Source: Clostridiales bacterium (lineage in GTDB: Bacteria; Bacillota; Clostridia; Christensenellales; Aristaeellaceae). Taken from it: a stretch of 50,779 nucleotides of DNA. Positions within the stretch are counted from its first letter, which is position 1. Each line of letters opens with the position of its first letter. The notes under the pieces are model-generated. The model saw only the letters and a program-made list of their open reading frames with translations. It was not told the origin of the DNA and searched no databases. The stretch covers positions 1-50,779 of the forward strand of contig SVGO01000006.1 of the NCBI GenBank assembly GCA_015056305.1. The letters run 5' to 3'. The translations under genes were made by a program, and so were the position numbers. Positions 1 to 50,779 of the stretch are shown here, piece after piece.

Positions 1-95
1 AAGGTGGCTTCGAGGGACGGGCTCTGGAAGAAGCGCTCGAGAGCCGGGCTCTTCAGACGGAGCATGATTTCGCCGAAAGTAATAATACGGGCCAT
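1..95 (-). CDS. PfkB-family sugar kinase, likely 2-keto-3-deoxygluconate kinase (N-terminus only, truncated by window edge)
   Basis: Reverse strand from ATG at 95 reads MARIITFGEIMLRLKSPALERFFQSPSLEAT, typical of KDG kinase N-termini. Confidence 0.7.
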   Translation of the reverse strand, partial: MARIITFGEIMLRLKSPALERFFQSPSLEAT

Positions 96-328
96 TGGTA
101 ATCACTCCTGAATTTTATTTGAGGCAACTGTGCAGAAAAAATTCCGACATATTCCCTCACTTTTACCATTATTATACACGATGGTTTTTGCGAAATCAAG
201 TCGTCAGACCAATTTTTCATTTCATAGAGAATTTTTGTGAAAACCATCAAAATTATAATCTTGTTTTTGATAGATTGGTCGTAAAACTGCGAATGCATCT
301 GTTCTTTTTGTCATCTCCGACAGATAAA

Positions 329-1720
329 TCAGCGCAATTCCTCTCCTCTGGTGAGGTTCTTGAGCCATCTGTAGCGCCGGAAGCGCAGCGCCGAGGGAAC
401 CATCTTCACAAACTCGTCGAGATTGAGGAACATATAGATGACGACCGCCGGCCATCTCAGCACGAAAGCCGCCGCATAGGAGAGCGGCAGCACGATCAGC
501 CACATGGTCACCGTGTCGAGCACGACGCCAAAGCGCGTGTCGCCGCCCGCGCAGAAGATGCCGGAAATCAGGCAGGAGTTGTAGCTTCTGCCGATGCAGT
601 ACACCGAGCAGATCGGGATCATCATCTCCAGCAGCTTCGCCGCCTCGCCCTCCAGGCCACAGAAGCGGACCACAGGCCCGCGCATAAGCATCAGCAGCAG
701 GCCCGCCGCTGCGCCGAGGAGCACGGAGAGCAGCTCCAGCGCCCGGCCGAGAGCCTTTGCCTCGTCCAGCCGGCCTGCGCCCATCTCCTGCCCCAGCAGG
801 ATGCTGCCGGCTGTGCCCAGCGCCATGCAGGCCACGCACACCAGCTCGCGCAGGTTGCTGGCAATCGCATTGGCGGAGACCATGTCCGAGCTCATGTGGC
901 CCATGATCGCGGTGAGCAGCGCCATCGCCAGACCGTAGATCAGGTTATTGGCCAGAACCGGCAGCGTATAGGACCAGAAATCCCGCCACAGCCAGCGGCG
1001 CAGGGAGAAGACATCCTTCGCCGAAAGCGCCACGCCGCTGCCTGTACGGATCGAGCGCAGGCACAGCGCCAGCTCGAGCACGCGGGCGATCACCGTCGCC
1101 GCCGCAACGCCCAGCATCGCCAGCTTCGCATCATGCGGGAAGAGCACGCGGATGGAGATGAAATTGAGCGTGATGTTGCACAGCAGGCAGATCGTGGAAA
1201 TGGCTGCGCTGCGCCTGGTTTGCCCCATGCTCTTGAAAATCGAAAGCAGCACCTGCGAAACACAGGAAGGAATATAGCTGACGCCCAGCACGCGCAGAAA
1301 GGACGCGCCCAGCGCGATCAGCTCCGGGTCGTTTGTGAACACGCGCATGAGCAGCTGCGGCACAAGCATGCACGCCGCGCAGAATGCCGTGCCGATCCCC
1401 AGCATGAGCAGCACGCCCAGCCCCTGCACCTGACGAATCACAGCCAGATCGCGCCTGCCGTAATACTGCGCGGCGAGAATCGTCGTGCCGGTGGTGATGC
1501 TCCAGTGAAACAGCGTGACCACAAACGTCACCTGCGCCGCCAGCGACGATGCGCTCAGCGCGCTCTGGCTGACGGAAGAAAGCATGAACACGTCCGCAGA
1601 ATTGACGATCGCGCTGAGCAGATTCTGCAGCACGACGGGCAGCATCAGCGTGACCAGATCCCGGGACATCCTCCGGTTAAAGGCGCTGTGTTCCATTGAT
1701 GAAATACCCCTTTGTATCAT
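329..1720 (-). CDS. MATE family efflux transporter
   Basis: 463 aa multi-TM ORF with MATE-like N-terminus (LPVVLQNLLSAIVNSADVFMLSSVSQSALSASSLAAQV). Confidence 0.88.
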   Translation of the reverse strand: MIQRGISSMEHSAFNRRMSRDLVTLMLPVVLQNLLSAIVNSADVFMLSSVSQSALSASSLAAQVTFVVTLFHWSITTGTTILAAQYYGRRDLAVIRQVQGLGVLLMLGIGTAFCAACMLVPQLLMRVFTNDPELIALGASFLRVLGVSYIPSCVSQVLLSIFKSMGQTRRSAAISTICLLCNITLNFISIRVLFPHDAKLAMLGVAAATVIARVLELALCLRSIRTGSGVALSAKDVFSLRRWLWRDFWSYTLPVLANNLIYGLAMALLTAIMGHMSSDMVSANAIASNLRELVCVACMALGTAGSILLGQEMGAGRLDEAKALGRALELLSVLLGAAAGLLLMLMRGPVVRFCGLEGEAAKLLEMMIPICSVYCIGRSYNSCLISGIFCAGGDTRFGVVLDTVTMWLIVLPLSYAAAFVLRWPAVVIYMFLNLDEFVKMVPSALRFRRYRWLKNLTRGEELR

Positions 1721-1854
1721 TCAAGTGTCGTGACGCCAGTATAGCCCAGAAACGAAAAAAAGTAAACCGCATTCCGGTTTACTCTGAATAGCTTCTTGTA
1801 ATTTATAAATTTGCATATATCTATACAAAATAAAAAAGGGCCGCTGCCCGTTTC

Positions 1855-2136
1855 TCATCCGATATTCAAGACGCTGCAGAGCATCTCCTTCGCTGCCTGC
1901 GCGCCCGTCTCGCTCAGCGAGTAATAAATCCACTTGCCATCCTTGCGGGCGCTGACCAATCCGGCGTCCAGCAGAATCCGCATGTGATGCGAGAGCGTCG
2001 GCTGGCTGATGCACAGCGCTTCCTGCAGGCGGCAGGCGCAGCGCTCGCCATGATGCAGCAGCGTCAGAATCATAAGACGGTTTTCATCGCCCATCGCCTT
2101 GAATACGCGAGCCATCGTCCGATTGGTCCCTTCCAT
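1855..2136 (-). CDS. ArsR-family winged-helix transcriptional regulator
   Basis: 93 aa; FKAMGDENRLMILTLLHHGERCACRLQEALCISQPTLSHHMRILLDAGLVSARKDGKWIYYSL is a canonical ArsR HTH. Confidence 0.93.
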   Translation of the reverse strand: MEGTNRTMARVFKAMGDENRLMILTLLHHGERCACRLQEALCISQPTLSHHMRILLDAGLVSARKDGKWIYYSLSETGAQAAKEMLCSVLNIG

Positions 2137-2396
2137 AATACCACCCTTTGACGAACATAATCATCCTATAATATAGGTATTATACGCATCGAAATGGTGG
2201 ATGTCAATTCAATTATGTCTTTTATAACAAAGTTTTTGTTATTCTAACGAACTGACGAACGCCGAAGCGCGCCGGTTTGCCGGGCATCACGCCAGCAGGG
2301 GTAAAAGAACTCCTTCAAACCGGCGCGAAGCGAAGAAGGGCGTTTAAGGGATGAAAGCCCCAGACACCCTCTTCGCTTCGCGATCGCTTTCATTTT

Positions 2397-5300
2397 TCAT
2401 TTCAGGTCGTCGACGGTTTTGCGCGCGAGGCGTCTGCGCTTCTTTCTCGTCGGATCAAATCCGCACACGGCGGCATAGTCACAATGCGCGCACGCCAGAT
2501 ACGCGCCATGCGCCGCAGGCGCATCCTCGATCACGCCGCCATACACGCCGCCCGCCAATTCCGCCGCCTTGCCCCGGGCGAATGTCACCATCGCATCCAT
2601 GCCCGCCTGATCGGTCATCGACGCGCGATACAGCGCGCTGGGCTTGCCGTCCCGGGTGATCATTCCCGCGTGCCGCTCGTCCTGTGCGCGCAGGATCTCC
2701 ACATCACAAAGCGATACGCCCGCCAGCGAAAGCTTCTTGGCGATCTGCCGTTCAATCTCTTCCTTGACCCTTGATTCACTCTTCACCGTCGGATCGGCGA
2801 TGCGGCAGTAGAAGAAGCCCGCCGCCTGCGCATCCGGCGTATTCTCCATCGCCGCCGCCAGATACAGAAGCAGCTGAAGCTGAATGCCGTAATACGCCAT
2901 CGTCGGATCGAATTTCTTCGTGCCGGACTTATAGTCCACCACGCGGATATGCTTCGGCTCGCCGTCAAGCACGTCGATGCGGTCAATCCTGCCCTGCAGA
3001 TAGACGTGCGATCCGTCCGCAAGCTCCAGAATGATCGGTGCAGCGCCGTTTCTGCCGAAGACCATCTCAAAGCGCATCGGCGCAAACCGGCTGCCAGCGA
3101 ACTGGCCCGCGATGTTCTTCGCCGCGCGATGCGCCGTCTTCGTGATCCGCCGGGCGATCGCCGCGCCGCGCTCGCTCTCGCCCAGAGGCGACATCCGCCA
3201 TTTTGCGATCAGCGGCGCGGTCGCTTCGTCCATCAGTCGCCTGCATGTCGCCTCGTCCACATCCGGGAACTGCGGCAGCTGCGTCAGCGCGCGCGTGAAC
3301 TGCTCCGCCGCCTCGTGATAGAGCGTGCCCAGCTCCGCGCGATCCACGCCGGGCCTCAGCTCCTCCTGCGGGGAAAGGCCGTAGCGCACAAAATGCCTGT
3401 ACGGGCACTGGGCAAACGTCTCCAGCCGCGATACGCTCATCACCGGCCTGCCGTAAAGCGAGCGCGCCTGCGTGCGCTCAAGGCGCTTTGCTGCCTGTCC
3501 GCCAAGCTTCTGTGTGACGGCGAGCAGCTTATCTCTGCCCTGCCCGCTTCTTTTCATCGCGGCATATGCCTGTGCATAGCAGGAAGAAAGCGTTTCTCTG
3601 CCGTCCGCCGCCGCGCCCAGATGGACGCTCATCGCCTCCAGCGCGGCGTCCGGCGCGCAGAGCATGTCTTCCAGCTCGCCGCTGACCAGACCGCCGCCCA
3701 CCGGCATCGCCGGATAGAGCCTGCGAAGCGCCTGCACCGCGCTGCCTTCGCGCAGCGCGCGGCCCGTTTCATCCGCGAGCGCATACGAGAGAATCAGCCG
3801 CTCCTTTGCGCCGCAGAGCGCCTTGAGGATATCCAGCTGCTCCAGCGCGGCGCGTTCGGCAAGGCTCATGCCCAGATACGCGCCCGTTGCGCTTGCCGCT
3901 TCCTCGCGCTCCTGCTCGGTAAGCAGTCCGCCGCCGGAGGAGCCTCCGCTGTCGTTCATGCCCAGCGCGAAGAGCACGCGCACCTCTGCCGTGCGCACAT
4001 TGCCGATCTCGCCGCAGATCACCGCGCCGTCCGCCGGCGGCAGCGCCGCAAGCTCCAGCGCGGAAATGCCGCTCTCCAGCAGATTCAGCATCAGCTTGCC
4101 CGATGCGCCCGTTCCTTCCAGCAGCGTGTGCAGCTGATCGAGCGTCTCCATCAGCAGATTCCATACCTGCGCGCAATCCTCCGCCTCGGCATGCAGGCCC
4201 GCTGCCTGCAGATCCGCGCGCATATCGCCGAGCGTATCGAATGCGTGCACCTCTTCCAGCAGTGCAAGCACCGCAGCGATGGTATCGTCCGCCGTCTTCG
4301 CATTGGAGAGCGCCTTCTGCAGGCGCGCAAGCGGAGCGGCGACCGCTTCACGGCTCGCATTGAGCCTTTCCAGCTGCGCTTCGTCGCCGTTTTTGATGAA
4401 CCGCAGCGGACGCTTGAATGCCTCCCCGCGGATATCCATGCCCTCGCAGTATGCGCACAGCGCGTCCGCATCCTCGCGCGCAATCGGCATGAAGCCGGAG
4501 AGCATGCATTCGCTCAGATCCGCCGCGCGCCAGCCCTGCGTCACCACGCGCAGCGCAGCCATCACAAACCGGCACAGCGGATGCGCGCCGGCGGGGCGCT
4601 TGCCTGCGACATACGCCGTTACGCCATAGAGCGCGAGGATATTCTCCATCAGCGGCGCATAGCCGCTTTCCTTGGGATAGACCACCGCAATCTCCGATGC
4701 GTCCATCCCGTCCATCAGAAGACGGCGGATCCTCGCGCCGCATGCGTGCGCCTCCTGGCGCGGGGAGCTGACCGCGCGTACCTCGATGCACGAAGGCGCC
4801 GCTTCCCTCGGCTTGGCGCCCAGGGCAAAGAGCTGCCGCTCCATGACCTGAATATCCTCCGGCGCGTCCAGCGGCGCGTCCAGCTTTTCGCGCCTGACGG
4901 CAATGCCCTTCTGCGCGGCGGTCTGCATCAGCCGCTCGATTGAAAAATTCACCGGCGCATACAGCCGGCCGTCCGGCGCGCCATTGTCATCCGTCTCCAC
5001 GGCCAGCGTGAGCGACGCACACAGCGAGGCCATATGCACAAGCTGCTGCGCGAACGTCGGGGTGATCATGTCAAATCCATAGACGAACACATGCTGATCC
5101 TTCATCACGCCGGAGCGCTCCATGCGCATAAGCATCTCGCGGGAGATATCCTCTGCATCCGCGAGATGCCCGGCCATGCGGCGCTCGTAGGCCGCATAGA
5201 TTCTCGCCGCATCGGCGAGCTTCTGGGAGGAGGGCAGCGCGCGCTGCTGTTCATCCATCCCCGCAAGCATATCCTCAATCTCCTGCGCCGCCAGACCGCT

Positions 5301-5684
5301 CCGCTTGAAATCCGCAATCAGCGAAGAAAACCTTGCCGCAAGGCCCGGCGAGGCCTGCTGCGCCGCTGCGCGGTAGATCGTCAGATTGTCCTTCTCCTGT
5401 TCGATGATCTCGCTGAGCACCATGCACTTGCCGCGCTCATCGAAGATCACCCTGTCCGGCTGGCCCGCGCGCTCAAACACACGCCCCTGCAGCCTGCCCG
5501 GAGAGAGCACGTCGATCATAAACGTACCGTCGAGGTTCAGCCGCGTCATGATCTCAATCTCCGCCTGCAGGGTATACTGCGCGGGCACGAGAAACATGCA
5601 GCGTTCTCCCTGCGCCGCCTTCTCGCCGATGCGCCGCACGCATACGCTGAGCAGCCTGTGCGTCCTTGCGGTGATGATGTTCAT
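2397..5684 (-). CDS. addB: ATP-dependent helicase/nuclease subunit B (AddB)
   Basis: Very long ORF; UvrD-like degenerate helicase, RecB-type nuclease (RIDRIDVLDGEPKHIRVVDYKSG) and Fe-S cysteines (FAQCPYRHFVRYG ... CAHCDYAAVC). Start placed at MNIITARTHRL; the ORF track start at 5762 runs through parS sites and is unlikely. Confidence 0.9.
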   Translation of the reverse strand: MNIITARTHRLLSVCVRRIGEKAAQGERCMFLVPAQYTLQAEIEIMTRLNLDGTFMIDVLSPGRLQGRVFERAGQPDRVIFDERGKCMVLSEIIEQEKDNLTIYRAAAQQASPGLAARFSSLIADFKRSGLAAQEIEDMLAGMDEQQRALPSSQKLADAARIYAAYERRMAGHLADAEDISREMLMRMERSGVMKDQHVFVYGFDMITPTFAQQLVHMASLCASLTLAVETDDNGAPDGRLYAPVNFSIERLMQTAAQKGIAVRREKLDAPLDAPEDIQVMERQLFALGAKPREAAPSCIEVRAVSSPRQEAHACGARIRRLLMDGMDASEIAVVYPKESGYAPLMENILALYGVTAYVAGKRPAGAHPLCRFVMAALRVVTQGWRAADLSECMLSGFMPIAREDADALCAYCEGMDIRGEAFKRPLRFIKNGDEAQLERLNASREAVAAPLARLQKALSNAKTADDTIAAVLALLEEVHAFDTLGDMRADLQAAGLHAEAEDCAQVWNLLMETLDQLHTLLEGTGASGKLMLNLLESGISALELAALPPADGAVICGEIGNVRTAEVRVLFALGMNDSGGSSGGGLLTEQEREEAASATGAYLGMSLAERAALEQLDILKALCGAKERLILSYALADETGRALREGSAVQALRRLYPAMPVGGGLVSGELEDMLCAPDAALEAMSVHLGAAADGRETLSSCYAQAYAAMKRSGQGRDKLLAVTQKLGGQAAKRLERTQARSLYGRPVMSVSRLETFAQCPYRHFVRYGLSPQEELRPGVDRAELGTLYHEAAEQFTRALTQLPQFPDVDEATCRRLMDEATAPLIAKWRMSPLGESERGAAIARRITKTAHRAAKNIAGQFAGSRFAPMRFEMVFGRNGAAPIILELADGSHVYLQGRIDRIDVLDGEPKHIRVVDYKSGTKKFDPTMAYYGIQLQLLLYLAAAMENTPDAQAAGFFYCRIADPTVKSESRVKEEIERQIAKKLSLAGVSLCDVEILRAQDERHAGMITRDGKPSALYRASMTDQAGMDAMVTFARGKAAELAGGVYGGVIEDAPAAHGAYLACAHCDYAAVCGFDPTRKKRRRLARKTVDDLK

Positions 5685-5714
5685 GATGCGATCCCCCTGT
5701 TTCTGCCGCCTCAT

Positions 5715-5730
5715 TGTTTCACGTGAAACA
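5715..5730. promoter_or_regulatory. parS site (TGTTTCACGTGAAACA), ParB/Spo0J binding
   Basis: Exact 16-bp palindrome of the parS consensus family. Confidence 0.93.
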
Positions 5731-5762
5731 AATCTTCCTCTCTCTCCTTCCGCACGATCCAA

Positions 5763-5778
5763 TGTTTCACGTGAAACA
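5763..5778. promoter_or_regulatory. parS site (TGTTTCACGTGAAACA)
   Basis: Exact 16-bp palindrome. Confidence 0.93.
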
Positions 5779-5800
5779 ATGCAGTCGCGCGCCGCCGGAA

Positions 5801-5816
5801 TGTTCCACGTGAAACA
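5801..5816. promoter_or_regulatory. parS site (TGTTCCACGTGAAACA), embedded in a longer palindrome
   Basis: Identical to the B. subtilis consensus parS; flanks extend to GCCGGAA...TTCCGGC. Confidence 0.94.
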
Positions 5817-5907
5817 TTCCGGCCCGGAAAAGGAAACGCAGCCTGATATCCAGAATTATACCATAAAGTATCCTTCCTTTTCAATTTTTCACACAAGGAG
5901 GCCGCCT

Positions 5908-6750
5908 ATGCGTATCGCGCTCATCTCCGATGTGCACAGCAATATCGTCGCCCTGCAATCTGTCATGAAGGCCATCAAACAGCATTCGCCGGACATAATC
6001 CTCTCTCTGGGCGATCAGGTGAATCTCGGTCCCTGTCCCAAAGAGACGCTCGCGCTGCTGAAAGCCGAAGGCGTAACCTGCCTGCACGGCAATCATGAGC
6101 GATACATCCTCTCGGCGATGGCGGGCGATCCCGGATATGCCGGCGCGAACTTCGCCTCCCTGCGCTACAACGCATCGCTGCTCACGCCCGAGGAGATCAC
6201 ATTCCCCAAGGAGATGGAATTCGGCGGCGTGACATTCTGCCATGCGATGCCCGGGGACGACCGTTTCCCCGTTTTCGACCCGGCGCTCGCCCTGCCCAAG
6301 CTCCGCGAAATGCATTTCGAAAAACCCACGCACATCATCTGCGGCCACGGACATAACCCCACCCACATCCGCCATGGAAACGTGACGATCGACTCCATCG
6401 GCGCCGTCGGCTGTATGGACGACGGCGTGCCCGGCACGGCGCCGTATGCCATCCTGACGCTTGAACACGGGCAGGCGATGCTGCGCCCGTACTACGTCGC
6501 CTATGAGACGAGGCACATAAAGGAGATCTTCAAGGCAAGCGGCATGGCGGACTTCTGCCCCATCATGGCGCACATCAGCTGCATGCAGATGACCCACAAT
6601 CAGGATTTCCTCGTACCCTTCGTCGAAAGGGCGCAGGCCATGAGCAAGGCGCGCGCAGAAACCCACATCAGCGAACAGACTTGGCGTGATATGGACGAAA
6701 TATTTGCCTGGCCGGACGGGCGCAACACCACACAGTACTGGAAGAAATAA
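5908..6750 (+). CDS. Metallophosphoesterase (calcineurin-like)
   Basis: MRIALISDVHSNIVALQSVMKAI...LSLGDQVNLGP...HGNHERYI...CGHGHNPTHI motifs; SD AAGGAGG. Confidence 0.9.
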   Translation: MRIALISDVHSNIVALQSVMKAIKQHSPDIILSLGDQVNLGPCPKETLALLKAEGVTCLHGNHERYILSAMAGDPGYAGANFASLRYNASLLTPEEITFPKEMEFGGVTFCHAMPGDDRFPVFDPALALPKLREMHFEKPTHIICGHGHNPTHIRHGNVTIDSIGAVGCMDDGVPGTAPYAILTLEHGQAMLRPYYVAYETRHIKEIFKASGMADFCPIMAHISCMQMTHNQDFLVPFVERAQAMSKARAETHISEQTWRDMDEIFAWPDGRNTTQYWKK

Positions 6751-6757
6751 ATCCTGA

Positions 6758-6786
6758 AAGCGCAGGCAACATGCCTGCGCTTTTAA
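6758..6786 (+). terminator. Rho-independent terminator
   Basis: AAGCGCAGGC-aacat-GCCTGCGCTTTT just after the stop at 6750. Confidence 0.8.
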
Positions 6787-6959
6787 GATGCACAACAAAT
6801 ACCTCTGCATTGCGTTGCCCATGCGGCAGGATTTCGACAATTTGCCCATTCGTTTGACACGAGATGCAAAGAGAAGTATAATATAAGCTGACTTTTTGTC
6901 GATCAGCAAAGACACAGGCGGCTTCCTGCGAAGCCGATGGACCCCGAGGAGGGCATAGA

Positions 6960-8156
6960 GTGAAACGACGCAGACTGCCTGCACGCACGCTGGATTCTTT
7001 CCGGCGCACGCCGCAGCGGCGATACGACCTGCCGGCGCAGGAGGAGACGCGCACAGAGCATGCGCAGCGCTTCCGCAAGCGCTATTTTGATATTCCCGCC
7101 ATCCGACCCGGCGTCGACCGCACGCTGATGACGCTGCTGAGCGTGGTGATGCTGCTGACGATGTGCAACGCCAGCGCGCCGATGAGCGAGGTGCCCGATG
7201 TGCAGACGCGCTTTTCCCAATGGGCGCAGATTCAGAACGAAAAGACGGTCAAGATCCTCCCCGGCCCCACGCCCGAGCCGCAGAGCGAGCTGGCGCAGGC
7301 GCTCTCCTTTGATCAGGAAAGCCAGCAGGAGATCATCGATAAGGCGATGGCCACGCCCGATCCAAGCGTGACGCCGGAGCCGGAGAGCAAATTCAAGGAA
7401 TACGCCCCGGGCGAGCTTTCCTATGAGACGGACAAGCTCAAGGTCTCCATTGAGCAGAAGAAGAAGGACGGCCTGACATACTTTGTCTGCGACATCAGGC
7501 TCAGCGACGTCAGCCAGTTCAAGACGGCGTTTGCCGGCGACGATTTCCGCAGCGGCATCTACGAGGCCGTCAGCGACATCGCAGGCCGACACTCCCCCGT
7601 GCTGGCGATCAATGCGGACTTCTGCCGCTATCACCGCGAGGGCGTCATCATCCGCAACGGCGAGGTGCTGCGCAGGCAGAACATCAAGAAGCACCACCTG
7701 CTCATCGTCGATGAAAACGGCAACCTCTCCGCGCAGACGGACCGCTCCGGCAAGCAGGGCCTGGTCGCCAACAAGCTCGAGCAGCAAAACACCTGGCAGA
7801 CGTTCGAATTCGGCCCCGTGCTCGTGGAGAACGGCGAGGCTGCCGAGCTCCCGCTCAAGTCCTTCTACATCAACTGCAACGAGGGCTATTACGAGCCGCG
7901 CACGGCCATCGGCCAGATCGGCCCGCTGCATTACATCGTCATCGTCGTCGACGGCCGCCGCGACGGCTATTCCACCGGCGCGGATATGCCGCAGCTCCAG
8001 CAGCTCTTCCTGGACGAGGGCGTGGAGTTTGCCTTTAATCTCGACGGCGGCGGCTCCACGACGCTGTATTTCCTGGGCGAGGTCATCAATATGCCCTCCG
8101 GCGGCAAGCAGCGCTCCGTCAGCGACGTGATCATGTTCATGCCCAACGCGATGTAA
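6960..8156 (+). CDS. Phosphodiester glycosidase family protein (NAGPA-like), membrane anchored
   Basis: GTG start after GAGGAGGG; N-terminal basic region plus TM; C-terminal AINADFCRYHREGVIIRNGE...EPRTAIGQIG...VVDGRRDGYSTGADMPQLQQLFLDEGVEFAFNLDGGGSTTLYFLGE. Confidence 0.85.
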   Translation: MKRRRLPARTLDSFRRTPQRRYDLPAQEETRTEHAQRFRKRYFDIPAIRPGVDRTLMTLLSVVMLLTMCNASAPMSEVPDVQTRFSQWAQIQNEKTVKILPGPTPEPQSELAQALSFDQESQQEIIDKAMATPDPSVTPEPESKFKEYAPGELSYETDKLKVSIEQKKKDGLTYFVCDIRLSDVSQFKTAFAGDDFRSGIYEAVSDIAGRHSPVLAINADFCRYHREGVIIRNGEVLRRQNIKKHHLLIVDENGNLSAQTDRSGKQGLVANKLEQQNTWQTFEFGPVLVENGEAAELPLKSFYINCNEGYYEPRTAIGQIGPLHYIVIVVDGRRDGYSTGADMPQLQQLFLDEGVEFAFNLDGGGSTTLYFLGEVINMPSGGKQRSVSDVIMFMPNAM

Positions 8157-8313
8157 TTTATTAAAGTTACATTGGGCTGCCGCCCAAACCTGCTTGGGGA
8201 TTTCATCCCCAAACCCCTTCTTCGCTTCGCGCATATTGATCGATTCTGTCTGAGAATAAAACAGCATTATGTTACAGTGTCCATTCGCTTATAAACAGAA
8301 AGGAACCCATCGC

Positions 8314-9171
8314 ATGAAGAATCCCGCCAAGCCGCTGGCGCTGCTCCTGGCAGCGCTGCTGGTGTGCGCCATGGGCGCATGCGCACTCGCCGCGCCCGCC
8401 GTGCCCAAGAGCATCACCCTGGAAGAAACCACCTCCCACGATTGGGGCACGATCAGGCTGCAGATCGATCAGTGGCGTCACGAATTCAGCAAGCACGACC
8501 TGCGCTATTTTGTGGTCAACATCTTCGTGGACGACCCTGCGCAGATGCAGACCGCCTTCGCCGGAGAAGCCTACTCCAAGCGCAGCGTCGAGGCGACCAG
8601 CGACATCGCCGCCCGCCACGACGCTGTGCTGGCCATCAACGGCGACTATTACAACTACAAAGACGATTACGGCATGATCATCCGCAACGGCGTGCTCTAT
8701 CGCGCCGCCGGCTCCACCCGCGATCACCTGCTCGTCTATGCCGACGGCACATTCGAGGGCCTGCCCGCTGCGGACTATGTCAAGGGCGAAGGCCAGAAGT
8801 ACATCGATGCGGGCGTGGTGCAGAGCTTCGCCTTCGGGCCGCTGCTCGTCAGCGGCGGCGAGGCCACGCAGCTGCCGGAGAAATACATCATTTCCACTAA
8901 CGACGATGCGCGCGAGCCGCGCACGGCGATCGGCCAGGTGGATCGGAATCATTACGTTGTCGTCGTTGCCGACGGCCGCCGCAGCGGCTGGAGCGAGAAG
9001 GGCATGACCCTGCAGGAACTCCAGCAGGTCTTCATCGAGCAGGGCTGCCGGATCGCCTATAACCTCGACGGCGGCGGAAGCTCAACCCTGGTTCTGGATG
9101 GCAAGAAGATCAATCAATCCAGCGGCTCGCGCGAGCGCGACGTCAGCGACATCGTCTACTTTGCAAAGTAA
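8314..9171 (+). CDS. Secreted phosphodiester glycosidase family protein
   Basis: Signal peptide MKNPAKPLALLLAALLVCAMGACALAAPA; AINGDYYNY...REPRTAIGQVD...VADGRRSGWSEKGMTLQELQQVFIEQGCRIAYNLDGGGSSTLVLDGK. Confidence 0.85.
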   Translation: MKNPAKPLALLLAALLVCAMGACALAAPAVPKSITLEETTSHDWGTIRLQIDQWRHEFSKHDLRYFVVNIFVDDPAQMQTAFAGEAYSKRSVEATSDIAARHDAVLAINGDYYNYKDDYGMIIRNGVLYRAAGSTRDHLLVYADGTFEGLPAADYVKGEGQKYIDAGVVQSFAFGPLLVSGGEATQLPEKYIISTNDDAREPRTAIGQVDRNHYVVVVADGRRSGWSEKGMTLQELQQVFIEQGCRIAYNLDGGGSSTLVLDGKKINQSSGSRERDVSDIVYFAK

Positions 9172-9209
9172 TTCCACTCCCCCCTGCAACAGACATAAGG
9201 AGGAACGCC

Positions 9210-9917
9210 ATGCGCAGATTTCTGATTCTCACGATGCTGCTTGTGCTGCTCCCCGTGTGCACGCTGGCGGCGGAGGGCGATCCGCTGCTGAGCGTTGACG
9301 ATCTGCTCTCTCTGCAGGACAGCTACGACGCGTTTCTCGACGCGCTTGAAGAGCTGATCATCGAGCGCGGCCTGCTCTCCTCGGAGGAGCGCGAGGCATG
9401 GCGCGATGCGCAGATGGGCGACTTCTTCCAGAACGGCGGCTACGGCTCGATCCTGGCAAACTACATGCCCGGCGTGCTCAGCTATGTCCGCGAGGAAGAG
9501 ACGCTGGTGCAGCTCTGTGCCAATATCGGTGGCGGCACGCTCTATGTCGATACCATGCGCCGCTACACCCCGCAGGACAGCTCCCTCTCCGGCCTGATGC
9601 TGACCATCAGCCTGAGCGACGAAAGCGGCGTTCCGATGGACGTGAGTTTTTCGCTCAGCTCCACCAGCGGCGTATTCCTCAAGTGGGACGCCATGACAGG
9701 CACATACGTCAGTGTCGGCGCGACAGCGCTGAGCGACGGCGAGACCATCGTATGGAGCGATCAGGCGCCGATCGAGGGCGCGAAAAATCCGACGATCCGC
9801 ATTGCGATCACCGACGCGCAGACACAGGAGGAGATGCCCGGCGGCGAGCTGACGCTCACCGTCGACGGCGACGGCTACCGCGTGGCGGACGACGCGCTGG
9901 CCGCAGGCAAAAGCTGA
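9210..9917 (+). CDS. Secreted protein of unknown function
   Basis: Signal peptide MRRFLILTMLLVLLPVCTLAAEG; SD AAGGAGG; same strand as the two glycosidase-like genes; terminator follows. Confidence 0.75.
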   Translation: MRRFLILTMLLVLLPVCTLAAEGDPLLSVDDLLSLQDSYDAFLDALEELIIERGLLSSEEREAWRDAQMGDFFQNGGYGSILANYMPGVLSYVREEETLVQLCANIGGGTLYVDTMRRYTPQDSSLSGLMLTISLSDESGVPMDVSFSLSSTSGVFLKWDAMTGTYVSVGATALSDGETIVWSDQAPIEGAKNPTIRIAITDAQTQEEMPGGELTLTVDGDGYRVADDALAAGKS

Positions 9918-9922
9918 ATAAA

Positions 9923-9955
9923 GCAGCCGGGAAGATAGCTTCCCGGCTGCTTTTT
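9923..9955 (+). terminator. Rho-independent terminator
   Basis: GCAGCCGGGAAG-atagct-TCCCGGCTGCTTTTT. Confidence 0.85.
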
Positions 9956-9984
9956 GCTGGAGAGAAATATGGATATTCAATTTA

Positions 9985-10290
9985 TTAAGTTAGGGATTCG
10001 GTTCTCCTCGCTCGGCGCTCGTCGGTCCGGTCGGCTCTGACGTGCCACTGGCACGTCATTCATTCCCGACCGATTCTCATCCCCAACTCTTTTATTCCAA
10101 AATAAAAAGACCCCCACAAGGGAGATCTTTTTATTTTGGCGGAGAGTTAGGCATCGCTCTCGCGCCTCGACGGCGCTCGGTCAGCTCGGCTCTGAGGGCC
10201 CACTGGGTCCTCATTCACTACCTCGCCAGTTCGAATCCCTAACTCTTTTATGCCAAATAAAAAACCCCCCATAAAGGGGGCATTTTTGTT
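9985..10290. repeat. Two tandem tRNA-Ser 3'-end-like palindromic units, each followed by a terminator-like hairpin (minus-strand orientation)
   Basis: Minus strand: GAGTTAGGGATTCGAAC...GCCTAACTCTCCGCCA, then poly-T hairpins at ~10102-10140 and ~10255-10290; matches the 3' end of the adjacent tRNA-Ser. Confidence 0.7.
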
Positions 10291-10378
10291 TGGCGGAGAG
10301 TTAGGGATTCGAACCCTAGGAGGTTTTACCCTCACAGCATTTCGAGTGCTGCACCTTCAACCGCTCGGACAACTCTCC
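10291..10378 (-). tRNA. tRNA-Ser (anticodon CGA), CCA encoded
   Basis: GGAGAGTTGTCCGAGCGGTTGAAGGTGCAGCACTCGAAATGCTGTGAGGGTAAAACCTCCTAGGGTTCGAATCCCTAACTCTCCGCCA; anticodon loop CTCGAAA; long variable arm. Confidence 0.95.
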
Positions 10379-10446
10379 AGAAATATGGGCCTTCCAAAGA
10401 AGACCCATATATTATAAGGCAATTCGCTTCGTCCTGTCAAGCGCAA

Positions 10447-12309
10447 TTACAGCTGCGCGGCCATCTCCACGATTTCCATCGAGCGGCGGATGAACTCCGT
10501 CATCTTCTCCGCCTCCAGCGGCTGACGGGAGAGCTCCGCCAGATCGACCAGCTGACGGGTCAGCAGCAGGCTGCGCTCGTCCTTTTCGCGCTCGGCGAGC
10601 TTGCGGATCGTCTTGCTGCGCGCGTTGAGCACGACGGAATACTTCGCCGGCATGCTGAACTCGCTGCGGCCATACAGACGGCCCATATCATTGAAGCGGC
10701 GGGTCTGTTCGTCCTCGATGAGCATCAGCGGGATAGCCTCGTTGGCCAGCGGCTTCACATTTACCTCAAGATCGTCCTTACCCGCAGCCTCGCGGATCAG
10801 GCCGGTCAGCATCTCGCTGTCGATATTCTCGGCTGCTTCGTCGCTGGTCAGGCTGTCCAGCTCCGCGTCCACGCGGCAGAAGCGGAACTTGCTCTCCGCG
10901 CCCGCGCTGTATTCCATGTAGGAGACGAAGTTCACGTCGATGGCATGCTCCATCACAGCGACGTCGATGCCGCGCTCGGTAAACAGTCGGATGGCCGCAT
11001 CCTGACGCGCCGCGTCGGAGGTGTAGACCATCTTGTTTTCCAGTTTCTCCCCGTTGGCGCGCTTGTATTCCTCCAGGGTGAGCATCTTGCCTTCGGTGGT
11101 CTTGAAGAGCAGGCAGTCCTTCATGCGCTCGGCAAACTTCTCGTCGCGCATCACGCCGTACTTGATGAACGGATGGATGTCCGGCCAGAAGCCCTCGTAC
11201 GCCTCGCGCTCGGTCTTGAACATGCCGGTCAGCTTGTCGGCCACCTTCTTGGTGATATGGCTGGAGATGCGTCGGACGTAGCCGTCGTTCTGCAGGAAGG
11301 AGCGGGAGACGTTGAGCGGGAAATCCGCGCAGTCGATCACGCCCTTGAGCAGCATCAGGAACTCCGGAATGACCTCCTTGATGTTGTCGGCAACGAAGAC
11401 CTGACCGGAATAGAGCTTGATCTGGCCCTCGATGCCGCCGAACTGCTCCTTGAGCTTCGGGAAATAGAGAATACCCTTGAGCTTGAAGGGATAATCCACG
11501 TTCAGGTGAATCCAGAACAGCGGATCCTCATACTCGTGGAACACCTTGCGGTAGAACGCCTTGTAATCCTCGTCGGTGCAGTCCTGCGGGGCCTTGACGT
11601 AGAGCGGAGCCGCGTCGTTGATCGGGGTTTCGGCCTTCTCTTCGGTCTGCTCCTCCTCGCCCTCGCCGCTGACCTTCACATCCTCGTCCTTGATCTCCTT
11701 AAGGTAGATCGGATAGGCCATGAACGAGCAGTAGCGGTCAAGCACCTCGTGTACGCGCCAGTAGTTGAGGAATTCCTCCTCGGCATCGTTCACATAGAGG
11801 GTGATGGTGGTGCCGCGGGTGGTGCGGTCGCTTGCGGTCATGGTGAAGGCCATGCCGTCCTCGCTCTCCCAGCGAACAGCCTGCGCGCCCTCGCGGAAGG
11901 AGAGCGTATCGATGGTCACCTTGTCGGCGATCATGAACACGGAATAGAAGCCCAGACCAAAATGGCCGATGATGCCGCTGTTTTCCTTGTCCTCGTCCTT
12001 GGCGTATTCCTCAAGGAAGCTCTTTGCGCCGGAGAACGCCACCTGATTGATGTTTTTCTCCACTTCCTCCTGCGTCATGCCCACGCCATCGTCAATAACG
12101 CGCAGCACCTTCGCCGCCTTATCGACCTCCACGCGCACGCTGCAGCCCTCGGCCAGCCTGTAATCGACCATGCGCAGCTTGGTAATCGCGTCGCAGGCGT
12201 TGGAAATGACCTCGCGGATAAAGATGTCCTTGTCGGAATAGAGCCACTTCTTGATGATCGGCATGATATTCTGCGCGTCGATCGATACATTGCCCTGAAT
12301 CGGATTCAT
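10447..12309 (-). CDS. htpG: Molecular chaperone HtpG (Hsp90)
   Basis: IREVISNACDAITKLR, IDDGVGMTQEEVEKNINQVAFSGAKSF, IGHFGLGFYSVFMIADKV, FPLNVSRSFLQND. Confidence 0.96.
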   Translation of the reverse strand: MNPIQGNVSIDAQNIMPIIKKWLYSDKDIFIREVISNACDAITKLRMVDYRLAEGCSVRVEVDKAAKVLRVIDDGVGMTQEEVEKNINQVAFSGAKSFLEEYAKDEDKENSGIIGHFGLGFYSVFMIADKVTIDTLSFREGAQAVRWESEDGMAFTMTASDRTTRGTTITLYVNDAEEEFLNYWRVHEVLDRYCSFMAYPIYLKEIKDEDVKVSGEGEEEQTEEKAETPINDAAPLYVKAPQDCTDEDYKAFYRKVFHEYEDPLFWIHLNVDYPFKLKGILYFPKLKEQFGGIEGQIKLYSGQVFVADNIKEVIPEFLMLLKGVIDCADFPLNVSRSFLQNDGYVRRISSHITKKVADKLTGMFKTEREAYEGFWPDIHPFIKYGVMRDEKFAERMKDCLLFKTTEGKMLTLEEYKRANGEKLENKMVYTSDAARQDAAIRLFTERGIDVAVMEHAIDVNFVSYMEYSAGAESKFRFCRVDAELDSLTSDEAAENIDSEMLTGLIREAAGKDDLEVNVKPLANEAIPLMLIEDEQTRRFNDMGRLYGRSEFSMPAKYSVVLNARSKTIRKLAEREKDERSLLLTRQLVDLAELSRQPLEAEKMTEFIRRSMEIVEMAAQL

Positions 12310-12401
12310 ATCGTAAACCTCCCATAAGCATCAGAAAAATCAGGTGAAATCCTGTAACAGAAGGTATTGTAGCGCGAATGTCAGGGAATGTCAATACAAA
12401 A

Positions 12402-12428
12402 TTAGCACTCTCAGGTCGAGAGTGCTAA
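12402..12428. promoter_or_regulatory. CIRCE element (HrcA operator) upstream of htpG
   Basis: TTAGCACTC-TCAGGTCGA-GAGTGCTAA: perfect 9-9-9 CIRCE. Confidence 0.95.
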
Positions 12429-12454
12429 TTTATTCCCCTGCGGTCAGTTCCGCT

Positions 12455-12616
12455 TATCAGGCGCTTCGCGCATGGGGTACGTTGGGGATTTCAGTCCGGG
12501 GAACTCGCATAGTCGCGCAAGCGCTCCTTGCGATTCCCGACGCTCCGCCTGCCTGTTTCGCCCACCGGGCGCGGCAGGCTACGGTCCCCCAAACCCCTTC
12601 TTCGCTTCGCGCCTTT
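12455..12616. repeat. Dispersed intergenic repeat ('TTCTTCGCTTCGCGC' family)
   Basis: Shares CCGGGGAACTCGCATAGTCGCG...GCGGCAGGCTnnnGTCCCC...CTTCTTCGCTTCGCG with 19310-19566; related short copies at ~2318-2385, 8160-8232, 14447-14520, 50705-50779. Confidence 0.85.
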
Positions 12617-12625
12617 ATAAGATTT

Positions 12626-14038
12626 TTATTTCTTCTCCGCCTCACGCAGAGAGCCCGTGACCATCTTCGTCAGCGCGAAGAGCGCGATCACGTTGGGAAT
12701 GACCATCAGATAATTGAACGCGTCCGTCAGCTCCCACACCAGATCATTGCTCATGACCGTGCCCAGGAAGATGAACACCAGCGCGATCAGCATATACACG
12801 CGCGTCGACTTCATCGCGTTCTTCTCGCCAAACAGCCAGACCGCGTTCACCTTGCCGAACAGATTCCAGCTCAGGATCGTCGAGAACGCGAAGAAGAACA
12901 GACACAGCGCCACGAAAATCGCGCCCACGCTGCTGCCGAATACCGTGCCGAACGCCGTCTGCGCCAGGTTCGCCTTGTTGATCGTCGTCTGCGCAGCCGC
13001 CGCGCCGCAGCTATGGAGCGGGCCGTCCGCGGTATACAGGGTCGAGATGATTACCAGCGCGTTGAGCGTCAGCACGACGAACGTATCGATGAACACGCCC
13101 GCCATCGCGACGACGCCCTGCTCGTGCGGATGGGCGACGTTCGCCTGCGCATGCGCGTGCGGCGTAGAACCCATGCCCGCCTCATTAGAGAACAGGCCGC
13201 GCTTGGCGCCCTGGCTGATGGCGCTCTTGAGCGCCGCGCCGAACGCACCGCCGATGATCGCCTGCGGCTGGAACGCATATTTGAAGATCATGCCGAACGT
13301 CGCCGGCAGATACGTGATGCGCGCAATGAGCACGATCACGCCGCCCACGAGAAAGACGCCCGCCATCATCGGCACCAGCTTCTCGCACACGGCCGCCAGA
13401 CGCTGCTCGCCGCCCAGGAAGATGAAGCCGCAGATCACCACAAGGATCACGCCCATGATCCACGATGGGATGCCGAACGCGGTTTCAAACGTAGAGCCGA
13501 TGGCATTGGTCTGCACCAGATTGCCCATGAAGCCCAGCGCCAGCACCGCACTGACCGCAAAGAACACCGCGAGGAACCGGCCGAAGCCGCCCCTGAACGC
13601 GGTCGTGATGTAATACACCGGGCCGCCGTAGATGTGGCCGTCGCGGATGACGCGGGTCTTCTGCGCCAGCGTCGCCTCGGCATAGATCGTCGCCATGCCG
13701 AAGAACGCGATCACCCACATCCAGAAGATCGCGCCCGGGCCGCCGGTCAGGATCGCGCCGGACGCGCCGACGATGTTGCCCGTGCCGACCTGCGCGGCAA
13801 TCGCCGTGGCCAGGGCCTGGAAAGAGCTCATGCCGCTTTCCTGCCTGCCGCCCTTCAGGGACAGATTGCCAAAGACCCTGCCCATGCCCTCCTTGAAGCA
13901 GCGGATCTGGACAAAGCGGGTCTTGATCGAATACCATAGGCCGACCGCAACCAGCAGCACAACGAGCACATAGCTGGAAAGGTAGTTATTGAAATTGGCA
14001 ACGACCGGATAAATCGCCGCCTCGAGAGACGCCATCAT
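12626..14038 (-). CDS. Sodium:alanine/glycine symporter family (AGCS) amino acid carrier
   Basis: TRFVQIRCFKEGMGRVFG, SSFQALATAIAAQVGTGNIVGASGAILTGGPGAIFWMWV, FSNEAGMGSTPHAHAQANVAHPHEQG. Start MMASLEAAIYP; the N-terminal ORF extension covers riboswitch leader. Confidence 0.92.
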   Translation of the reverse strand: MMASLEAAIYPVVANFNNYLSSYVLVVLLVAVGLWYSIKTRFVQIRCFKEGMGRVFGNLSLKGGRQESGMSSFQALATAIAAQVGTGNIVGASGAILTGGPGAIFWMWVIAFFGMATIYAEATLAQKTRVIRDGHIYGGPVYYITTAFRGGFGRFLAVFFAVSAVLALGFMGNLVQTNAIGSTFETAFGIPSWIMGVILVVICGFIFLGGEQRLAAVCEKLVPMMAGVFLVGGVIVLIARITYLPATFGMIFKYAFQPQAIIGGAFGAALKSAISQGAKRGLFSNEAGMGSTPHAHAQANVAHPHEQGVVAMAGVFIDTFVVLTLNALVIISTLYTADGPLHSCGAAAAQTTINKANLAQTAFGTVFGSSVGAIFVALCLFFFAFSTILSWNLFGKVNAVWLFGEKNAMKSTRVYMLIALVFIFLGTVMSNDLVWELTDAFNYLMVIPNVIALFALTKMVTGSLREAEKK

Positions 14039-14060
14039 GTTTTCTGTTTCTCCTTCCCGT

Positions 14061-14094
14061 AAAACAAAAGAGCAGCCGAATTCATCAGCTGCCC
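14061..14094 (-). terminator. Terminator-like hairpin between glycine riboswitch and AGCS gene (candidate expression platform)
   Basis: Minus strand GGGGCAGCTGATGAATTCGGCTGCTCTTTTGTTTT. Confidence 0.65.
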
Positions 14095-14134
14095 CGGAAA
14101 AGAAAGCACACAGAACGCCAAGACGCATGTCTTC

Positions 14135-14325
14135 GCGCTCCTTCTCTGTCCTTTTACCTGAGAGATTCGTCCGGACCTGATCAGCATCGGGCCGGATTTG
14201 CACCTTCGGTACCTCACTGAAGAGGCTTCTCCAGAGCTACATCCATTCTTAGTCCCTGTCCGCCATGCGGACGCCTGAGAGTTTTACTCCTTCGGCAGGC
14301 TTTCGCCGCTTTCCTAAGAACTTCT
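14135..14325 (-). ncRNA. Tandem glycine riboswitch (two aptamers)
   Basis: Minus strand: GGCGAAAGCCTGCCGAAGGAGTAAAACTCTCAGGCG...GGACAGGGACTAAGAA then CTCTGGAGAAGCC...TACCGAAGGTGCAAATCC...ATCTCTCAGGTAAAAGGACAGAG. Confidence 0.93.
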
Positions 14326-14572
14326 ATTGCAGTATATGGAATTGCACGGTTATCACCATATCATGTCCATATCCGTTTGTCAATCGATGATATAAAGAAA
14401 ACGTTCGGTAATTTATCCGAACGTTTCATACTATTCTGAAATTAAACCTGCGCGAAGCGAAGAAGGGAGTTTGAGGGGCGATGCCCCTCAAGCGGGTTTG
14501 GGCGGCAGCCCAACGTATCCTTAGGTGCACTTAATGCAAACCCATTTGAAATCAGTATCAGTAAGAATATAA

Positions 14573-15874
14573 TCAATGGGTAATGGTATTGATGAAGTGC
14601 GTCTCCGTCTTGGAATACATGATGCGCTGCGCATGATACAGGCCATAGTAGCCCGAGAGCATGTAGCTCACCGCGACGGTCGTCAGGTAATACGGCATGC
14701 CGGCAAAGCCGAAGAGCTCAAAGGAGATCAGCAGAGACGTGATCGGGCAGTTGGTCACGCCGCAGAACACGCCAATCATACCCATCGCCGCCGCCAGCGA
14801 CACATCAAACCCGAACGCCGGCGCAAGCACGCAGCCCAGCGCCGCGCCGATGGTCAGCGACGGCACGATCTCGCCGCCCTTGAAGCCCGCGCCGATGGTC
14901 AGCGCGGTGAATATCATCTTGAGCAGGAAGGCAAACGGCTCCGTCTCCCCCTCATGGAAGATGTGCTCGATGATGCCCATGCCGCTGCCCAGATACATGT
15001 CGCTGCCAAGCAATCCGCACAGCACCAGGATCATACAGCCGGAGGCGAAGATCTTCACATACGCGTTCCTCAGATGATGCGCCAGCAGATGCTCCACCTG
15101 ATGCATGATCATGCAGAACACGATACTGCACACGCCAAAGAGCGCGCCCATGAGCACCGTCTTAAAGAACAGCGCCGCAGCAAACTCCGGCACGGCAGCA
15201 ACCGGGAAGACCTCCGGCGGCATCCGCAAAAATTCCGCCACGAAATGCGCGATCATCGACGCCGTGACGCAGGGCACCAGCGCGCTGTAATGCATGATGC
15301 CGACGCTGATGACCTCCAGAGAGAAGATCGTCGCCGCCAGCGGCGTGCCAAAAAGCGCCGAGAAGCCCGCGCTCATGCCGCACATGACGATGATGTGCTG
15401 GTCGTTCTGGTTGAGCCTAAACTTCTTGCCCATCCTGTTGGCGATGCTGCCGCCGAGCTGGATCGCCGCGCCCTCGCGTCCGGCGGAGCCGCCGAACAGA
15501 TGCGTGATCACCGTGGTAATGAAGATCAGCGGCGCCATGCGGAAGGGAATGCCCGTGGAGGAATGGATCGAGGCGATGACCATGTTCGTGCCGCGGTCGT
15601 CCTGATCCTTGAAATAGCGATACAGGAAAACAATCAGCAATCCCGCAAACGGCAGGCCGAGGATGATCATGGGATGCGCCGCGCGGAAATTGTTGACCGC
15701 GATGAGCGTATGGCCGAATGCCGACGCAATGGCGCCGACGATCACGCCGACCAGAGAGGCGATCGCCAGCCACTTGATGAGCACCTTCGAGGAGAAGACG
15801 CTCGAGGTGACGTAGTGCTTGGCAATGGCTTTGGATTTTTCAGTAATCAGCATGGAAGACCTCTTGCTTTTCAT
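14573..15874 (-). CDS. ClC-family anion channel/transporter
   Basis: GGSAGREGAAIQLGGSIANRMGKKF, MSAGFSALFGTPLAATIFSLEV, GAGFKGGEIVPSLTIGAALG. Confidence 0.88.
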   Translation of the reverse strand: MKSKRSSMLITEKSKAIAKHYVTSSVFSSKVLIKWLAIASLVGVIVGAIASAFGHTLIAVNNFRAAHPMIILGLPFAGLLIVFLYRYFKDQDDRGTNMVIASIHSSTGIPFRMAPLIFITTVITHLFGGSAGREGAAIQLGGSIANRMGKKFRLNQNDQHIIVMCGMSAGFSALFGTPLAATIFSLEVISVGIMHYSALVPCVTASMIAHFVAEFLRMPPEVFPVAAVPEFAAALFFKTVLMGALFGVCSIVFCMIMHQVEHLLAHHLRNAYVKIFASGCMILVLCGLLGSDMYLGSGMGIIEHIFHEGETEPFAFLLKMIFTALTIGAGFKGGEIVPSLTIGAALGCVLAPAFGFDVSLAAAMGMIGVFCGVTNCPITSLLISFELFGFAGMPYYLTTVAVSYMLSGYYGLYHAQRIMYSKTETHFINTITH

Positions 15875-15952
15875 ATGTATGTAAAATAAACAACAGCGCT
15901 ATTATAGCCCCGCGCGGCAAAAAAAGGAATGGCTAAATCGCACAAATCCGCG

Positions 15953-17095
15953 TCAGGCTTTCAGCTTTTTCAGGCTCATCACAGACGGAATCACCGCAAT
16001 GAGCGCGCAGAGCGTGACCATCGCGCTTACGCCGAAGCGATCCACGATCGCGCCCGCGCACATCAGGCTGATCACGCCGGAGAAGCTGGAAAACACCGCG
16101 TCGGAGAGATTATGGCCCAGATTGCGCAGGTCCTCGCTGACGAACCGCTCCGTCACCTCGCGCATCGTCACCAGCAGCACACCGTAGGCCACATTGTAAA
16201 AGAAGCTGCCGGCAAAGATCATCGCAGGCGACGCGGCAAAGCGCACCAGCAGAATCGTCGTCAGCGGCAAAAACGCCATCGCCATAAAGCGAATGCGCAG
16301 CGAGAGCAGCGCAAGCAGTCCCGCCATCGCAATAAAGGGCACCTGCGTCAGCGCGCTGACGAACGAATCCAATCCGACATGCGACACGTCGCCGCCCACG
16401 TTTTCCAGCAGGACGATCTTCAGGTTATTGACCGGCGCAATCGCCAGGCCGATCAGAAACAGCAGCACGATCAACCGGCGATACGGCGCGCTGGCAAAGA
16501 GCCGCTTCACGTCCTTCGCGCTCAGGTGCGTCTGCGGAGCGGCGAGCGAATGCGCATCCGGCGCCGCGGCGGCGCACAGGAGCATCAGCAGCATGAATCC
16601 CGTCGCGCACACAGGCATGACCCGATAGCCGAAGCAGCTGATGAGCCTGCCCATGCCCGCGCAGATCACCGCATAAAACAGCGACGGCATGCTGCGGATT
16701 TTGCCGTATATCCCCTGATCGTGGTCATAATGGGAGAGCACCCACGCATCGACATTCGCGCCCTGCGGCTGGAAAAAGAAGCCCAGCAGTGGATAGCACA
16801 CAGAGAGAACCGGCACGTTTCCGGCATGGAAATAGATGATCAGCGTGAGCGCATAGACCACAAGCATGCAGGGAATGAACACGCGCTTGTTGGTCTGATA
16901 TCGGTCGCACATGCCGCCGAAGATCACCGAGCCCATGAACGCGCACATAAGAAAACCCGACAGCAGCAGGCTGACGGTCGTATTGCTCACGCCGCAGCTG
17001 AGCATATAGGCCGAGGCAAAGGCGATAAACGAGGCATGGAAACCCCAGAACATGATTTCCAGAGCGGAAAAGAGCGCAAAAAACTTTCGATTCAT
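15953..17095 (-). CDS. MFS transporter
   Basis: 380 aa multi-TM ORF with the MFS loop motif GSVIFGGMCDRYQTNKRVFIP. Confidence 0.8.
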   Translation of the reverse strand: MNRKFFALFSALEIMFWGFHASFIAFASAYMLSCGVSNTTVSLLLSGFLMCAFMGSVIFGGMCDRYQTNKRVFIPCMLVVYALTLIIYFHAGNVPVLSVCYPLLGFFFQPQGANVDAWVLSHYDHDQGIYGKIRSMPSLFYAVICAGMGRLISCFGYRVMPVCATGFMLLMLLCAAAAPDAHSLAAPQTHLSAKDVKRLFASAPYRRLIVLLFLIGLAIAPVNNLKIVLLENVGGDVSHVGLDSFVSALTQVPFIAMAGLLALLSLRIRFMAMAFLPLTTILLVRFAASPAMIFAGSFFYNVAYGVLLVTMREVTERFVSEDLRNLGHNLSDAVFSSFSGVISLMCAGAIVDRFGVSAMVTLCALIAVIPSVMSLKKLKA

Positions 17096-17200
17096 ATGAT
17101 CCTTTTTTCTTCCTTCGCTGATGAATTGATGAGCGTTGATTTTATTCTTCTGTAAACGCCGTTTTCCTTCCTGTTTTTTCAGGCAAAGAAAGAAAACTGA

Positions 17201-17231
17201 AAAAGCCGGACTGACATGCAGTCCGGCTTTT
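17201..17231. terminator. Bidirectional terminator-like hairpin
   Basis: AAAAGCCGGACTGACATGCAGTCCGGCTTTT. Confidence 0.7.
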
Positions 17232-17292
17232 GATCGCTATTCGCACTGCCTATACAGCGCACCCCTGTTTCTGCTTGATAAATTGGAATTGG

Positions 17293-17714
17293 TCAATCCG
17301 TTTTTTCAAATGAAACAAACTCAATTTGAAGATGGTTTTTCTTGTGTCGGGAAATAGAAAGCATCAGTTCGTAATTCTCTATTGTGCCATCCTCATTTAC
17401 ACATTGGAATTTCATTACCCCTTCCCCCTCCGATAAAGCAATTATGTGGAATTCTGAAACAGTTTCAGTTTCAACATCATAATCGCTTGCATAGCACTCA
17501 GCGGTCTGCGTAATTGACCATTTTTTGCTATTGTTATCATTATTCAAATCTAATACTAGTGAACCACCATCACCACACATTGCTGAGTAATTCTCACCAT
17601 CAACTTCAAATGTTTTTGGCTTATATGGCTGATGAAGGACAAGCGCCGCTACAGCAACGATGACAATTAATGCAATGACCCAAATTATAGATAATTTCTT
17701 TTTCATAGGCATAA
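17293..17714 (-). CDS. Hypothetical single-TM protein
   Basis: MPMKKKLSIIWVIALIVIVAVAALVLHQPYKPKTFEVDGENYSAMCGDGGSL; AGGGGTTATG upstream; lower GC than neighbours. Confidence 0.65.
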
Positions 17715-17826
17715 CCCCTTTATCAAATTCAAGTTTACCGGCCTGTTTATTCACATACTATCACACGAAAGTCAATACCACAAGAACAGTCACAGCAGAT
17801 TTGCCTGCCGTGACTGTCAGCTGTTT

Positions 17827-17860
17827 GAAAAAACCCCACCGGTCTCCCGGCGGGGCTTTG
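17827..17860 (-). terminator. Rho-independent terminator
   Basis: Minus strand AAAGCCCCGCCGGGAGACCGGTGGGGTTTTTTC after the 17865 stop. Confidence 0.8.
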
Positions 17861-17864
17861 TGTG

Positions 17865-19142
17865 TTATTTTTCGTCCTTCTCGGCCTTGTCGCCCACGGG
17901 ATTCTCCCTCAGGCGAACCTCGAGCACGCGGCGGTGCGCCGCGCGGGTCACCTCGCCGTCGTAGCGGTCGATGGTGAACTTATCGCCGACCTTGGGCAGG
18001 CGGCTGGTCGCCTCCTGCACCAGACCGCTGACGGTCATGGAGGAAATCTCCTCGTCCTCGGGGATGGAGAGCTCCTCATACAGGTCCGCAACGCTCGCCG
18101 AGCCGGCAACCAGCCAGCTGCCGTCCGCCTGCTGTCGGAATTCCTCGATCGCCTCGTCGTGCTCATCCCAGATTTCGCCGACAAGCTCCTCGATGATATC
18201 CTCCAGCGTCACGATGCCGGACGTGCCGCCGTATTCATCGACGACGACGGCCAGATGATGCTGCTCCTCCTTGAGCTGGCGAAGCAGCTCGGAGATCTGC
18301 GTAGTCTTGGTGGTATACATCGCCGCGCCGAGAATCTTGGAGATGTCCGTCTGCTTCTTGCGCAGGGCGGCATGGAAGTCCTTCTCGTGGATGACGCCGA
18401 TGATGTTGTCTATGGTTTCATGGTAGACGGGCAGGCGGGAATAGCCGCTCGTTTCAAACGTCAGCGCCAGCTCCTCCATCGTGTCCTCGTCCGAGACGGC
18501 GACCACGTCCACGCGCGGGGTCAGAATCTGGCCAACCTCCACGTCGTCAAACTCGATCGCGCTGCGGATGAGCTCGCTCTCGTGATCGGTGAGCTCGCCG
18601 TCGCTCTCCGCCTCGCCGACCATCGTCAGCAGCTCCGCGTCGGTGACAACGTCGATCTCGCCGCCGCCGAAGAAGCGGGAGATGAGCTTCTTCCACGCGC
18701 CAAACAGGAAATTCAGCGGCGTGAAGAGCACAATGAGCAGATTCAGCACCGGGGCGCTGAAGATCGCGAACTTCTCGGGCATCTCCTTGGCCAGGCTCTT
18801 GGGCGTGATCTCGCCGAAGATGAGCACGACGATCGTGATCACCGCCGTGGATACCGTCGGGCCGTAGCTTCCGCCGAGCAGGCGGGTAAACAGAACCGTG
18901 CCCAGAGAGGACATGGTGATATTGACAATGTTGTTGCCGATGAGGATCGTGGACAGGAGGCTGTCATAGCGCTTGGACAGCGCAAGCACCTTCCTGGCCT
19001 GAGCGTCACCGGATTCGGCGCGGCTCTTGAGGCGGATCTGATTCAGCGAGGAATACGCGGTTTCGGACGCGGAGAAAAAGGCCGACATAAAGACCAGAAT
19101 CACCAGCGTAACCAGCATAACCGTACTACTGCCATCGTCCAT
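17865..19142 (-). CDS. HlyC/CorC-family (CNNM domain + CBS pair + CorC_HlyC) transporter
   Basis: FSASETAYSSLNQIRLKSRAESGDAQARKVL, ILTPRVDVVAVSDEDTMEE, HLAVVVDEYGGTSGIVTLEDIIEELVGEIWDEHD; start MDDGSSTVMLV inferred. Confidence 0.93.
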   Translation of the reverse strand: MDDGSSTVMLVTLVILVFMSAFFSASETAYSSLNQIRLKSRAESGDAQARKVLALSKRYDSLLSTILIGNNIVNITMSSLGTVLFTRLLGGSYGPTVSTAVITIVVLIFGEITPKSLAKEMPEKFAIFSAPVLNLLIVLFTPLNFLFGAWKKLISRFFGGGEIDVVTDAELLTMVGEAESDGELTDHESELIRSAIEFDDVEVGQILTPRVDVVAVSDEDTMEELALTFETSGYSRLPVYHETIDNIIGVIHEKDFHAALRKKQTDISKILGAAMYTTKTTQISELLRQLKEEQHHLAVVVDEYGGTSGIVTLEDIIEELVGEIWDEHDEAIEEFRQQADGSWLVAGSASVADLYEELSIPEDEEISSMTVSGLVQEATSRLPKVGDKFTIDRYDGEVTRAAHRRVLEVRLRENPVGDKAEKDEK

Positions 19143-19309
19143 GGGGAAACTTTCAACTCTGCTTTCTGTGTGGATTCTGATATCCTGCGGATCTTTCCGC
19201 AGAAATATCATTGGTATATCATACCATGTTTTGTTCCGATTTGCAACAAAGCCAAAGGATCTTCACGTCTGACCCGGACGCTTTCTTCTTCGAGCAGAGC
19301 CTCTGACAC

Positions 19310-19566
19310 AGGGGATACGTTGGGCTGCAATTGATAAACCCTCAAACCTATACAATAACCGTCCGGGGAACTCGCATAGTCGCGATGTTCCATCGCTCCT
19401 TGCGATTCCCGACGTTCCGCCTGCCTGTTTCGGTCCAGGAACAGTAATGGTCGCGCAAGCGCTCCCTTACAGTTCCGATCTCCATCTCGCTGTTTCGCCC
19501 ACTGGGCGCGCGAGATTCCGATCCCACTGGGCGCGGCAGGCTCCAGTCCCCTTCTTCGCTTCGCGG
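19310..19566. repeat. Dispersed intergenic repeat, expanded copy
   Basis: Same family as 12455-12616, with additional internally reiterated sub-blocks (GGGCGCG...GATTCCGATCCCACTGGGCGCGGCAGGC). Confidence 0.8.
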
Positions 19567-19579
19567 CGGTTTTAAGTGA

Positions 19580-21553
19580 TTACCAAAGGGGATTTTCAAG
19601 GCTCCCCCGGCTGGCAAACGGGCCCGGCGCGACGCCCATGCCCCTGTGATCGCCGAAGTAATCCCGATCGAACGTGATCGCGGTGCCGTCCGCGCTTTCA
19701 AAGCGCTGATCCGGCTCAAAGGCATGGCCCAGCGTATCGCTGTCGATCATGGAGCAGGCAAATCCGTCGATAAAGTCAAAGAGATTGGTCTTCATATACG
19801 GCTTGCCGTCTCTCTGGCAAAGCTCCATCTCCACCTTGGCGTCCTCGCAGACGATATTGTGCTTTTCCTTTGCCCATGCCTTCGCGCCGGAGAGATACGC
19901 GTTGCCGCCTGCCCATACCGGCAGATGGCTGAAGTGGTACTTCTCCAGCTTGCCCATATCCGGGCGCGCGACGTCCAGATCGAACCAGCTGATCCATTCC
20001 TCATAGGTCGGATATTCGTCAAAGCACCACGTGCCGCTCAGACGCTCGTGCTCCCTCGGTGCGCCGCGTACGACCGGCGCATCCGCCGGCCAGCCCTGCA
20101 CGAAGATATTATTATAGAAGCGGTCGTCGCCGTGCAGGATCGTCATGAAGCCGGCGACCTCCGTCCTGTGGCGGATATGATAGGGCGTATAGCGCCAGGT
20201 CGTGCCGTCGCCCACGAACGTCAGCGGGCCCATCATCAGATTATGCACCAGCGCGACGCCCTGCGTCGCCAGGCGCACGGACGCCTTGGAGAGCATGATG
20301 TTGTTGTCGATGAGCGTCGGACCATGGCTGACCTCGATGAATATATCCTGGCTCTCCATGCCGCCCTCGGCCCATGTGCAACAGTCCGGACGGTGGTTGT
20401 CGTGCAGCAGGTTCTGCGTGATGCGCGTGCCCTGCGCCTCCCAGTCGCACCAGATGCCCATCGTGCTGTGATGGATATGGTTGCGGCGGAAGAGCACGTC
20501 GATGGCGGCATGCAGCTTGATGCCGGCGATCTCCGCGCCGCCGAGCTCCTGCATGTTGTTGATGTGGTGAATGTGGTTGTCCTCGATCACCGAGAACACG
20601 CAGCCCATGCGGCCGACGATGCCCGTCTGCTCGCAGTGATGGATGTGGCAGCGGCGCACGATATGCGAGCCGACCTTCTCCTTGAGCCAGCCGTGATACT
20701 GGCCGCGGCAGACCGCGTCGCGCTCCATCTGCGTCGGACTCTTGACATGCTTGGTCGTAAAGTAGTGGTCGTTCTCCTCGTCGTAGTACTTGCCCAGCGA
20801 GATGCCGTTGCACTTGCTGTTGGAAATATCGCAGTCCTCGATGATCCAGCCCTTGCTCCAGTGCGGGCCGACCATGCCATCCTGGAAGGCGGCGGGCGGA
20901 GACCACGTGGTCGCAGCCTTTTCAACCTTGAATCCACTCAGCGTGATATAGCCCCTGCCCGTCTCGCTCGGGAAGAAGCAGCGGCGGCGGACGTTGATCT
21001 CGGTCTTCTGCGTATTGGGATCAATATTCTGGAAGTTGGCGTAGATCAGCGTCGAGCCGCTTTCCTGCACAGCAAACCACTTGTACACGGAATACTCCGG
21101 CTCCCAGGACGGCTTGTACACCTCGCCCTCGATGCACTCCTCAAGGCTTTCCGCCTCATAGAGCATCCTGTCGTTCAGATAGACCGCGCCGCTGTGGCGC
21201 ACGGACGGCGCAAAGTACCAATCGCCGAAGACCTCGGTGGTATAGGGATTGTAATCGCCGAAGATGCCGTTGTCCACGCGGATCGTCCACAGGCCATTTT
21301 CCTGCTTCTGCCAGCCGGTGACGACCTCTGCGCCGGTGATCACCGCGCCCAGCGGCACCTCGGAGCGATAGATGATCCGGTTTTCCTCCGTGCCGCCGTG
21401 CTTCGGATTCACGTATTCGCGGTAAACGCCCGGCGCGACGACAACCTCATCGCCCGGCAGCGCCACGGCCGCCGCATCGCTGATCCAGCGGAAGGGACGC
21501 TCTTTGCTTCCGTTTCCCTCGCGGGGCGCATGCTGATTGACGTAGTAAATCAT
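19580..21553 (-). CDS. Right-handed parallel beta-helix repeat protein (putative carbohydrate-active)
   Basis: MIYYVNQHAPREGNGSKERPFRWISDAAAVALPGDEVVVAPGVYREYV, then N-x-H-I-H-H repeats. Confidence 0.85.
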   Translation of the reverse strand: MIYYVNQHAPREGNGSKERPFRWISDAAAVALPGDEVVVAPGVYREYVNPKHGGTEENRIIYRSEVPLGAVITGAEVVTGWQKQENGLWTIRVDNGIFGDYNPYTTEVFGDWYFAPSVRHSGAVYLNDRMLYEAESLEECIEGEVYKPSWEPEYSVYKWFAVQESGSTLIYANFQNIDPNTQKTEINVRRRCFFPSETGRGYITLSGFKVEKAATTWSPPAAFQDGMVGPHWSKGWIIEDCDISNSKCNGISLGKYYDEENDHYFTTKHVKSPTQMERDAVCRGQYHGWLKEKVGSHIVRRCHIHHCEQTGIVGRMGCVFSVIEDNHIHHINNMQELGGAEIAGIKLHAAIDVLFRRNHIHHSTMGIWCDWEAQGTRITQNLLHDNHRPDCCTWAEGGMESQDIFIEVSHGPTLIDNNIMLSKASVRLATQGVALVHNLMMGPLTFVGDGTTWRYTPYHIRHRTEVAGFMTILHGDDRFYNNIFVQGWPADAPVVRGAPREHERLSGTWCFDEYPTYEEWISWFDLDVARPDMGKLEKYHFSHLPVWAGGNAYLSGAKAWAKEKHNIVCEDAKVEMELCQRDGKPYMKTNLFDFIDGFACSMIDSDTLGHAFEPDQRFESADGTAITFDRDYFGDHRGMGVAPGPFASRGSLENPLW

Positions 21554-21566
21554 GGCTATTCCTCCT

Positions 21567-23546
21567 TTACAGCCTCTTCATCACCGGGATAATATCCAGC
21601 GGCGCAGGCACGGTGACCCATCTGCCGCCCTCGAGGATTTCGTTTGTATCGATGTTGAGCCACTTTCCCTCGGGCAGATAGACGTCCATCTCGCTCACGC
21701 CCGACTGCATCACCGGCGCGACGAGATAATCCGGGCCGAACATATACTGCGTCTCGATCTCCCAGCAATTCTTGTCCTGCGGAAAATCATAGAACATGGG
21801 CCGCATCACCGGCGCGCCTGTCTCATGCGTGTGTTCCATCTGCGCGCGGATATAGGGACGCAGGCTTTCGCGCAGCGCCATGTACTTTTTGCAGATCTCG
21901 TAAACTTCCTCGCCGTAGCTCCAGACCTCGTTGTCCGCGCCGGAGACGCACATGCCGCCGCCATGGTCGCTCATCGGCGGACGGTCGTGCGGCTCGCGGT
22001 CGCCGTGCAGGCGCATCACCGGGCAGAAACAGCCCCAGGCAAACCAGCGGGCAAAGAGCTCGCGGAAGGCCGGGTCGTTCGGGTTGCCGCCGTGGAAGCC
22101 GCCGATATCCGTCGTCCACCACGGGATGCCCGCCATGCCCATATTCAGGCCCGCGGCGAGCTGATTGCGGAAGCTGCCAAAGCTGGAGGCGATATCGCCG
22201 CTCCACACCAGCGCGCCATAGCGCGCAGAGCCCGCCCACGCGCAGCGCAGCAGATTGACGATCTTCTCGTTGCCCTCGGCGCGCATGCCGTCGTAGAAGC
22301 CCTTGGCATACATCACCGGATAGAGATTGCCAACCTGCAGATTGCTGCCCAGGAAGTAGCGGTAGTTGTCAAAGTCATAGACGCTGTATTCCGGCTCGGC
22401 CTCGTCCAGCCAGAAGAGCTTCACGCCCTTGTCGTAGTAGTTGCGCTTGGCCGTCTGCCAGACGTACTCGCGGCTCTCCGGGTTCGTCGCATCGAAGAAC
22501 GTGCAGTTGCCCAGGAATTCCATCGTCGTCTTCACGCCACGCTCGCTGTGCACCAGCAATCCCCGATCCCACATCGGCTGGAAGTTTTCGCTCAGCCTGT
22601 CGACCGTCGGCCAGACGGAAACCATCAGCGCGATGCCCATCTCATCGAGCTCGCGGATCATCGCCTCCGGGTCCGGCCAGTATTCCAGATCAAACTTCCA
22701 GTCGCCCTGCAGCGGCCAGTGGAAGAAGTCCACGACGATCACGTCGATGGGCAGATTTCTGCGCTTGTATTCGCGCGCGACATGAAGCAGCTCGTCCTGC
22801 GTCAGATACCTCAGCTTGCACTGCCAGAAGCCCATGCCGTATTCCGGCATCATCGGCGGCAGGCCTGTCGCCTTCATATAGGCTTCGTGGATCTGCGCGG
22901 GCGTATCGCCGCTCGTGATCCAGTAATCCAGCCCCTTGGTGGCGTGCGCCTTCCAGACGGTCATGTTCTTGCCGAAGGTCACCTCGCCGATCGCCGGATT
23001 ATTCCACAAAAAGCCGTATCCCTTGCTGGAGATCACAAACGGCACGCTCGCCTGTGAATTGCGGTGCGCCAGTTCCAGCGTGCAGCCCTTCACGTCCAGG
23101 CAGTCCTGCTGATACTGGCCCATGCCGAAGAGCTTTTCGTTTCGGTCGGATTCAAAGCGCGCCGTCAGCTTGTAATCGCCGCCTCTCAGGCCTTTGAATT
23201 CGCGGCCCTCGATCTCCAGCGCGGAGCAGTCCTCGCTGGTCACGTCGCGGCGGTTGCGCGCGAATTCCTCCAGCAGCACGTCTCCCTTCTGGTTATAGAA
23301 GATCAGCTTGCCGCCCCTGGTGATCTCGGCGCGGATGCGGCCATTACAGATAGAAGCCGTTTCGCCGCCAATCGTGATTTCCGCCTTGCCTTCCGGCTTT
23401 TCAAGCAGCGCGCCGTCGCGCCCCTCCAGCTCGCAGCCATACTGCACCGCACGCACGCGCAGCGCGTTTTCGCCCCATGCTTCCACGCACAGCGTCTCCC
23501 CGGCAAACCGGCGGATCAGCCTGCCTGCATCGTCGATCCTGAACAT
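21567..23546 (-). CDS. Glycoside hydrolase family 31 (alpha-glucosidase/alpha-xylosidase-like)
   Basis: PIDVIVVDFFHWPLQGDWKFDLEYWPDPEAMIRELDEMG, KLFWLDEAEPEY, GDIASSFGSFRNQLAAGLNMGMAGIPWWTTDIGGF. Confidence 0.93.
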   Translation of the reverse strand: MFRIDDAGRLIRRFAGETLCVEAWGENALRVRAVQYGCELEGRDGALLEKPEGKAEITIGGETASICNGRIRAEITRGGKLIFYNQKGDVLLEEFARNRRDVTSEDCSALEIEGREFKGLRGGDYKLTARFESDRNEKLFGMGQYQQDCLDVKGCTLELAHRNSQASVPFVISSKGYGFLWNNPAIGEVTFGKNMTVWKAHATKGLDYWITSGDTPAQIHEAYMKATGLPPMMPEYGMGFWQCKLRYLTQDELLHVAREYKRRNLPIDVIVVDFFHWPLQGDWKFDLEYWPDPEAMIRELDEMGIALMVSVWPTVDRLSENFQPMWDRGLLVHSERGVKTTMEFLGNCTFFDATNPESREYVWQTAKRNYYDKGVKLFWLDEAEPEYSVYDFDNYRYFLGSNLQVGNLYPVMYAKGFYDGMRAEGNEKIVNLLRCAWAGSARYGALVWSGDIASSFGSFRNQLAAGLNMGMAGIPWWTTDIGGFHGGNPNDPAFRELFARWFAWGCFCPVMRLHGDREPHDRPPMSDHGGGMCVSGADNEVWSYGEEVYEICKKYMALRESLRPYIRAQMEHTHETGAPVMRPMFYDFPQDKNCWEIETQYMFGPDYLVAPVMQSGVSEMDVYLPEGKWLNIDTNEILEGGRWVTVPAPLDIIPVMKRL

Positions 23547-23798
23547 GCTATCATCCTTTCCATCTGTCGGCGGCTGTCATGCACAGCGCTATTTTATTGG
23601 TCGTTATTACTTTTATTATACTGCATGCATGCATCACGCGTACAGGTCTTTTCCTTTAATATTTCATACATCGCTCAGCCTGTTTCAGACCTGCATGCCC
23701 GTTATCTAACAGCCTTCTATTTACATCAGCGCATACATACCCTATAATATGGCTATCAGTTTGCAGAGACAAACTGAAATGAAAGGAGAGAACAAGAC

Positions 23799-25577
23799 AT
23801 GAAAAGACTCGTTTCTCTGGTTCTTTGCCTGTGCATGATGGCGACCATGTTCGTCGCCCCGGCGTATGCCGCCGGCTTCACCGCGGGCACCTATACCGCC
23901 GCTGCGAAGGGCATGAACGGCGACGTCACCGTTGAGGTGACCTTCGCCGAGGATGCGATTGCGGGCGTGAAGGTCGTTTCCCACAGCGAGACCCCGGGCC
24001 TGTCCGATCCGGCGATCGCGGGCATTCCGGCGGCGATCGTGGATGCCCAGTCTCTGGCTGTGGATACCGTGACCGGCGCGACCATCACCAGCAAGGCCAT
24101 CCTGGCCGCCGTGGAAGATGCGGCTGCGCAGGCCGGCGCGGACGTTGCCGCGCTGAAGGCTGTCGCCGCTGCGGATGATGCTGCCGAGAAGGCCGAATCC
24201 GAGCAGACCGCTGACGTGGTCGTGGTCGGCGCGGGCATCGCGGGCCTGAGCGCTGCGCTGGCCGCGAAGAACGCCGGCGCGGACGTCATCCTCATCGACA
24301 AGATGGCGGCCATCGGCGGCACCACGCTGCTGGCGGGCGGCATCCTGGTGAGCGTGGACTCCGAGCTCTTTGCCCAGAATCGTCTGGAGAGCGACAGCCT
24401 CGAGGCGATGATGGCCTACTGGAAGGACCGTCAGGCCAAGAGCGGCGTGGAGAGCGGCTACCCGGATTGGGCGCGCCTGGAGAGCGTGCTCGCCGAAACC
24501 GGCAAGACCGTCGATTGGCTCGTTGCCAACGACGTGCAGTTTGATACCGTGCCGTATGCGGCTTCCTCCGCCTATCCGATGGCGCTGGCCAACGGCGGCG
24601 GCGCGGGCCTGATCGCGATGCTGCAGGCGTCCGTGGAGAGCCGCGGCGTGAAGCTGATCACCGAGTGCAAGGCGACCGAGCTGGTCACCAACGACGCCGG
24701 CGCGGTTGTGGGCGTGAAGGCCGAGACCGCCGATGAGGTCATCACCTTCAAGGCGGACTCCGTCGTGCTGGCGACCGGCGGCATCTCCCAGAATGAGGAA
24801 CTCGTCGCCAAGTACAGCCCGAAGCTCCATCGCGCGGGCCTGGTGCCCACCAGCGCCGTGAGCCATACCGGCGACGGCTTCCTGATGGCGCTGGAGGTTG
24901 GCGCCGGCACGTTTGACGTGTTCGCCACCCCGCTGTTCAACATCACCTTCGATCCGGCGCTGAGCGACAGCACCGGCCTGACCATCTACAGCCAGCTGGG
25001 TGTGAACGCCAACGGCGTGCGCTTTGGCAACGAGGCCGCCGCCGCCGGCTGGGACACCATGGACCACACCGCCTCCGACATGATCCAGGACGCCAACGCG
25101 CCCTTCTGGTACATCTATGACACTGCGGACGAAGCCATCACCGCCGTGCTCGAGGCCGGCGTGGCCGAGGGCGTCGTGGTCAAGGGCGAGACCATCGCCG
25201 ATCTGGCGCGCGAGATGCACGTCTACACCGCCGCGCTCGAGCAGACCTATGCGGATTACAGCGCCATGGTCGCCGCGGGCGAGGATACTGCGTTCGGCAA
25301 GCCGGCCGCGTTCCTCATGCCGCTTGACAAGGCGCCGTACTACGCGGTGAAGGTCTATCCGACGACGTTCGGCTCTGCCGGCGGCGTGACCACCACCGAA
25401 GAGGGCCGCGTAACCCGTCAGGACGGCACCGTGATCGAGGGCCTGTATGCTGCGGGCGAGATGAGCAACCGTTACTTCTACAACGAGAACTACATCCTCG
25501 CCGCTTCCCTGGGCCTGTACAGCACGATGGGCCGCCGCGCAGGCACCGCCGCTGCGCAGGACGCTGCCGCGAAGTAA
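23799..25577 (+). CDS. Secreted FMN-binding domain + FAD-binding_2 flavoprotein (fumarate/urocanate reductase-like)
   Basis: Signal peptide; FMN_bind with DTVTGATITS flavinylation motif; FAD site VVVVGAGIAGLSAALAAKNAGADVILIDK; C-terminal GLYAAGEMSNRYFYNENYILAASLGLYSTMGRRAG. Confidence 0.9.
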   Translation: MKRLVSLVLCLCMMATMFVAPAYAAGFTAGTYTAAAKGMNGDVTVEVTFAEDAIAGVKVVSHSETPGLSDPAIAGIPAAIVDAQSLAVDTVTGATITSKAILAAVEDAAAQAGADVAALKAVAAADDAAEKAESEQTADVVVVGAGIAGLSAALAAKNAGADVILIDKMAAIGGTTLLAGGILVSVDSELFAQNRLESDSLEAMMAYWKDRQAKSGVESGYPDWARLESVLAETGKTVDWLVANDVQFDTVPYAASSAYPMALANGGGAGLIAMLQASVESRGVKLITECKATELVTNDAGAVVGVKAETADEVITFKADSVVLATGGISQNEELVAKYSPKLHRAGLVPTSAVSHTGDGFLMALEVGAGTFDVFATPLFNITFDPALSDSTGLTIYSQLGVNANGVRFGNEAAAAGWDTMDHTASDMIQDANAPFWYIYDTADEAITAVLEAGVAEGVVVKGETIADLAREMHVYTAALEQTYADYSAMVAAGEDTAFGKPAAFLMPLDKAPYYAVKVYPTTFGSAGGVTTTEEGRVTRQDGTVIEGLYAAGEMSNRYFYNENYILAASLGLYSTMGRRAGTAAAQDAAAK

Positions 25578-25585
25578 TTCTATCT

Positions 25586-25624
25586 AAAAAGACCTTGAAG
25601 GAGCAATCCTTCAAGGTCTTTTTT
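25586..25624. terminator. Rho-independent terminator between convergent genes
   Basis: AAAAAGACCTTGAAGGAGCAATCCTTCAAGGTCTTTTTT. Confidence 0.85.
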
Positions 25625-25631
25625 ATGTCCG

Positions 25632-27080
25632 TTATGTCAGCAGATGCTCGCTGAATACGAGCGTGAAGCAGGTTCCCTCGCCCGGCCTGCTGCTGCAGGT
25701 CATCTCGATATCATGGCGCAGGGCGATCTCACGGGCAATCGGCAGGCCCAGGCCCGTGCCGCCGCGGTTGACGCCGGAGTGCTTGTGGAAATAGCGGTCA
25801 AAAATATGCTCAAGCGCTTCCTCATCGATGCCGCATCCATGATCGATGACGGACACCTCGCAGGCGCCATGCTTTCTCCTGACGGCAATCTGCACGGCCC
25901 CGCCTTCCCCGGAAAACTTGATCGCGTTGTCCAGCAGGATGATCATCAGCTGGCGCAGTCTGCCGTAATCGCCCAGAACAGCAAACGGCGCTGCCTCATC
26001 CAGCCGGATCTCGATCCGCTTTTCCTCTGCCTTCTGGCGCATGAAGCGAACCGTATCCGCAAGTACATCCATGAGATTGATGATCTCCATCTCGATTTTG
26101 AACTGCGTATTCTGCAGGCGGGTCAGCTCCAGCAGATCGTTCACCAGCCGCTGCAGATGATGGGCGTCTGCATGCAGCTGATCATAGTACTGCCGCCTCT
26201 GCGCCGGATCTTCGATGATGCCCTCGCGCAGCAGCTCGATGGACCCCCTGAGCACGGAGATCGGCGTGCGCAGCTCATGCGAGATATCGGAGAAGAAGTC
26301 CTGGCGCAGCTGCTCAAAATGGCTGCGTTCCTTTTCTGCCTCGTCCAGCTTCTTAGCCAGCATGTCGATCTGCGCGGCAAGCACGCCGATTTCATCGTTT
26401 TGCACGACACGGGTTTTCACGCTGTAATCGCCGCGCGCCATCTGCGTCGCCGCGTCCATCATCCGATGCAGCGGCGTCACAAAGCGGCGCGAAAGAAAGA
26501 AGGACGCAGCGATGGCGATCACCAGGGCAATGGCCAGACAGGCGGTGAGCAGATAGAAGGCGTCCTGCAGCGTATGGCTGATATTGTTGATATTCGCGCT
26601 GAGCACAAGCGCAAGCTGAACCCCGCCCGCTTCATCGAGAACGGGCACGCAGACGATCATGTCGCCCGCATGAAAAGGATTGAGCGAAAAACCGGCGCTG
26701 CTCATTTCGCCCGTCTCAAATACGCACATTGCGAGCGGCAGCACCTGCTGATCCAGCGGCTTTTCGGGCAGCTGCATCTCGCCGAGAACGACATGATTTC
26801 CCTGCGCGTCCAGCAGATACAGGTCGCTCATCGTCGCGTCGCCGATGAAACGCATATACGACTTGAATCCGCCGCCGCTGCAGCTGCCTTCATTGTAATT
26901 GGCTGTGAAATGCGCAATGGTATCCGCGATCGAAACCGCATGGGCGCACAGATCCCGCCGGGTGACGTCTGCCGTATGCCGGGCAAACATCGCAGAAAAC
27001 AGCACGCCCACCGTCAGCGCAAAGAGAATCAGCGCCAGCGCAAAATACTGCGTCAGCCTGCGCGCAATCTTATTCTTCAT
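25632..27080 (-). CDS. Sensor histidine kinase (HAMP, HisKA, HATPase_c)
   Basis: FSDISHELRTPISVLRGSIELLREG, LIILLDNAIKFSGEGG, VIDHGCGIDEEALEHIFDRYF, GTGLGLPIAREI; two TM segments flanking a sensor domain. Confidence 0.93.
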   Translation of the reverse strand: MKNKIARRLTQYFALALILFALTVGVLFSAMFARHTADVTRRDLCAHAVSIADTIAHFTANYNEGSCSGGGFKSYMRFIGDATMSDLYLLDAQGNHVVLGEMQLPEKPLDQQVLPLAMCVFETGEMSSAGFSLNPFHAGDMIVCVPVLDEAGGVQLALVLSANINNISHTLQDAFYLLTACLAIALVIAIAASFFLSRRFVTPLHRMMDAATQMARGDYSVKTRVVQNDEIGVLAAQIDMLAKKLDEAEKERSHFEQLRQDFFSDISHELRTPISVLRGSIELLREGIIEDPAQRRQYYDQLHADAHHLQRLVNDLLELTRLQNTQFKIEMEIINLMDVLADTVRFMRQKAEEKRIEIRLDEAAPFAVLGDYGRLRQLMIILLDNAIKFSGEGGAVQIAVRRKHGACEVSVIDHGCGIDEEALEHIFDRYFHKHSGVNRGGTGLGLPIAREIALRHDIEMTCSSRPGEGTCFTLVFSEHLLT

Positions 27081-27771
27081 CCTCAATGACCTCGAATTTA
27101 TATCCCATGCCCCAGATGGTCCTGATCTGCCAGTGCGGATGGTCATAGGCGTCTAGCTTCACGCGCAGGCGCTTGACATGGCTGTCCACCGTCCGGCTGT
27201 CGCCGTAGTAATCGTATCCCCACAGAAGGCTCAGCAGCATTTCCCGGGAAAAGAGCTTGCCGCAGCTCTCGGCCAGCGTATAGAGGATCTCCAGCTCCTT
27301 CTTCGTGAGCGAAACAGGATGCCCGTCAATCGTCACCAGCGCATCGGCCATATGGATGGACAGATTATCAAAGACCAGCGGCGCATTGGCCGGGCTTTGC
27401 CCCGGCGCGCGCTCGATCCGCCTAAGGATCGCGCGGATGCGGGCCATCACCTCTTCGCCGGAAAACGGCTTGACGATGTAATCATCCGCGCCGATATCCA
27501 GCCCCATGACCCGCTCAAAATCCTCGCCGCGCGCGGTGATCATGATGATGGGGACATTGGATGTGCGCCTGATTTCCCTGCACAGGGCAAAGCCGTCCAT
27601 ATACGGCATCATCACGTCCAGCAGGATCACGGCAAACGTCTCCTTGTGAAAAAACTCCAGCGCCTGCCTGCCGTCATACGCTACGACGGGCTCAAAGCCA
27701 TGCCTTTTCACAAACTCGCTGATGATCTTCGTGATCTGCACATTGTCGTCCGCAATCAGAATTCTTTCCAT
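27070..27771 (-). CDS. OmpR/PhoB-family response regulator
   Basis: ERILIADDNVQITKIISEF...VILLDVMMPYMDGFALCREIR...GADDYIVKPFSGEEVMARIRAILRR; winged helix C-terminus. Confidence 0.95.
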   Translation of the reverse strand: MERILIADDNVQITKIISEFVKRHGFEPVVAYDGRQALEFFHKETFAVILLDVMMPYMDGFALCREIRRTSNVPIIMITARGEDFERVMGLDIGADDYIVKPFSGEEVMARIRAILRRIERAPGQSPANAPLVFDNLSIHMADALVTIDGHPVSLTKKELEILYTLAESCGKLFSREMLLSLLWGYDYYGDSRTVDSHVKRLRVKLDAYDHPHWQIRTIWGMGYKFEVIEDEE

Positions 27772-27968
27772 ATCCGTCTCCCATACATAAGGATGTTTTG
27801 ATTATAACATAGCCGTTTAAAAAGCCATACAAAAGGGCGGAAAAAGACAAGAAAAAGTCACAATTACTTGTTATTCTCTTAACAAAGGTACGCCCAGCAG
27901 GCGTTTTTCCTGTTTTAGGGCTTCCTGATGACAAAAGTCTGAACCGAAATGTATGGAGGAGATTGACA

Positions 27969-28475
27969 ATGATGGAAAACACTACCCGCCGCGACTTCCT
28001 CAGGAACACCCTGAAGCTCGGCGCCGGCATGGCCGCGCTGTCCGCGCTGTCCCCGGTGATGGCCATTGCTGAAGAAGAGGAGAAGGTTCCCTTCGCCTGG
28101 AAGCCGAACGCTGCTCCCTGCAAGCTGATCGAAGAGCTCGAGCCGGCCGCTGAGGGCGTGCGCAGCTTCAAGTTCAACACCGACGGCCGCTCCTGCTCCA
28201 AGAGCGTGACCTTTGATATCGTCGGCAAGGAAGAGTACGTCAAGAACATCAAGTACGAAGGCGGCTGCAACGGCGGCACCCAGGGCATCGGCGCGATGTG
28301 CGAAGGCCGTCCGGCTTCCGAAGTGATGCCGATCATGATGGGCATCGTCTGCCGCAACAAGGCTTCCGGTTCTTCCTGCGCGCATCAGCTCGCCCTGGGC
28401 CTGCAGCAGGCTCTGATGATCGTTCGCGGCACTCCCTGCCCGGGCTGCGAAGCCGGCACCTGCGCGAACGCGTAA
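27969..28475 (+). CDS. Tat-exported TSCPD-domain (TIGR03905-like) protein
   Basis: Tat signal TTRRDFLRNTLKLGAGMAALSALSPVMA; TSCPD-like SCSKSVTFDIVGKEEYVKNIKYEGGCNGGTQGIGAMCEGRPASEVMPIMMGIVCRNKASGSSCAHQLALGL. Confidence 0.8.
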   Translation: MMENTTRRDFLRNTLKLGAGMAALSALSPVMAIAEEEEKVPFAWKPNAAPCKLIEELEPAAEGVRSFKFNTDGRSCSKSVTFDIVGKEEYVKNIKYEGGCNGGTQGIGAMCEGRPASEVMPIMMGIVCRNKASGSSCAHQLALGLQQALMIVRGTPCPGCEAGTCANA

Positions 28476-28538
28476 GTAATTCCCCTGATTGCCATATAAC
28501 CGTAAGCAAATCAATACGAAATAAGGAGATTTACTGAT

Positions 28539-29252
28539 ATGTCTAAGAAGATTATGAGCATCGTGCTGGCGCTGGTGCTGGTTCTGTTCTCCGCTGTGGC
28601 TTTTGCGGATACCTTCGAGGGTATCGGCGAGGGCTTCAAGCCCCTGCAGGTGAAGGTTGACGTCACCGACGGCAAGATCACCGCCATCGACATGATCGTC
28701 AACGACGAGACCCCGGAAATCGGCGGCGTCGCCATCGAGACCCTGACCAAGCAGATCATCGAAGGCCAGACCCTGGCTGTGGATACCATTTCCCAGGCGA
28801 CCTACACCTCCGTCGGCTTCACCGCCGCCGTGGCTGACGCCGTGACCAAGGCCGGTCTGGATCCGGCTGCCATGGGCTGGGAAGACAAGTCCGTCGTCAT
28901 CCTGCCGGCCTGCATGCGCATCAAGGAAAAGCTCCTGAAGAACAACTTCCACTACTTCAACTACACCACCGCCAATGTCTGCTCCGAGTACATCGCCTTT
29001 GCGATCTATGAGCCGGACATGACCGTTTGGGACGTGCGCGTTTATGGCGGCTGCCACGGCACTGCCGATGCGTTCGGCGCGCTGTGCAAGGGTCTGACCG
29101 TTGACGAGTGCATCGAGCGTCTGGGCGGCATCCAGTGCTCCGGCAGCGCCACCGGCGTGGACTCCTGCCCGGATCAGGTTGCTCAGGCTCTGGCCGCTGC
29201 CAAGGGCATGATCACCGGCACCCTGTGCGACGGCTGCACTGTCGTTCACTAA
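28539..29252 (+). CDS. Secreted FMN_bind-like + TSCPD-like fusion protein
   Basis: Sec signal MSKKIMSIVLALVLVLFSAVAFA; FMN_bind-like GEGFKPLQVKVDVTDGKITAIDMIVNDETPEIGGVAIETL...VDTISQATYTS; TSCPD-like VWDVRVYGGCHGTADAFGALCKGLTVDECIERLGGIQCSGSATGVDSCPDQVAQAL. Confidence 0.8.
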   Translation: MSKKIMSIVLALVLVLFSAVAFADTFEGIGEGFKPLQVKVDVTDGKITAIDMIVNDETPEIGGVAIETLTKQIIEGQTLAVDTISQATYTSVGFTAAVADAVTKAGLDPAAMGWEDKSVVILPACMRIKEKLLKNNFHYFNYTTANVCSEYIAFAIYEPDMTVWDVRVYGGCHGTADAFGALCKGLTVDECIERLGGIQCSGSATGVDSCPDQVAQALAAAKGMITGTLCDGCTVVH

Positions 29253-29310
29253 TCATCGCCTCTCCTCATGCTGTCCGGAGCAAGCGGACAGCAGCTTTCT
29301 CACAAAGGAA

Positions 29311-29345
29311 GATGCCGGGCTTATGCCCGGCATTTTCTTTTTGTC
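29311..29345 (+). terminator. Rho-independent terminator
   Basis: GATGCCGGGC-ttat-GCCCGGCATTTTCTTTTT. Confidence 0.85.
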
Positions 29346-29349
29346 ATAC

Positions 29350-29383
29350 AAAAATCCCCTGAAGGTTTGCCCTTCAGGGGATT
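29350..29383 (-). terminator. Rho-independent terminator of the TSUP gene
   Basis: Minus strand AATCCCCTGAAGGGCAAACCTTCAGGGGATTTTTG. Confidence 0.8.
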
Positions 29384-29421
29384 GAATATTGGATTGGATA
29401 TGATTCCCACTCGCAATTTCT

Positions 29422-30201
29422 TTACATCCACTTGATCGCATTGTAGCAGCAGATCAGGAAAATCACGACGAGCAGACCGGAAAACAGCTTGTCCGTCGTT
29501 TCGGCAGACAGCTTTCTGTGCAGCTTCGCGGAGACAAAGCCGCCGATTGCGCCCGCGGCGACCATCGCCAGCAGGACAGGCACCTCAAACGCAGGCACGC
29601 TGCCCGTCGCAAGGCTTACGATCAGGCTCATGACCTGGCTCATCAGGATGATCAGGATGGAATTGACCGCCGCCTGCTTGGTGCCCATGGAGAAGAAATA
29701 ATACAGCACCGCCAGATTCATCGGGCCGCCGCCGATGCCCAGGAACGACGAGCACATGCCCAGCAGCAGGCCGATCACCACGGCGACAGACGCGCTGTGC
29801 ACGTCCTTGGTGCGGATGCGCGCCTTGTTGCGGACGTAGGCCAGCGTGCCCAGCACCATCAGGCCCAGCACGATCGCCTGAATCATGCCCACCAGCTGAT
29901 CCGCGCCCACAGCCTGCTTGATCATTTCAAACAGGCGCTTGCCCAGCACGCCGCCCACAGCCGCGCCCAGGCCCAGCGGAATGCTGCGCTTTGCATCCAG
30001 CTCCTTGGTCTTGCGGTTCTTGTATACCGAGATCAGCGACATGGCCAGCACGGTCAGTCCCGAAAGGAACGACACCGTCGATACGCTCATGATGCCCGTT
30101 GCATCCAGCAGCGGCTTGATCACCACGCCGCCGCCAATGCCGCAGATACCGCCGATCGTGCTCGCGCAAAGGCACACAACAAACACAAACAGAATCATCA
30201 T
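29422..30201 (-). CDS. Sulfite exporter TauE/SafE (TSUP) family permease
   Basis: GGICGIGGGVVIKPLLDATGIMSVSTVSFLSGLTVLAMSLIS; FLGIGGGPMNLAVLYYFFSMGTKQAAVNSILIIL. Confidence 0.9.
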   Translation of the reverse strand: MMILFVFVVCLCASTIGGICGIGGGVVIKPLLDATGIMSVSTVSFLSGLTVLAMSLISVYKNRKTKELDAKRSIPLGLGAAVGGVLGKRLFEMIKQAVGADQLVGMIQAIVLGLMVLGTLAYVRNKARIRTKDVHSASVAVVIGLLLGMCSSFLGIGGGPMNLAVLYYFFSMGTKQAAVNSILIILMSQVMSLIVSLATGSVPAFEVPVLLAMVAAGAIGGFVSAKLHRKLSAETTDKLFSGLLVVIFLICCYNAIKWM

Positions 30202-30300
30202 TTTTGATTTCCTCCGTACCTTCCGATGCAGGCTTTATCTCCTGCTGCGAATATGCTATAATAGGATTATACTACGCTTTCTGCCAAAGGAGAAGACGCT

Positions 30301-31750
<1,450 letters not shown>

Positions 31751-31799
31751 CAGAGAAAAAGATCTGCAATAGCACAGCATTTGTAAGGGAGAGATTGAT

Positions 31800-32213
31800 A
31801 TGTGGATGATTCTGGCAATTCTTTCCGCAGTGTTTGCAGCGCTTACCTCGATCCTTGCAAAAATCGGTATTGACGGCGTCAATTCCAATCTTGCTACCGC
31901 GATCAGAACCATGGTTGTTCTCATCATGGCGTGGGGAATGGTATTTCTAACCGGCGCTCAAAAGGGGATCGGGGCGATCGGCACCAAAAGCTGGATTTTT
32001 CTGATTCTTTCCGGCCTGGCAACCGGCGCTTCATGGCTGTTCTATTACCGTGCCCTGCAGCTGGGCGATGCTTCCAAGGTTGTACCTATTGATAAGATGA
32101 GCGTCGTCATCACCCTGATTCTGGCATTTGTTCTTCTTCATGAACGTGTTACTGCAAAGTCGGTTATCGGATGCATTCTCATTACCGCCGGAACCTTGTT
32201 CATGGTCCTGTAA
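31800..32213 (+). CDS. EamA-family (DMT) small membrane transporter, single-domain
   Basis: 137 aa, about 5 TM, AKIGIDGVNSNLATAIRT...WLFYYRALQLGDASKVVPIDKMSVVITLILAFVLLHERVT. Confidence 0.88.
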   Translation: MWMILAILSAVFAALTSILAKIGIDGVNSNLATAIRTMVVLIMAWGMVFLTGAQKGIGAIGTKSWIFLILSGLATGASWLFYYRALQLGDASKVVPIDKMSVVITLILAFVLLHERVTAKSVIGCILITAGTLFMVL

Positions 32214-32253
32214 GCAAAAGTGTCATCATGCTCCAGCGCTGGGACTGCCCTAA

Positions 32254-32377
32254 TTAGATTTTTGCTCTATGCCATACAAAAAGACCTTGAGGGATTGCTC
32301 CTTCAAGGTCTTCATTGTTTGATTGTGATTGAGGATCAGTCACTTTGCCTCATAGAGGATCTAAGAGGTTGCCCCGG
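32254..32377. repeat. Left copy of 124-bp direct repeat flanking the LRR/AAA+ island
   Basis: TTAGATTTTTGCTCTATGCCATACAAAAAGACCTTGAGGG...GATCTAAGAGGTTGCCCCGG; 122/124 identical by eye to 47768-47891. Confidence 0.95.
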
Positions 32378-32424
32378 AACATGGAGCAAAACCTTGTATA
32401 TATCCATATTGATCGCTGTTCTCA

Positions 32425-32937
32425 CTATCCGTCAGAAGATTTGCAGATAAACTGCTCCTGCCAGCTCTCGATATTCATCGACTTCCCATTTCTGAATGTT
32501 CCGATTATCCTCCAGCGGAATATCTCCACATCTGTGCAGCCGAAAAACGCCGACCCACTCACCTTCGTTCTTTCGGGAATCAATATTCTTCTCAGTTCTC
32601 CGCAGTTTTCAAAGGCATTTGCACGAATCATATTCAGCTTCTCATTCAGCCTTACATTGTAAAGTTGTGCACACTCTGCAAATGCCTGCTTTCCGATGAC
32701 CCTCATCGAATCGGGCATAATCACATTGCGGATTACCCGGTTGCCGTAGAACGCTTTCTCGCCAATGCGCGTCACCGGGTATCCATCCAGACTTTCTGGA
32801 ATTATCACATTGCTGTCCTTGCCTTCATAGCCCATGATTTCGGATTCTGAAGGTTCCATTGTCTTTAGGTCATCCAAAATCCTGTACCAATAGTCCCCCT
32901 CACAGCAGTACATCTCTTCTTTCCTGCACAGATTCAT
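32425..32937 (-). CDS. Leucine-rich repeat (LRR_5/BspA-type) protein
   Basis: SLDGYPVTRIGEKAFYGNRVIRNVIMPDSMRVIGKQAFAECAQLYNVRLNEKLNMIRANAFENCGELRRILIPE; no signal peptide evident. Confidence 0.82.
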   Translation of the reverse strand: MNLCRKEEMYCCEGDYWYRILDDLKTMEPSESEIMGYEGKDSNVIIPESLDGYPVTRIGEKAFYGNRVIRNVIMPDSMRVIGKQAFAECAQLYNVRLNEKLNMIRANAFENCGELRRILIPERTKVSGSAFFGCTDVEIFRWRIIGTFRNGKSMNIESWQEQFICKSSDG

Positions 32938-32949
32938 ATACATCCCTCC

Positions 32950-33108
32950 TTATATGCGCTGCCTTCTATGATGCAGCGGTGCCGGATCGATCCACAACAG
33001 TTCATCAAACGCTTTCGTACGCGACTGGCGTCCGTCATCGATCCGCCTATACTCTGATTCAGAAAATCTACCACATACGCACTCTTCGTTTAATTTCTTA
33101 ACACCCAT
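32950..33108 (-). CDS. Possible small protein (52 aa), island gene
   Basis: ATG at 33108: MGVKKLNEECVCGRFSESEYRRIDDGRQSRTKAFDELLWIDPAPLHHRRQRI*; fills the gap between two same-strand genes; weak SD. Confidence 0.35.
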   Translation of the reverse strand: MGVKKLNEECVCGRFSESEYRRIDDGRQSRTKAFDELLWIDPAPLHHRRQRI

Positions 33109-33181
33109 CGAAACTCTATCTCTTCATGCTCTGCCATACGGCATGCCAGTCATCTATGTCATTTTTCGGTACTTCGGGCGC

Positions 33182-34963
33182 TCATTTGTCCCTTCCGTTC
33201 CTCGCGAGGGCAAAAGCCAGCGCAGGATAGCCGATCATATTCGCAGCGCAGTTTACAGCATTAAGCAACCTACTACAGCCAGCCCAGCTTTGCCTGAACA
33301 AGTGACGCTTTCTCTTTTCTTTCTTCATCTCTGCCGTGTTGGCCAGAAGGAACGCCCTACAGCAAAGCAGCAGCTGATCATCCTTGTCTTTGCCGTCTTC
33401 TTCATGCAGACAGATATGCGCCGCATCCAGGATGAACGTGTGAATCAATCCATCATCATATGCGTCCGTCAAAGACATGCTCCCAATCGCGCTCATGAAT
33501 CTGCGGCGGATATACGTCGCTGCTGCCCAGCATACCGAATTCAGATCGCGGCCGGTGCTGTCCTCTTCGAATAAAAACGGAAAATTGGAAAAGACCAGGG
33601 GATCTCGACGGATTTCCTGCCTGACGCAGGCAGCCAGATTGCGGGCCGCCTCGTTCACGAGGCGATTCACACCCATGGCATAGATCCGCAGACTGCCTTC
33701 GACGCCGGCACGAACGCAGAGCAAACAGCACAGATCACGCAGCGCTTTTCTCCGTTGCAGATTCAAAAAGAACACCCGCAGCCATACATAGATCCAAGCC
33801 AAAGAATAACCGAACGTTTTGATAAAGCGCTTTCTGTCTGCAAACGAGACAAAAATACTTTCAAAATCCTTCCAGTGGATATACTGATCCGGAAATTCGC
33901 GCGCCATTTTGTAGTTCCGCTGTCCCCGGCGAATCATGCGTACGACGTTTCTTCCGCTCCGTCCGCCAGTCATCCGATCGACCAAATCCACCAGACTGTC
34001 GACGTCCAGCTCATCCTCCTTTACGCAGCAATCATACGCTTCATGAACAAACGTACTGCATATGCTGCGATACTTCTTTCGATCAAATTCGATACTGACG
34101 ACACCATGATTACCGTCGGCAGCCAGCCAGACCAGAATGCTATGGCCGAAAGCAGAACTCAGCGCAAGCTGACTGATAAGGGTTCCCTGAATAGTCATCT
34201 TCTCGATCAGCTCATGACGTTCTTCCCGGTCATATTCATACAGAGTAATGACGCCATCGCTACCGGCGACAGCGGCTGTGCTGTTCTCTCGGGAGAGCGC
34301 AATGGCCGTCGCCCCTTCTTCCCGGAGCATCTGCCATGTGTTTCCAAAGTCGGGCGAGAAGAATACGCTTCCCCGGGCGCCCATCGCAAGTGTGCCGTCG
34401 TGAGAGGACTGAAGATCAACCATCATCTCGCCTTCCTTGGGCACGCTTGGAAAATGCAGAATACGAAGAAAATCGATTCTCCGGTCATATGTCAGCGCCG
34501 TCTCTTCGTTTGCAGCCATGATATACTTGCCCGCATGGCAGCGCATGCGCGACGTCTGCTGAATCAGCAGATTTCCATCAGCACCGACGCCAATCCCATT
34601 TTCCCGATGAATGACGCCAGGGCTCGTTATTCCTGCTGTATGCACCCGGTTGATCTTTGTACAGGAATACATATTATAATCATATACATGCGAACATAAT
34701 CCGTCCCAGACTGCCGCTTCATGCCGGGCCGCGCGAACCGAGCGCAGATAAAGAACAAATCTGCCAAGTTGATCTGTGATACAGTCCAGCGTTCCTCCGG
34801 CGGGAATGCCATAAACAAACGGTGTTTCACTGATATAAAGCTTCAGATTCTGTCCGGTTTTGTTGCGATAACGGGTATACACCATCTCAACGGCAGAAGT
34901 ATTGCAGCAAAGAACGAGATGCACATGCGTATCAATGACAATCTCATTCAAGTTATTTACCAA
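33182..34963 (-). CDS. Uncharacterised island protein: N-terminal beta-propeller-like (Asp-box) region, C-terminal helical region
   Basis: TTG start (LVNNLNEIVID...) 8 nt after AGGAGG; Asp-box-like SPDFGNTW; repeated short beta segments then a long helical C-terminus. Confidence 0.65.
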   Translation of the reverse strand: MVNNLNEIVIDTHVHLVLCCNTSAVEMVYTRYRNKTGQNLKLYISETPFVYGIPAGGTLDCITDQLGRFVLYLRSVRAARHEAAVWDGLCSHVYDYNMYSCTKINRVHTAGITSPGVIHRENGIGVGADGNLLIQQTSRMRCHAGKYIMAANEETALTYDRRIDFLRILHFPSVPKEGEMMVDLQSSHDGTLAMGARGSVFFSPDFGNTWQMLREEGATAIALSRENSTAAVAGSDGVITLYEYDREERHELIEKMTIQGTLISQLALSSAFGHSILVWLAADGNHGVVSIEFDRKKYRSICSTFVHEAYDCCVKEDELDVDSLVDLVDRMTGGRSGRNVVRMIRRGQRNYKMAREFPDQYIHWKDFESIFVSFADRKRFIKTFGYSLAWIYVWLRVFFLNLQRRKALRDLCCLLCVRAGVEGSLRIYAMGVNRLVNEAARNLAACVRQEIRRDPLVFSNFPFLFEEDSTGRDLNSVCWAAATYIRRRFMSAIGSMSLTDAYDDGLIHTFILDAAHICLHEEDGKDKDDQLLLCCRAFLLANTAEMKKEKRKRHLFRQSWAGCSRLLNAVNCAANMIGYPALAFALARNGRDK

Positions 34964-35010
34964 ATTGCTCGCCTCCTTTGTTTTGCAGCGTTTGGGCACG
35001 ATATTTCTTG

Positions 35011-35061
35011 AAAAAAACTGCGTGCCGCCGGCAGCCGGAAAAGCCCGGCAGCCGGCAGCAC
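35011..35061 (-). terminator. Rho-independent terminator
   Basis: Minus strand GTGCTGCCGGCTGCCGGGC-TTTT-CCGGCTGCCGGCGGCAC followed by GCAGTTTTTTTC. Confidence 0.75.
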
Positions 35062-35127
35062 ACATAAAAGGGGGGCTGTTTATTGGGCCGCTTTACAGAT
35101 CATATCCGGCACGTTTCTTCTCTCTGA

Positions 35128-35589
35128 CTAATCCAGGCGAGTGCTCTCCGGACGGCCCCAGTCGATATTATATTGAATCGCGTAATTTTCAGCTTCGCTG
35201 TATTCATACACCAGCAGCCTGAGCTTCGCGCATTTATTAAACACATCCTTGCCAATGATCGTAACGCTCTGCGGAATGCGGATCTTGCTCAGATTCGGAC
35301 AGTCGGAAAATGCACGATCGCCGATAAAAATGACACTGCCGGGCATCTCCACCTGCTTAAGATTCTGGCATTCCTGGAAAGCTTCCTCATCGATCGCCGT
35401 CACAAAGGGCGGGATCACCACCTTGCTCATAATCCGATTCTGACGGAACGCACCCTTGCCGATACAGGTCACTTTCCATTCACCGATCATCTCCGGAATG
35501 CACACCTTTTCTTCATTGCCCCAGTACGCCGTTACCTTGACGCAGTCCTGACGAATATGCTCATTGTAAAAAATCTCGAACTGATACAT
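35128..35589 (-). CDS. Leucine-rich repeat (LRR_5) protein
   Basis: IGKGAFRQNRIMSKVVIPPFVTAIDEEAFQECQNLKQVEMPGSVIFIGDRAFSDCPNLSKIRIPQSVTIIGKDVFNKC; start MYQFEIF after GGAGGAGCAGG. Confidence 0.85.
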   Translation of the reverse strand: MYQFEIFYNEHIRQDCVKVTAYWGNEEKVCIPEMIGEWKVTCIGKGAFRQNRIMSKVVIPPFVTAIDEEAFQECQNLKQVEMPGSVIFIGDRAFSDCPNLSKIRIPQSVTIIGKDVFNKCAKLRLLVYEYSEAENYAIQYNIDWGRPESTRLD

Positions 35590-35724
35590 GCCTGCTCCTC
35601 CTTGGTTTTTTCTGATGTTTTCTTTCAGATGCAGTATAAAATAATATGATGATTTGCTCTCCAAAGCTCAGCTAACCGTCCATCTCAGGCGGACAGCAGC
35701 TGCTTTTTGTCAAACCGGCAATCT

Positions 35725-37101
35725 TCACCTCTCCCTCCTGATCCGCTTTTTCCCCCTCCGATTTTTCTCTTCTTTCTTTCTATCCTCATTCCTCATGCGG
35801 ATGCAGCAGCCCATAGACATATGCTGCATATTTCTTTTCCTGGCGAGGCTGTGAGCATATGTATTCTCATTGACGACAAGCGCCGCTCCGCTTTTCCTGT
35901 CAAATGCATGCCAGCTGATCAGCTTCACACTCGACGGTACAATCACATATTTAAGACTTCTGCAGCTGGAAAAGGCTTCTGCTTTGATGCCGCACACGCC
36001 CTCGCCGATCCGGACCGTATGCAGCGCAGTGCATCTGCCAAACACACCGCTTTCGATGTTCTTTACACTGCCGGGAATCCGCACCTCTTCAAGCCGATAA
36101 CATGCCATAAACGCGCAGCTGTCAATCTCTTCAACCTGTTCGGGAAGCTCAATCTTCTCCAGATTCTCGCAGCGATAAAATGCATCAAAATCGATTCGTT
36201 TCAGATTCTTGGGAAACACGATTTCCTTAAGCCCGATGCACTCCCTGAACGCATGCACTCCGATGCGCGTCACGCTCTCGGGCATCACGATCTTTTCAAT
36301 CTCAGCATGCCTGAGAAATGCTTCCCTGCTAATGCCGCTGACCACTTTTCCCCGAATCTTTTCCGGAATGATTACTTCTTTTTTCCTTCTTCCCAGATAC
36401 GCCATCACATCGACCGTGCCGTCCTGATCATCGCCGTGCAGCCTGTATGCAAAGTCGCCTTCAATCCAATCGCCGCACGTATAGAAGAAACCGTTCTCCA
36501 TCGCATACGTCTGCGCATAGGAATTCTCCTCCACCACCAGGGTCAGGTTATAGATATTGGGATAGATCGGCTCCAACTCATCAGGAATGCTGGTTTTCTT
36601 GATATCCATGACGCTGAATCTGGGATACCTTTCATCCTTGTCTGCTTCATCCAGAGCCACTTCTTCAAGAATAATCTCTTTGTCTTTTATTTCCTGTTTC
36701 CAGTCTTGCTTGATCTGCCTGTGAACCTTTCTGAAAATATCAAACGCGCCCTCGTCGATGTGCTCCACACTCGGCGGAATGACCACCTTTTCCAGCCGCC
36801 TGCAATCCGCAAATGCATTCTTTCCAATATGCTTCACGCCCTGTTCGATGACAAACTCCACGACCGGTCTGAATTCTCTGAAGGCATCCTGACCGATTTT
36901 CGTCACCCTGTGATCATCGATCACGCTGGGAATCAGCATGCTGTTTTTCTTCCCCGGTTCATGTATCCAAATTCTCATCTCCGGTCCCGCGCCCATAATC
37001 TCCGCCGTCCCATCCTCAAGCAGGCAGTATACGAAGCGTCCATCCTGCGTATAGCTCTCGACCTCATGTTCCATGCTGTTCTTGGTTTCCTCTTCCGCCA
37101 T
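35725..37101 (-). CDS. Leucine-rich repeat (LRR_5) protein, 458 aa
   Basis: Multiple LRR_5 units, e.g. ISREAFLRHAEIEKIVMPESVTRIGVHAFRECIGLKEIVFPKNLKRIDFDAFYRCENLEKIELPEQVEEIDSCAFMAC; SD AAAGGAGG. Confidence 0.88.
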   Translation of the reverse strand: MAEEETKNSMEHEVESYTQDGRFVYCLLEDGTAEIMGAGPEMRIWIHEPGKKNSMLIPSVIDDHRVTKIGQDAFREFRPVVEFVIEQGVKHIGKNAFADCRRLEKVVIPPSVEHIDEGAFDIFRKVHRQIKQDWKQEIKDKEIILEEVALDEADKDERYPRFSVMDIKKTSIPDELEPIYPNIYNLTLVVEENSYAQTYAMENGFFYTCGDWIEGDFAYRLHGDDQDGTVDVMAYLGRRKKEVIIPEKIRGKVVSGISREAFLRHAEIEKIVMPESVTRIGVHAFRECIGLKEIVFPKNLKRIDFDAFYRCENLEKIELPEQVEEIDSCAFMACYRLEEVRIPGSVKNIESGVFGRCTALHTVRIGEGVCGIKAEAFSSCRSLKYVIVPSSVKLISWHAFDRKSGAALVVNENTYAHSLARKRNMQHMSMGCCIRMRNEDRKKEEKNRRGKKRIRRER

Positions 37102-37155
37102 ATCAGAATTCCTCCTTTAGTGTTTTGTTTCATCTGTTTCGCCATGCGGCGTTTG

Positions 37156-37953
37156 TCATGTCCCGTATCCTGCCTCCTGTCCGATCTGATTTCTATATGC
37201 GTCGAGCTCATATTTTGCCTCCCAAAGCAGATATAGCCAATGCATATGCTTTGCCTTCAGGCTCGCCTCATCCAGATGAATCAAGTCCTCCCACTCTTCC
37301 TGCGTCAGATTTTCCAGCATGCGCTTATCGGAATATTCTCCATATTGCAGTTCACGCAGGCTGAACATCTGGCGGATTGTCAGTTGATACAGACCGATGG
37401 AGACCTTCCTGTCTGCCTCGATCACAGCAGAAAGCAGCGAAACGTAGGTTTTACCGTGTTTTTTCCTCAGTCTTTCGTCGCGGATCATCCAATCAAGTGT
37501 TTTCATATACTCGTTATAAACAGCAGCAAGACTCTGCGTCCTGTATGCAAGGACATCGACAGTCTGCGGATCGAACCCGTAACCCGACCATCTGAACACA
37601 GCATTTTCATAGCCCAGATTCTGTGCTGCATGCATTGCGCTGGTCCTCATTGATTCCATGTGCTGCATATCCAGCGGCAAGCACTCCTGATAATCGCCGT
37701 ATATGCGCATATACAGGCACGGGTTTTTCTCCTTCGCGGCGTCAAGAATCTGTTCAAACGTCCTCAGCTGCCCAAGCTGTATATTCAGACATGTGCCGGC
37801 TGTATCGGCCATCTTCGTCACTGCGTCGCAAGAATAATATGACATCAGCAGCCTATAATCACGGCTCAGCACATACACCCCAAAGAGCACAATGATCAGC
37901 AGCACCAATACGAACCGCCGCCTCCTGCCCCGTATCAAAGCAGGTATTTTCAT
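37156..37953 (-). CDS. Uncharacterised single-TM island protein
   Basis: MKIPALIRGRRRRFVLVLLIIVLFGVYVLSRDYRLLMSYYSCDAV...; promoter-like element upstream. Confidence 0.6.
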   Translation of the reverse strand: MKIPALIRGRRRRFVLVLLIIVLFGVYVLSRDYRLLMSYYSCDAVTKMADTAGTCLNIQLGQLRTFEQILDAAKEKNPCLYMRIYGDYQECLPLDMQHMESMRTSAMHAAQNLGYENAVFRWSGYGFDPQTVDVLAYRTQSLAAVYNEYMKTLDWMIRDERLRKKHGKTYVSLLSAVIEADRKVSIGLYQLTIRQMFSLRELQYGEYSDKRMLENLTQEEWEDLIHLDEASLKAKHMHWLYLLWEAKYELDAYRNQIGQEAGYGT

Positions 37954-38099
37954 ATTTCTGAATTTCCCTTCTGTTTTTATTCTGTTTTGCTTGGCGTCAT
38001 TATAGACCATATTGCGTTTTTAATTTAGTTTTGCAAAAACGAAAAAACACCCGCCTGAGACGCCGGAAGAGCATGTCCTGCAAGTCCGCACTTCTTGTT

Positions 38100-39248
38100 T
38101 CAGTACGCCAACTTCTCGTAAACACCGTAAATATTTACCAGATATTCCGCAGTCTTATCGGCCCTGTGAATCTCATGTTCTTTGCGGTATTCTTCCATCG
38201 CTTCGCAGCGCCTGATTACGTTGTCCACCCGAATCGCGTTCGCCTCATTATGTATTGCGCCGTCTGCATCCCACTTTCTCTTGCAGTCGTCAATTTTCGC
38301 AAACGAACTATAAAACAGCGTTAAGATTTCCTCTGCATATACTGCAGGCGTCACGAGAACAGACGGCGCTGCCGCATTCTTTTCGCATTCGCAAGAAAAC
38401 CACAGCCGGATCAGCACCCATTCCAGCTTATTCATCTGTTCATACATCTTAAACTGTGTATACGGATCCACCTTTTGAGACAGAATCACGAGATACTGAT
38501 GAACAAAGCAGACGAGATACGAAATCTGAGCAATCGTCATGTCCTGCGCAATGCGATCAAAGCGACCCTGCTTTGCATAGACATATGCCATCATCGAGAT
38601 GACCGCGCAGAATTCTTCGTCCTTATACTCCGTCCCCGTCACCAATACCCGATCCTCGCCTTCGTTCCTCTTGGCGGACATTCTGATCTGTTCATTGAAT
38701 CCGATCCTTATTCTGCTTGATGTATCCGCCGATTCGATCACGCGGTAAAGGTATCCCGCCTTTTTCGCCGATGCATTCTCCCGTGTGATTTCGATACGAT
38801 CAATCAGTTCGCATGCCCTCGTGTATGCCTCGTCATCCGTTTCCGGCCTTATTACAGCCAGACAGCGGAAAAAATTCTTCCAAAGCACGCATTTTTCAAA
38901 GTCATCTTTCCCGTATTCCATCTTCTTTCTGAAAGCACGGATGTATCTCATCTCATCCTTATAAGTCCCAATACTCCGGCACTGCTTCATAAAGGACTCC
39001 ACACTGAATATCGCCTCGTACGCCAGTTTTCGCATCGTCAGCCAGTTTTCCAGCCCTTTTCCGCTGGTCTGCGCCAAAGCCTGCCCGATCATCCATTCTT
39101 CATCCGCCAGCAGATCCAACGCTTCCCCATTCTCGTCTTCCAACGCCATGCTCATCAGCGTCAGCACCTCTCCGATCATCCATCCGCTGCTTCTCAGCGC
39201 TATGCAGCGCATGATCAACTCGTATATGTTTCCCTCATACTGTGCCAT
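38100..39248 (-). CDS. Uncharacterised helical island protein (paralog family member C, no TM)
   Basis: Shares YIRAFRKKMEYGKDDFEKCVLWKNF and EEFCAVISMMAYVYAKQG...DMTIAQISYLVCFVHQYLVIL with the 39389 and 44830 proteins. Confidence 0.68.
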   Translation of the reverse strand: MAQYEGNIYELIMRCIALRSSGWMIGEVLTLMSMALEDENGEALDLLADEEWMIGQALAQTSGKGLENWLTMRKLAYEAIFSVESFMKQCRSIGTYKDEMRYIRAFRKKMEYGKDDFEKCVLWKNFFRCLAVIRPETDDEAYTRACELIDRIEITRENASAKKAGYLYRVIESADTSSRIRIGFNEQIRMSAKRNEGEDRVLVTGTEYKDEEFCAVISMMAYVYAKQGRFDRIAQDMTIAQISYLVCFVHQYLVILSQKVDPYTQFKMYEQMNKLEWVLIRLWFSCECEKNAAAPSVLVTPAVYAEEILTLFYSSFAKIDDCKRKWDADGAIHNEANAIRVDNVIRRCEAMEEYRKEHEIHRADKTAEYLVNIYGVYEKLAY

Positions 39249-39388
39249 GCGTGTTTCCTTCCGATCATCGTCTTTTCTTCATGATAACTTTTTGTCTGCA
39301 CAGATGTGAAAAGAGCTGTCAGGTGTCCTTTTTGATCGGACATCTGACAGCACGATCTATGCAGGCCGGATACGGCCCGACCATTTTC

Positions 39389-40495
39389 TCAGGCGAACAC
39401 CTGACGACGGAGCTTATTCGTCGTCATGTTATACATGCGATTCAGGTCCTTATCCAGTTGCTTCTCCATGGCTTTCTGCTTCTTCAGCGCCTGGGGGAAT
39501 ACGAAACGTTCAATGTACTTCGCCATGCGGCGTGCGCCTGCAGCTGCCTTATGCAGATTTTGAACACTATCCTTTGCCAATTCGGCACTAGCCTCCTTGC
39601 AGGAATTAAACATATCCGCGAAAACTGTCAGCATCCCAAGAGTCGCTACGCACCAGCAGATCTCCAGAAACAAATTTCCACTAAAAGCGTTCAATACAAA
39701 TGTCCAAAATTCGATGCCAATCACGCACAAGACCACGCAACTAAGAATCTTCAGAGCACAATACACGCTCTCTTCAATCACTTCGTCACGATGCGCGTTC
39801 GCCAGGATCTTGATGCGCTCATCATTGGCGCACGTCAGCACAGCCGTCTCCTCAATCGTCATGCTCACAGGCACGCCCTCAATCTCACCCTTCTCCTTCA
39901 AAATATACATCTGCATTGCCATCAGCGCGCGGTACTCCATCTCATTGCCGTTCACCTGCTGCAGCAGCCAGGCCGCATCGCTGCCCGTCTCCATCTGCTC
40001 AAGCGCTTCCGCCTGATTCTCCAGGCCAGTCAGCATCATACGATTATCCTTCACGATCTTGTACGCCAGATTGCGCATCCAAATGGCACGCACCTCCTCG
40101 TTTTCCTTCGTGATCGTCATCTCGCTGATCTCCTTATACAGCGTCGTCTTAGCGTTCTCGCCCTCCTTATTCTGCATGTCAAGCACCGCAATCGCAAACT
40201 GCTTCCAATATTCAAACTTTTCAGCAGCGCTCTTACCCTCATCCATGCGATTCTGGAACTTCTTGAGGTAGAGGTCGCGATCGCTGCGGGCTTCGTCGAG
40301 ATTCTTTTCAAAGAGCTTGACACCATTCAGCGCACGATACGCCATACTGTTTGCCGTCTCCGTGTCGCAATAAGGGAAGGCTTCCTGATACATCGTCGAA
40401 AGGATTTCCTGAATCGAGTAGTTCTTCTTGAGCATCATGTAGTTCTTGCTCGTCTTGTTCAGCGCGTTCACCTGCGTCTGCGTCATCTTCTTCAT
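39389..40495 (-). CDS. Uncharacterised island membrane protein (paralog family member B)
   Basis: YLKKFQNRMDEGKSAAEKFEYWKQF; EYRALMAMQMYILKEKGEIEGVPVSMTIEETAVLTCANDERIKIL; two TM segments; AAAGGAGATAC SD. Confidence 0.75.
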   Translation of the reverse strand: MKKMTQTQVNALNKTSKNYMMLKKNYSIQEILSTMYQEAFPYCDTETANSMAYRALNGVKLFEKNLDEARSDRDLYLKKFQNRMDEGKSAAEKFEYWKQFAIAVLDMQNKEGENAKTTLYKEISEMTITKENEEVRAIWMRNLAYKIVKDNRMMLTGLENQAEALEQMETGSDAAWLLQQVNGNEMEYRALMAMQMYILKEKGEIEGVPVSMTIEETAVLTCANDERIKILANAHRDEVIEESVYCALKILSCVVLCVIGIEFWTFVLNAFSGNLFLEICWCVATLGMLTVFADMFNSCKEASAELAKDSVQNLHKAAAGARRMAKYIERFVFPQALKKQKAMEKQLDKDLNRMYNMTTNKLRRQVFA

Positions 40496-40555
40496 GTTTG
40501 TATCTCCTTTCGTATTTTCATGTTTGATGGCTGTATTGTATCAAATTTCTTTTTT

Positions 40556-40584
40556 CCGTTTTCGTTTGCAAAAAACGAAAACGG
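40556..40584. promoter_or_regulatory. Perfect 12-bp inverted repeat upstream of the 39389-40495 gene (putative operator)
   Basis: CCGTTTTCGTTT-gcaaa-AAACGAAAACGG, upstream of a TACAAT -10-like box on the minus strand. Confidence 0.6.
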
Positions 40585-40651
40585 ATCTGGCATGCTGTTT
40601 TTGAGTTTTATATAGCCGGGCACAGCGTAACGCCTGTGCCCGGCCCTTGTC

Positions 40652-41188
40652 TTACGGAATAAAATCCTCATCATCCACATCCGTGATCAGCTTGATGAGA
40701 TCAAGCGTATCATCGCCGCCTTCAGCATCGGAGTCATTCTCCTCCAGAAGGCCGTTGGCGATGCGTTCCAGCTCTTCCTCATGGCTCAGGAGGGTAAAGA
40801 TTGCAATTTCCTCCATGCTCTCAAGCTGCTTGGCTGTAACGGGCGCATCCACGATCGGCGCAGAAATATGATAATACACGTCACCGCGCTTATTCTTGAT
40901 GCGCAAATTGCCTACCTTCAGCTTGTCCGTCACCTTCATGCAGTACTGAACAGCCTTCGCATAATGCTGCGGCTTCACCCTGATTCCCGGATACACCTGC
41001 AGGATCACATGATTAATATTCTCGTCAATGATGATTTTCATGAAGTAGCTGTGGTCCTCGGTTAAAATCTCGCACAGATATCCTTCGTAGTTGCAACACG
41101 AAAGGTTCTTGGATGCAGTATTGTAGCCGCTGTTGTGTATAAGGTACTCTTCAATGTTTTCCACGGTTTTGATCTTCATGTCATTCAT
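40652..41188 (-). CDS. YbjN/CesT-chaperone-fold-like protein
   Basis: ILQVYPGIRVKPQHYAKAVQYCMKVTDKLKVGNLRIKNKRGDVYYHISAPIVDAPVTAKQLESMEEIAIFTLLSHEEELERIANG fits the YbjN pattern by eye; SD AGGAGGAG. Confidence 0.6.
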   Translation of the reverse strand: MNDMKIKTVENIEEYLIHNSGYNTASKNLSCCNYEGYLCEILTEDHSYFMKIIIDENINHVILQVYPGIRVKPQHYAKAVQYCMKVTDKLKVGNLRIKNKRGDVYYHISAPIVDAPVTAKQLESMEEIAIFTLLSHEEELERIANGLLEENDSDAEGGDDTLDLIKLITDVDDEDFIP

Positions 41189-41259
41189 TTTGCTCTCCTC
41201 CTGTCGTTTATGTCTTGTTCTTTGTTTCTCTTCTTTGATGTCTGCATTTTATCATTCTC

Positions 41260-41291
41260 TTTCGTTTTTATTTCGCTTTATCAAAACGAAA
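41260..41291. promoter_or_regulatory. Inverted repeat TTTCGTTTT-N14-AAAACGAAA upstream of the 40652-41188 gene (putative operator/promoter)
   Basis: 9-bp perfect arms upstream of a GATAAAAT -10-like box on the minus strand. Confidence 0.5.
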
Positions 41292-41550
41292 TATCGAATT
41301 CCGCCAGGTCATGCCCAGCATATAAAGGCATCCTGTTTTCATAATAAAATACGAAAAAACGGCGGCCTTTCAGTCCATGCGCTCATTGCTGCAAAAAAAC
41401 ATCTATTGCACACAAATAAAACCTCCTGCTGCAGATTTGCTTATTCTGCAGCAGGAAGTTTCTTATTTTTTCTGTTTATTGCAATACAGTCCCGCCCGGC
41501 ATAGCGTTCTCTGTTTTGTGAAGATACTGCGTTCATTCGCAGCACATGGA

Positions 41551-43509
41551 TCACAAGCCGCGCTTGAGTTCTATTTCTTCCACAATCGGCGCTCTGTCAT
41601 TGATCCGTTCATACAGACAATCATAGACTGCGCTGTCATACGGCCCCAATGCCCGCAAACTGTCGGCGTCGGCCTTATCCAGCATACAGATTTTCGACTT
41701 ATTCCTGTATTTCAGGAAATAATTTGAATGATACTGCTTCGGATCAAAGAGAGGTTTTTCTGCCGTGGACAGGAAACCCTTGCGCAGCAAGCGGATATAG
41801 TTGTCTGCAATGCTGTCAATATTCTCCTCGCTGTCGCCGTATACATGCACCATCTGACAGGCTATCTCCAGCTTTTTCTTCCAGCTGTCTATATCGATGC
41901 TGTCCGTTTCATCGGGCATACGCAGGCACTGCGCTTTTTGGACAATCGCCTCGATATCCGAACCGATCATGATGCGCACGTTTTGATGGTTGGCCATTCC
42001 CTGCACGATCTCACGAAGGACCGCTCTATCTCTGCATGTATGATCAAAGAGTATTTTCCTGCCCGTCATTCCACTATTCTTGCCGGCGATCCTTTCCACG
42101 CGATCCATACACTTCAGGAAAATATCAACACACTCGTCTTCATTGGGCAAATAAGTGGCGAATTTCTCATCAATGCGTCCCGGACGGAAGAATTCCTTCG
42201 GCAATCCGCCGATGTCATTGGCCGCCGCAAAGATAAACACCGGCTTGTGATTGTTCTGCATCCATTCCAGCAACTCGGCAAACATGCGCCTGAATGTCGA
42301 ATCGTTGGCTTGTTCTCCGCCGCCTTTCGCACCCTCCATTGCCTTTTCGATCTCATCAATCAGAAGCACACAGGGACTCATTGCCTCCGCCAGTTTAAGC
42401 GTCTCCCGCATCTGACGTTCGCTTTGTCCAACAATTCCTCCCATGATCTTGCCCATACTCATCTTCAAAAGCGGAAGCTCAATCTCTCTGCCTGTGAGTT
42501 TTGCTGCTTCGCTCTTGCCGCAGCCGGGTATACCGCACAGCAATACGCCCTTAGGCGGCTGAACACCCAAATTCCGACGATATGCAGCAGAATTGCTGAG
42601 CGGCTCTTTGATATCAGCAAGCCATTCGTAATAAGATCCCATGCCGCCAAGTTCGCCTTCCGTATCGATCCATTCCAGCAGGCCGCCTTCGAGCTTTTGC
42701 TTCTTTCTTTCAAGGATGATATTCAGAATCTCCTTCTTCTGCTCGTCCGATATCCATGCGTCATCACCCAGCCCCGTCAGAGTCATGATTCTCTGCAGGC
42801 AGATCGAGATCTCTTCCTCTGTAAATCCCGTCAGGCTGGTCACCAGTTCGTCGAGTATTCTTGCCAGGCCGAGCGGATTTCCTGTCTCCGTACAGATCTG
42901 ACTGCGGATATCATACTCATCCGGATAGCCAACTTCGATAATCTCGGTATAGGTTTTCAGCATCGGCGTGAGATTTACTTCGGAAGAATACAGCACGACT
43001 ACCGAACTGCGTATCGCATCCGCATGCTCGTGATTTCTTCCAAGCCTGTTCTCGTTATGATACTCGAGGACATACTTTTCAAGCGCGTTGAACATGTTTC
43101 CCAGCTTCAGATCCTGCTGATACTGATCCGATTGAATATCGCCGGGCATTTTGATGGTCCATATTCTTGGATACTGCAGATCCTTTGCCTCATCCAGTTC
43201 ATCATGATAATCATCGAAATGAATATGACAATAATCGCCTGTACTGCTCTCCCGCTGTTCTCGGATCGACCGAATAAACGTCTCATTGTCCGCTTCCATC
43301 AGCGGCCGGTCCTCCTGCTTCCCATAAATTCCGCGCAGAACAACCAGCGGATGCTTCCTGTCCGCTACAATGCGTTCAATCAGAAAATCCGAATCGGTTT
43401 TGATATACAGAATCGGCGTTCCGCCAAGCATGGCCTTTCTTCCCTGATCAAGGATCCTTTGAACAACGCTGCTGGTCTGGATAAAGGCTGTTTCCGGCAT
43501 AAGGGTCAC
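41551..43509 (-). CDS. AAA+ ATPase, Ycf46-like (degenerate N-terminal domain + active C-terminal AAA)
   Basis: Walker A GVLLCGIPGCGKSEAAKL, GGIVGQSERQMRETLKLAEAMSPCVLLIDEIEKAM (Walker B), sensor/Arg region FIFAAANDIGGLPKEFFRPGRIDEKF. Confidence 0.88.
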   Translation of the reverse strand: MTLMPETAFIQTSSVVQRILDQGRKAMLGGTPILYIKTDSDFLIERIVADRKHPLVVLRGIYGKQEDRPLMEADNETFIRSIREQRESSTGDYCHIHFDDYHDELDEAKDLQYPRIWTIKMPGDIQSDQYQQDLKLGNMFNALEKYVLEYHNENRLGRNHEHADAIRSSVVVLYSSEVNLTPMLKTYTEIIEVGYPDEYDIRSQICTETGNPLGLARILDELVTSLTGFTEEEISICLQRIMTLTGLGDDAWISDEQKKEILNIILERKKQKLEGGLLEWIDTEGELGGMGSYYEWLADIKEPLSNSAAYRRNLGVQPPKGVLLCGIPGCGKSEAAKLTGREIELPLLKMSMGKIMGGIVGQSERQMRETLKLAEAMSPCVLLIDEIEKAMEGAKGGGEQANDSTFRRMFAELLEWMQNNHKPVFIFAAANDIGGLPKEFFRPGRIDEKFATYLPNEDECVDIFLKCMDRVERIAGKNSGMTGRKILFDHTCRDRAVLREIVQGMANHQNVRIMIGSDIEAIVQKAQCLRMPDETDSIDIDSWKKKLEIACQMVHVYGDSEENIDSIADNYIRLLRKGFLSTAEKPLFDPKQYHSNYFLKYRNKSKICMLDKADADSLRALGPYDSAVYDCLYERINDRAPIVEEIELKRGL

Positions 43510-43622
43510 CTCTTTTGTTATTCTTACGGTTTCAGAAGAACATCCTTCACTGGCCTCAGAAGATTTTTGCCATGAGTTCGCCGGCTGTTATTTTGCCAGT
43601 TTTCTTGAGCCTCTCCCGGATT

Positions 43623-44807
43623 TTATTCTTCCGATCCTTCAGGTTCATTCTCCGTATTCAAGTATTCGTCGTATGCATCCTCCAGCGATACATATCTTTC
43701 ACTGGTTTTCATGAAATCGGAATACACACGCCCTTCGCAGTCGAGCACCATATATCCTTCTTCCTTGAACAGGACATCAACGACGGGGTTATCTATCATT
43801 TCCAGCTCGATTTTCTGATTTGCATTGTAGTAACGATGGATCAGCCTGCCATTCTGAATCAGCAGGAAGCCCCTTTTCTTTCCACCTGTGCTGAACGCGC
43901 TGACGTCATTCAAATTCTGCAGATCCCAGTCCTTTTGCCAATTTCCGTTTTTTCTTTCATAAATTCTGAGCATATCTCCGTTATTTGTGAATTGTTCAAT
44001 CTTCTGATCATCGCTTATGCTGACATCGGGCAGGAAATCAATCACATAATTGCCGGCAACATTCATATAGCGGTATTCCCCGCCTTTTATCACTATACTG
44101 TCTATCGGTACTTCATCATCATTCCGCATCAGTTCTATGACTGCCTTTCCATCTCCGGATGCCATTATCTTCACCGTTCGGATTTTTAAGCCGGAGCTGA
44201 GCAATGGATCCTCATAAATCCGATAGCAATAGGGTTCCTCTCTTGCCTTGATCACCAGTTCGTTCTCCACTGTAAATTTGTCTGTAATCGAATCTCCCCA
44301 GGCATAATTCATGGCGTCAAATTCAGACAGTTCACAGATAGCAAGCAATCTGATTGCTTCTGATACGTAATTCCCCTCATCTGCAGACATGATTCCTTCA
44401 GCAATATAAGCAACTTTTTTGTAATAGTTTCCTTTCCTGATATCCTCCGTCAGTTCTTCTTGAAACTTTTCCCAACTGTTATCGTAATATGTTGCTTTTC
44501 CGGACTTCAAATCCATGTACGACGCATGATAGTTTTTCTCGAAAAAGGCATCGAACAGGCGTTTAAGCGCCGCTTCCGCCGTCGTTTCTTCTCCATTATT
44601 TGGGAAACACAGATAATTATACCAGAATTCTTTATTCAGCCTCAAGGCAGGCTCATCGCCGACCATCAGCTTCATAGGACAGCTGTGCGTTTTTGCAAAA
44701 CGACAAAACACTTCCAGCTGTTCATCAATTTGATACGGATCAAAATTCTCTTTCAGATCCAACATATGTACAATGCATTCTCCGTCGATTTTCAGCCTTT
44801 CTATCAT
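43623..44807 (-). CDS. Uncharacterised island protein with beta-rich (propeller-like) C-terminus
   Basis: MIERLKIDGECIVHMLDLKENFDPYQIDEQLEVFCRFAKTH...; C-terminal repeated beta strands (NGDMLRIYERKNGNWQKDWDLQNLNDVSAF...GFLLIQNGRLIHRYY); start uncertain (44807 or 44873). Confidence 0.62.
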   Translation of the reverse strand: MIERLKIDGECIVHMLDLKENFDPYQIDEQLEVFCRFAKTHSCPMKLMVGDEPALRLNKEFWYNYLCFPNNGEETTAEAALKRLFDAFFEKNYHASYMDLKSGKATYYDNSWEKFQEELTEDIRKGNYYKKVAYIAEGIMSADEGNYVSEAIRLLAICELSEFDAMNYAWGDSITDKFTVENELVIKAREEPYCYRIYEDPLLSSGLKIRTVKIMASGDGKAVIELMRNDDEVPIDSIVIKGGEYRYMNVAGNYVIDFLPDVSISDDQKIEQFTNNGDMLRIYERKNGNWQKDWDLQNLNDVSAFSTGGKKRGFLLIQNGRLIHRYYNANQKIELEMIDNPVVDVLFKEEGYMVLDCEGRVYSDFMKTSERYVSLEDAYDEYLNTENEPEGSEE

Positions 44808-44829
44808 CGCGTCGTCGCCCCCTGGTATT

Positions 44830-45996
44830 TTATAGCGGTCTTCTGTCGATATTTTTTCTGCTGATTCTTGCACGCTCTTTCAAATATGCTTCGTTTGCTC
44901 TCTTGTCAGAAAGCAGGTGTTGAATCGTTCTGACAAAGTATTCCCTGGCCTGCTTCATAACCGAATGCGCGCCGGCCATATATCTTCTGCCGATGCCGCG
45001 AAGACCTTCCTGAATATCCGAAGTTTTCAGAACATGTGCAGACATAATCATATTTCTCTCTTCGCTCCACGTCCGCATTCCCTTTGTCATGGCAAACAGC
45101 GTGCCCATGACCGCATTAAGAATCGCCGGCATGCTCTTCATGAAACCGAATACGCCGAATATTACCGTCATTGCGCCGGAAACCATCGCAGCAACCAAAA
45201 GCGTGCCCGTCACCATGCTCAGCATATTCAGCCTGCTTTCTCCGGCTGCGCTTGCTCCTTCCTGGCTTCCTGTGCCGCCGGCGATGCGCAGCCGTTCAAA
45301 CTCCCCGCATACCGCCACGGCCGTCTGCTGCAGCGTTATATCCACCGGAATATCGGATGCGTATTCCTGATTCTTTATGCCCGTGTAGATCAGCATCGCA
45401 GCAATCGCGCGATACTCACAATACATCTCCTTCTCGGTTTCCAGCCCGATCCGGACAATCAGGCTGTCCATCTGATTTTCTTTCGCCGCCGTTTCCATTT
45501 CGTCTGCATGCGCCGGAAGCTCAGCAAACAATATCCCGCAATGTCTCAGTGCATGGAGCGCCGTCTCCCGGACCTGCTTGAGCAGCTCCGGCGTAATCTC
45601 GTCTGAAATTCCCCTTTGCTCGATCTTCACCAGCGTGTCACAGTAATCACAGTTTTCCCCATGGAGCTGCGCGGTGGAAGCAGAAACTGCGGCAGCCGTC
45701 TCCATCCAGAATATATACTTTTCCCGATCGTTCTTTCCTTCTTCCATTCTTCTGGCAAATTCCATCAGATACTCGCTTGCATGATTTGCCGCCTGTTGAT
45801 ACGCCTGATCAAACTGCCGGATACACCCGAGCAGACTGTCGGCCATGATGTATCCCTGCTCCATGGTCTTGTCTTCCAGTTTTTCAACGTAAATCTGCGC
45901 AAGGATATCCCTCGCGCTCATATCGTTTACCTTTGCGTTCATATACGCCCCGGTCTGTTCGGCGATCCCGTCAAACATACTCCCGGTATATTTCAT
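44830..45996 (-). CDS. Uncharacterised island membrane protein (paralog family member A)
   Basis: YLMEFARRMEEGKNDREKYIFWMETAAAV; EYRAIAAMLIYTGIKNQEYASDIPVDITLQQTAVAVCGEFERLRI; two TM segments; SD GGAGGT. Confidence 0.75.
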   Translation of the reverse strand: MKYTGSMFDGIAEQTGAYMNAKVNDMSARDILAQIYVEKLEDKTMEQGYIMADSLLGCIRQFDQAYQQAANHASEYLMEFARRMEEGKNDREKYIFWMETAAAVSASTAQLHGENCDYCDTLVKIEQRGISDEITPELLKQVRETALHALRHCGILFAELPAHADEMETAAKENQMDSLIVRIGLETEKEMYCEYRAIAAMLIYTGIKNQEYASDIPVDITLQQTAVAVCGEFERLRIAGGTGSQEGASAAGESRLNMLSMVTGTLLVAAMVSGAMTVIFGVFGFMKSMPAILNAVMGTLFAMTKGMRTWSEERNMIMSAHVLKTSDIQEGLRGIGRRYMAGAHSVMKQAREYFVRTIQHLLSDKRANEAYLKERARISRKNIDRRPL

Positions 45997-46272
45997 ATAT
46001 ATACCTCCGACATCGAACGACTGAATTTAATTTCACTGCGCTTATTCGCCTATTCCTGATGCATGCCTTTTCCCTGCGCTTTTCTTCAGTATCATAAAGC
46101 ATATCTCCCTTTATGATCAGTATTTTGCCTCTGCATCTTCCAGCGCTGCCTGGTCATTATCTGATAAACACACAATTATTCTTTGCTTCCCGTCGATGTA
46201 TTTTCTCTGTATGAAAAAATTATACAACCTTCCAATCAGTTCATTTCGTTTATCAAGAATAAAATTGTCTGT

Positions 46273-47109
46273 TTATACCTTTATATCTTCAAGCTCACGG
46301 ATACGTGCATTCATTCTGTCAATGCGTTCTTTCAGCTTTTTCTTTATTTGTCCCTTTTTATTCCACTTTTTCATTCTCTTTTTCTCTTCGTTTTTAAATT
46401 CTTCATTCATTCTATCAATCTCTTGATTCGTTATTTCAATTTCCTCTTTCAGTTTATCTATATCATTTTTGATTTCATTATATTTCGCTTCGAAGTCATC
46501 ATCGTCATATTTTCTTTTATCTTCCAGATAATTAGATGCAGAATCATACTCTCTTTGTGCAATGAATTGCAAAATCTTCTGATCATTATGCGAACTATAA
46601 TCAGAGTATCCTGCTTTTTTCAGCAGCCGCTCCGCGTCATATTTGCTCAATTCCAGATTTATGATAATTTTAAACAGCGTCTTCTTTCTGGGATTCTTTC
46701 CCAGCTTCATAGAGCTCCATACACTTCCTGTTATATCTGCATCGCCATAAAATCGAACAACATCATATTCATCTTTGATTCTTAAAGGCCTGCGTTCTTT
46801 CTCCGCCCTTTTTCGGTTTTTTTCAATTGTTTTTTCCTCTAGCCTGTATTTTTCTCCAAATCTGCGAATCAGGCGGCAAATCATTTCAAACAGCGTTTCT
46901 GCCTTGCTTTGATTTGCCTCTTGTTCAAGCGCTATTCTCTCCGATTCCGGAATATCCGGAGGAGCAAAATCTTCATCTGAATACACCGCTGCCTGATTCA
47001 GCGTAAAGGCATCCGGATTTTTTTCCATAGCATACTGCAGATTACGCCGTTCCTCTTCATGGATCAACAGACGATTTGACATCTCATCCATAGATTTTCT
47101 TCCCTTCAA
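46273..47109 (-). CDS. HTH-like + coiled-coil island protein
   Basis: ITGSVWSSMKLGKNPRKKTLFKIIINLELSKYDAERLLKKAGYSDYSSHND resembles XRE-type HTH plus the trailing 'LLKKAGY' helix; C-terminal coiled coil. Confidence 0.65.
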   Translation of the reverse strand: MKGRKSMDEMSNRLLIHEEERRNLQYAMEKNPDAFTLNQAAVYSDEDFAPPDIPESERIALEQEANQSKAETLFEMICRLIRRFGEKYRLEEKTIEKNRKRAEKERRPLRIKDEYDVVRFYGDADITGSVWSSMKLGKNPRKKTLFKIIINLELSKYDAERLLKKAGYSDYSSHNDQKILQFIAQREYDSASNYLEDKRKYDDDDFEAKYNEIKNDIDKLKEEIEITNQEIDRMNEEFKNEEKKRMKKWNKKGQIKKKLKERIDRMNARIRELEDIKV

Positions 47110-47455
47110 CAGACTGGATTTTTGCTCAAAATCAGATCGTTTCCATTCCGTTTTGAATGATACAATTCAGACATTTTATGATCTGACTGACTTTCGATTT
47201 ATTCATAATTTCATTTCAGCAATGACAATCGTACTGAACCTGCTGCAGCCTGCAGATTCTTTATATATTCCTACCGATAAGAGATTTCCGCAATCATTGA
47301 TAGCCGATAACTATGACGCTGTTTTTCGTTTTTTATACTGATTGTATTATAGCATTCAGTTTTTCCGTGTTCAAGCCAGATCTGCAGCCCTCAAATCTAT
47401 TTCATCGCCGATGGCATATAGCGTAAGGCGTTGTATCCGCATAAATAGAAGAAAC

Positions 47456-47490
47456 AGAAAGCCAGCGTGTCCATCATGGTCACGCCGGCT
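47456..47490 (-). terminator. Terminator-like hairpin downstream of the M13 peptidase fragment
   Basis: Minus strand GCCGGCGTGACCATGATGGACACGCTGGCTTTCTGTTTCTTC. Confidence 0.55.
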
Positions 47491-47524
47491 CTCATTATGT
47501 GGCAATTGAGGTTATCTATAGGCA

Positions 47525-47707
47525 TTACCAGACATTCAGGCGGCTTCCCGATGCAAGATACATGTCATCCCCCTCAGCAATATCATAGGCGCTGTGGAAT
47601 TCCTCAAACTGCTGCACGATGGCGTTGGTACACAGATAGTACGGCGGATGGGTACCGGTCTGCAATCTCTGCACAAGGCCTTCTTCCGTTACCAACATGC
47701 GGCACAT
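47525..47707 (-). pseudogene. C-terminal fragment of an M13-family metallopeptidase (PepO/neprilysin-like)
   Basis: ...THPPYYLCTNAIVQQFEEFHSAYDIAEGDDMYLASGSRLNVW* matches the M13 C-terminus pattern (F-x-x-[AY]-[YF]-D-[IV]-x-x-GD-x-MYLA...VW); N-terminal catalytic part absent. Confidence 0.65.
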
Positions 47708-47767
47708 AGCGGTATATGTTCTTACCCAATAAAATCAGAATTTTATTCACTAAAAGTTCAAGTATTC

Positions 47768-47891
47768 TTAGATTTTCGCTCTATGCCATACAAAAAGACC
47801 TTGAGGGATTGCTCCTTCAAGGTCTTCATTGTTTGATTGTGATTGAGGATCAGTCACTTTGCCTCATAGAGGATCTAAGAGGTTGCCTCGG
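47768..47891. repeat. Right copy of 124-bp direct repeat flanking the island
   Basis: TTAGATTTTCGCTCTATGCC...GATCTAAGAGGTTGCCTCGG; same orientation as 32254-32377, 2 mismatches. Confidence 0.95.
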
Positions 47892-47902
47892 GACAAATTT
47901 TC

Positions 47903-48901
47903 TTATTCCCACTCGATGGTGCCGATGGGCTTCGGGGTCAGGTCCAGCAGAACGCGGTTGATGCCCTCGACCTCATGGGTGATGCGGTAGGTGATGTGGT
48001 GCAGCAGTGCGTACGGGATCTCCTCGATGGTGGCGGTCATCGCGTCCTTGGTATTGACAGCACGGATGATGGCCGGCCAGCCTTCGTAGCGGCTTTCGTC
48101 CTTGACGCCAACGCTCTTGATGTCCGGAACGGCGATGAAGTACTGCCAAACCTTCTCGTTCAGGCCGTTCTTCTCGAACTCCTCGCGCAGGATCGCATCG
48201 GCCTCACGCAGCGCATGCAGGCGGTCGCGGGTGATCGCGCCCAGGCAGCGCACGCCCAGGCCCGGGCCCGGGAACGGCTGACGATAAACCATGCCGTGCG
48301 GCAGACCCAGAGCCTCGCCGACCACGCGGACTTCGTCCTTGAACAGCAGCTTGATCGGCTCCACCAGTTCAAACTGCAGGTCCTCCGGCAGACCGCCGAC
48401 GTTGTGATGGGACTTGACAGCCTTCTTGCCTTCGGCAGCCTTCATGGACTCCAGAATGTCGGGGTAGATGGTGCCCTGCGCCAGGAAAGAAATGCCCTCC
48501 AGCTTGCGGGCTTCCTCGGCGAACACGGTGATGAACTCCTTGCCGATGATCTTGCGCTTGCGCTCCGGCTCGGATACGCCGGCCAGCAGGCCAAGGAAAT
48601 GATCGGTCGCATCCACATAGATCAGATTGGCGTCCAGACCATCCTTGAACATCTTGATAACGCCTTCGGACTCATCCTTGCGCATCAGGCCATGATTGAC
48701 ATGCACGCAGACGAGCTGCTTGCCAATGGCCTTGATCAGCAGCGCCGCAACAACGGAGCTGTCCACGCCGCCGGAGAGCGCCAGCAGCACCTTCTTATCG
48801 CCAACCTGCGCACGAACGGCAGCAACCTGCTCCTCGATGAAGGCATTGGCCAGTTCCATCGTGGTGATGCGCGCCATGGATTCGGGACGAATATTGCTCA
48901 T
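47903..48901 (-). CDS. guaA: GMP synthase, ATP-pyrophosphatase/dimerisation portion (no GATase domain)
   Basis: VLLALSGGVDSSVVAALLIKAIGKQLVCVHVNHGLMRKDE...RQPFPGPGLGVRCLGAIT...LDLTPKPIGTIEWE; ORF starts directly before the ATPPase domain. Confidence 0.92.
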   Translation of the reverse strand: MSNIRPESMARITTMELANAFIEEQVAAVRAQVGDKKVLLALSGGVDSSVVAALLIKAIGKQLVCVHVNHGLMRKDESEGVIKMFKDGLDANLIYVDATDHFLGLLAGVSEPERKRKIIGKEFITVFAEEARKLEGISFLAQGTIYPDILESMKAAEGKKAVKSHHNVGGLPEDLQFELVEPIKLLFKDEVRVVGEALGLPHGMVYRQPFPGPGLGVRCLGAITRDRLHALREADAILREEFEKNGLNEKVWQYFIAVPDIKSVGVKDESRYEGWPAIIRAVNTKDAMTATIEEIPYALLHHITYRITHEVEGINRVLLDLTPKPIGTIEWE

Positions 48902-49112
48902 AATAATCACTCCTGTAAATAAATCAAAGAATGAACGATTTACGGAACATATTTTATCACGCTGTCTGCATGATTGTAAATAAAACTGAAAAATTTCCTG
49001 TATGAACGTTCGCCTTTTTAGCATAGCCCATTCTTCGGTTTTTTACGCATATTTACACTAGGAGGCAATTCCGATATAATGACAAGGTATTGCTTGAAAC
49101 CGGGTGATTTTT

Positions 49113-49859
49113 ATGATTCTGTTTATGACCAGCAGCCCCTGCGACGACAACGTTCCTGCGGGCGTTTCCCTTCCGTGCATCTTCGACACGCGCAATCATT
49201 TCGTGGACAACCTGCGCGCCCATTGGAAGCCGGACAGCCGGCTCGTCGTGATCTGCTCGGACGCGCACAATTTTCCGCTCAACGATGAGATGTGCGACAC
49301 ATTCACCAAGTGCTTTAATTATCACGGCCTGACGGTCCGCGAGAGCGTCATGCTCGACAGCCGAAACGAGCGCGACGCTGGCCGCATCCTGGCGCTCAGC
49401 GACGCCGTGCTGCTGGGCGGCGGGCATGTGCCCACACAGAAGGCCTTCTTTGAGCGCATTGGTCTTCGAGCTCTTTTGCGCGAATACACCGGCGTGATCA
49501 TGGGCGTGAGCGCAGGCTCGATGAACTGCAGGGACGTGGTCTATGCCCAGCCGGAGCTGCCGGGCGAGTCGATCGATCCCGCGTATCAGCGTTTCATTCC
49601 GGGGCTGGGGCTCTCGCGCGTGCAGATCCTGCCGCACTATCAGATGGTCAGGGACAACATTCTCGACGGCAAGCGATTGTTTGAGGATATCACGTTCTCC
49701 GACAGCTGCGGCCGCTCGTTCTATGCGCTCCCGGATGGCAGCTACGTCATGCGCGCTGGCGACGAGTATACGCTCTGGGGCGAGGGATACCGCATCCGAG
49801 ACGGACGGATGGAGCAAATCTGCCGCGAGGGCGAACATATCATCATTTCGGAGGAATAA
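49113..49859 (+). CDS. Peptidase S51 / dipeptidase E-like (class I GAT-like) protein
   Basis: AVLLGGGHVPTQKAFFERIGLRALLREYTGVIMGVSAGSMNC...GLGLSRVQILPHYQ. Confidence 0.85.
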   Translation: MILFMTSSPCDDNVPAGVSLPCIFDTRNHFVDNLRAHWKPDSRLVVICSDAHNFPLNDEMCDTFTKCFNYHGLTVRESVMLDSRNERDAGRILALSDAVLLGGGHVPTQKAFFERIGLRALLREYTGVIMGVSAGSMNCRDVVYAQPELPGESIDPAYQRFIPGLGLSRVQILPHYQMVRDNILDGKRLFEDITFSDSCGRSFYALPDGSYVMRAGDEYTLWGEGYRIRDGRMEQICREGEHIIISEE

Positions 49860-49861
49860 GC

Positions 49862-50410
49862 ATGGAGCTTTTTCGCGGACGGCCGCAAAATGCCGAGGGC
49901 AGGCTGGACAAGGAGATGCGCGTATACGATCTGCTCGATCGTCTGGGGATTGAGTACGAGCGCACGGACCACATCGCCGCGATGACTATGGAGGACTGTC
50001 TGGAGATCGACAGGATTCTGGACGTGGTCATCTGCAAGAATCTGTTTCTGTGCAACCGGCAAAAGACGAAATTTTATCTTCTGATGATGCCGGGCGACAA
50101 GGTCTTTAAGACAAAGGATCTATCCGGCGCCATCGGGTCGTCCCGTCTGTCGTTTGCCGATCCTGAGTACATGGAGAAGTATCTGGATATCACGCCCGGC
50201 GCGGTATCGGTGATGGGGCTGATGAACGACACGGAAAATCATGTGCAGCTGATCATGGACAGGCCCGTGGTGGAAAGTGCGCTGCTGGGGTGTCATCCGT
50301 GCGTGAATACGTCCAGCCTGAGGATGAAGACGAAAGATGTGATGGAAAAGTTTCTGCCAGCTGTGCATCATGAGGCGATTGTCGTGGATCTGCCGGAATA
50401 CGAAAAGTGA
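49862..50410 (+). CDS. YbaK/prolyl-tRNA deacylase-domain protein (ProXp-like)
   Basis: MRVYDLLDRLGIEYERTDHIAAMTMEDC...ICKNLFLCNRQKTKFYLLMMPGDKVFKTKDLSGAIGSSRLSFADPEYMEKYLDITPGAVSVMGLMND. Confidence 0.9.
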   Translation: MELFRGRPQNAEGRLDKEMRVYDLLDRLGIEYERTDHIAAMTMEDCLEIDRILDVVICKNLFLCNRQKTKFYLLMMPGDKVFKTKDLSGAIGSSRLSFADPEYMEKYLDITPGAVSVMGLMNDTENHVQLIMDRPVVESALLGCHPCVNTSSLRMKTKDVMEKFLPAVHHEAIVVDLPEYEK

Positions 50411-50443
50411 GCAATATGGATATTTAGTTCATTAAGTTGGGGA

Positions 50444-50637
50444 TCGCCGCCTGCGGGCGGGACCTCATCCGTCACGGCTGACGCCGCGCCACCTTCCCCA
50501 TAGGGGAAGGTTTCCTTACTCCGCGGGTAATACAATCTTTGATTTAAAAGAAGCATTCCAACAAGATTTGCCTTCCCCTTTGGGGAAGGTGGCAGTCCGA
50601 AGGACTGACGGATGAGGTCCCCGGCCGCAGCCGGACC
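50444..50637. mobile_element. MITE-like non-coding palindromic element
   Basis: 15-bp perfect inverted termini GGACCTCATCCGTCA (50460-50474) / TGACGGATGAGGTCC (50606-50620) plus inner CCTTCCCC..GGGGAAGG hairpins on both sides. Confidence 0.75.
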
Positions 50638-50779
50638 ATTCATACAGAAATCCTATCGAAGTGTATCAGAATCAAAAGCGTCGCCTATCGGCTCCTGTTT
50701 GATTCCCGCTTATCTTGCGCTTCGCGCATGGGCTACGTTGGGGATTTCATCCCCAAACCCCTGACAAGGGACTTCGCCC

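Follow-up and report, generated by a model that had tools for sequence, protein, structure and literature searches.

Two adjacent genes in the window, the whole stretch of 50,779 nucleotides analyzed here, encode a pair of exported TSCPD-domain proteins: a 168-residue protein with a twin-arginine (Tat) signal (27969-28475, + strand) and a 237-residue fusion with a Sec signal, in which an FMN_bind domain is joined to a TSCPD domain (28539-29252, + strand). At a probability of about one half, we read the pair as a regulated extracytoplasmic electron-transfer module combining Fe-S and covalently bound FMN, of which we infer the cofactors, partners and substrate. This reading draws on the domains and signals of the two proteins, the retention of the pair in ten copies, the grouping of exported TSCPD domains in one clade, the TatA/TatC, ApbE and Rnf proteins of the genome, a link to IscU and the metal-ligand logic of the conserved cysteines. 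Against it, four-cysteine sites can bind zinc, and the FMN motif of the source protein has Gln in place of Gly. The preliminary description had proposed an extracytoplasmic redox or metal/thiol module; a redox or metal module is still the best reading, but the flavin reductase and TSUP permease that had been noted beside the pair probably do not belong to it. New relative to that description are the recurrence and probable common origin of the pair, a suggested second four-cysteine set in each protein and a likely relation to the IscU/SufU fold.

Domains and export signals of the pair

Both open reading frames are intact, with a plausible ribosome-binding site for each. The Pfam TSCPD profile (PF12637, cut-off 22.8 bits) matches the Tat protein at 49.7 bits (E 4.8e-13; 28179-28415, + strand) and the fusion at 63 bits (E 3.3e-17; 28962-29201, + strand), bearing out with significant scores the TSCPD domains proposed earlier for both proteins. 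They had also been called TIGR03905-type, which stands insofar as both match this NCBIfam profile, at 51 and 64.6 bits; the scores fall below its curated cut-off of 67.7, however, so these are TSCPD-domain proteins rather than TIGR03905 equivalogs. By Pfam, neither the 168-residue nor the 237-residue protein has the catalytic reductase domain of class II ribonucleotide reductases.

The Tat protein opens with a twin-arginine signal sequence (TRRDFLRN..., 27969-28073, + strand), recognized in the preliminary description by its RRDFLRN stretch. The twin arginines are invariant in all ten homologues, and the TIGR01409 profile scores the signal at 16.2 or 18.5 bits, depending on the search used, around its cut-off of 16.7. 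The Tat system exports proteins in a folded state, often loaded with cofactor. Both a signal and a genomic Tat translocase are present, with tatA and tatC lying beside a gene for a ferredoxin-like (4Fe-4S) Tat-signal protein. Besides this protein, the few other Tat-signal matches are a molybdopterin oxidoreductase and a C_GCAxxG_C_C protein, and all three are of redox type; the last, another exported Cys-rich protein, is encoded elsewhere in the source genome (L123, 1492-2112).

The Sec signal of the fusion was assigned by eye, and its FMN_bind domain (28638-28844, + strand), likewise anticipated, matches PF04205 at 48.2 bits against a cut-off of 22 (E 1.8e-12). AlphaFold models of the Tat protein and the fusion have mean pLDDT values of 85.5 and 85.9, respectively, and in a search of the PDB the fusion model matches domain 1 of flavinylated CbFMN4 (E 2.2e-05, TM 0.87 over the target). 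The flavinylation motif is DxxxGAT (PMC10339131). At the predicted flavinylation site, Thr88, the source fusion reads DTISQAT, with Asp, Ala and Thr as in the motif and Gln replacing Gly; most relatives in the alignment of 11 homologues have GAT where it has QAT. The genome encodes three ApbE proteins and, beside RnfC and RnfD, an RnfG-like protein with four FMN_bind domains, a multi-flavin Rnf subunit (L121, 2430-3827); together these provide a plausible flavinylation and electron route. Next to an ApbE gene, the same genome also encodes an exported protein that has FMN_bind at its C terminus and no Pfam match in its N-terminal part (L052, 13-1134). With known flavinylated FMN_bind proteins (CbFMN4, RnfG and the systems of PMC8238504) the fusion shares the FMN_bind fold, the Thr site and a genomic ApbE, but it differs from them in being joined to TSCPD and paired with a Tat-exported TSCPD protein; the flavinylation survey itself (PMC8238504) makes no mention of TSCPD.

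Distribution and probable common origin

The pair occurs in ten copies, in the window and in L034, L035, L036, L037 (two tandem pairs), L047, L117, L119 and L048, and in all of them the Tat-TSCPD gene precedes the FMN_bind-TSCPD gene. A further contig, L118, begins within the second gene. Its carriers belong to a single family of Clostridia, in which at least four genera have the pair and a fifth has a contig-truncated copy. When each species was represented by a single genome, scanning returned four close loci, all from metagenome-assembled Clostridia of ruminant guts. Of 250 genomes searched in the source's family, 8 have full-length or nearly full-length fusions, so the arrangement is not confined to the source genome. 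One further genome has a truncated TSCPD remnant lacking the FMN_bind part (L120, 8629-8850), which suggests decay of the module there.

Across about 390 genomes of the class, each of the remaining matches listed covers essentially the FMN_bind part or the TSCPD part, not both, and a Tat-protein profile run against 399 genomes of the phylum found, at E-values up to 1e-17, the source genome alone. TSCPD itself is present in 94 of 150 sampled genomes of the phylum, where the matches listed lie mostly in frames of 80-110 residues or of at least 700. Outside the family, the pair was absent from the class and phylum genomes sampled, though rare occurrences elsewhere may exist.

A tree was built from 52 TSCPD domains on 88 columns, and many of its inner forks are unresolved. 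A branch with support of 99/95 separates all 21 exported domains from the others. Within the tree the Tat lineage is likewise set apart by a branch, as is the FMN fusion lineage, and each of the two is divided into the same two subclades. The single exported clade and the matching subclades suggest a probable single origin of the pair followed by joint inheritance; in the simplest history, export would have evolved once and a single duplication would have followed, with the two genes passed on together. Stand-alone cytosolic TSCPD proteins (TIGR03905, PF12637) share the domain and its four core cysteines with the pair (profile probability 99.7, with the match on the TSCPD domain of the Tat protein), but they lack a signal, the second cysteine set and FMN_bind, and lie on the opposite side of the supported branch. 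One such stand-alone, signal-less TSCPD protein is encoded in the source genome (2.6 Mb, 159 contigs).

Two cysteine sets in each protein

The Cys-rich blocks described earlier hold up in the alignments of ten Tat homologues and eleven fusion homologues, in which conservation of the cysteine motifs is far above chance. In the Tat protein, Cys51, Cys100, Cys128, Cys137, Cys157, Cys160 and Cys165 are invariant (10/10), and Cys76 is kept in eight sequences, whereas the remaining two, which belong to the other subclade, have His. In the fusion, Cys148, Cys172, Cys200 and Cys210 are invariant (11/11); Cys125, Cys184, Cys224 and Cys227 are kept in 8 of 11 and all absent from the three sequences of the other subclade, a block loss that counts as a single event in the tree and is suggestive only. 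The four core cysteines of TSCPD, including those of GGCxG and SCxxQ, are therefore complete in every fusion and in eight of the ten Tat proteins, with His for the first Cys in the other two. This pattern suggests that each protein has a core four-ligand site and a second four-cysteine site, and the exchange of Cys76 for His fits metal ligation better than a disulfide. In the Tat protein, we propose that the latter consists of Cys51 together with Cys157, Cys160 and Cys165 of the C-terminal tail CPGCEAGTC (28437-28463, + strand).

Such sites could instead belong to a metal-binding or metal-stress module, with Zn, Cu or another soft metal held outside the cytoplasm, the two-component system acting as a metal or envelope-stress switch and the FMN domain forming part of a metal reductase. 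The four-cysteine sites themselves would suit this, as would the exchange of Cys76 for His. A parallel is found in class II (B12-dependent) ribonucleotide reductases, whose Cys-rich tail binds zinc and relays electrons by thiols (PMC5704485); in the sequences analyzed here this tail follows the TSCPD domain. These enzymes resemble the pair in having TSCPD followed by a CxxC-rich tail, but they are large cytosolic reductases, whereas the exported pair has no reductase domain. Given that the FMN_bind fusion points to electron transfer, and given the gene neighborhood described below, we consider a metal module unlikely.

The thiol relay of the reductase tail (PMC5704485) and the CxxC tails of the pair also bring into view a thiol-disulfide or persulfide relay, in which redox-active cysteines driven by the FMN domain would serve extracytoplasmic thiol redox or sulfur transfer. 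One locus has neighbors to match: in L037 (4233-11972), a Crp-type regulator comes after the two tandem pairs, each of which has a regulator, and next to it are genes for a thioredoxin, a rhodanese and a pyridine nucleotide-disulfide oxidoreductase that includes a rhodanese domain. That neighborhood was seen in L037 only, however, the Cys76 exchange preserves a ligand and not a disulfide, and such relays do not require Tat export, which together make this explanation rather improbable.

Probable relation of TSCPD to the IscU/SufU fold

We consider it likely that TSCPD is related to the IscU/SufU fold. The evidence new to this analysis is the alignment of cytosolic TSCPD with the IscU/SufU scaffold at the three cluster cysteines. 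Compared by hhalign, a cytosolic TSCPD profile of 31 sequences and a SufU/NifU-N profile of 10 align over 77 columns at 84.7% probability (score 36.8, E 6.7e-06), against 0.4 in a control with a response regulator, and three TSCPD cysteines are placed on the three cluster cysteines; the maximum score in 200 column shuffles was 22.4. In the PDB search with the Tat-protein model, IscU/ISCU accounts for eight of the first nine fold matches (best E 0.025, probability 0.87, TM 0.29-0.39), E-values of 0.025 and worse being sub-significant taken alone, and the fusion model matches SufU and IscU weakly, after CbFMN4. Eight of the 31 cytosolic TSCPD members also weakly touch Lip_prot_lig_C (best E 0.02), which we take to belong to the SufE/NifU fold class, the same as IscU/SufU.

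The relation was not recovered from every profile. The Tat, fusion and ribonucleotide-reductase TSCPD profiles did not match IscU on their own, the last giving no signal (0.3%), and a combined TSCPD profile scored 20.4, barely above its shuffles at 19.3. Pfam NifU_N has no match in the pair at E-values up to 1 and none in cytosolic TSCPD up to 10, and a sequence search of solved structures returned no TSCPD structure.

Although TSCPD shares the order of the three cluster cysteines, and probably the predicted fold, with IscU/SufU/NifU-N scaffolds, the pair has an additional Cys, is exported, lacks a NifU_N match and does not conserve the cluster-releasing Asp. At the position of this residue, two places C-terminal to the first Cys (CGD in IscU), TSCPD has CSR, CSK, CSE, CST and others. 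Replacement of the IscU aspartate stabilizes the cluster (PMC2644719). A fourth Cys and a non-conserved Asp would be expected of a protein that keeps its cluster rather than donates it.

A two-component system and a conserved promoter element adjoin the pair

Among the neighbors grouped with the pair in the preliminary description, the two-component system recurs. An OmpR/PhoB-type response regulator (27070-27771, - strand; Pfam Response_reg and Trans_reg_C) is divergent from the pair, and relatives 68-78% identical to it adjoin the pair elsewhere. It is accompanied by a sensor histidine kinase, identified by Pfam (25632-27080, - strand), whose single conserved extracytoplasmic Cys (EGSCxGGGF) is kept in five aligned pair-linked kinases and missing in a paralogue. 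The pairs flanked by a divergent regulator and kinase are those of the window, L034, L035, L047 and L117, together with the first of the two in L037. Beside the second L037 pair there is a regulator without a kinase, and L036, L048 and L119 have no adjacent two-component system. A second related system, in L035 (284-3464), adjoins another weak FMN_bind protein.

The promoter region holds a conserved element, GTCACAATTACTTGTTATTCTCTTAACAA (27857-27885, + strand), kept in seven of eight aligned promoters and degenerate in the eighth (L047). Allowing one mismatch, a genome-wide search finds its TTGTTA-N5-TTAACAA part nowhere else, and we propose that the element comprises a regulator site, for the response regulator, plus a promoter. 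The element, read as TTGTTATTCTCTTAACAA, is similar to what we take to be the operator of Rex, an NADH sensor; because it has a single genomic occurrence, fewer than the matches of a reversed control pattern, a Rex regulon is unlikely.

The adjacency and the kinase's extracytoplasmic Cys could be accommodated by a metal module, yet the conserved neighbors of the pair include neither a metal transporter nor a metallochaperone, and kinase and regulator fall below the cut-off of every metal family in NCBIfam. They would also suit a co-receptor, with the pair as sensory input to the kinase, signaling the external redox state rather than carrying electrons in bulk: in one subclade the genes are divergent with a common promoter region, and the kinase Cys goes with the pair and not with the paralogue. 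In L048 and L119, of the other subclade, however, no two-component system adjoins the pair. The proteins would therefore be expected to have some role independent of the kinase, and we regard a purely sensory role as very improbable.

The genes 3' of the pair vary between loci. The flavin reductase (23799-25577) and TSUP permease (29422-30201) of the window are not beside the pair in relatives and are probably unrelated neighbors. The former is an exported reductase with FMN_bind and FAD_binding_2 domains, of flavocytochrome c type. The HGxNRLG stretch that we associate with fumarate reductase is apparently missing from it, and its substrate is probably a different one. A membrane anchor, a membrane electron donor and a terminal reductase are likewise missing from the conserved neighbors of the pair, which speaks against the electron-transfer reading.

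A proposed electron-transfer module

In the electron-transfer reading, TSCPD would be a four-cysteine relative of the IscU/SufU scaffold fold, a relation with moderate support, that retains its metal cluster instead of donating it. The cluster in the core site would probably be of the Fe-S type. The Tat protein would fold and be loaded in the cytoplasm before leaving through Tat, and the fusion would leave through Sec and receive FMN on Thr88 from an exported ApbE, bringing flavin and cluster together on one polypeptide. As presumed products of one ancestral duplication, the two proteins would relay electrons from a membrane donor, for example the Rnf complex of the source genome, the fusion taking them first and the Tat protein handing them to some acceptor. 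The adjacent two-component system would induce the pair through the conserved promoter element.

Among 5.39 million open papers, TSCPD occurs as a domain name in a single one, as a listed annotation, TIGR03905 does not occur, and no function for TSCPD was found. The exported pair appears to be undescribed, although an earlier remark on the fold or the fusion may exist outside that literature. Tentatively, and with some doubt, we suggest that it represents a new class of extracytoplasmic Fe-S flavoprotein in ruminant-gut Clostridia, in which an IscU-type fold would serve as a permanent carrier, Tat-exported, with a partner fused to a flavinylated domain and its own two-component system.

The exported TSCPD-flavin fusion links the widespread TSCPD family to electron transfer. 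The relation to IscU offers a concrete hypothesis, open to experiment, on the cofactor of all its members, among them the TSCPD region of class II ribonucleotide reductases. If the electron-transfer reading is true, the pair would be a further type of carrier in the flavin-based electron transfer that gut bacteria carry out beyond the cytoplasm.

What the first reader, a model, noticed from the sequence alone, without database searches (positions are those of the whole stretch)
32254..47891. 15.6-kb unidirectional AAA+/LRR/propeller/membrane-paralog island bounded by 124-bp direct repeats: candidate undescribed system
All credible genes between the two repeats are on the minus strand and lower in GC than the flanks by inspection. 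The set comprises an HTH/coiled-coil protein, three members of one unnamed helical family (two with TM pairs), two propeller-like proteins, a Ycf46-like AAA+ ATPase, a YbjN/CesT-like protein, a single-TM protein and three LRR_5 proteins. I recognise no transposase, integrase, phage or secretion-apparatus genes inside. An AAA+ motor with paralogous membrane proteins, a chaperone-fold protein and repeat-domain recognition proteins suggests a membrane-associated sensing/remodelling or conflict (defence-like) machine. The function is inference.
Basis: partly seen in the sequence, partly recalled or inferred. Interest (0 to 1): 0.88.

Follow-up and report, generated by a model that had tools for sequence, protein, structure and literature searches.

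The report
Rare co-regulated AAA+ membrane gene island
A 15-kb imported block of twelve bacterial genes built around an energy-driven protein-remodelling motor is real, has a sister cluster in an unrelated gut-type bacterium, and carries its own private genetic switch at four promoters, so it is probably an undescribed membrane-associated stress or defence system, although its function is untested.

Summary
A 15.4-kb, 47% GC segment (flanks 56-59%) lies between direct repeats (125/128 identical) just downstream of guaA. All 12 credible genes are on the minus strand. Three genes are true paralogs, the AAA+ is Ycf46-type, and there are three LRR_5 proteins and no integrase. I went beyond the finding in four ways. 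(1) A sister cluster exists in an Oscillospiraceae MAG (SIG601) with the order HTH - paralog - PROP2 - ... - AAA+. AAA+ is 42% identical over its whole length. The paralog family is otherwise absent from every genome sample searched. (2) Four island promoters share a 21-bp palindrome, TTTCGTTT-N5-AAACGAAA, exactly 19 bp upstream of the -10 box. At one mismatch or fewer it occurs nowhere else in the 2.6-Mb genome. (3) The SIG601 cluster has a different private palindrome in similar geometry, found by a blind scan. (4) Two more distant loci pair Ycf46-type AAA+ genes with the same HTH domain; one also has a LeoBC-type dynamin. Best reading: an inducible, horizontally acquired, membrane-anchored AAA+ remodelling system. 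Defence or envelope stress is plausible but untested. The propeller and YbjN folds stay unverified, no empty site was found, and the mobility mechanism is unknown.

The parts
32254..32381 (.). left copy of the 128-bp direct repeat; contains a rho-independent-terminator-like hairpin
47768..47895 (.). right copy of the direct repeat; lies just downstream of the guaA stop codon and matches guaA's own terminator region in congeners
32425..32943 (-). LRRa: LRR_5 protein, 172 aa, no TM segment
33182..35065 (-). PROP1: 627 aa; weak sub-threshold similarity to one glycosylhydrolase model; fold unverified
35128..35664 (-). LRRb: LRR_5 protein
35725..37101 (-). LRRc: LRR_5 protein, 458 aa
37156..38010 (-). 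TM1: single N-terminal TM protein; the -10 box lies inside the listed start, so the true start is probably Met20 (about 37953)
38024..38044 (-). operator palindrome, 1 mismatch, 19 bp upstream of TATAAT (TM1-LRRc-LRRb-PROP1-LRRa unit)
38100..39248 (-). P1: paralog family member without a TM hairpin
39389..40495 (-). P2: paralog family member with a C-terminal TM hairpin
40560..40580 (-). operator palindrome, perfect, 19 bp upstream of TACAAT (P2)
40652..41188 (-).
41271..41291 (-). operator palindrome, 1 mismatch, 19 bp upstream of TAAAAT (178-aa gene)
41551..43509 (-). AAA+ ATPase, Ycf46-type core with its own C-terminal extension; Walker A GIPGCGKS, Walker B LLIDEIEKA
43623..44873 (-). PROP2: 416 aa, no Pfam/NCBIfam/PADLOC/PHROG match; conserved next to P3 in SIG601
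44830..45996 (-). P3: paralog family member with a TM hairpin; closest to the SIG601 protein (31%)
46244..46264 (-). operator palindrome, 3 mismatches, exactly 19 bp upstream of TATAAT (P3-PROP2-AAA+ unit)
46273..47109 (-). HTHcc: HTH-like domain plus C-terminal coiled coil; candidate regulator, shared with SIG601 and with L189 and L192
47346..47374 (-). ordinary sigma-70-like promoter of HTHcc (TTGAAC-17-TATAAT), without the palindrome
47525..47697 (-). decayed C-terminal fragment of an M13 peptidase gene, probably insertion debris, not part of the system
47903..49024 (-). guaA (GMP synthase C-terminal part): flanking gene whose 3' end is an integration hotspot in the genus

Best explanation
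The segment is a horizontally acquired, self-regulated accessory system. Shown: twelve same-strand genes; a core (HTH - paralog - PROP2 - ... - AAA+) conserved in another bacterial family; and four promoters with one private palindrome at fixed spacing. Inferred: HTHcc is made from an ordinary promoter and binds the palindrome, centred near -42 where the -35 box should be, which is the layout of an activator-dependent promoter. On a signal it switches on P3-PROP2-AAA+, the 178-aa gene, P2, and TM1 with the LRR and PROP1 genes. P2 and P3 anchor in the cytoplasmic membrane by a C-terminal hairpin and present helical N-terminal domains to the cytosol. PROP2 acts as adaptor. The Ycf46-type AAA+ ring remodels or extracts the paralog assemblies or whatever they have captured. 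The LRR and PROP1 proteins lack TM segments and are exchangeable recognition modules; in the sister cluster an Hsp70-like ATPase and a zinc-peptidase-like protein take that place. The trigger is most likely envelope damage or phage attack.
For: Synteny and full-length AAA+ homology with L075. Patchy occurrence: within this genus only in this genome, and 1 of 70 genomes in the SIG601 genus with a strong match. Private operator: 5 matches at <=3 mismatches, all in the island, 0.16 expected; only island sites at <=1 mismatch in the whole genome. Fixed 19-bp spacing in all four, 0 of 200,000 shuffles. SIG601 has its own palindrome TTCTGTT-N3-AACAGAA at four sites, with TATAAT 20-21 bp away at three, and none at <=1 mismatch elsewhere in 326 kb sampled. 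TM hairpins in P2 and P3 and two TM segments in the L075 paralog. Ycf46-type AAA+ plus the same HTH domain recur in L189 and L192; L192 also has LeoBC-type dynamin, HNH and kinase genes, and L189 a Fic/RelB pair.
Against: No function, interaction or expression data. Who binds the palindrome is unknown. The only other full cluster is one MAG. The P and PROP2 models are poor (pLDDT 56 and 38), and Foldseek on P3 found nothing at E <= 0.001. The P-like match in L189 is weak (about 20 bits). The pattern was built from three of the sites it then counts. One of the four SIG601 sites lacks a good -10 box at 20-21 bp.
Confidence: 0.5

Rival explanations
1. It is an anti-phage defence system. Membrane-anchored paralogs and cytosolic LRR or propeller sensors detect infection, and the AAA+ motor triggers membrane disruption or clears viral assemblies.
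For: Patchy distribution and hotspot location. Exchangeable accessory genes between sister clusters. Related AAA+/HTH loci beside LeoBC-type dynamin, HNH, kinase and Fic/RelB genes. IetA is among the named AAA+ relatives.
Against: No nuclease, toxin or other recognisable effector domain in the window island. IetA scores are far below the curated cut-off (59.5 against 510 bits) and cover mainly the AAA core. No phage challenge data.
Confidence: 0.3
2. It is a PSP-like envelope-stress system that repairs or remodels the membrane, working like PspA/AAA+/CesT operons with a different membrane scaffold.
For: Published PSP operons combine PspA with AAA+ ATPases, CesT/Tir-like chaperones and propeller repeats (PMC11237479, read). 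Here an AAA+, helical membrane-hairpin paralogs and a candidate dedicated regulator occur together.
Against: No PspA/Snf7, PspC, Toastrack or band-7 domain was found in the island. The CesT-like identity of the 178-aa protein is unverified.
Confidence: 0.25
3. It is cargo of an integrative element with unrelated passenger genes, not one machine.
For: Direct repeats, low GC, a pseudogene fragment at the edge, and location at a guaA hotspot. The LRR/PROP1 block has no counterpart in SIG601.
Against: Conserved order with SIG601 and one private operator heading four transcription units that cover 10 of the 12 genes.
Confidence: 0.12
4. On how it arrived (compatible with the functional readings): the repeats are a duplicated terminator rather than attachment sites, and the island entered by homologous recombination.
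For: The repeat is guaA's terminator region; it stops before the coding end of guaA, next to which the integrases of congeners sit. The hairpin recurs at 25586-25627. No integrase inside.
Against: 128 bp at 98% flanking a low-GC block exactly is also what site-specific integration would leave.
Confidence: 0.4

Closest known systems
Ycf46-type AAA+ ATPases (PHROG 8638; relatives on cyanobacterial and Bacillus plasmids)
   Same: AAA core and the region before it align; Walker motifs intact
   Different: The window and SIG601 proteins share about 180 extra C-terminal residues and full-length similarity that none of the other hits in 398 phylum genomes has
PSP systems with AAA+ and CesT/Tir partners (PMC11237479)
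   Same: AAA+ beside membrane-associated helical proteins, with a candidate regulator
   Different: No PspA/Snf7, PspC or Toastrack; unrelated membrane paralogs
IetAS anti-phage system
   Same: AAA+ of the same broad clade
   Different: No subtilisin-like partner; mainly AAA core similarity
MoxR-vWA ternary conflict systems (PMC7159879)
   Same: AAA+ switch with variable repeat modules; patchy distribution
   Different: The AAA+ is not MoxR; no vWA protein
LeoABC dynamin-like membrane systems
   Same: LeoBC lies near the related AAA+/HTH locus L192; the SIG601 Hsp70-like protein resembles the LeoBC C-terminus weakly
   Different: No dynamin in the window island

Membership tests
Ycf46-type AAA+ ATPase | AAA domain with intact Walker A and B and clade similarity beyond the AAA core | tested here: met
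   PF00004 1e-25; PHROG 8638 4e-56 over residues 220-469; motifs. The clade name rests partly on prior knowledge.
IetAS | AAA+ passing the IetA cut-off | tested here: not met
   59.5 bits against 510
IetAS | adjacent subtilisin-like protease | tested here: not met
   no peptidase domain in the twelve genes
PSP system | PspA/IM30 or Snf7 homolog | tested here: not met
   no Pfam match at E <= 1
PSP system | CesT/Tir-fold partner | tested here: inconclusive
   178-aa protein has no Pfam, NCBIfam or PDB match
MoxR-vWA ternary system | MoxR ATPase and vWA protein | tested here: not met
integrative element at guaA | integrase gene inside | tested here: not met
   none inside; integrases are beside guaA in four congeners
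integrative element at guaA | empty site in relatives | tested here: inconclusive
   EamA/enolase not found next to guaA in congeners
known anti-phage system | protection against phage | not testable with these tools
   needs an experiment

The most novel reading that the evidence does not exclude
A previously undescribed class of inducible bacterial system in which a Ycf46-type AAA+ motor works on a dedicated family of membrane-hairpin paralogs, each lineage carrying a private operator that diverges in sequence but keeps its promoter geometry, with interchangeable recognition modules (LRR/propeller in one lineage, Hsp70-like ATPase/zinc peptidase in another).
Probability: 0.4. Interest if true: 0.8.

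Novelty: new variant of a known kind. Interest (0 to 1): 0.66.

Why it matters
Ycf46-type AAA+ proteins are widespread but have little assigned function in bacteria. This island offers a defined partner set, a candidate regulator and an exact operator, so the function becomes testable by reporter, binding and pull-down assays. Similar promoter geometry with different operator sequence in two bacterial families suggests regulator and operator have changed together, as expected for a self-contained transferable module.

Tried and rejected
Membership in IetAS, PSP and MoxR-vWA systems was considered and rejected on tested features. Viral, phage and plasmid collections held no relative of the paralog family, and viral and plasmid collections none of PROP2; viral AAA+ hits were Ycf46-type proteins without the partners. 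An empty insertion site was sought and not found. The two AlphaFold jobs gave poor models, so the Foldseek list for P3 was not used. The window operator is absent from L075; a blind palindrome scan then found the different one there. No similar element was seen in L189. Strict testing of the SIG601 spacing at >=5/6 in all four sites failed because one site has only TAAGAT at 20 bp. Literature searches found no paper describing this combination in the open-access library.

Full report
Observation. The segment is real. Two direct repeats of 128 nt (125 identical) lie 15.5 kb apart at 32254-32381 and 47768-47895. Between them GC is 0.474, against 0.586 and 0.563 outside. Twelve credible genes, all on the minus strand, fill it. 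Pfam confirms three LRR_5 proteins and one AAA domain. Blastp confirms that 38100-39248, 39389-40495 and 44830-45996 are paralogs. Hydropathy gives a TM hairpin in two of them and one TM segment in 37156-38010; the LRR and PROP proteins have none.

Boundaries. The right repeat follows the guaA stop codon directly and is guaA's own terminator region, recognisable in congeners. In this genus the guaA 3' end is an integration hotspot: tyrosine integrases (Phage_integrase with Arm-DNA-bind and SAM-like domains in three, a shorter one in the fourth) sit next to it in G005, G011, G017 and G009, and several contigs end within about 150 bases past guaA. The window island has no integrase, and its repeat stops before the coding end of guaA, so it does not look like the product of those integrases. 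A decayed M13-peptidase fragment lies at the right edge. The left neighbours (EamA, enolase) are not beside guaA in relatives, so no empty site could be shown. Recent arrival is inferred from GC and repeat identity; the mechanism is open.

Sister cluster. The paralog family was not found in 60 relatives, nor convincingly in the order sample (396 genomes) or the class sample (388 genomes); the two marginal hits are at E 6e-4 and 5e-4. A pattern scan of GTDB species genomes with a paralog alignment found one relative, in Oscillospiraceae SIG601 (L075). There the order is HTHcc - paralog (31% to P3) - PROP2 (28%) - helical 309-aa protein - Hsp70/actin-like 691-aa protein - AAA+ (42% over 659 columns, E 3e-151) - zinc-peptidase-like 218-aa protein with a 133-aa partner, twice. 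The Hsp70-like and zinc-peptidase labels rest on weak model hits and motifs. In the SIG601 genus 1 of 70 genomes has a strong match, and 1 of 349 in the family sample. The core is thus conserved in order and very patchy in occurrence. The scan relies on short peptide patterns and can miss relatives.

Wider kin. An AAA+ profile against 398 phylum genomes found a dozen Ycf46-type proteins besides the query, none matching full length. Two of ten neighbourhoods examined contain the same HTH domain: L189 and L192 (HMM 1e-9 and 5e-12). Both also have a TM-containing protein beside the AAA+; the L189 one matches the paralog profile only weakly (about 20 bits), the L192 one does not. L192 carries a LeoBC-type dynamin (PADLOC 5e-132), an HNH protein and a kinase; L189 a Fic/RelB pair and Sel1 repeats. 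These are tentative kin.

Regulation. Upstream of TM1, P2 and the 178-aa gene is a palindrome TTTCGTTT-N5-AAACGAAA. In the window, five matches at three or fewer mismatches all fall in the island, 0.16 expected. In the whole genome the only sites with one mismatch or fewer are those three. The pattern was derived from these sites, so the count alone is partly circular. The spacing is not: each palindrome ends exactly 19 bp before a -10-like hexamer, and a fourth, weaker palindrome upstream of P3 has the same 19 bp with a perfect TATAAT. No shuffle of 200,000 gave a common gap. No -35 box is evident; the palindrome centre lies near -42, the position of class II activators (established knowledge). 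HTHcc has an ordinary promoter. By intergenic distances, the four operator-led units cover 10 of the 12 genes (inference). A blind scan of L075 found a different palindrome, TTCTGTT-N3-AACAGAA, upstream of the paralog gene (twice), the zinc-peptidase gene and one more site. TATAAT follows at 20-21 bp in three of four, giving a centre-to--10 distance of 29-30 bp against 30 bp in the window. In 326 kb sampled from that genome it occurs at one mismatch or fewer only there. Similar geometry, different sequence, apparently private to the cluster in both.

Mechanism. Shown: gene set, synteny, private operators, predicted membrane hairpins, intact AAA+ motifs. Inferred: HTHcc activates the operator-led units; the hairpin paralogs assemble at the membrane; the AAA+ remodels or extracts them, with PROP2 as adaptor and LRR/PROP1 proteins as variable recognition modules. 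Trigger and output (envelope stress or phage) are undecided.

Known or new. It is not IetAS, PSP or MoxR-vWA by tested features. Among known things it is closest to AAA+-centred membrane-stress or conflict systems, so I file it as a new variant of a known kind, while noting that the P, PROP2 and HTHcc families and the AAA+ C-terminal extension had no convincing match in the libraries searched.

Noticed in passing
window 47525-47697, minus strand: C-terminal fragment of an M13 peptidase gene (PF01431, 2.5e-6), a pseudogene between the right repeat and HTHcc.
   Followed up: partly
L058, L061, L063, L064 (guaA 3' regions of congeners): The guaA 3' end is a tyrosine-integrase hotspot across the genus; several congener contigs break just past guaA.
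   Followed up: partly
L058 (G005:C76) 1906-2041 and 18686-19296: A second, 74%-identical copy of the guaA terminator region lies about 16.6 kb from guaA, with an integrase in between: a possible analogous island.
   Followed up: no
window 25586-25627: The terminator hairpin of the direct repeat recurs here, suggesting a dispersed terminator sequence.
   Followed up: partly
L192 (G1560:C5): Ycf46-type AAA+ (830 aa) with HTH, TM-containing protein, DUF697 GTPase, LeoBC-type dynamin, HNH and kinase genes in one stretch.
   Followed up: partly
L075 8035-10110: Hsp70/actin-like protein whose C-terminal part weakly resembles the LeoBC dynamin C-terminus (PADLOC 3e-5) and contains a TM-like segment.
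   Followed up: no
G010 C24 and C66 (L059, L060): Two guaA copies in one MAG (about 93% identical to the window protein each): real duplication or mixed strains.
   Followed up: no
L025 (G020:C34) 5956-9741: Another Ycf46-type AAA+ in the same genus, next to a 150-aa protein and a 570-aa protein with a TM-like segment, without paralog-family similarity.
   Followed up: partly
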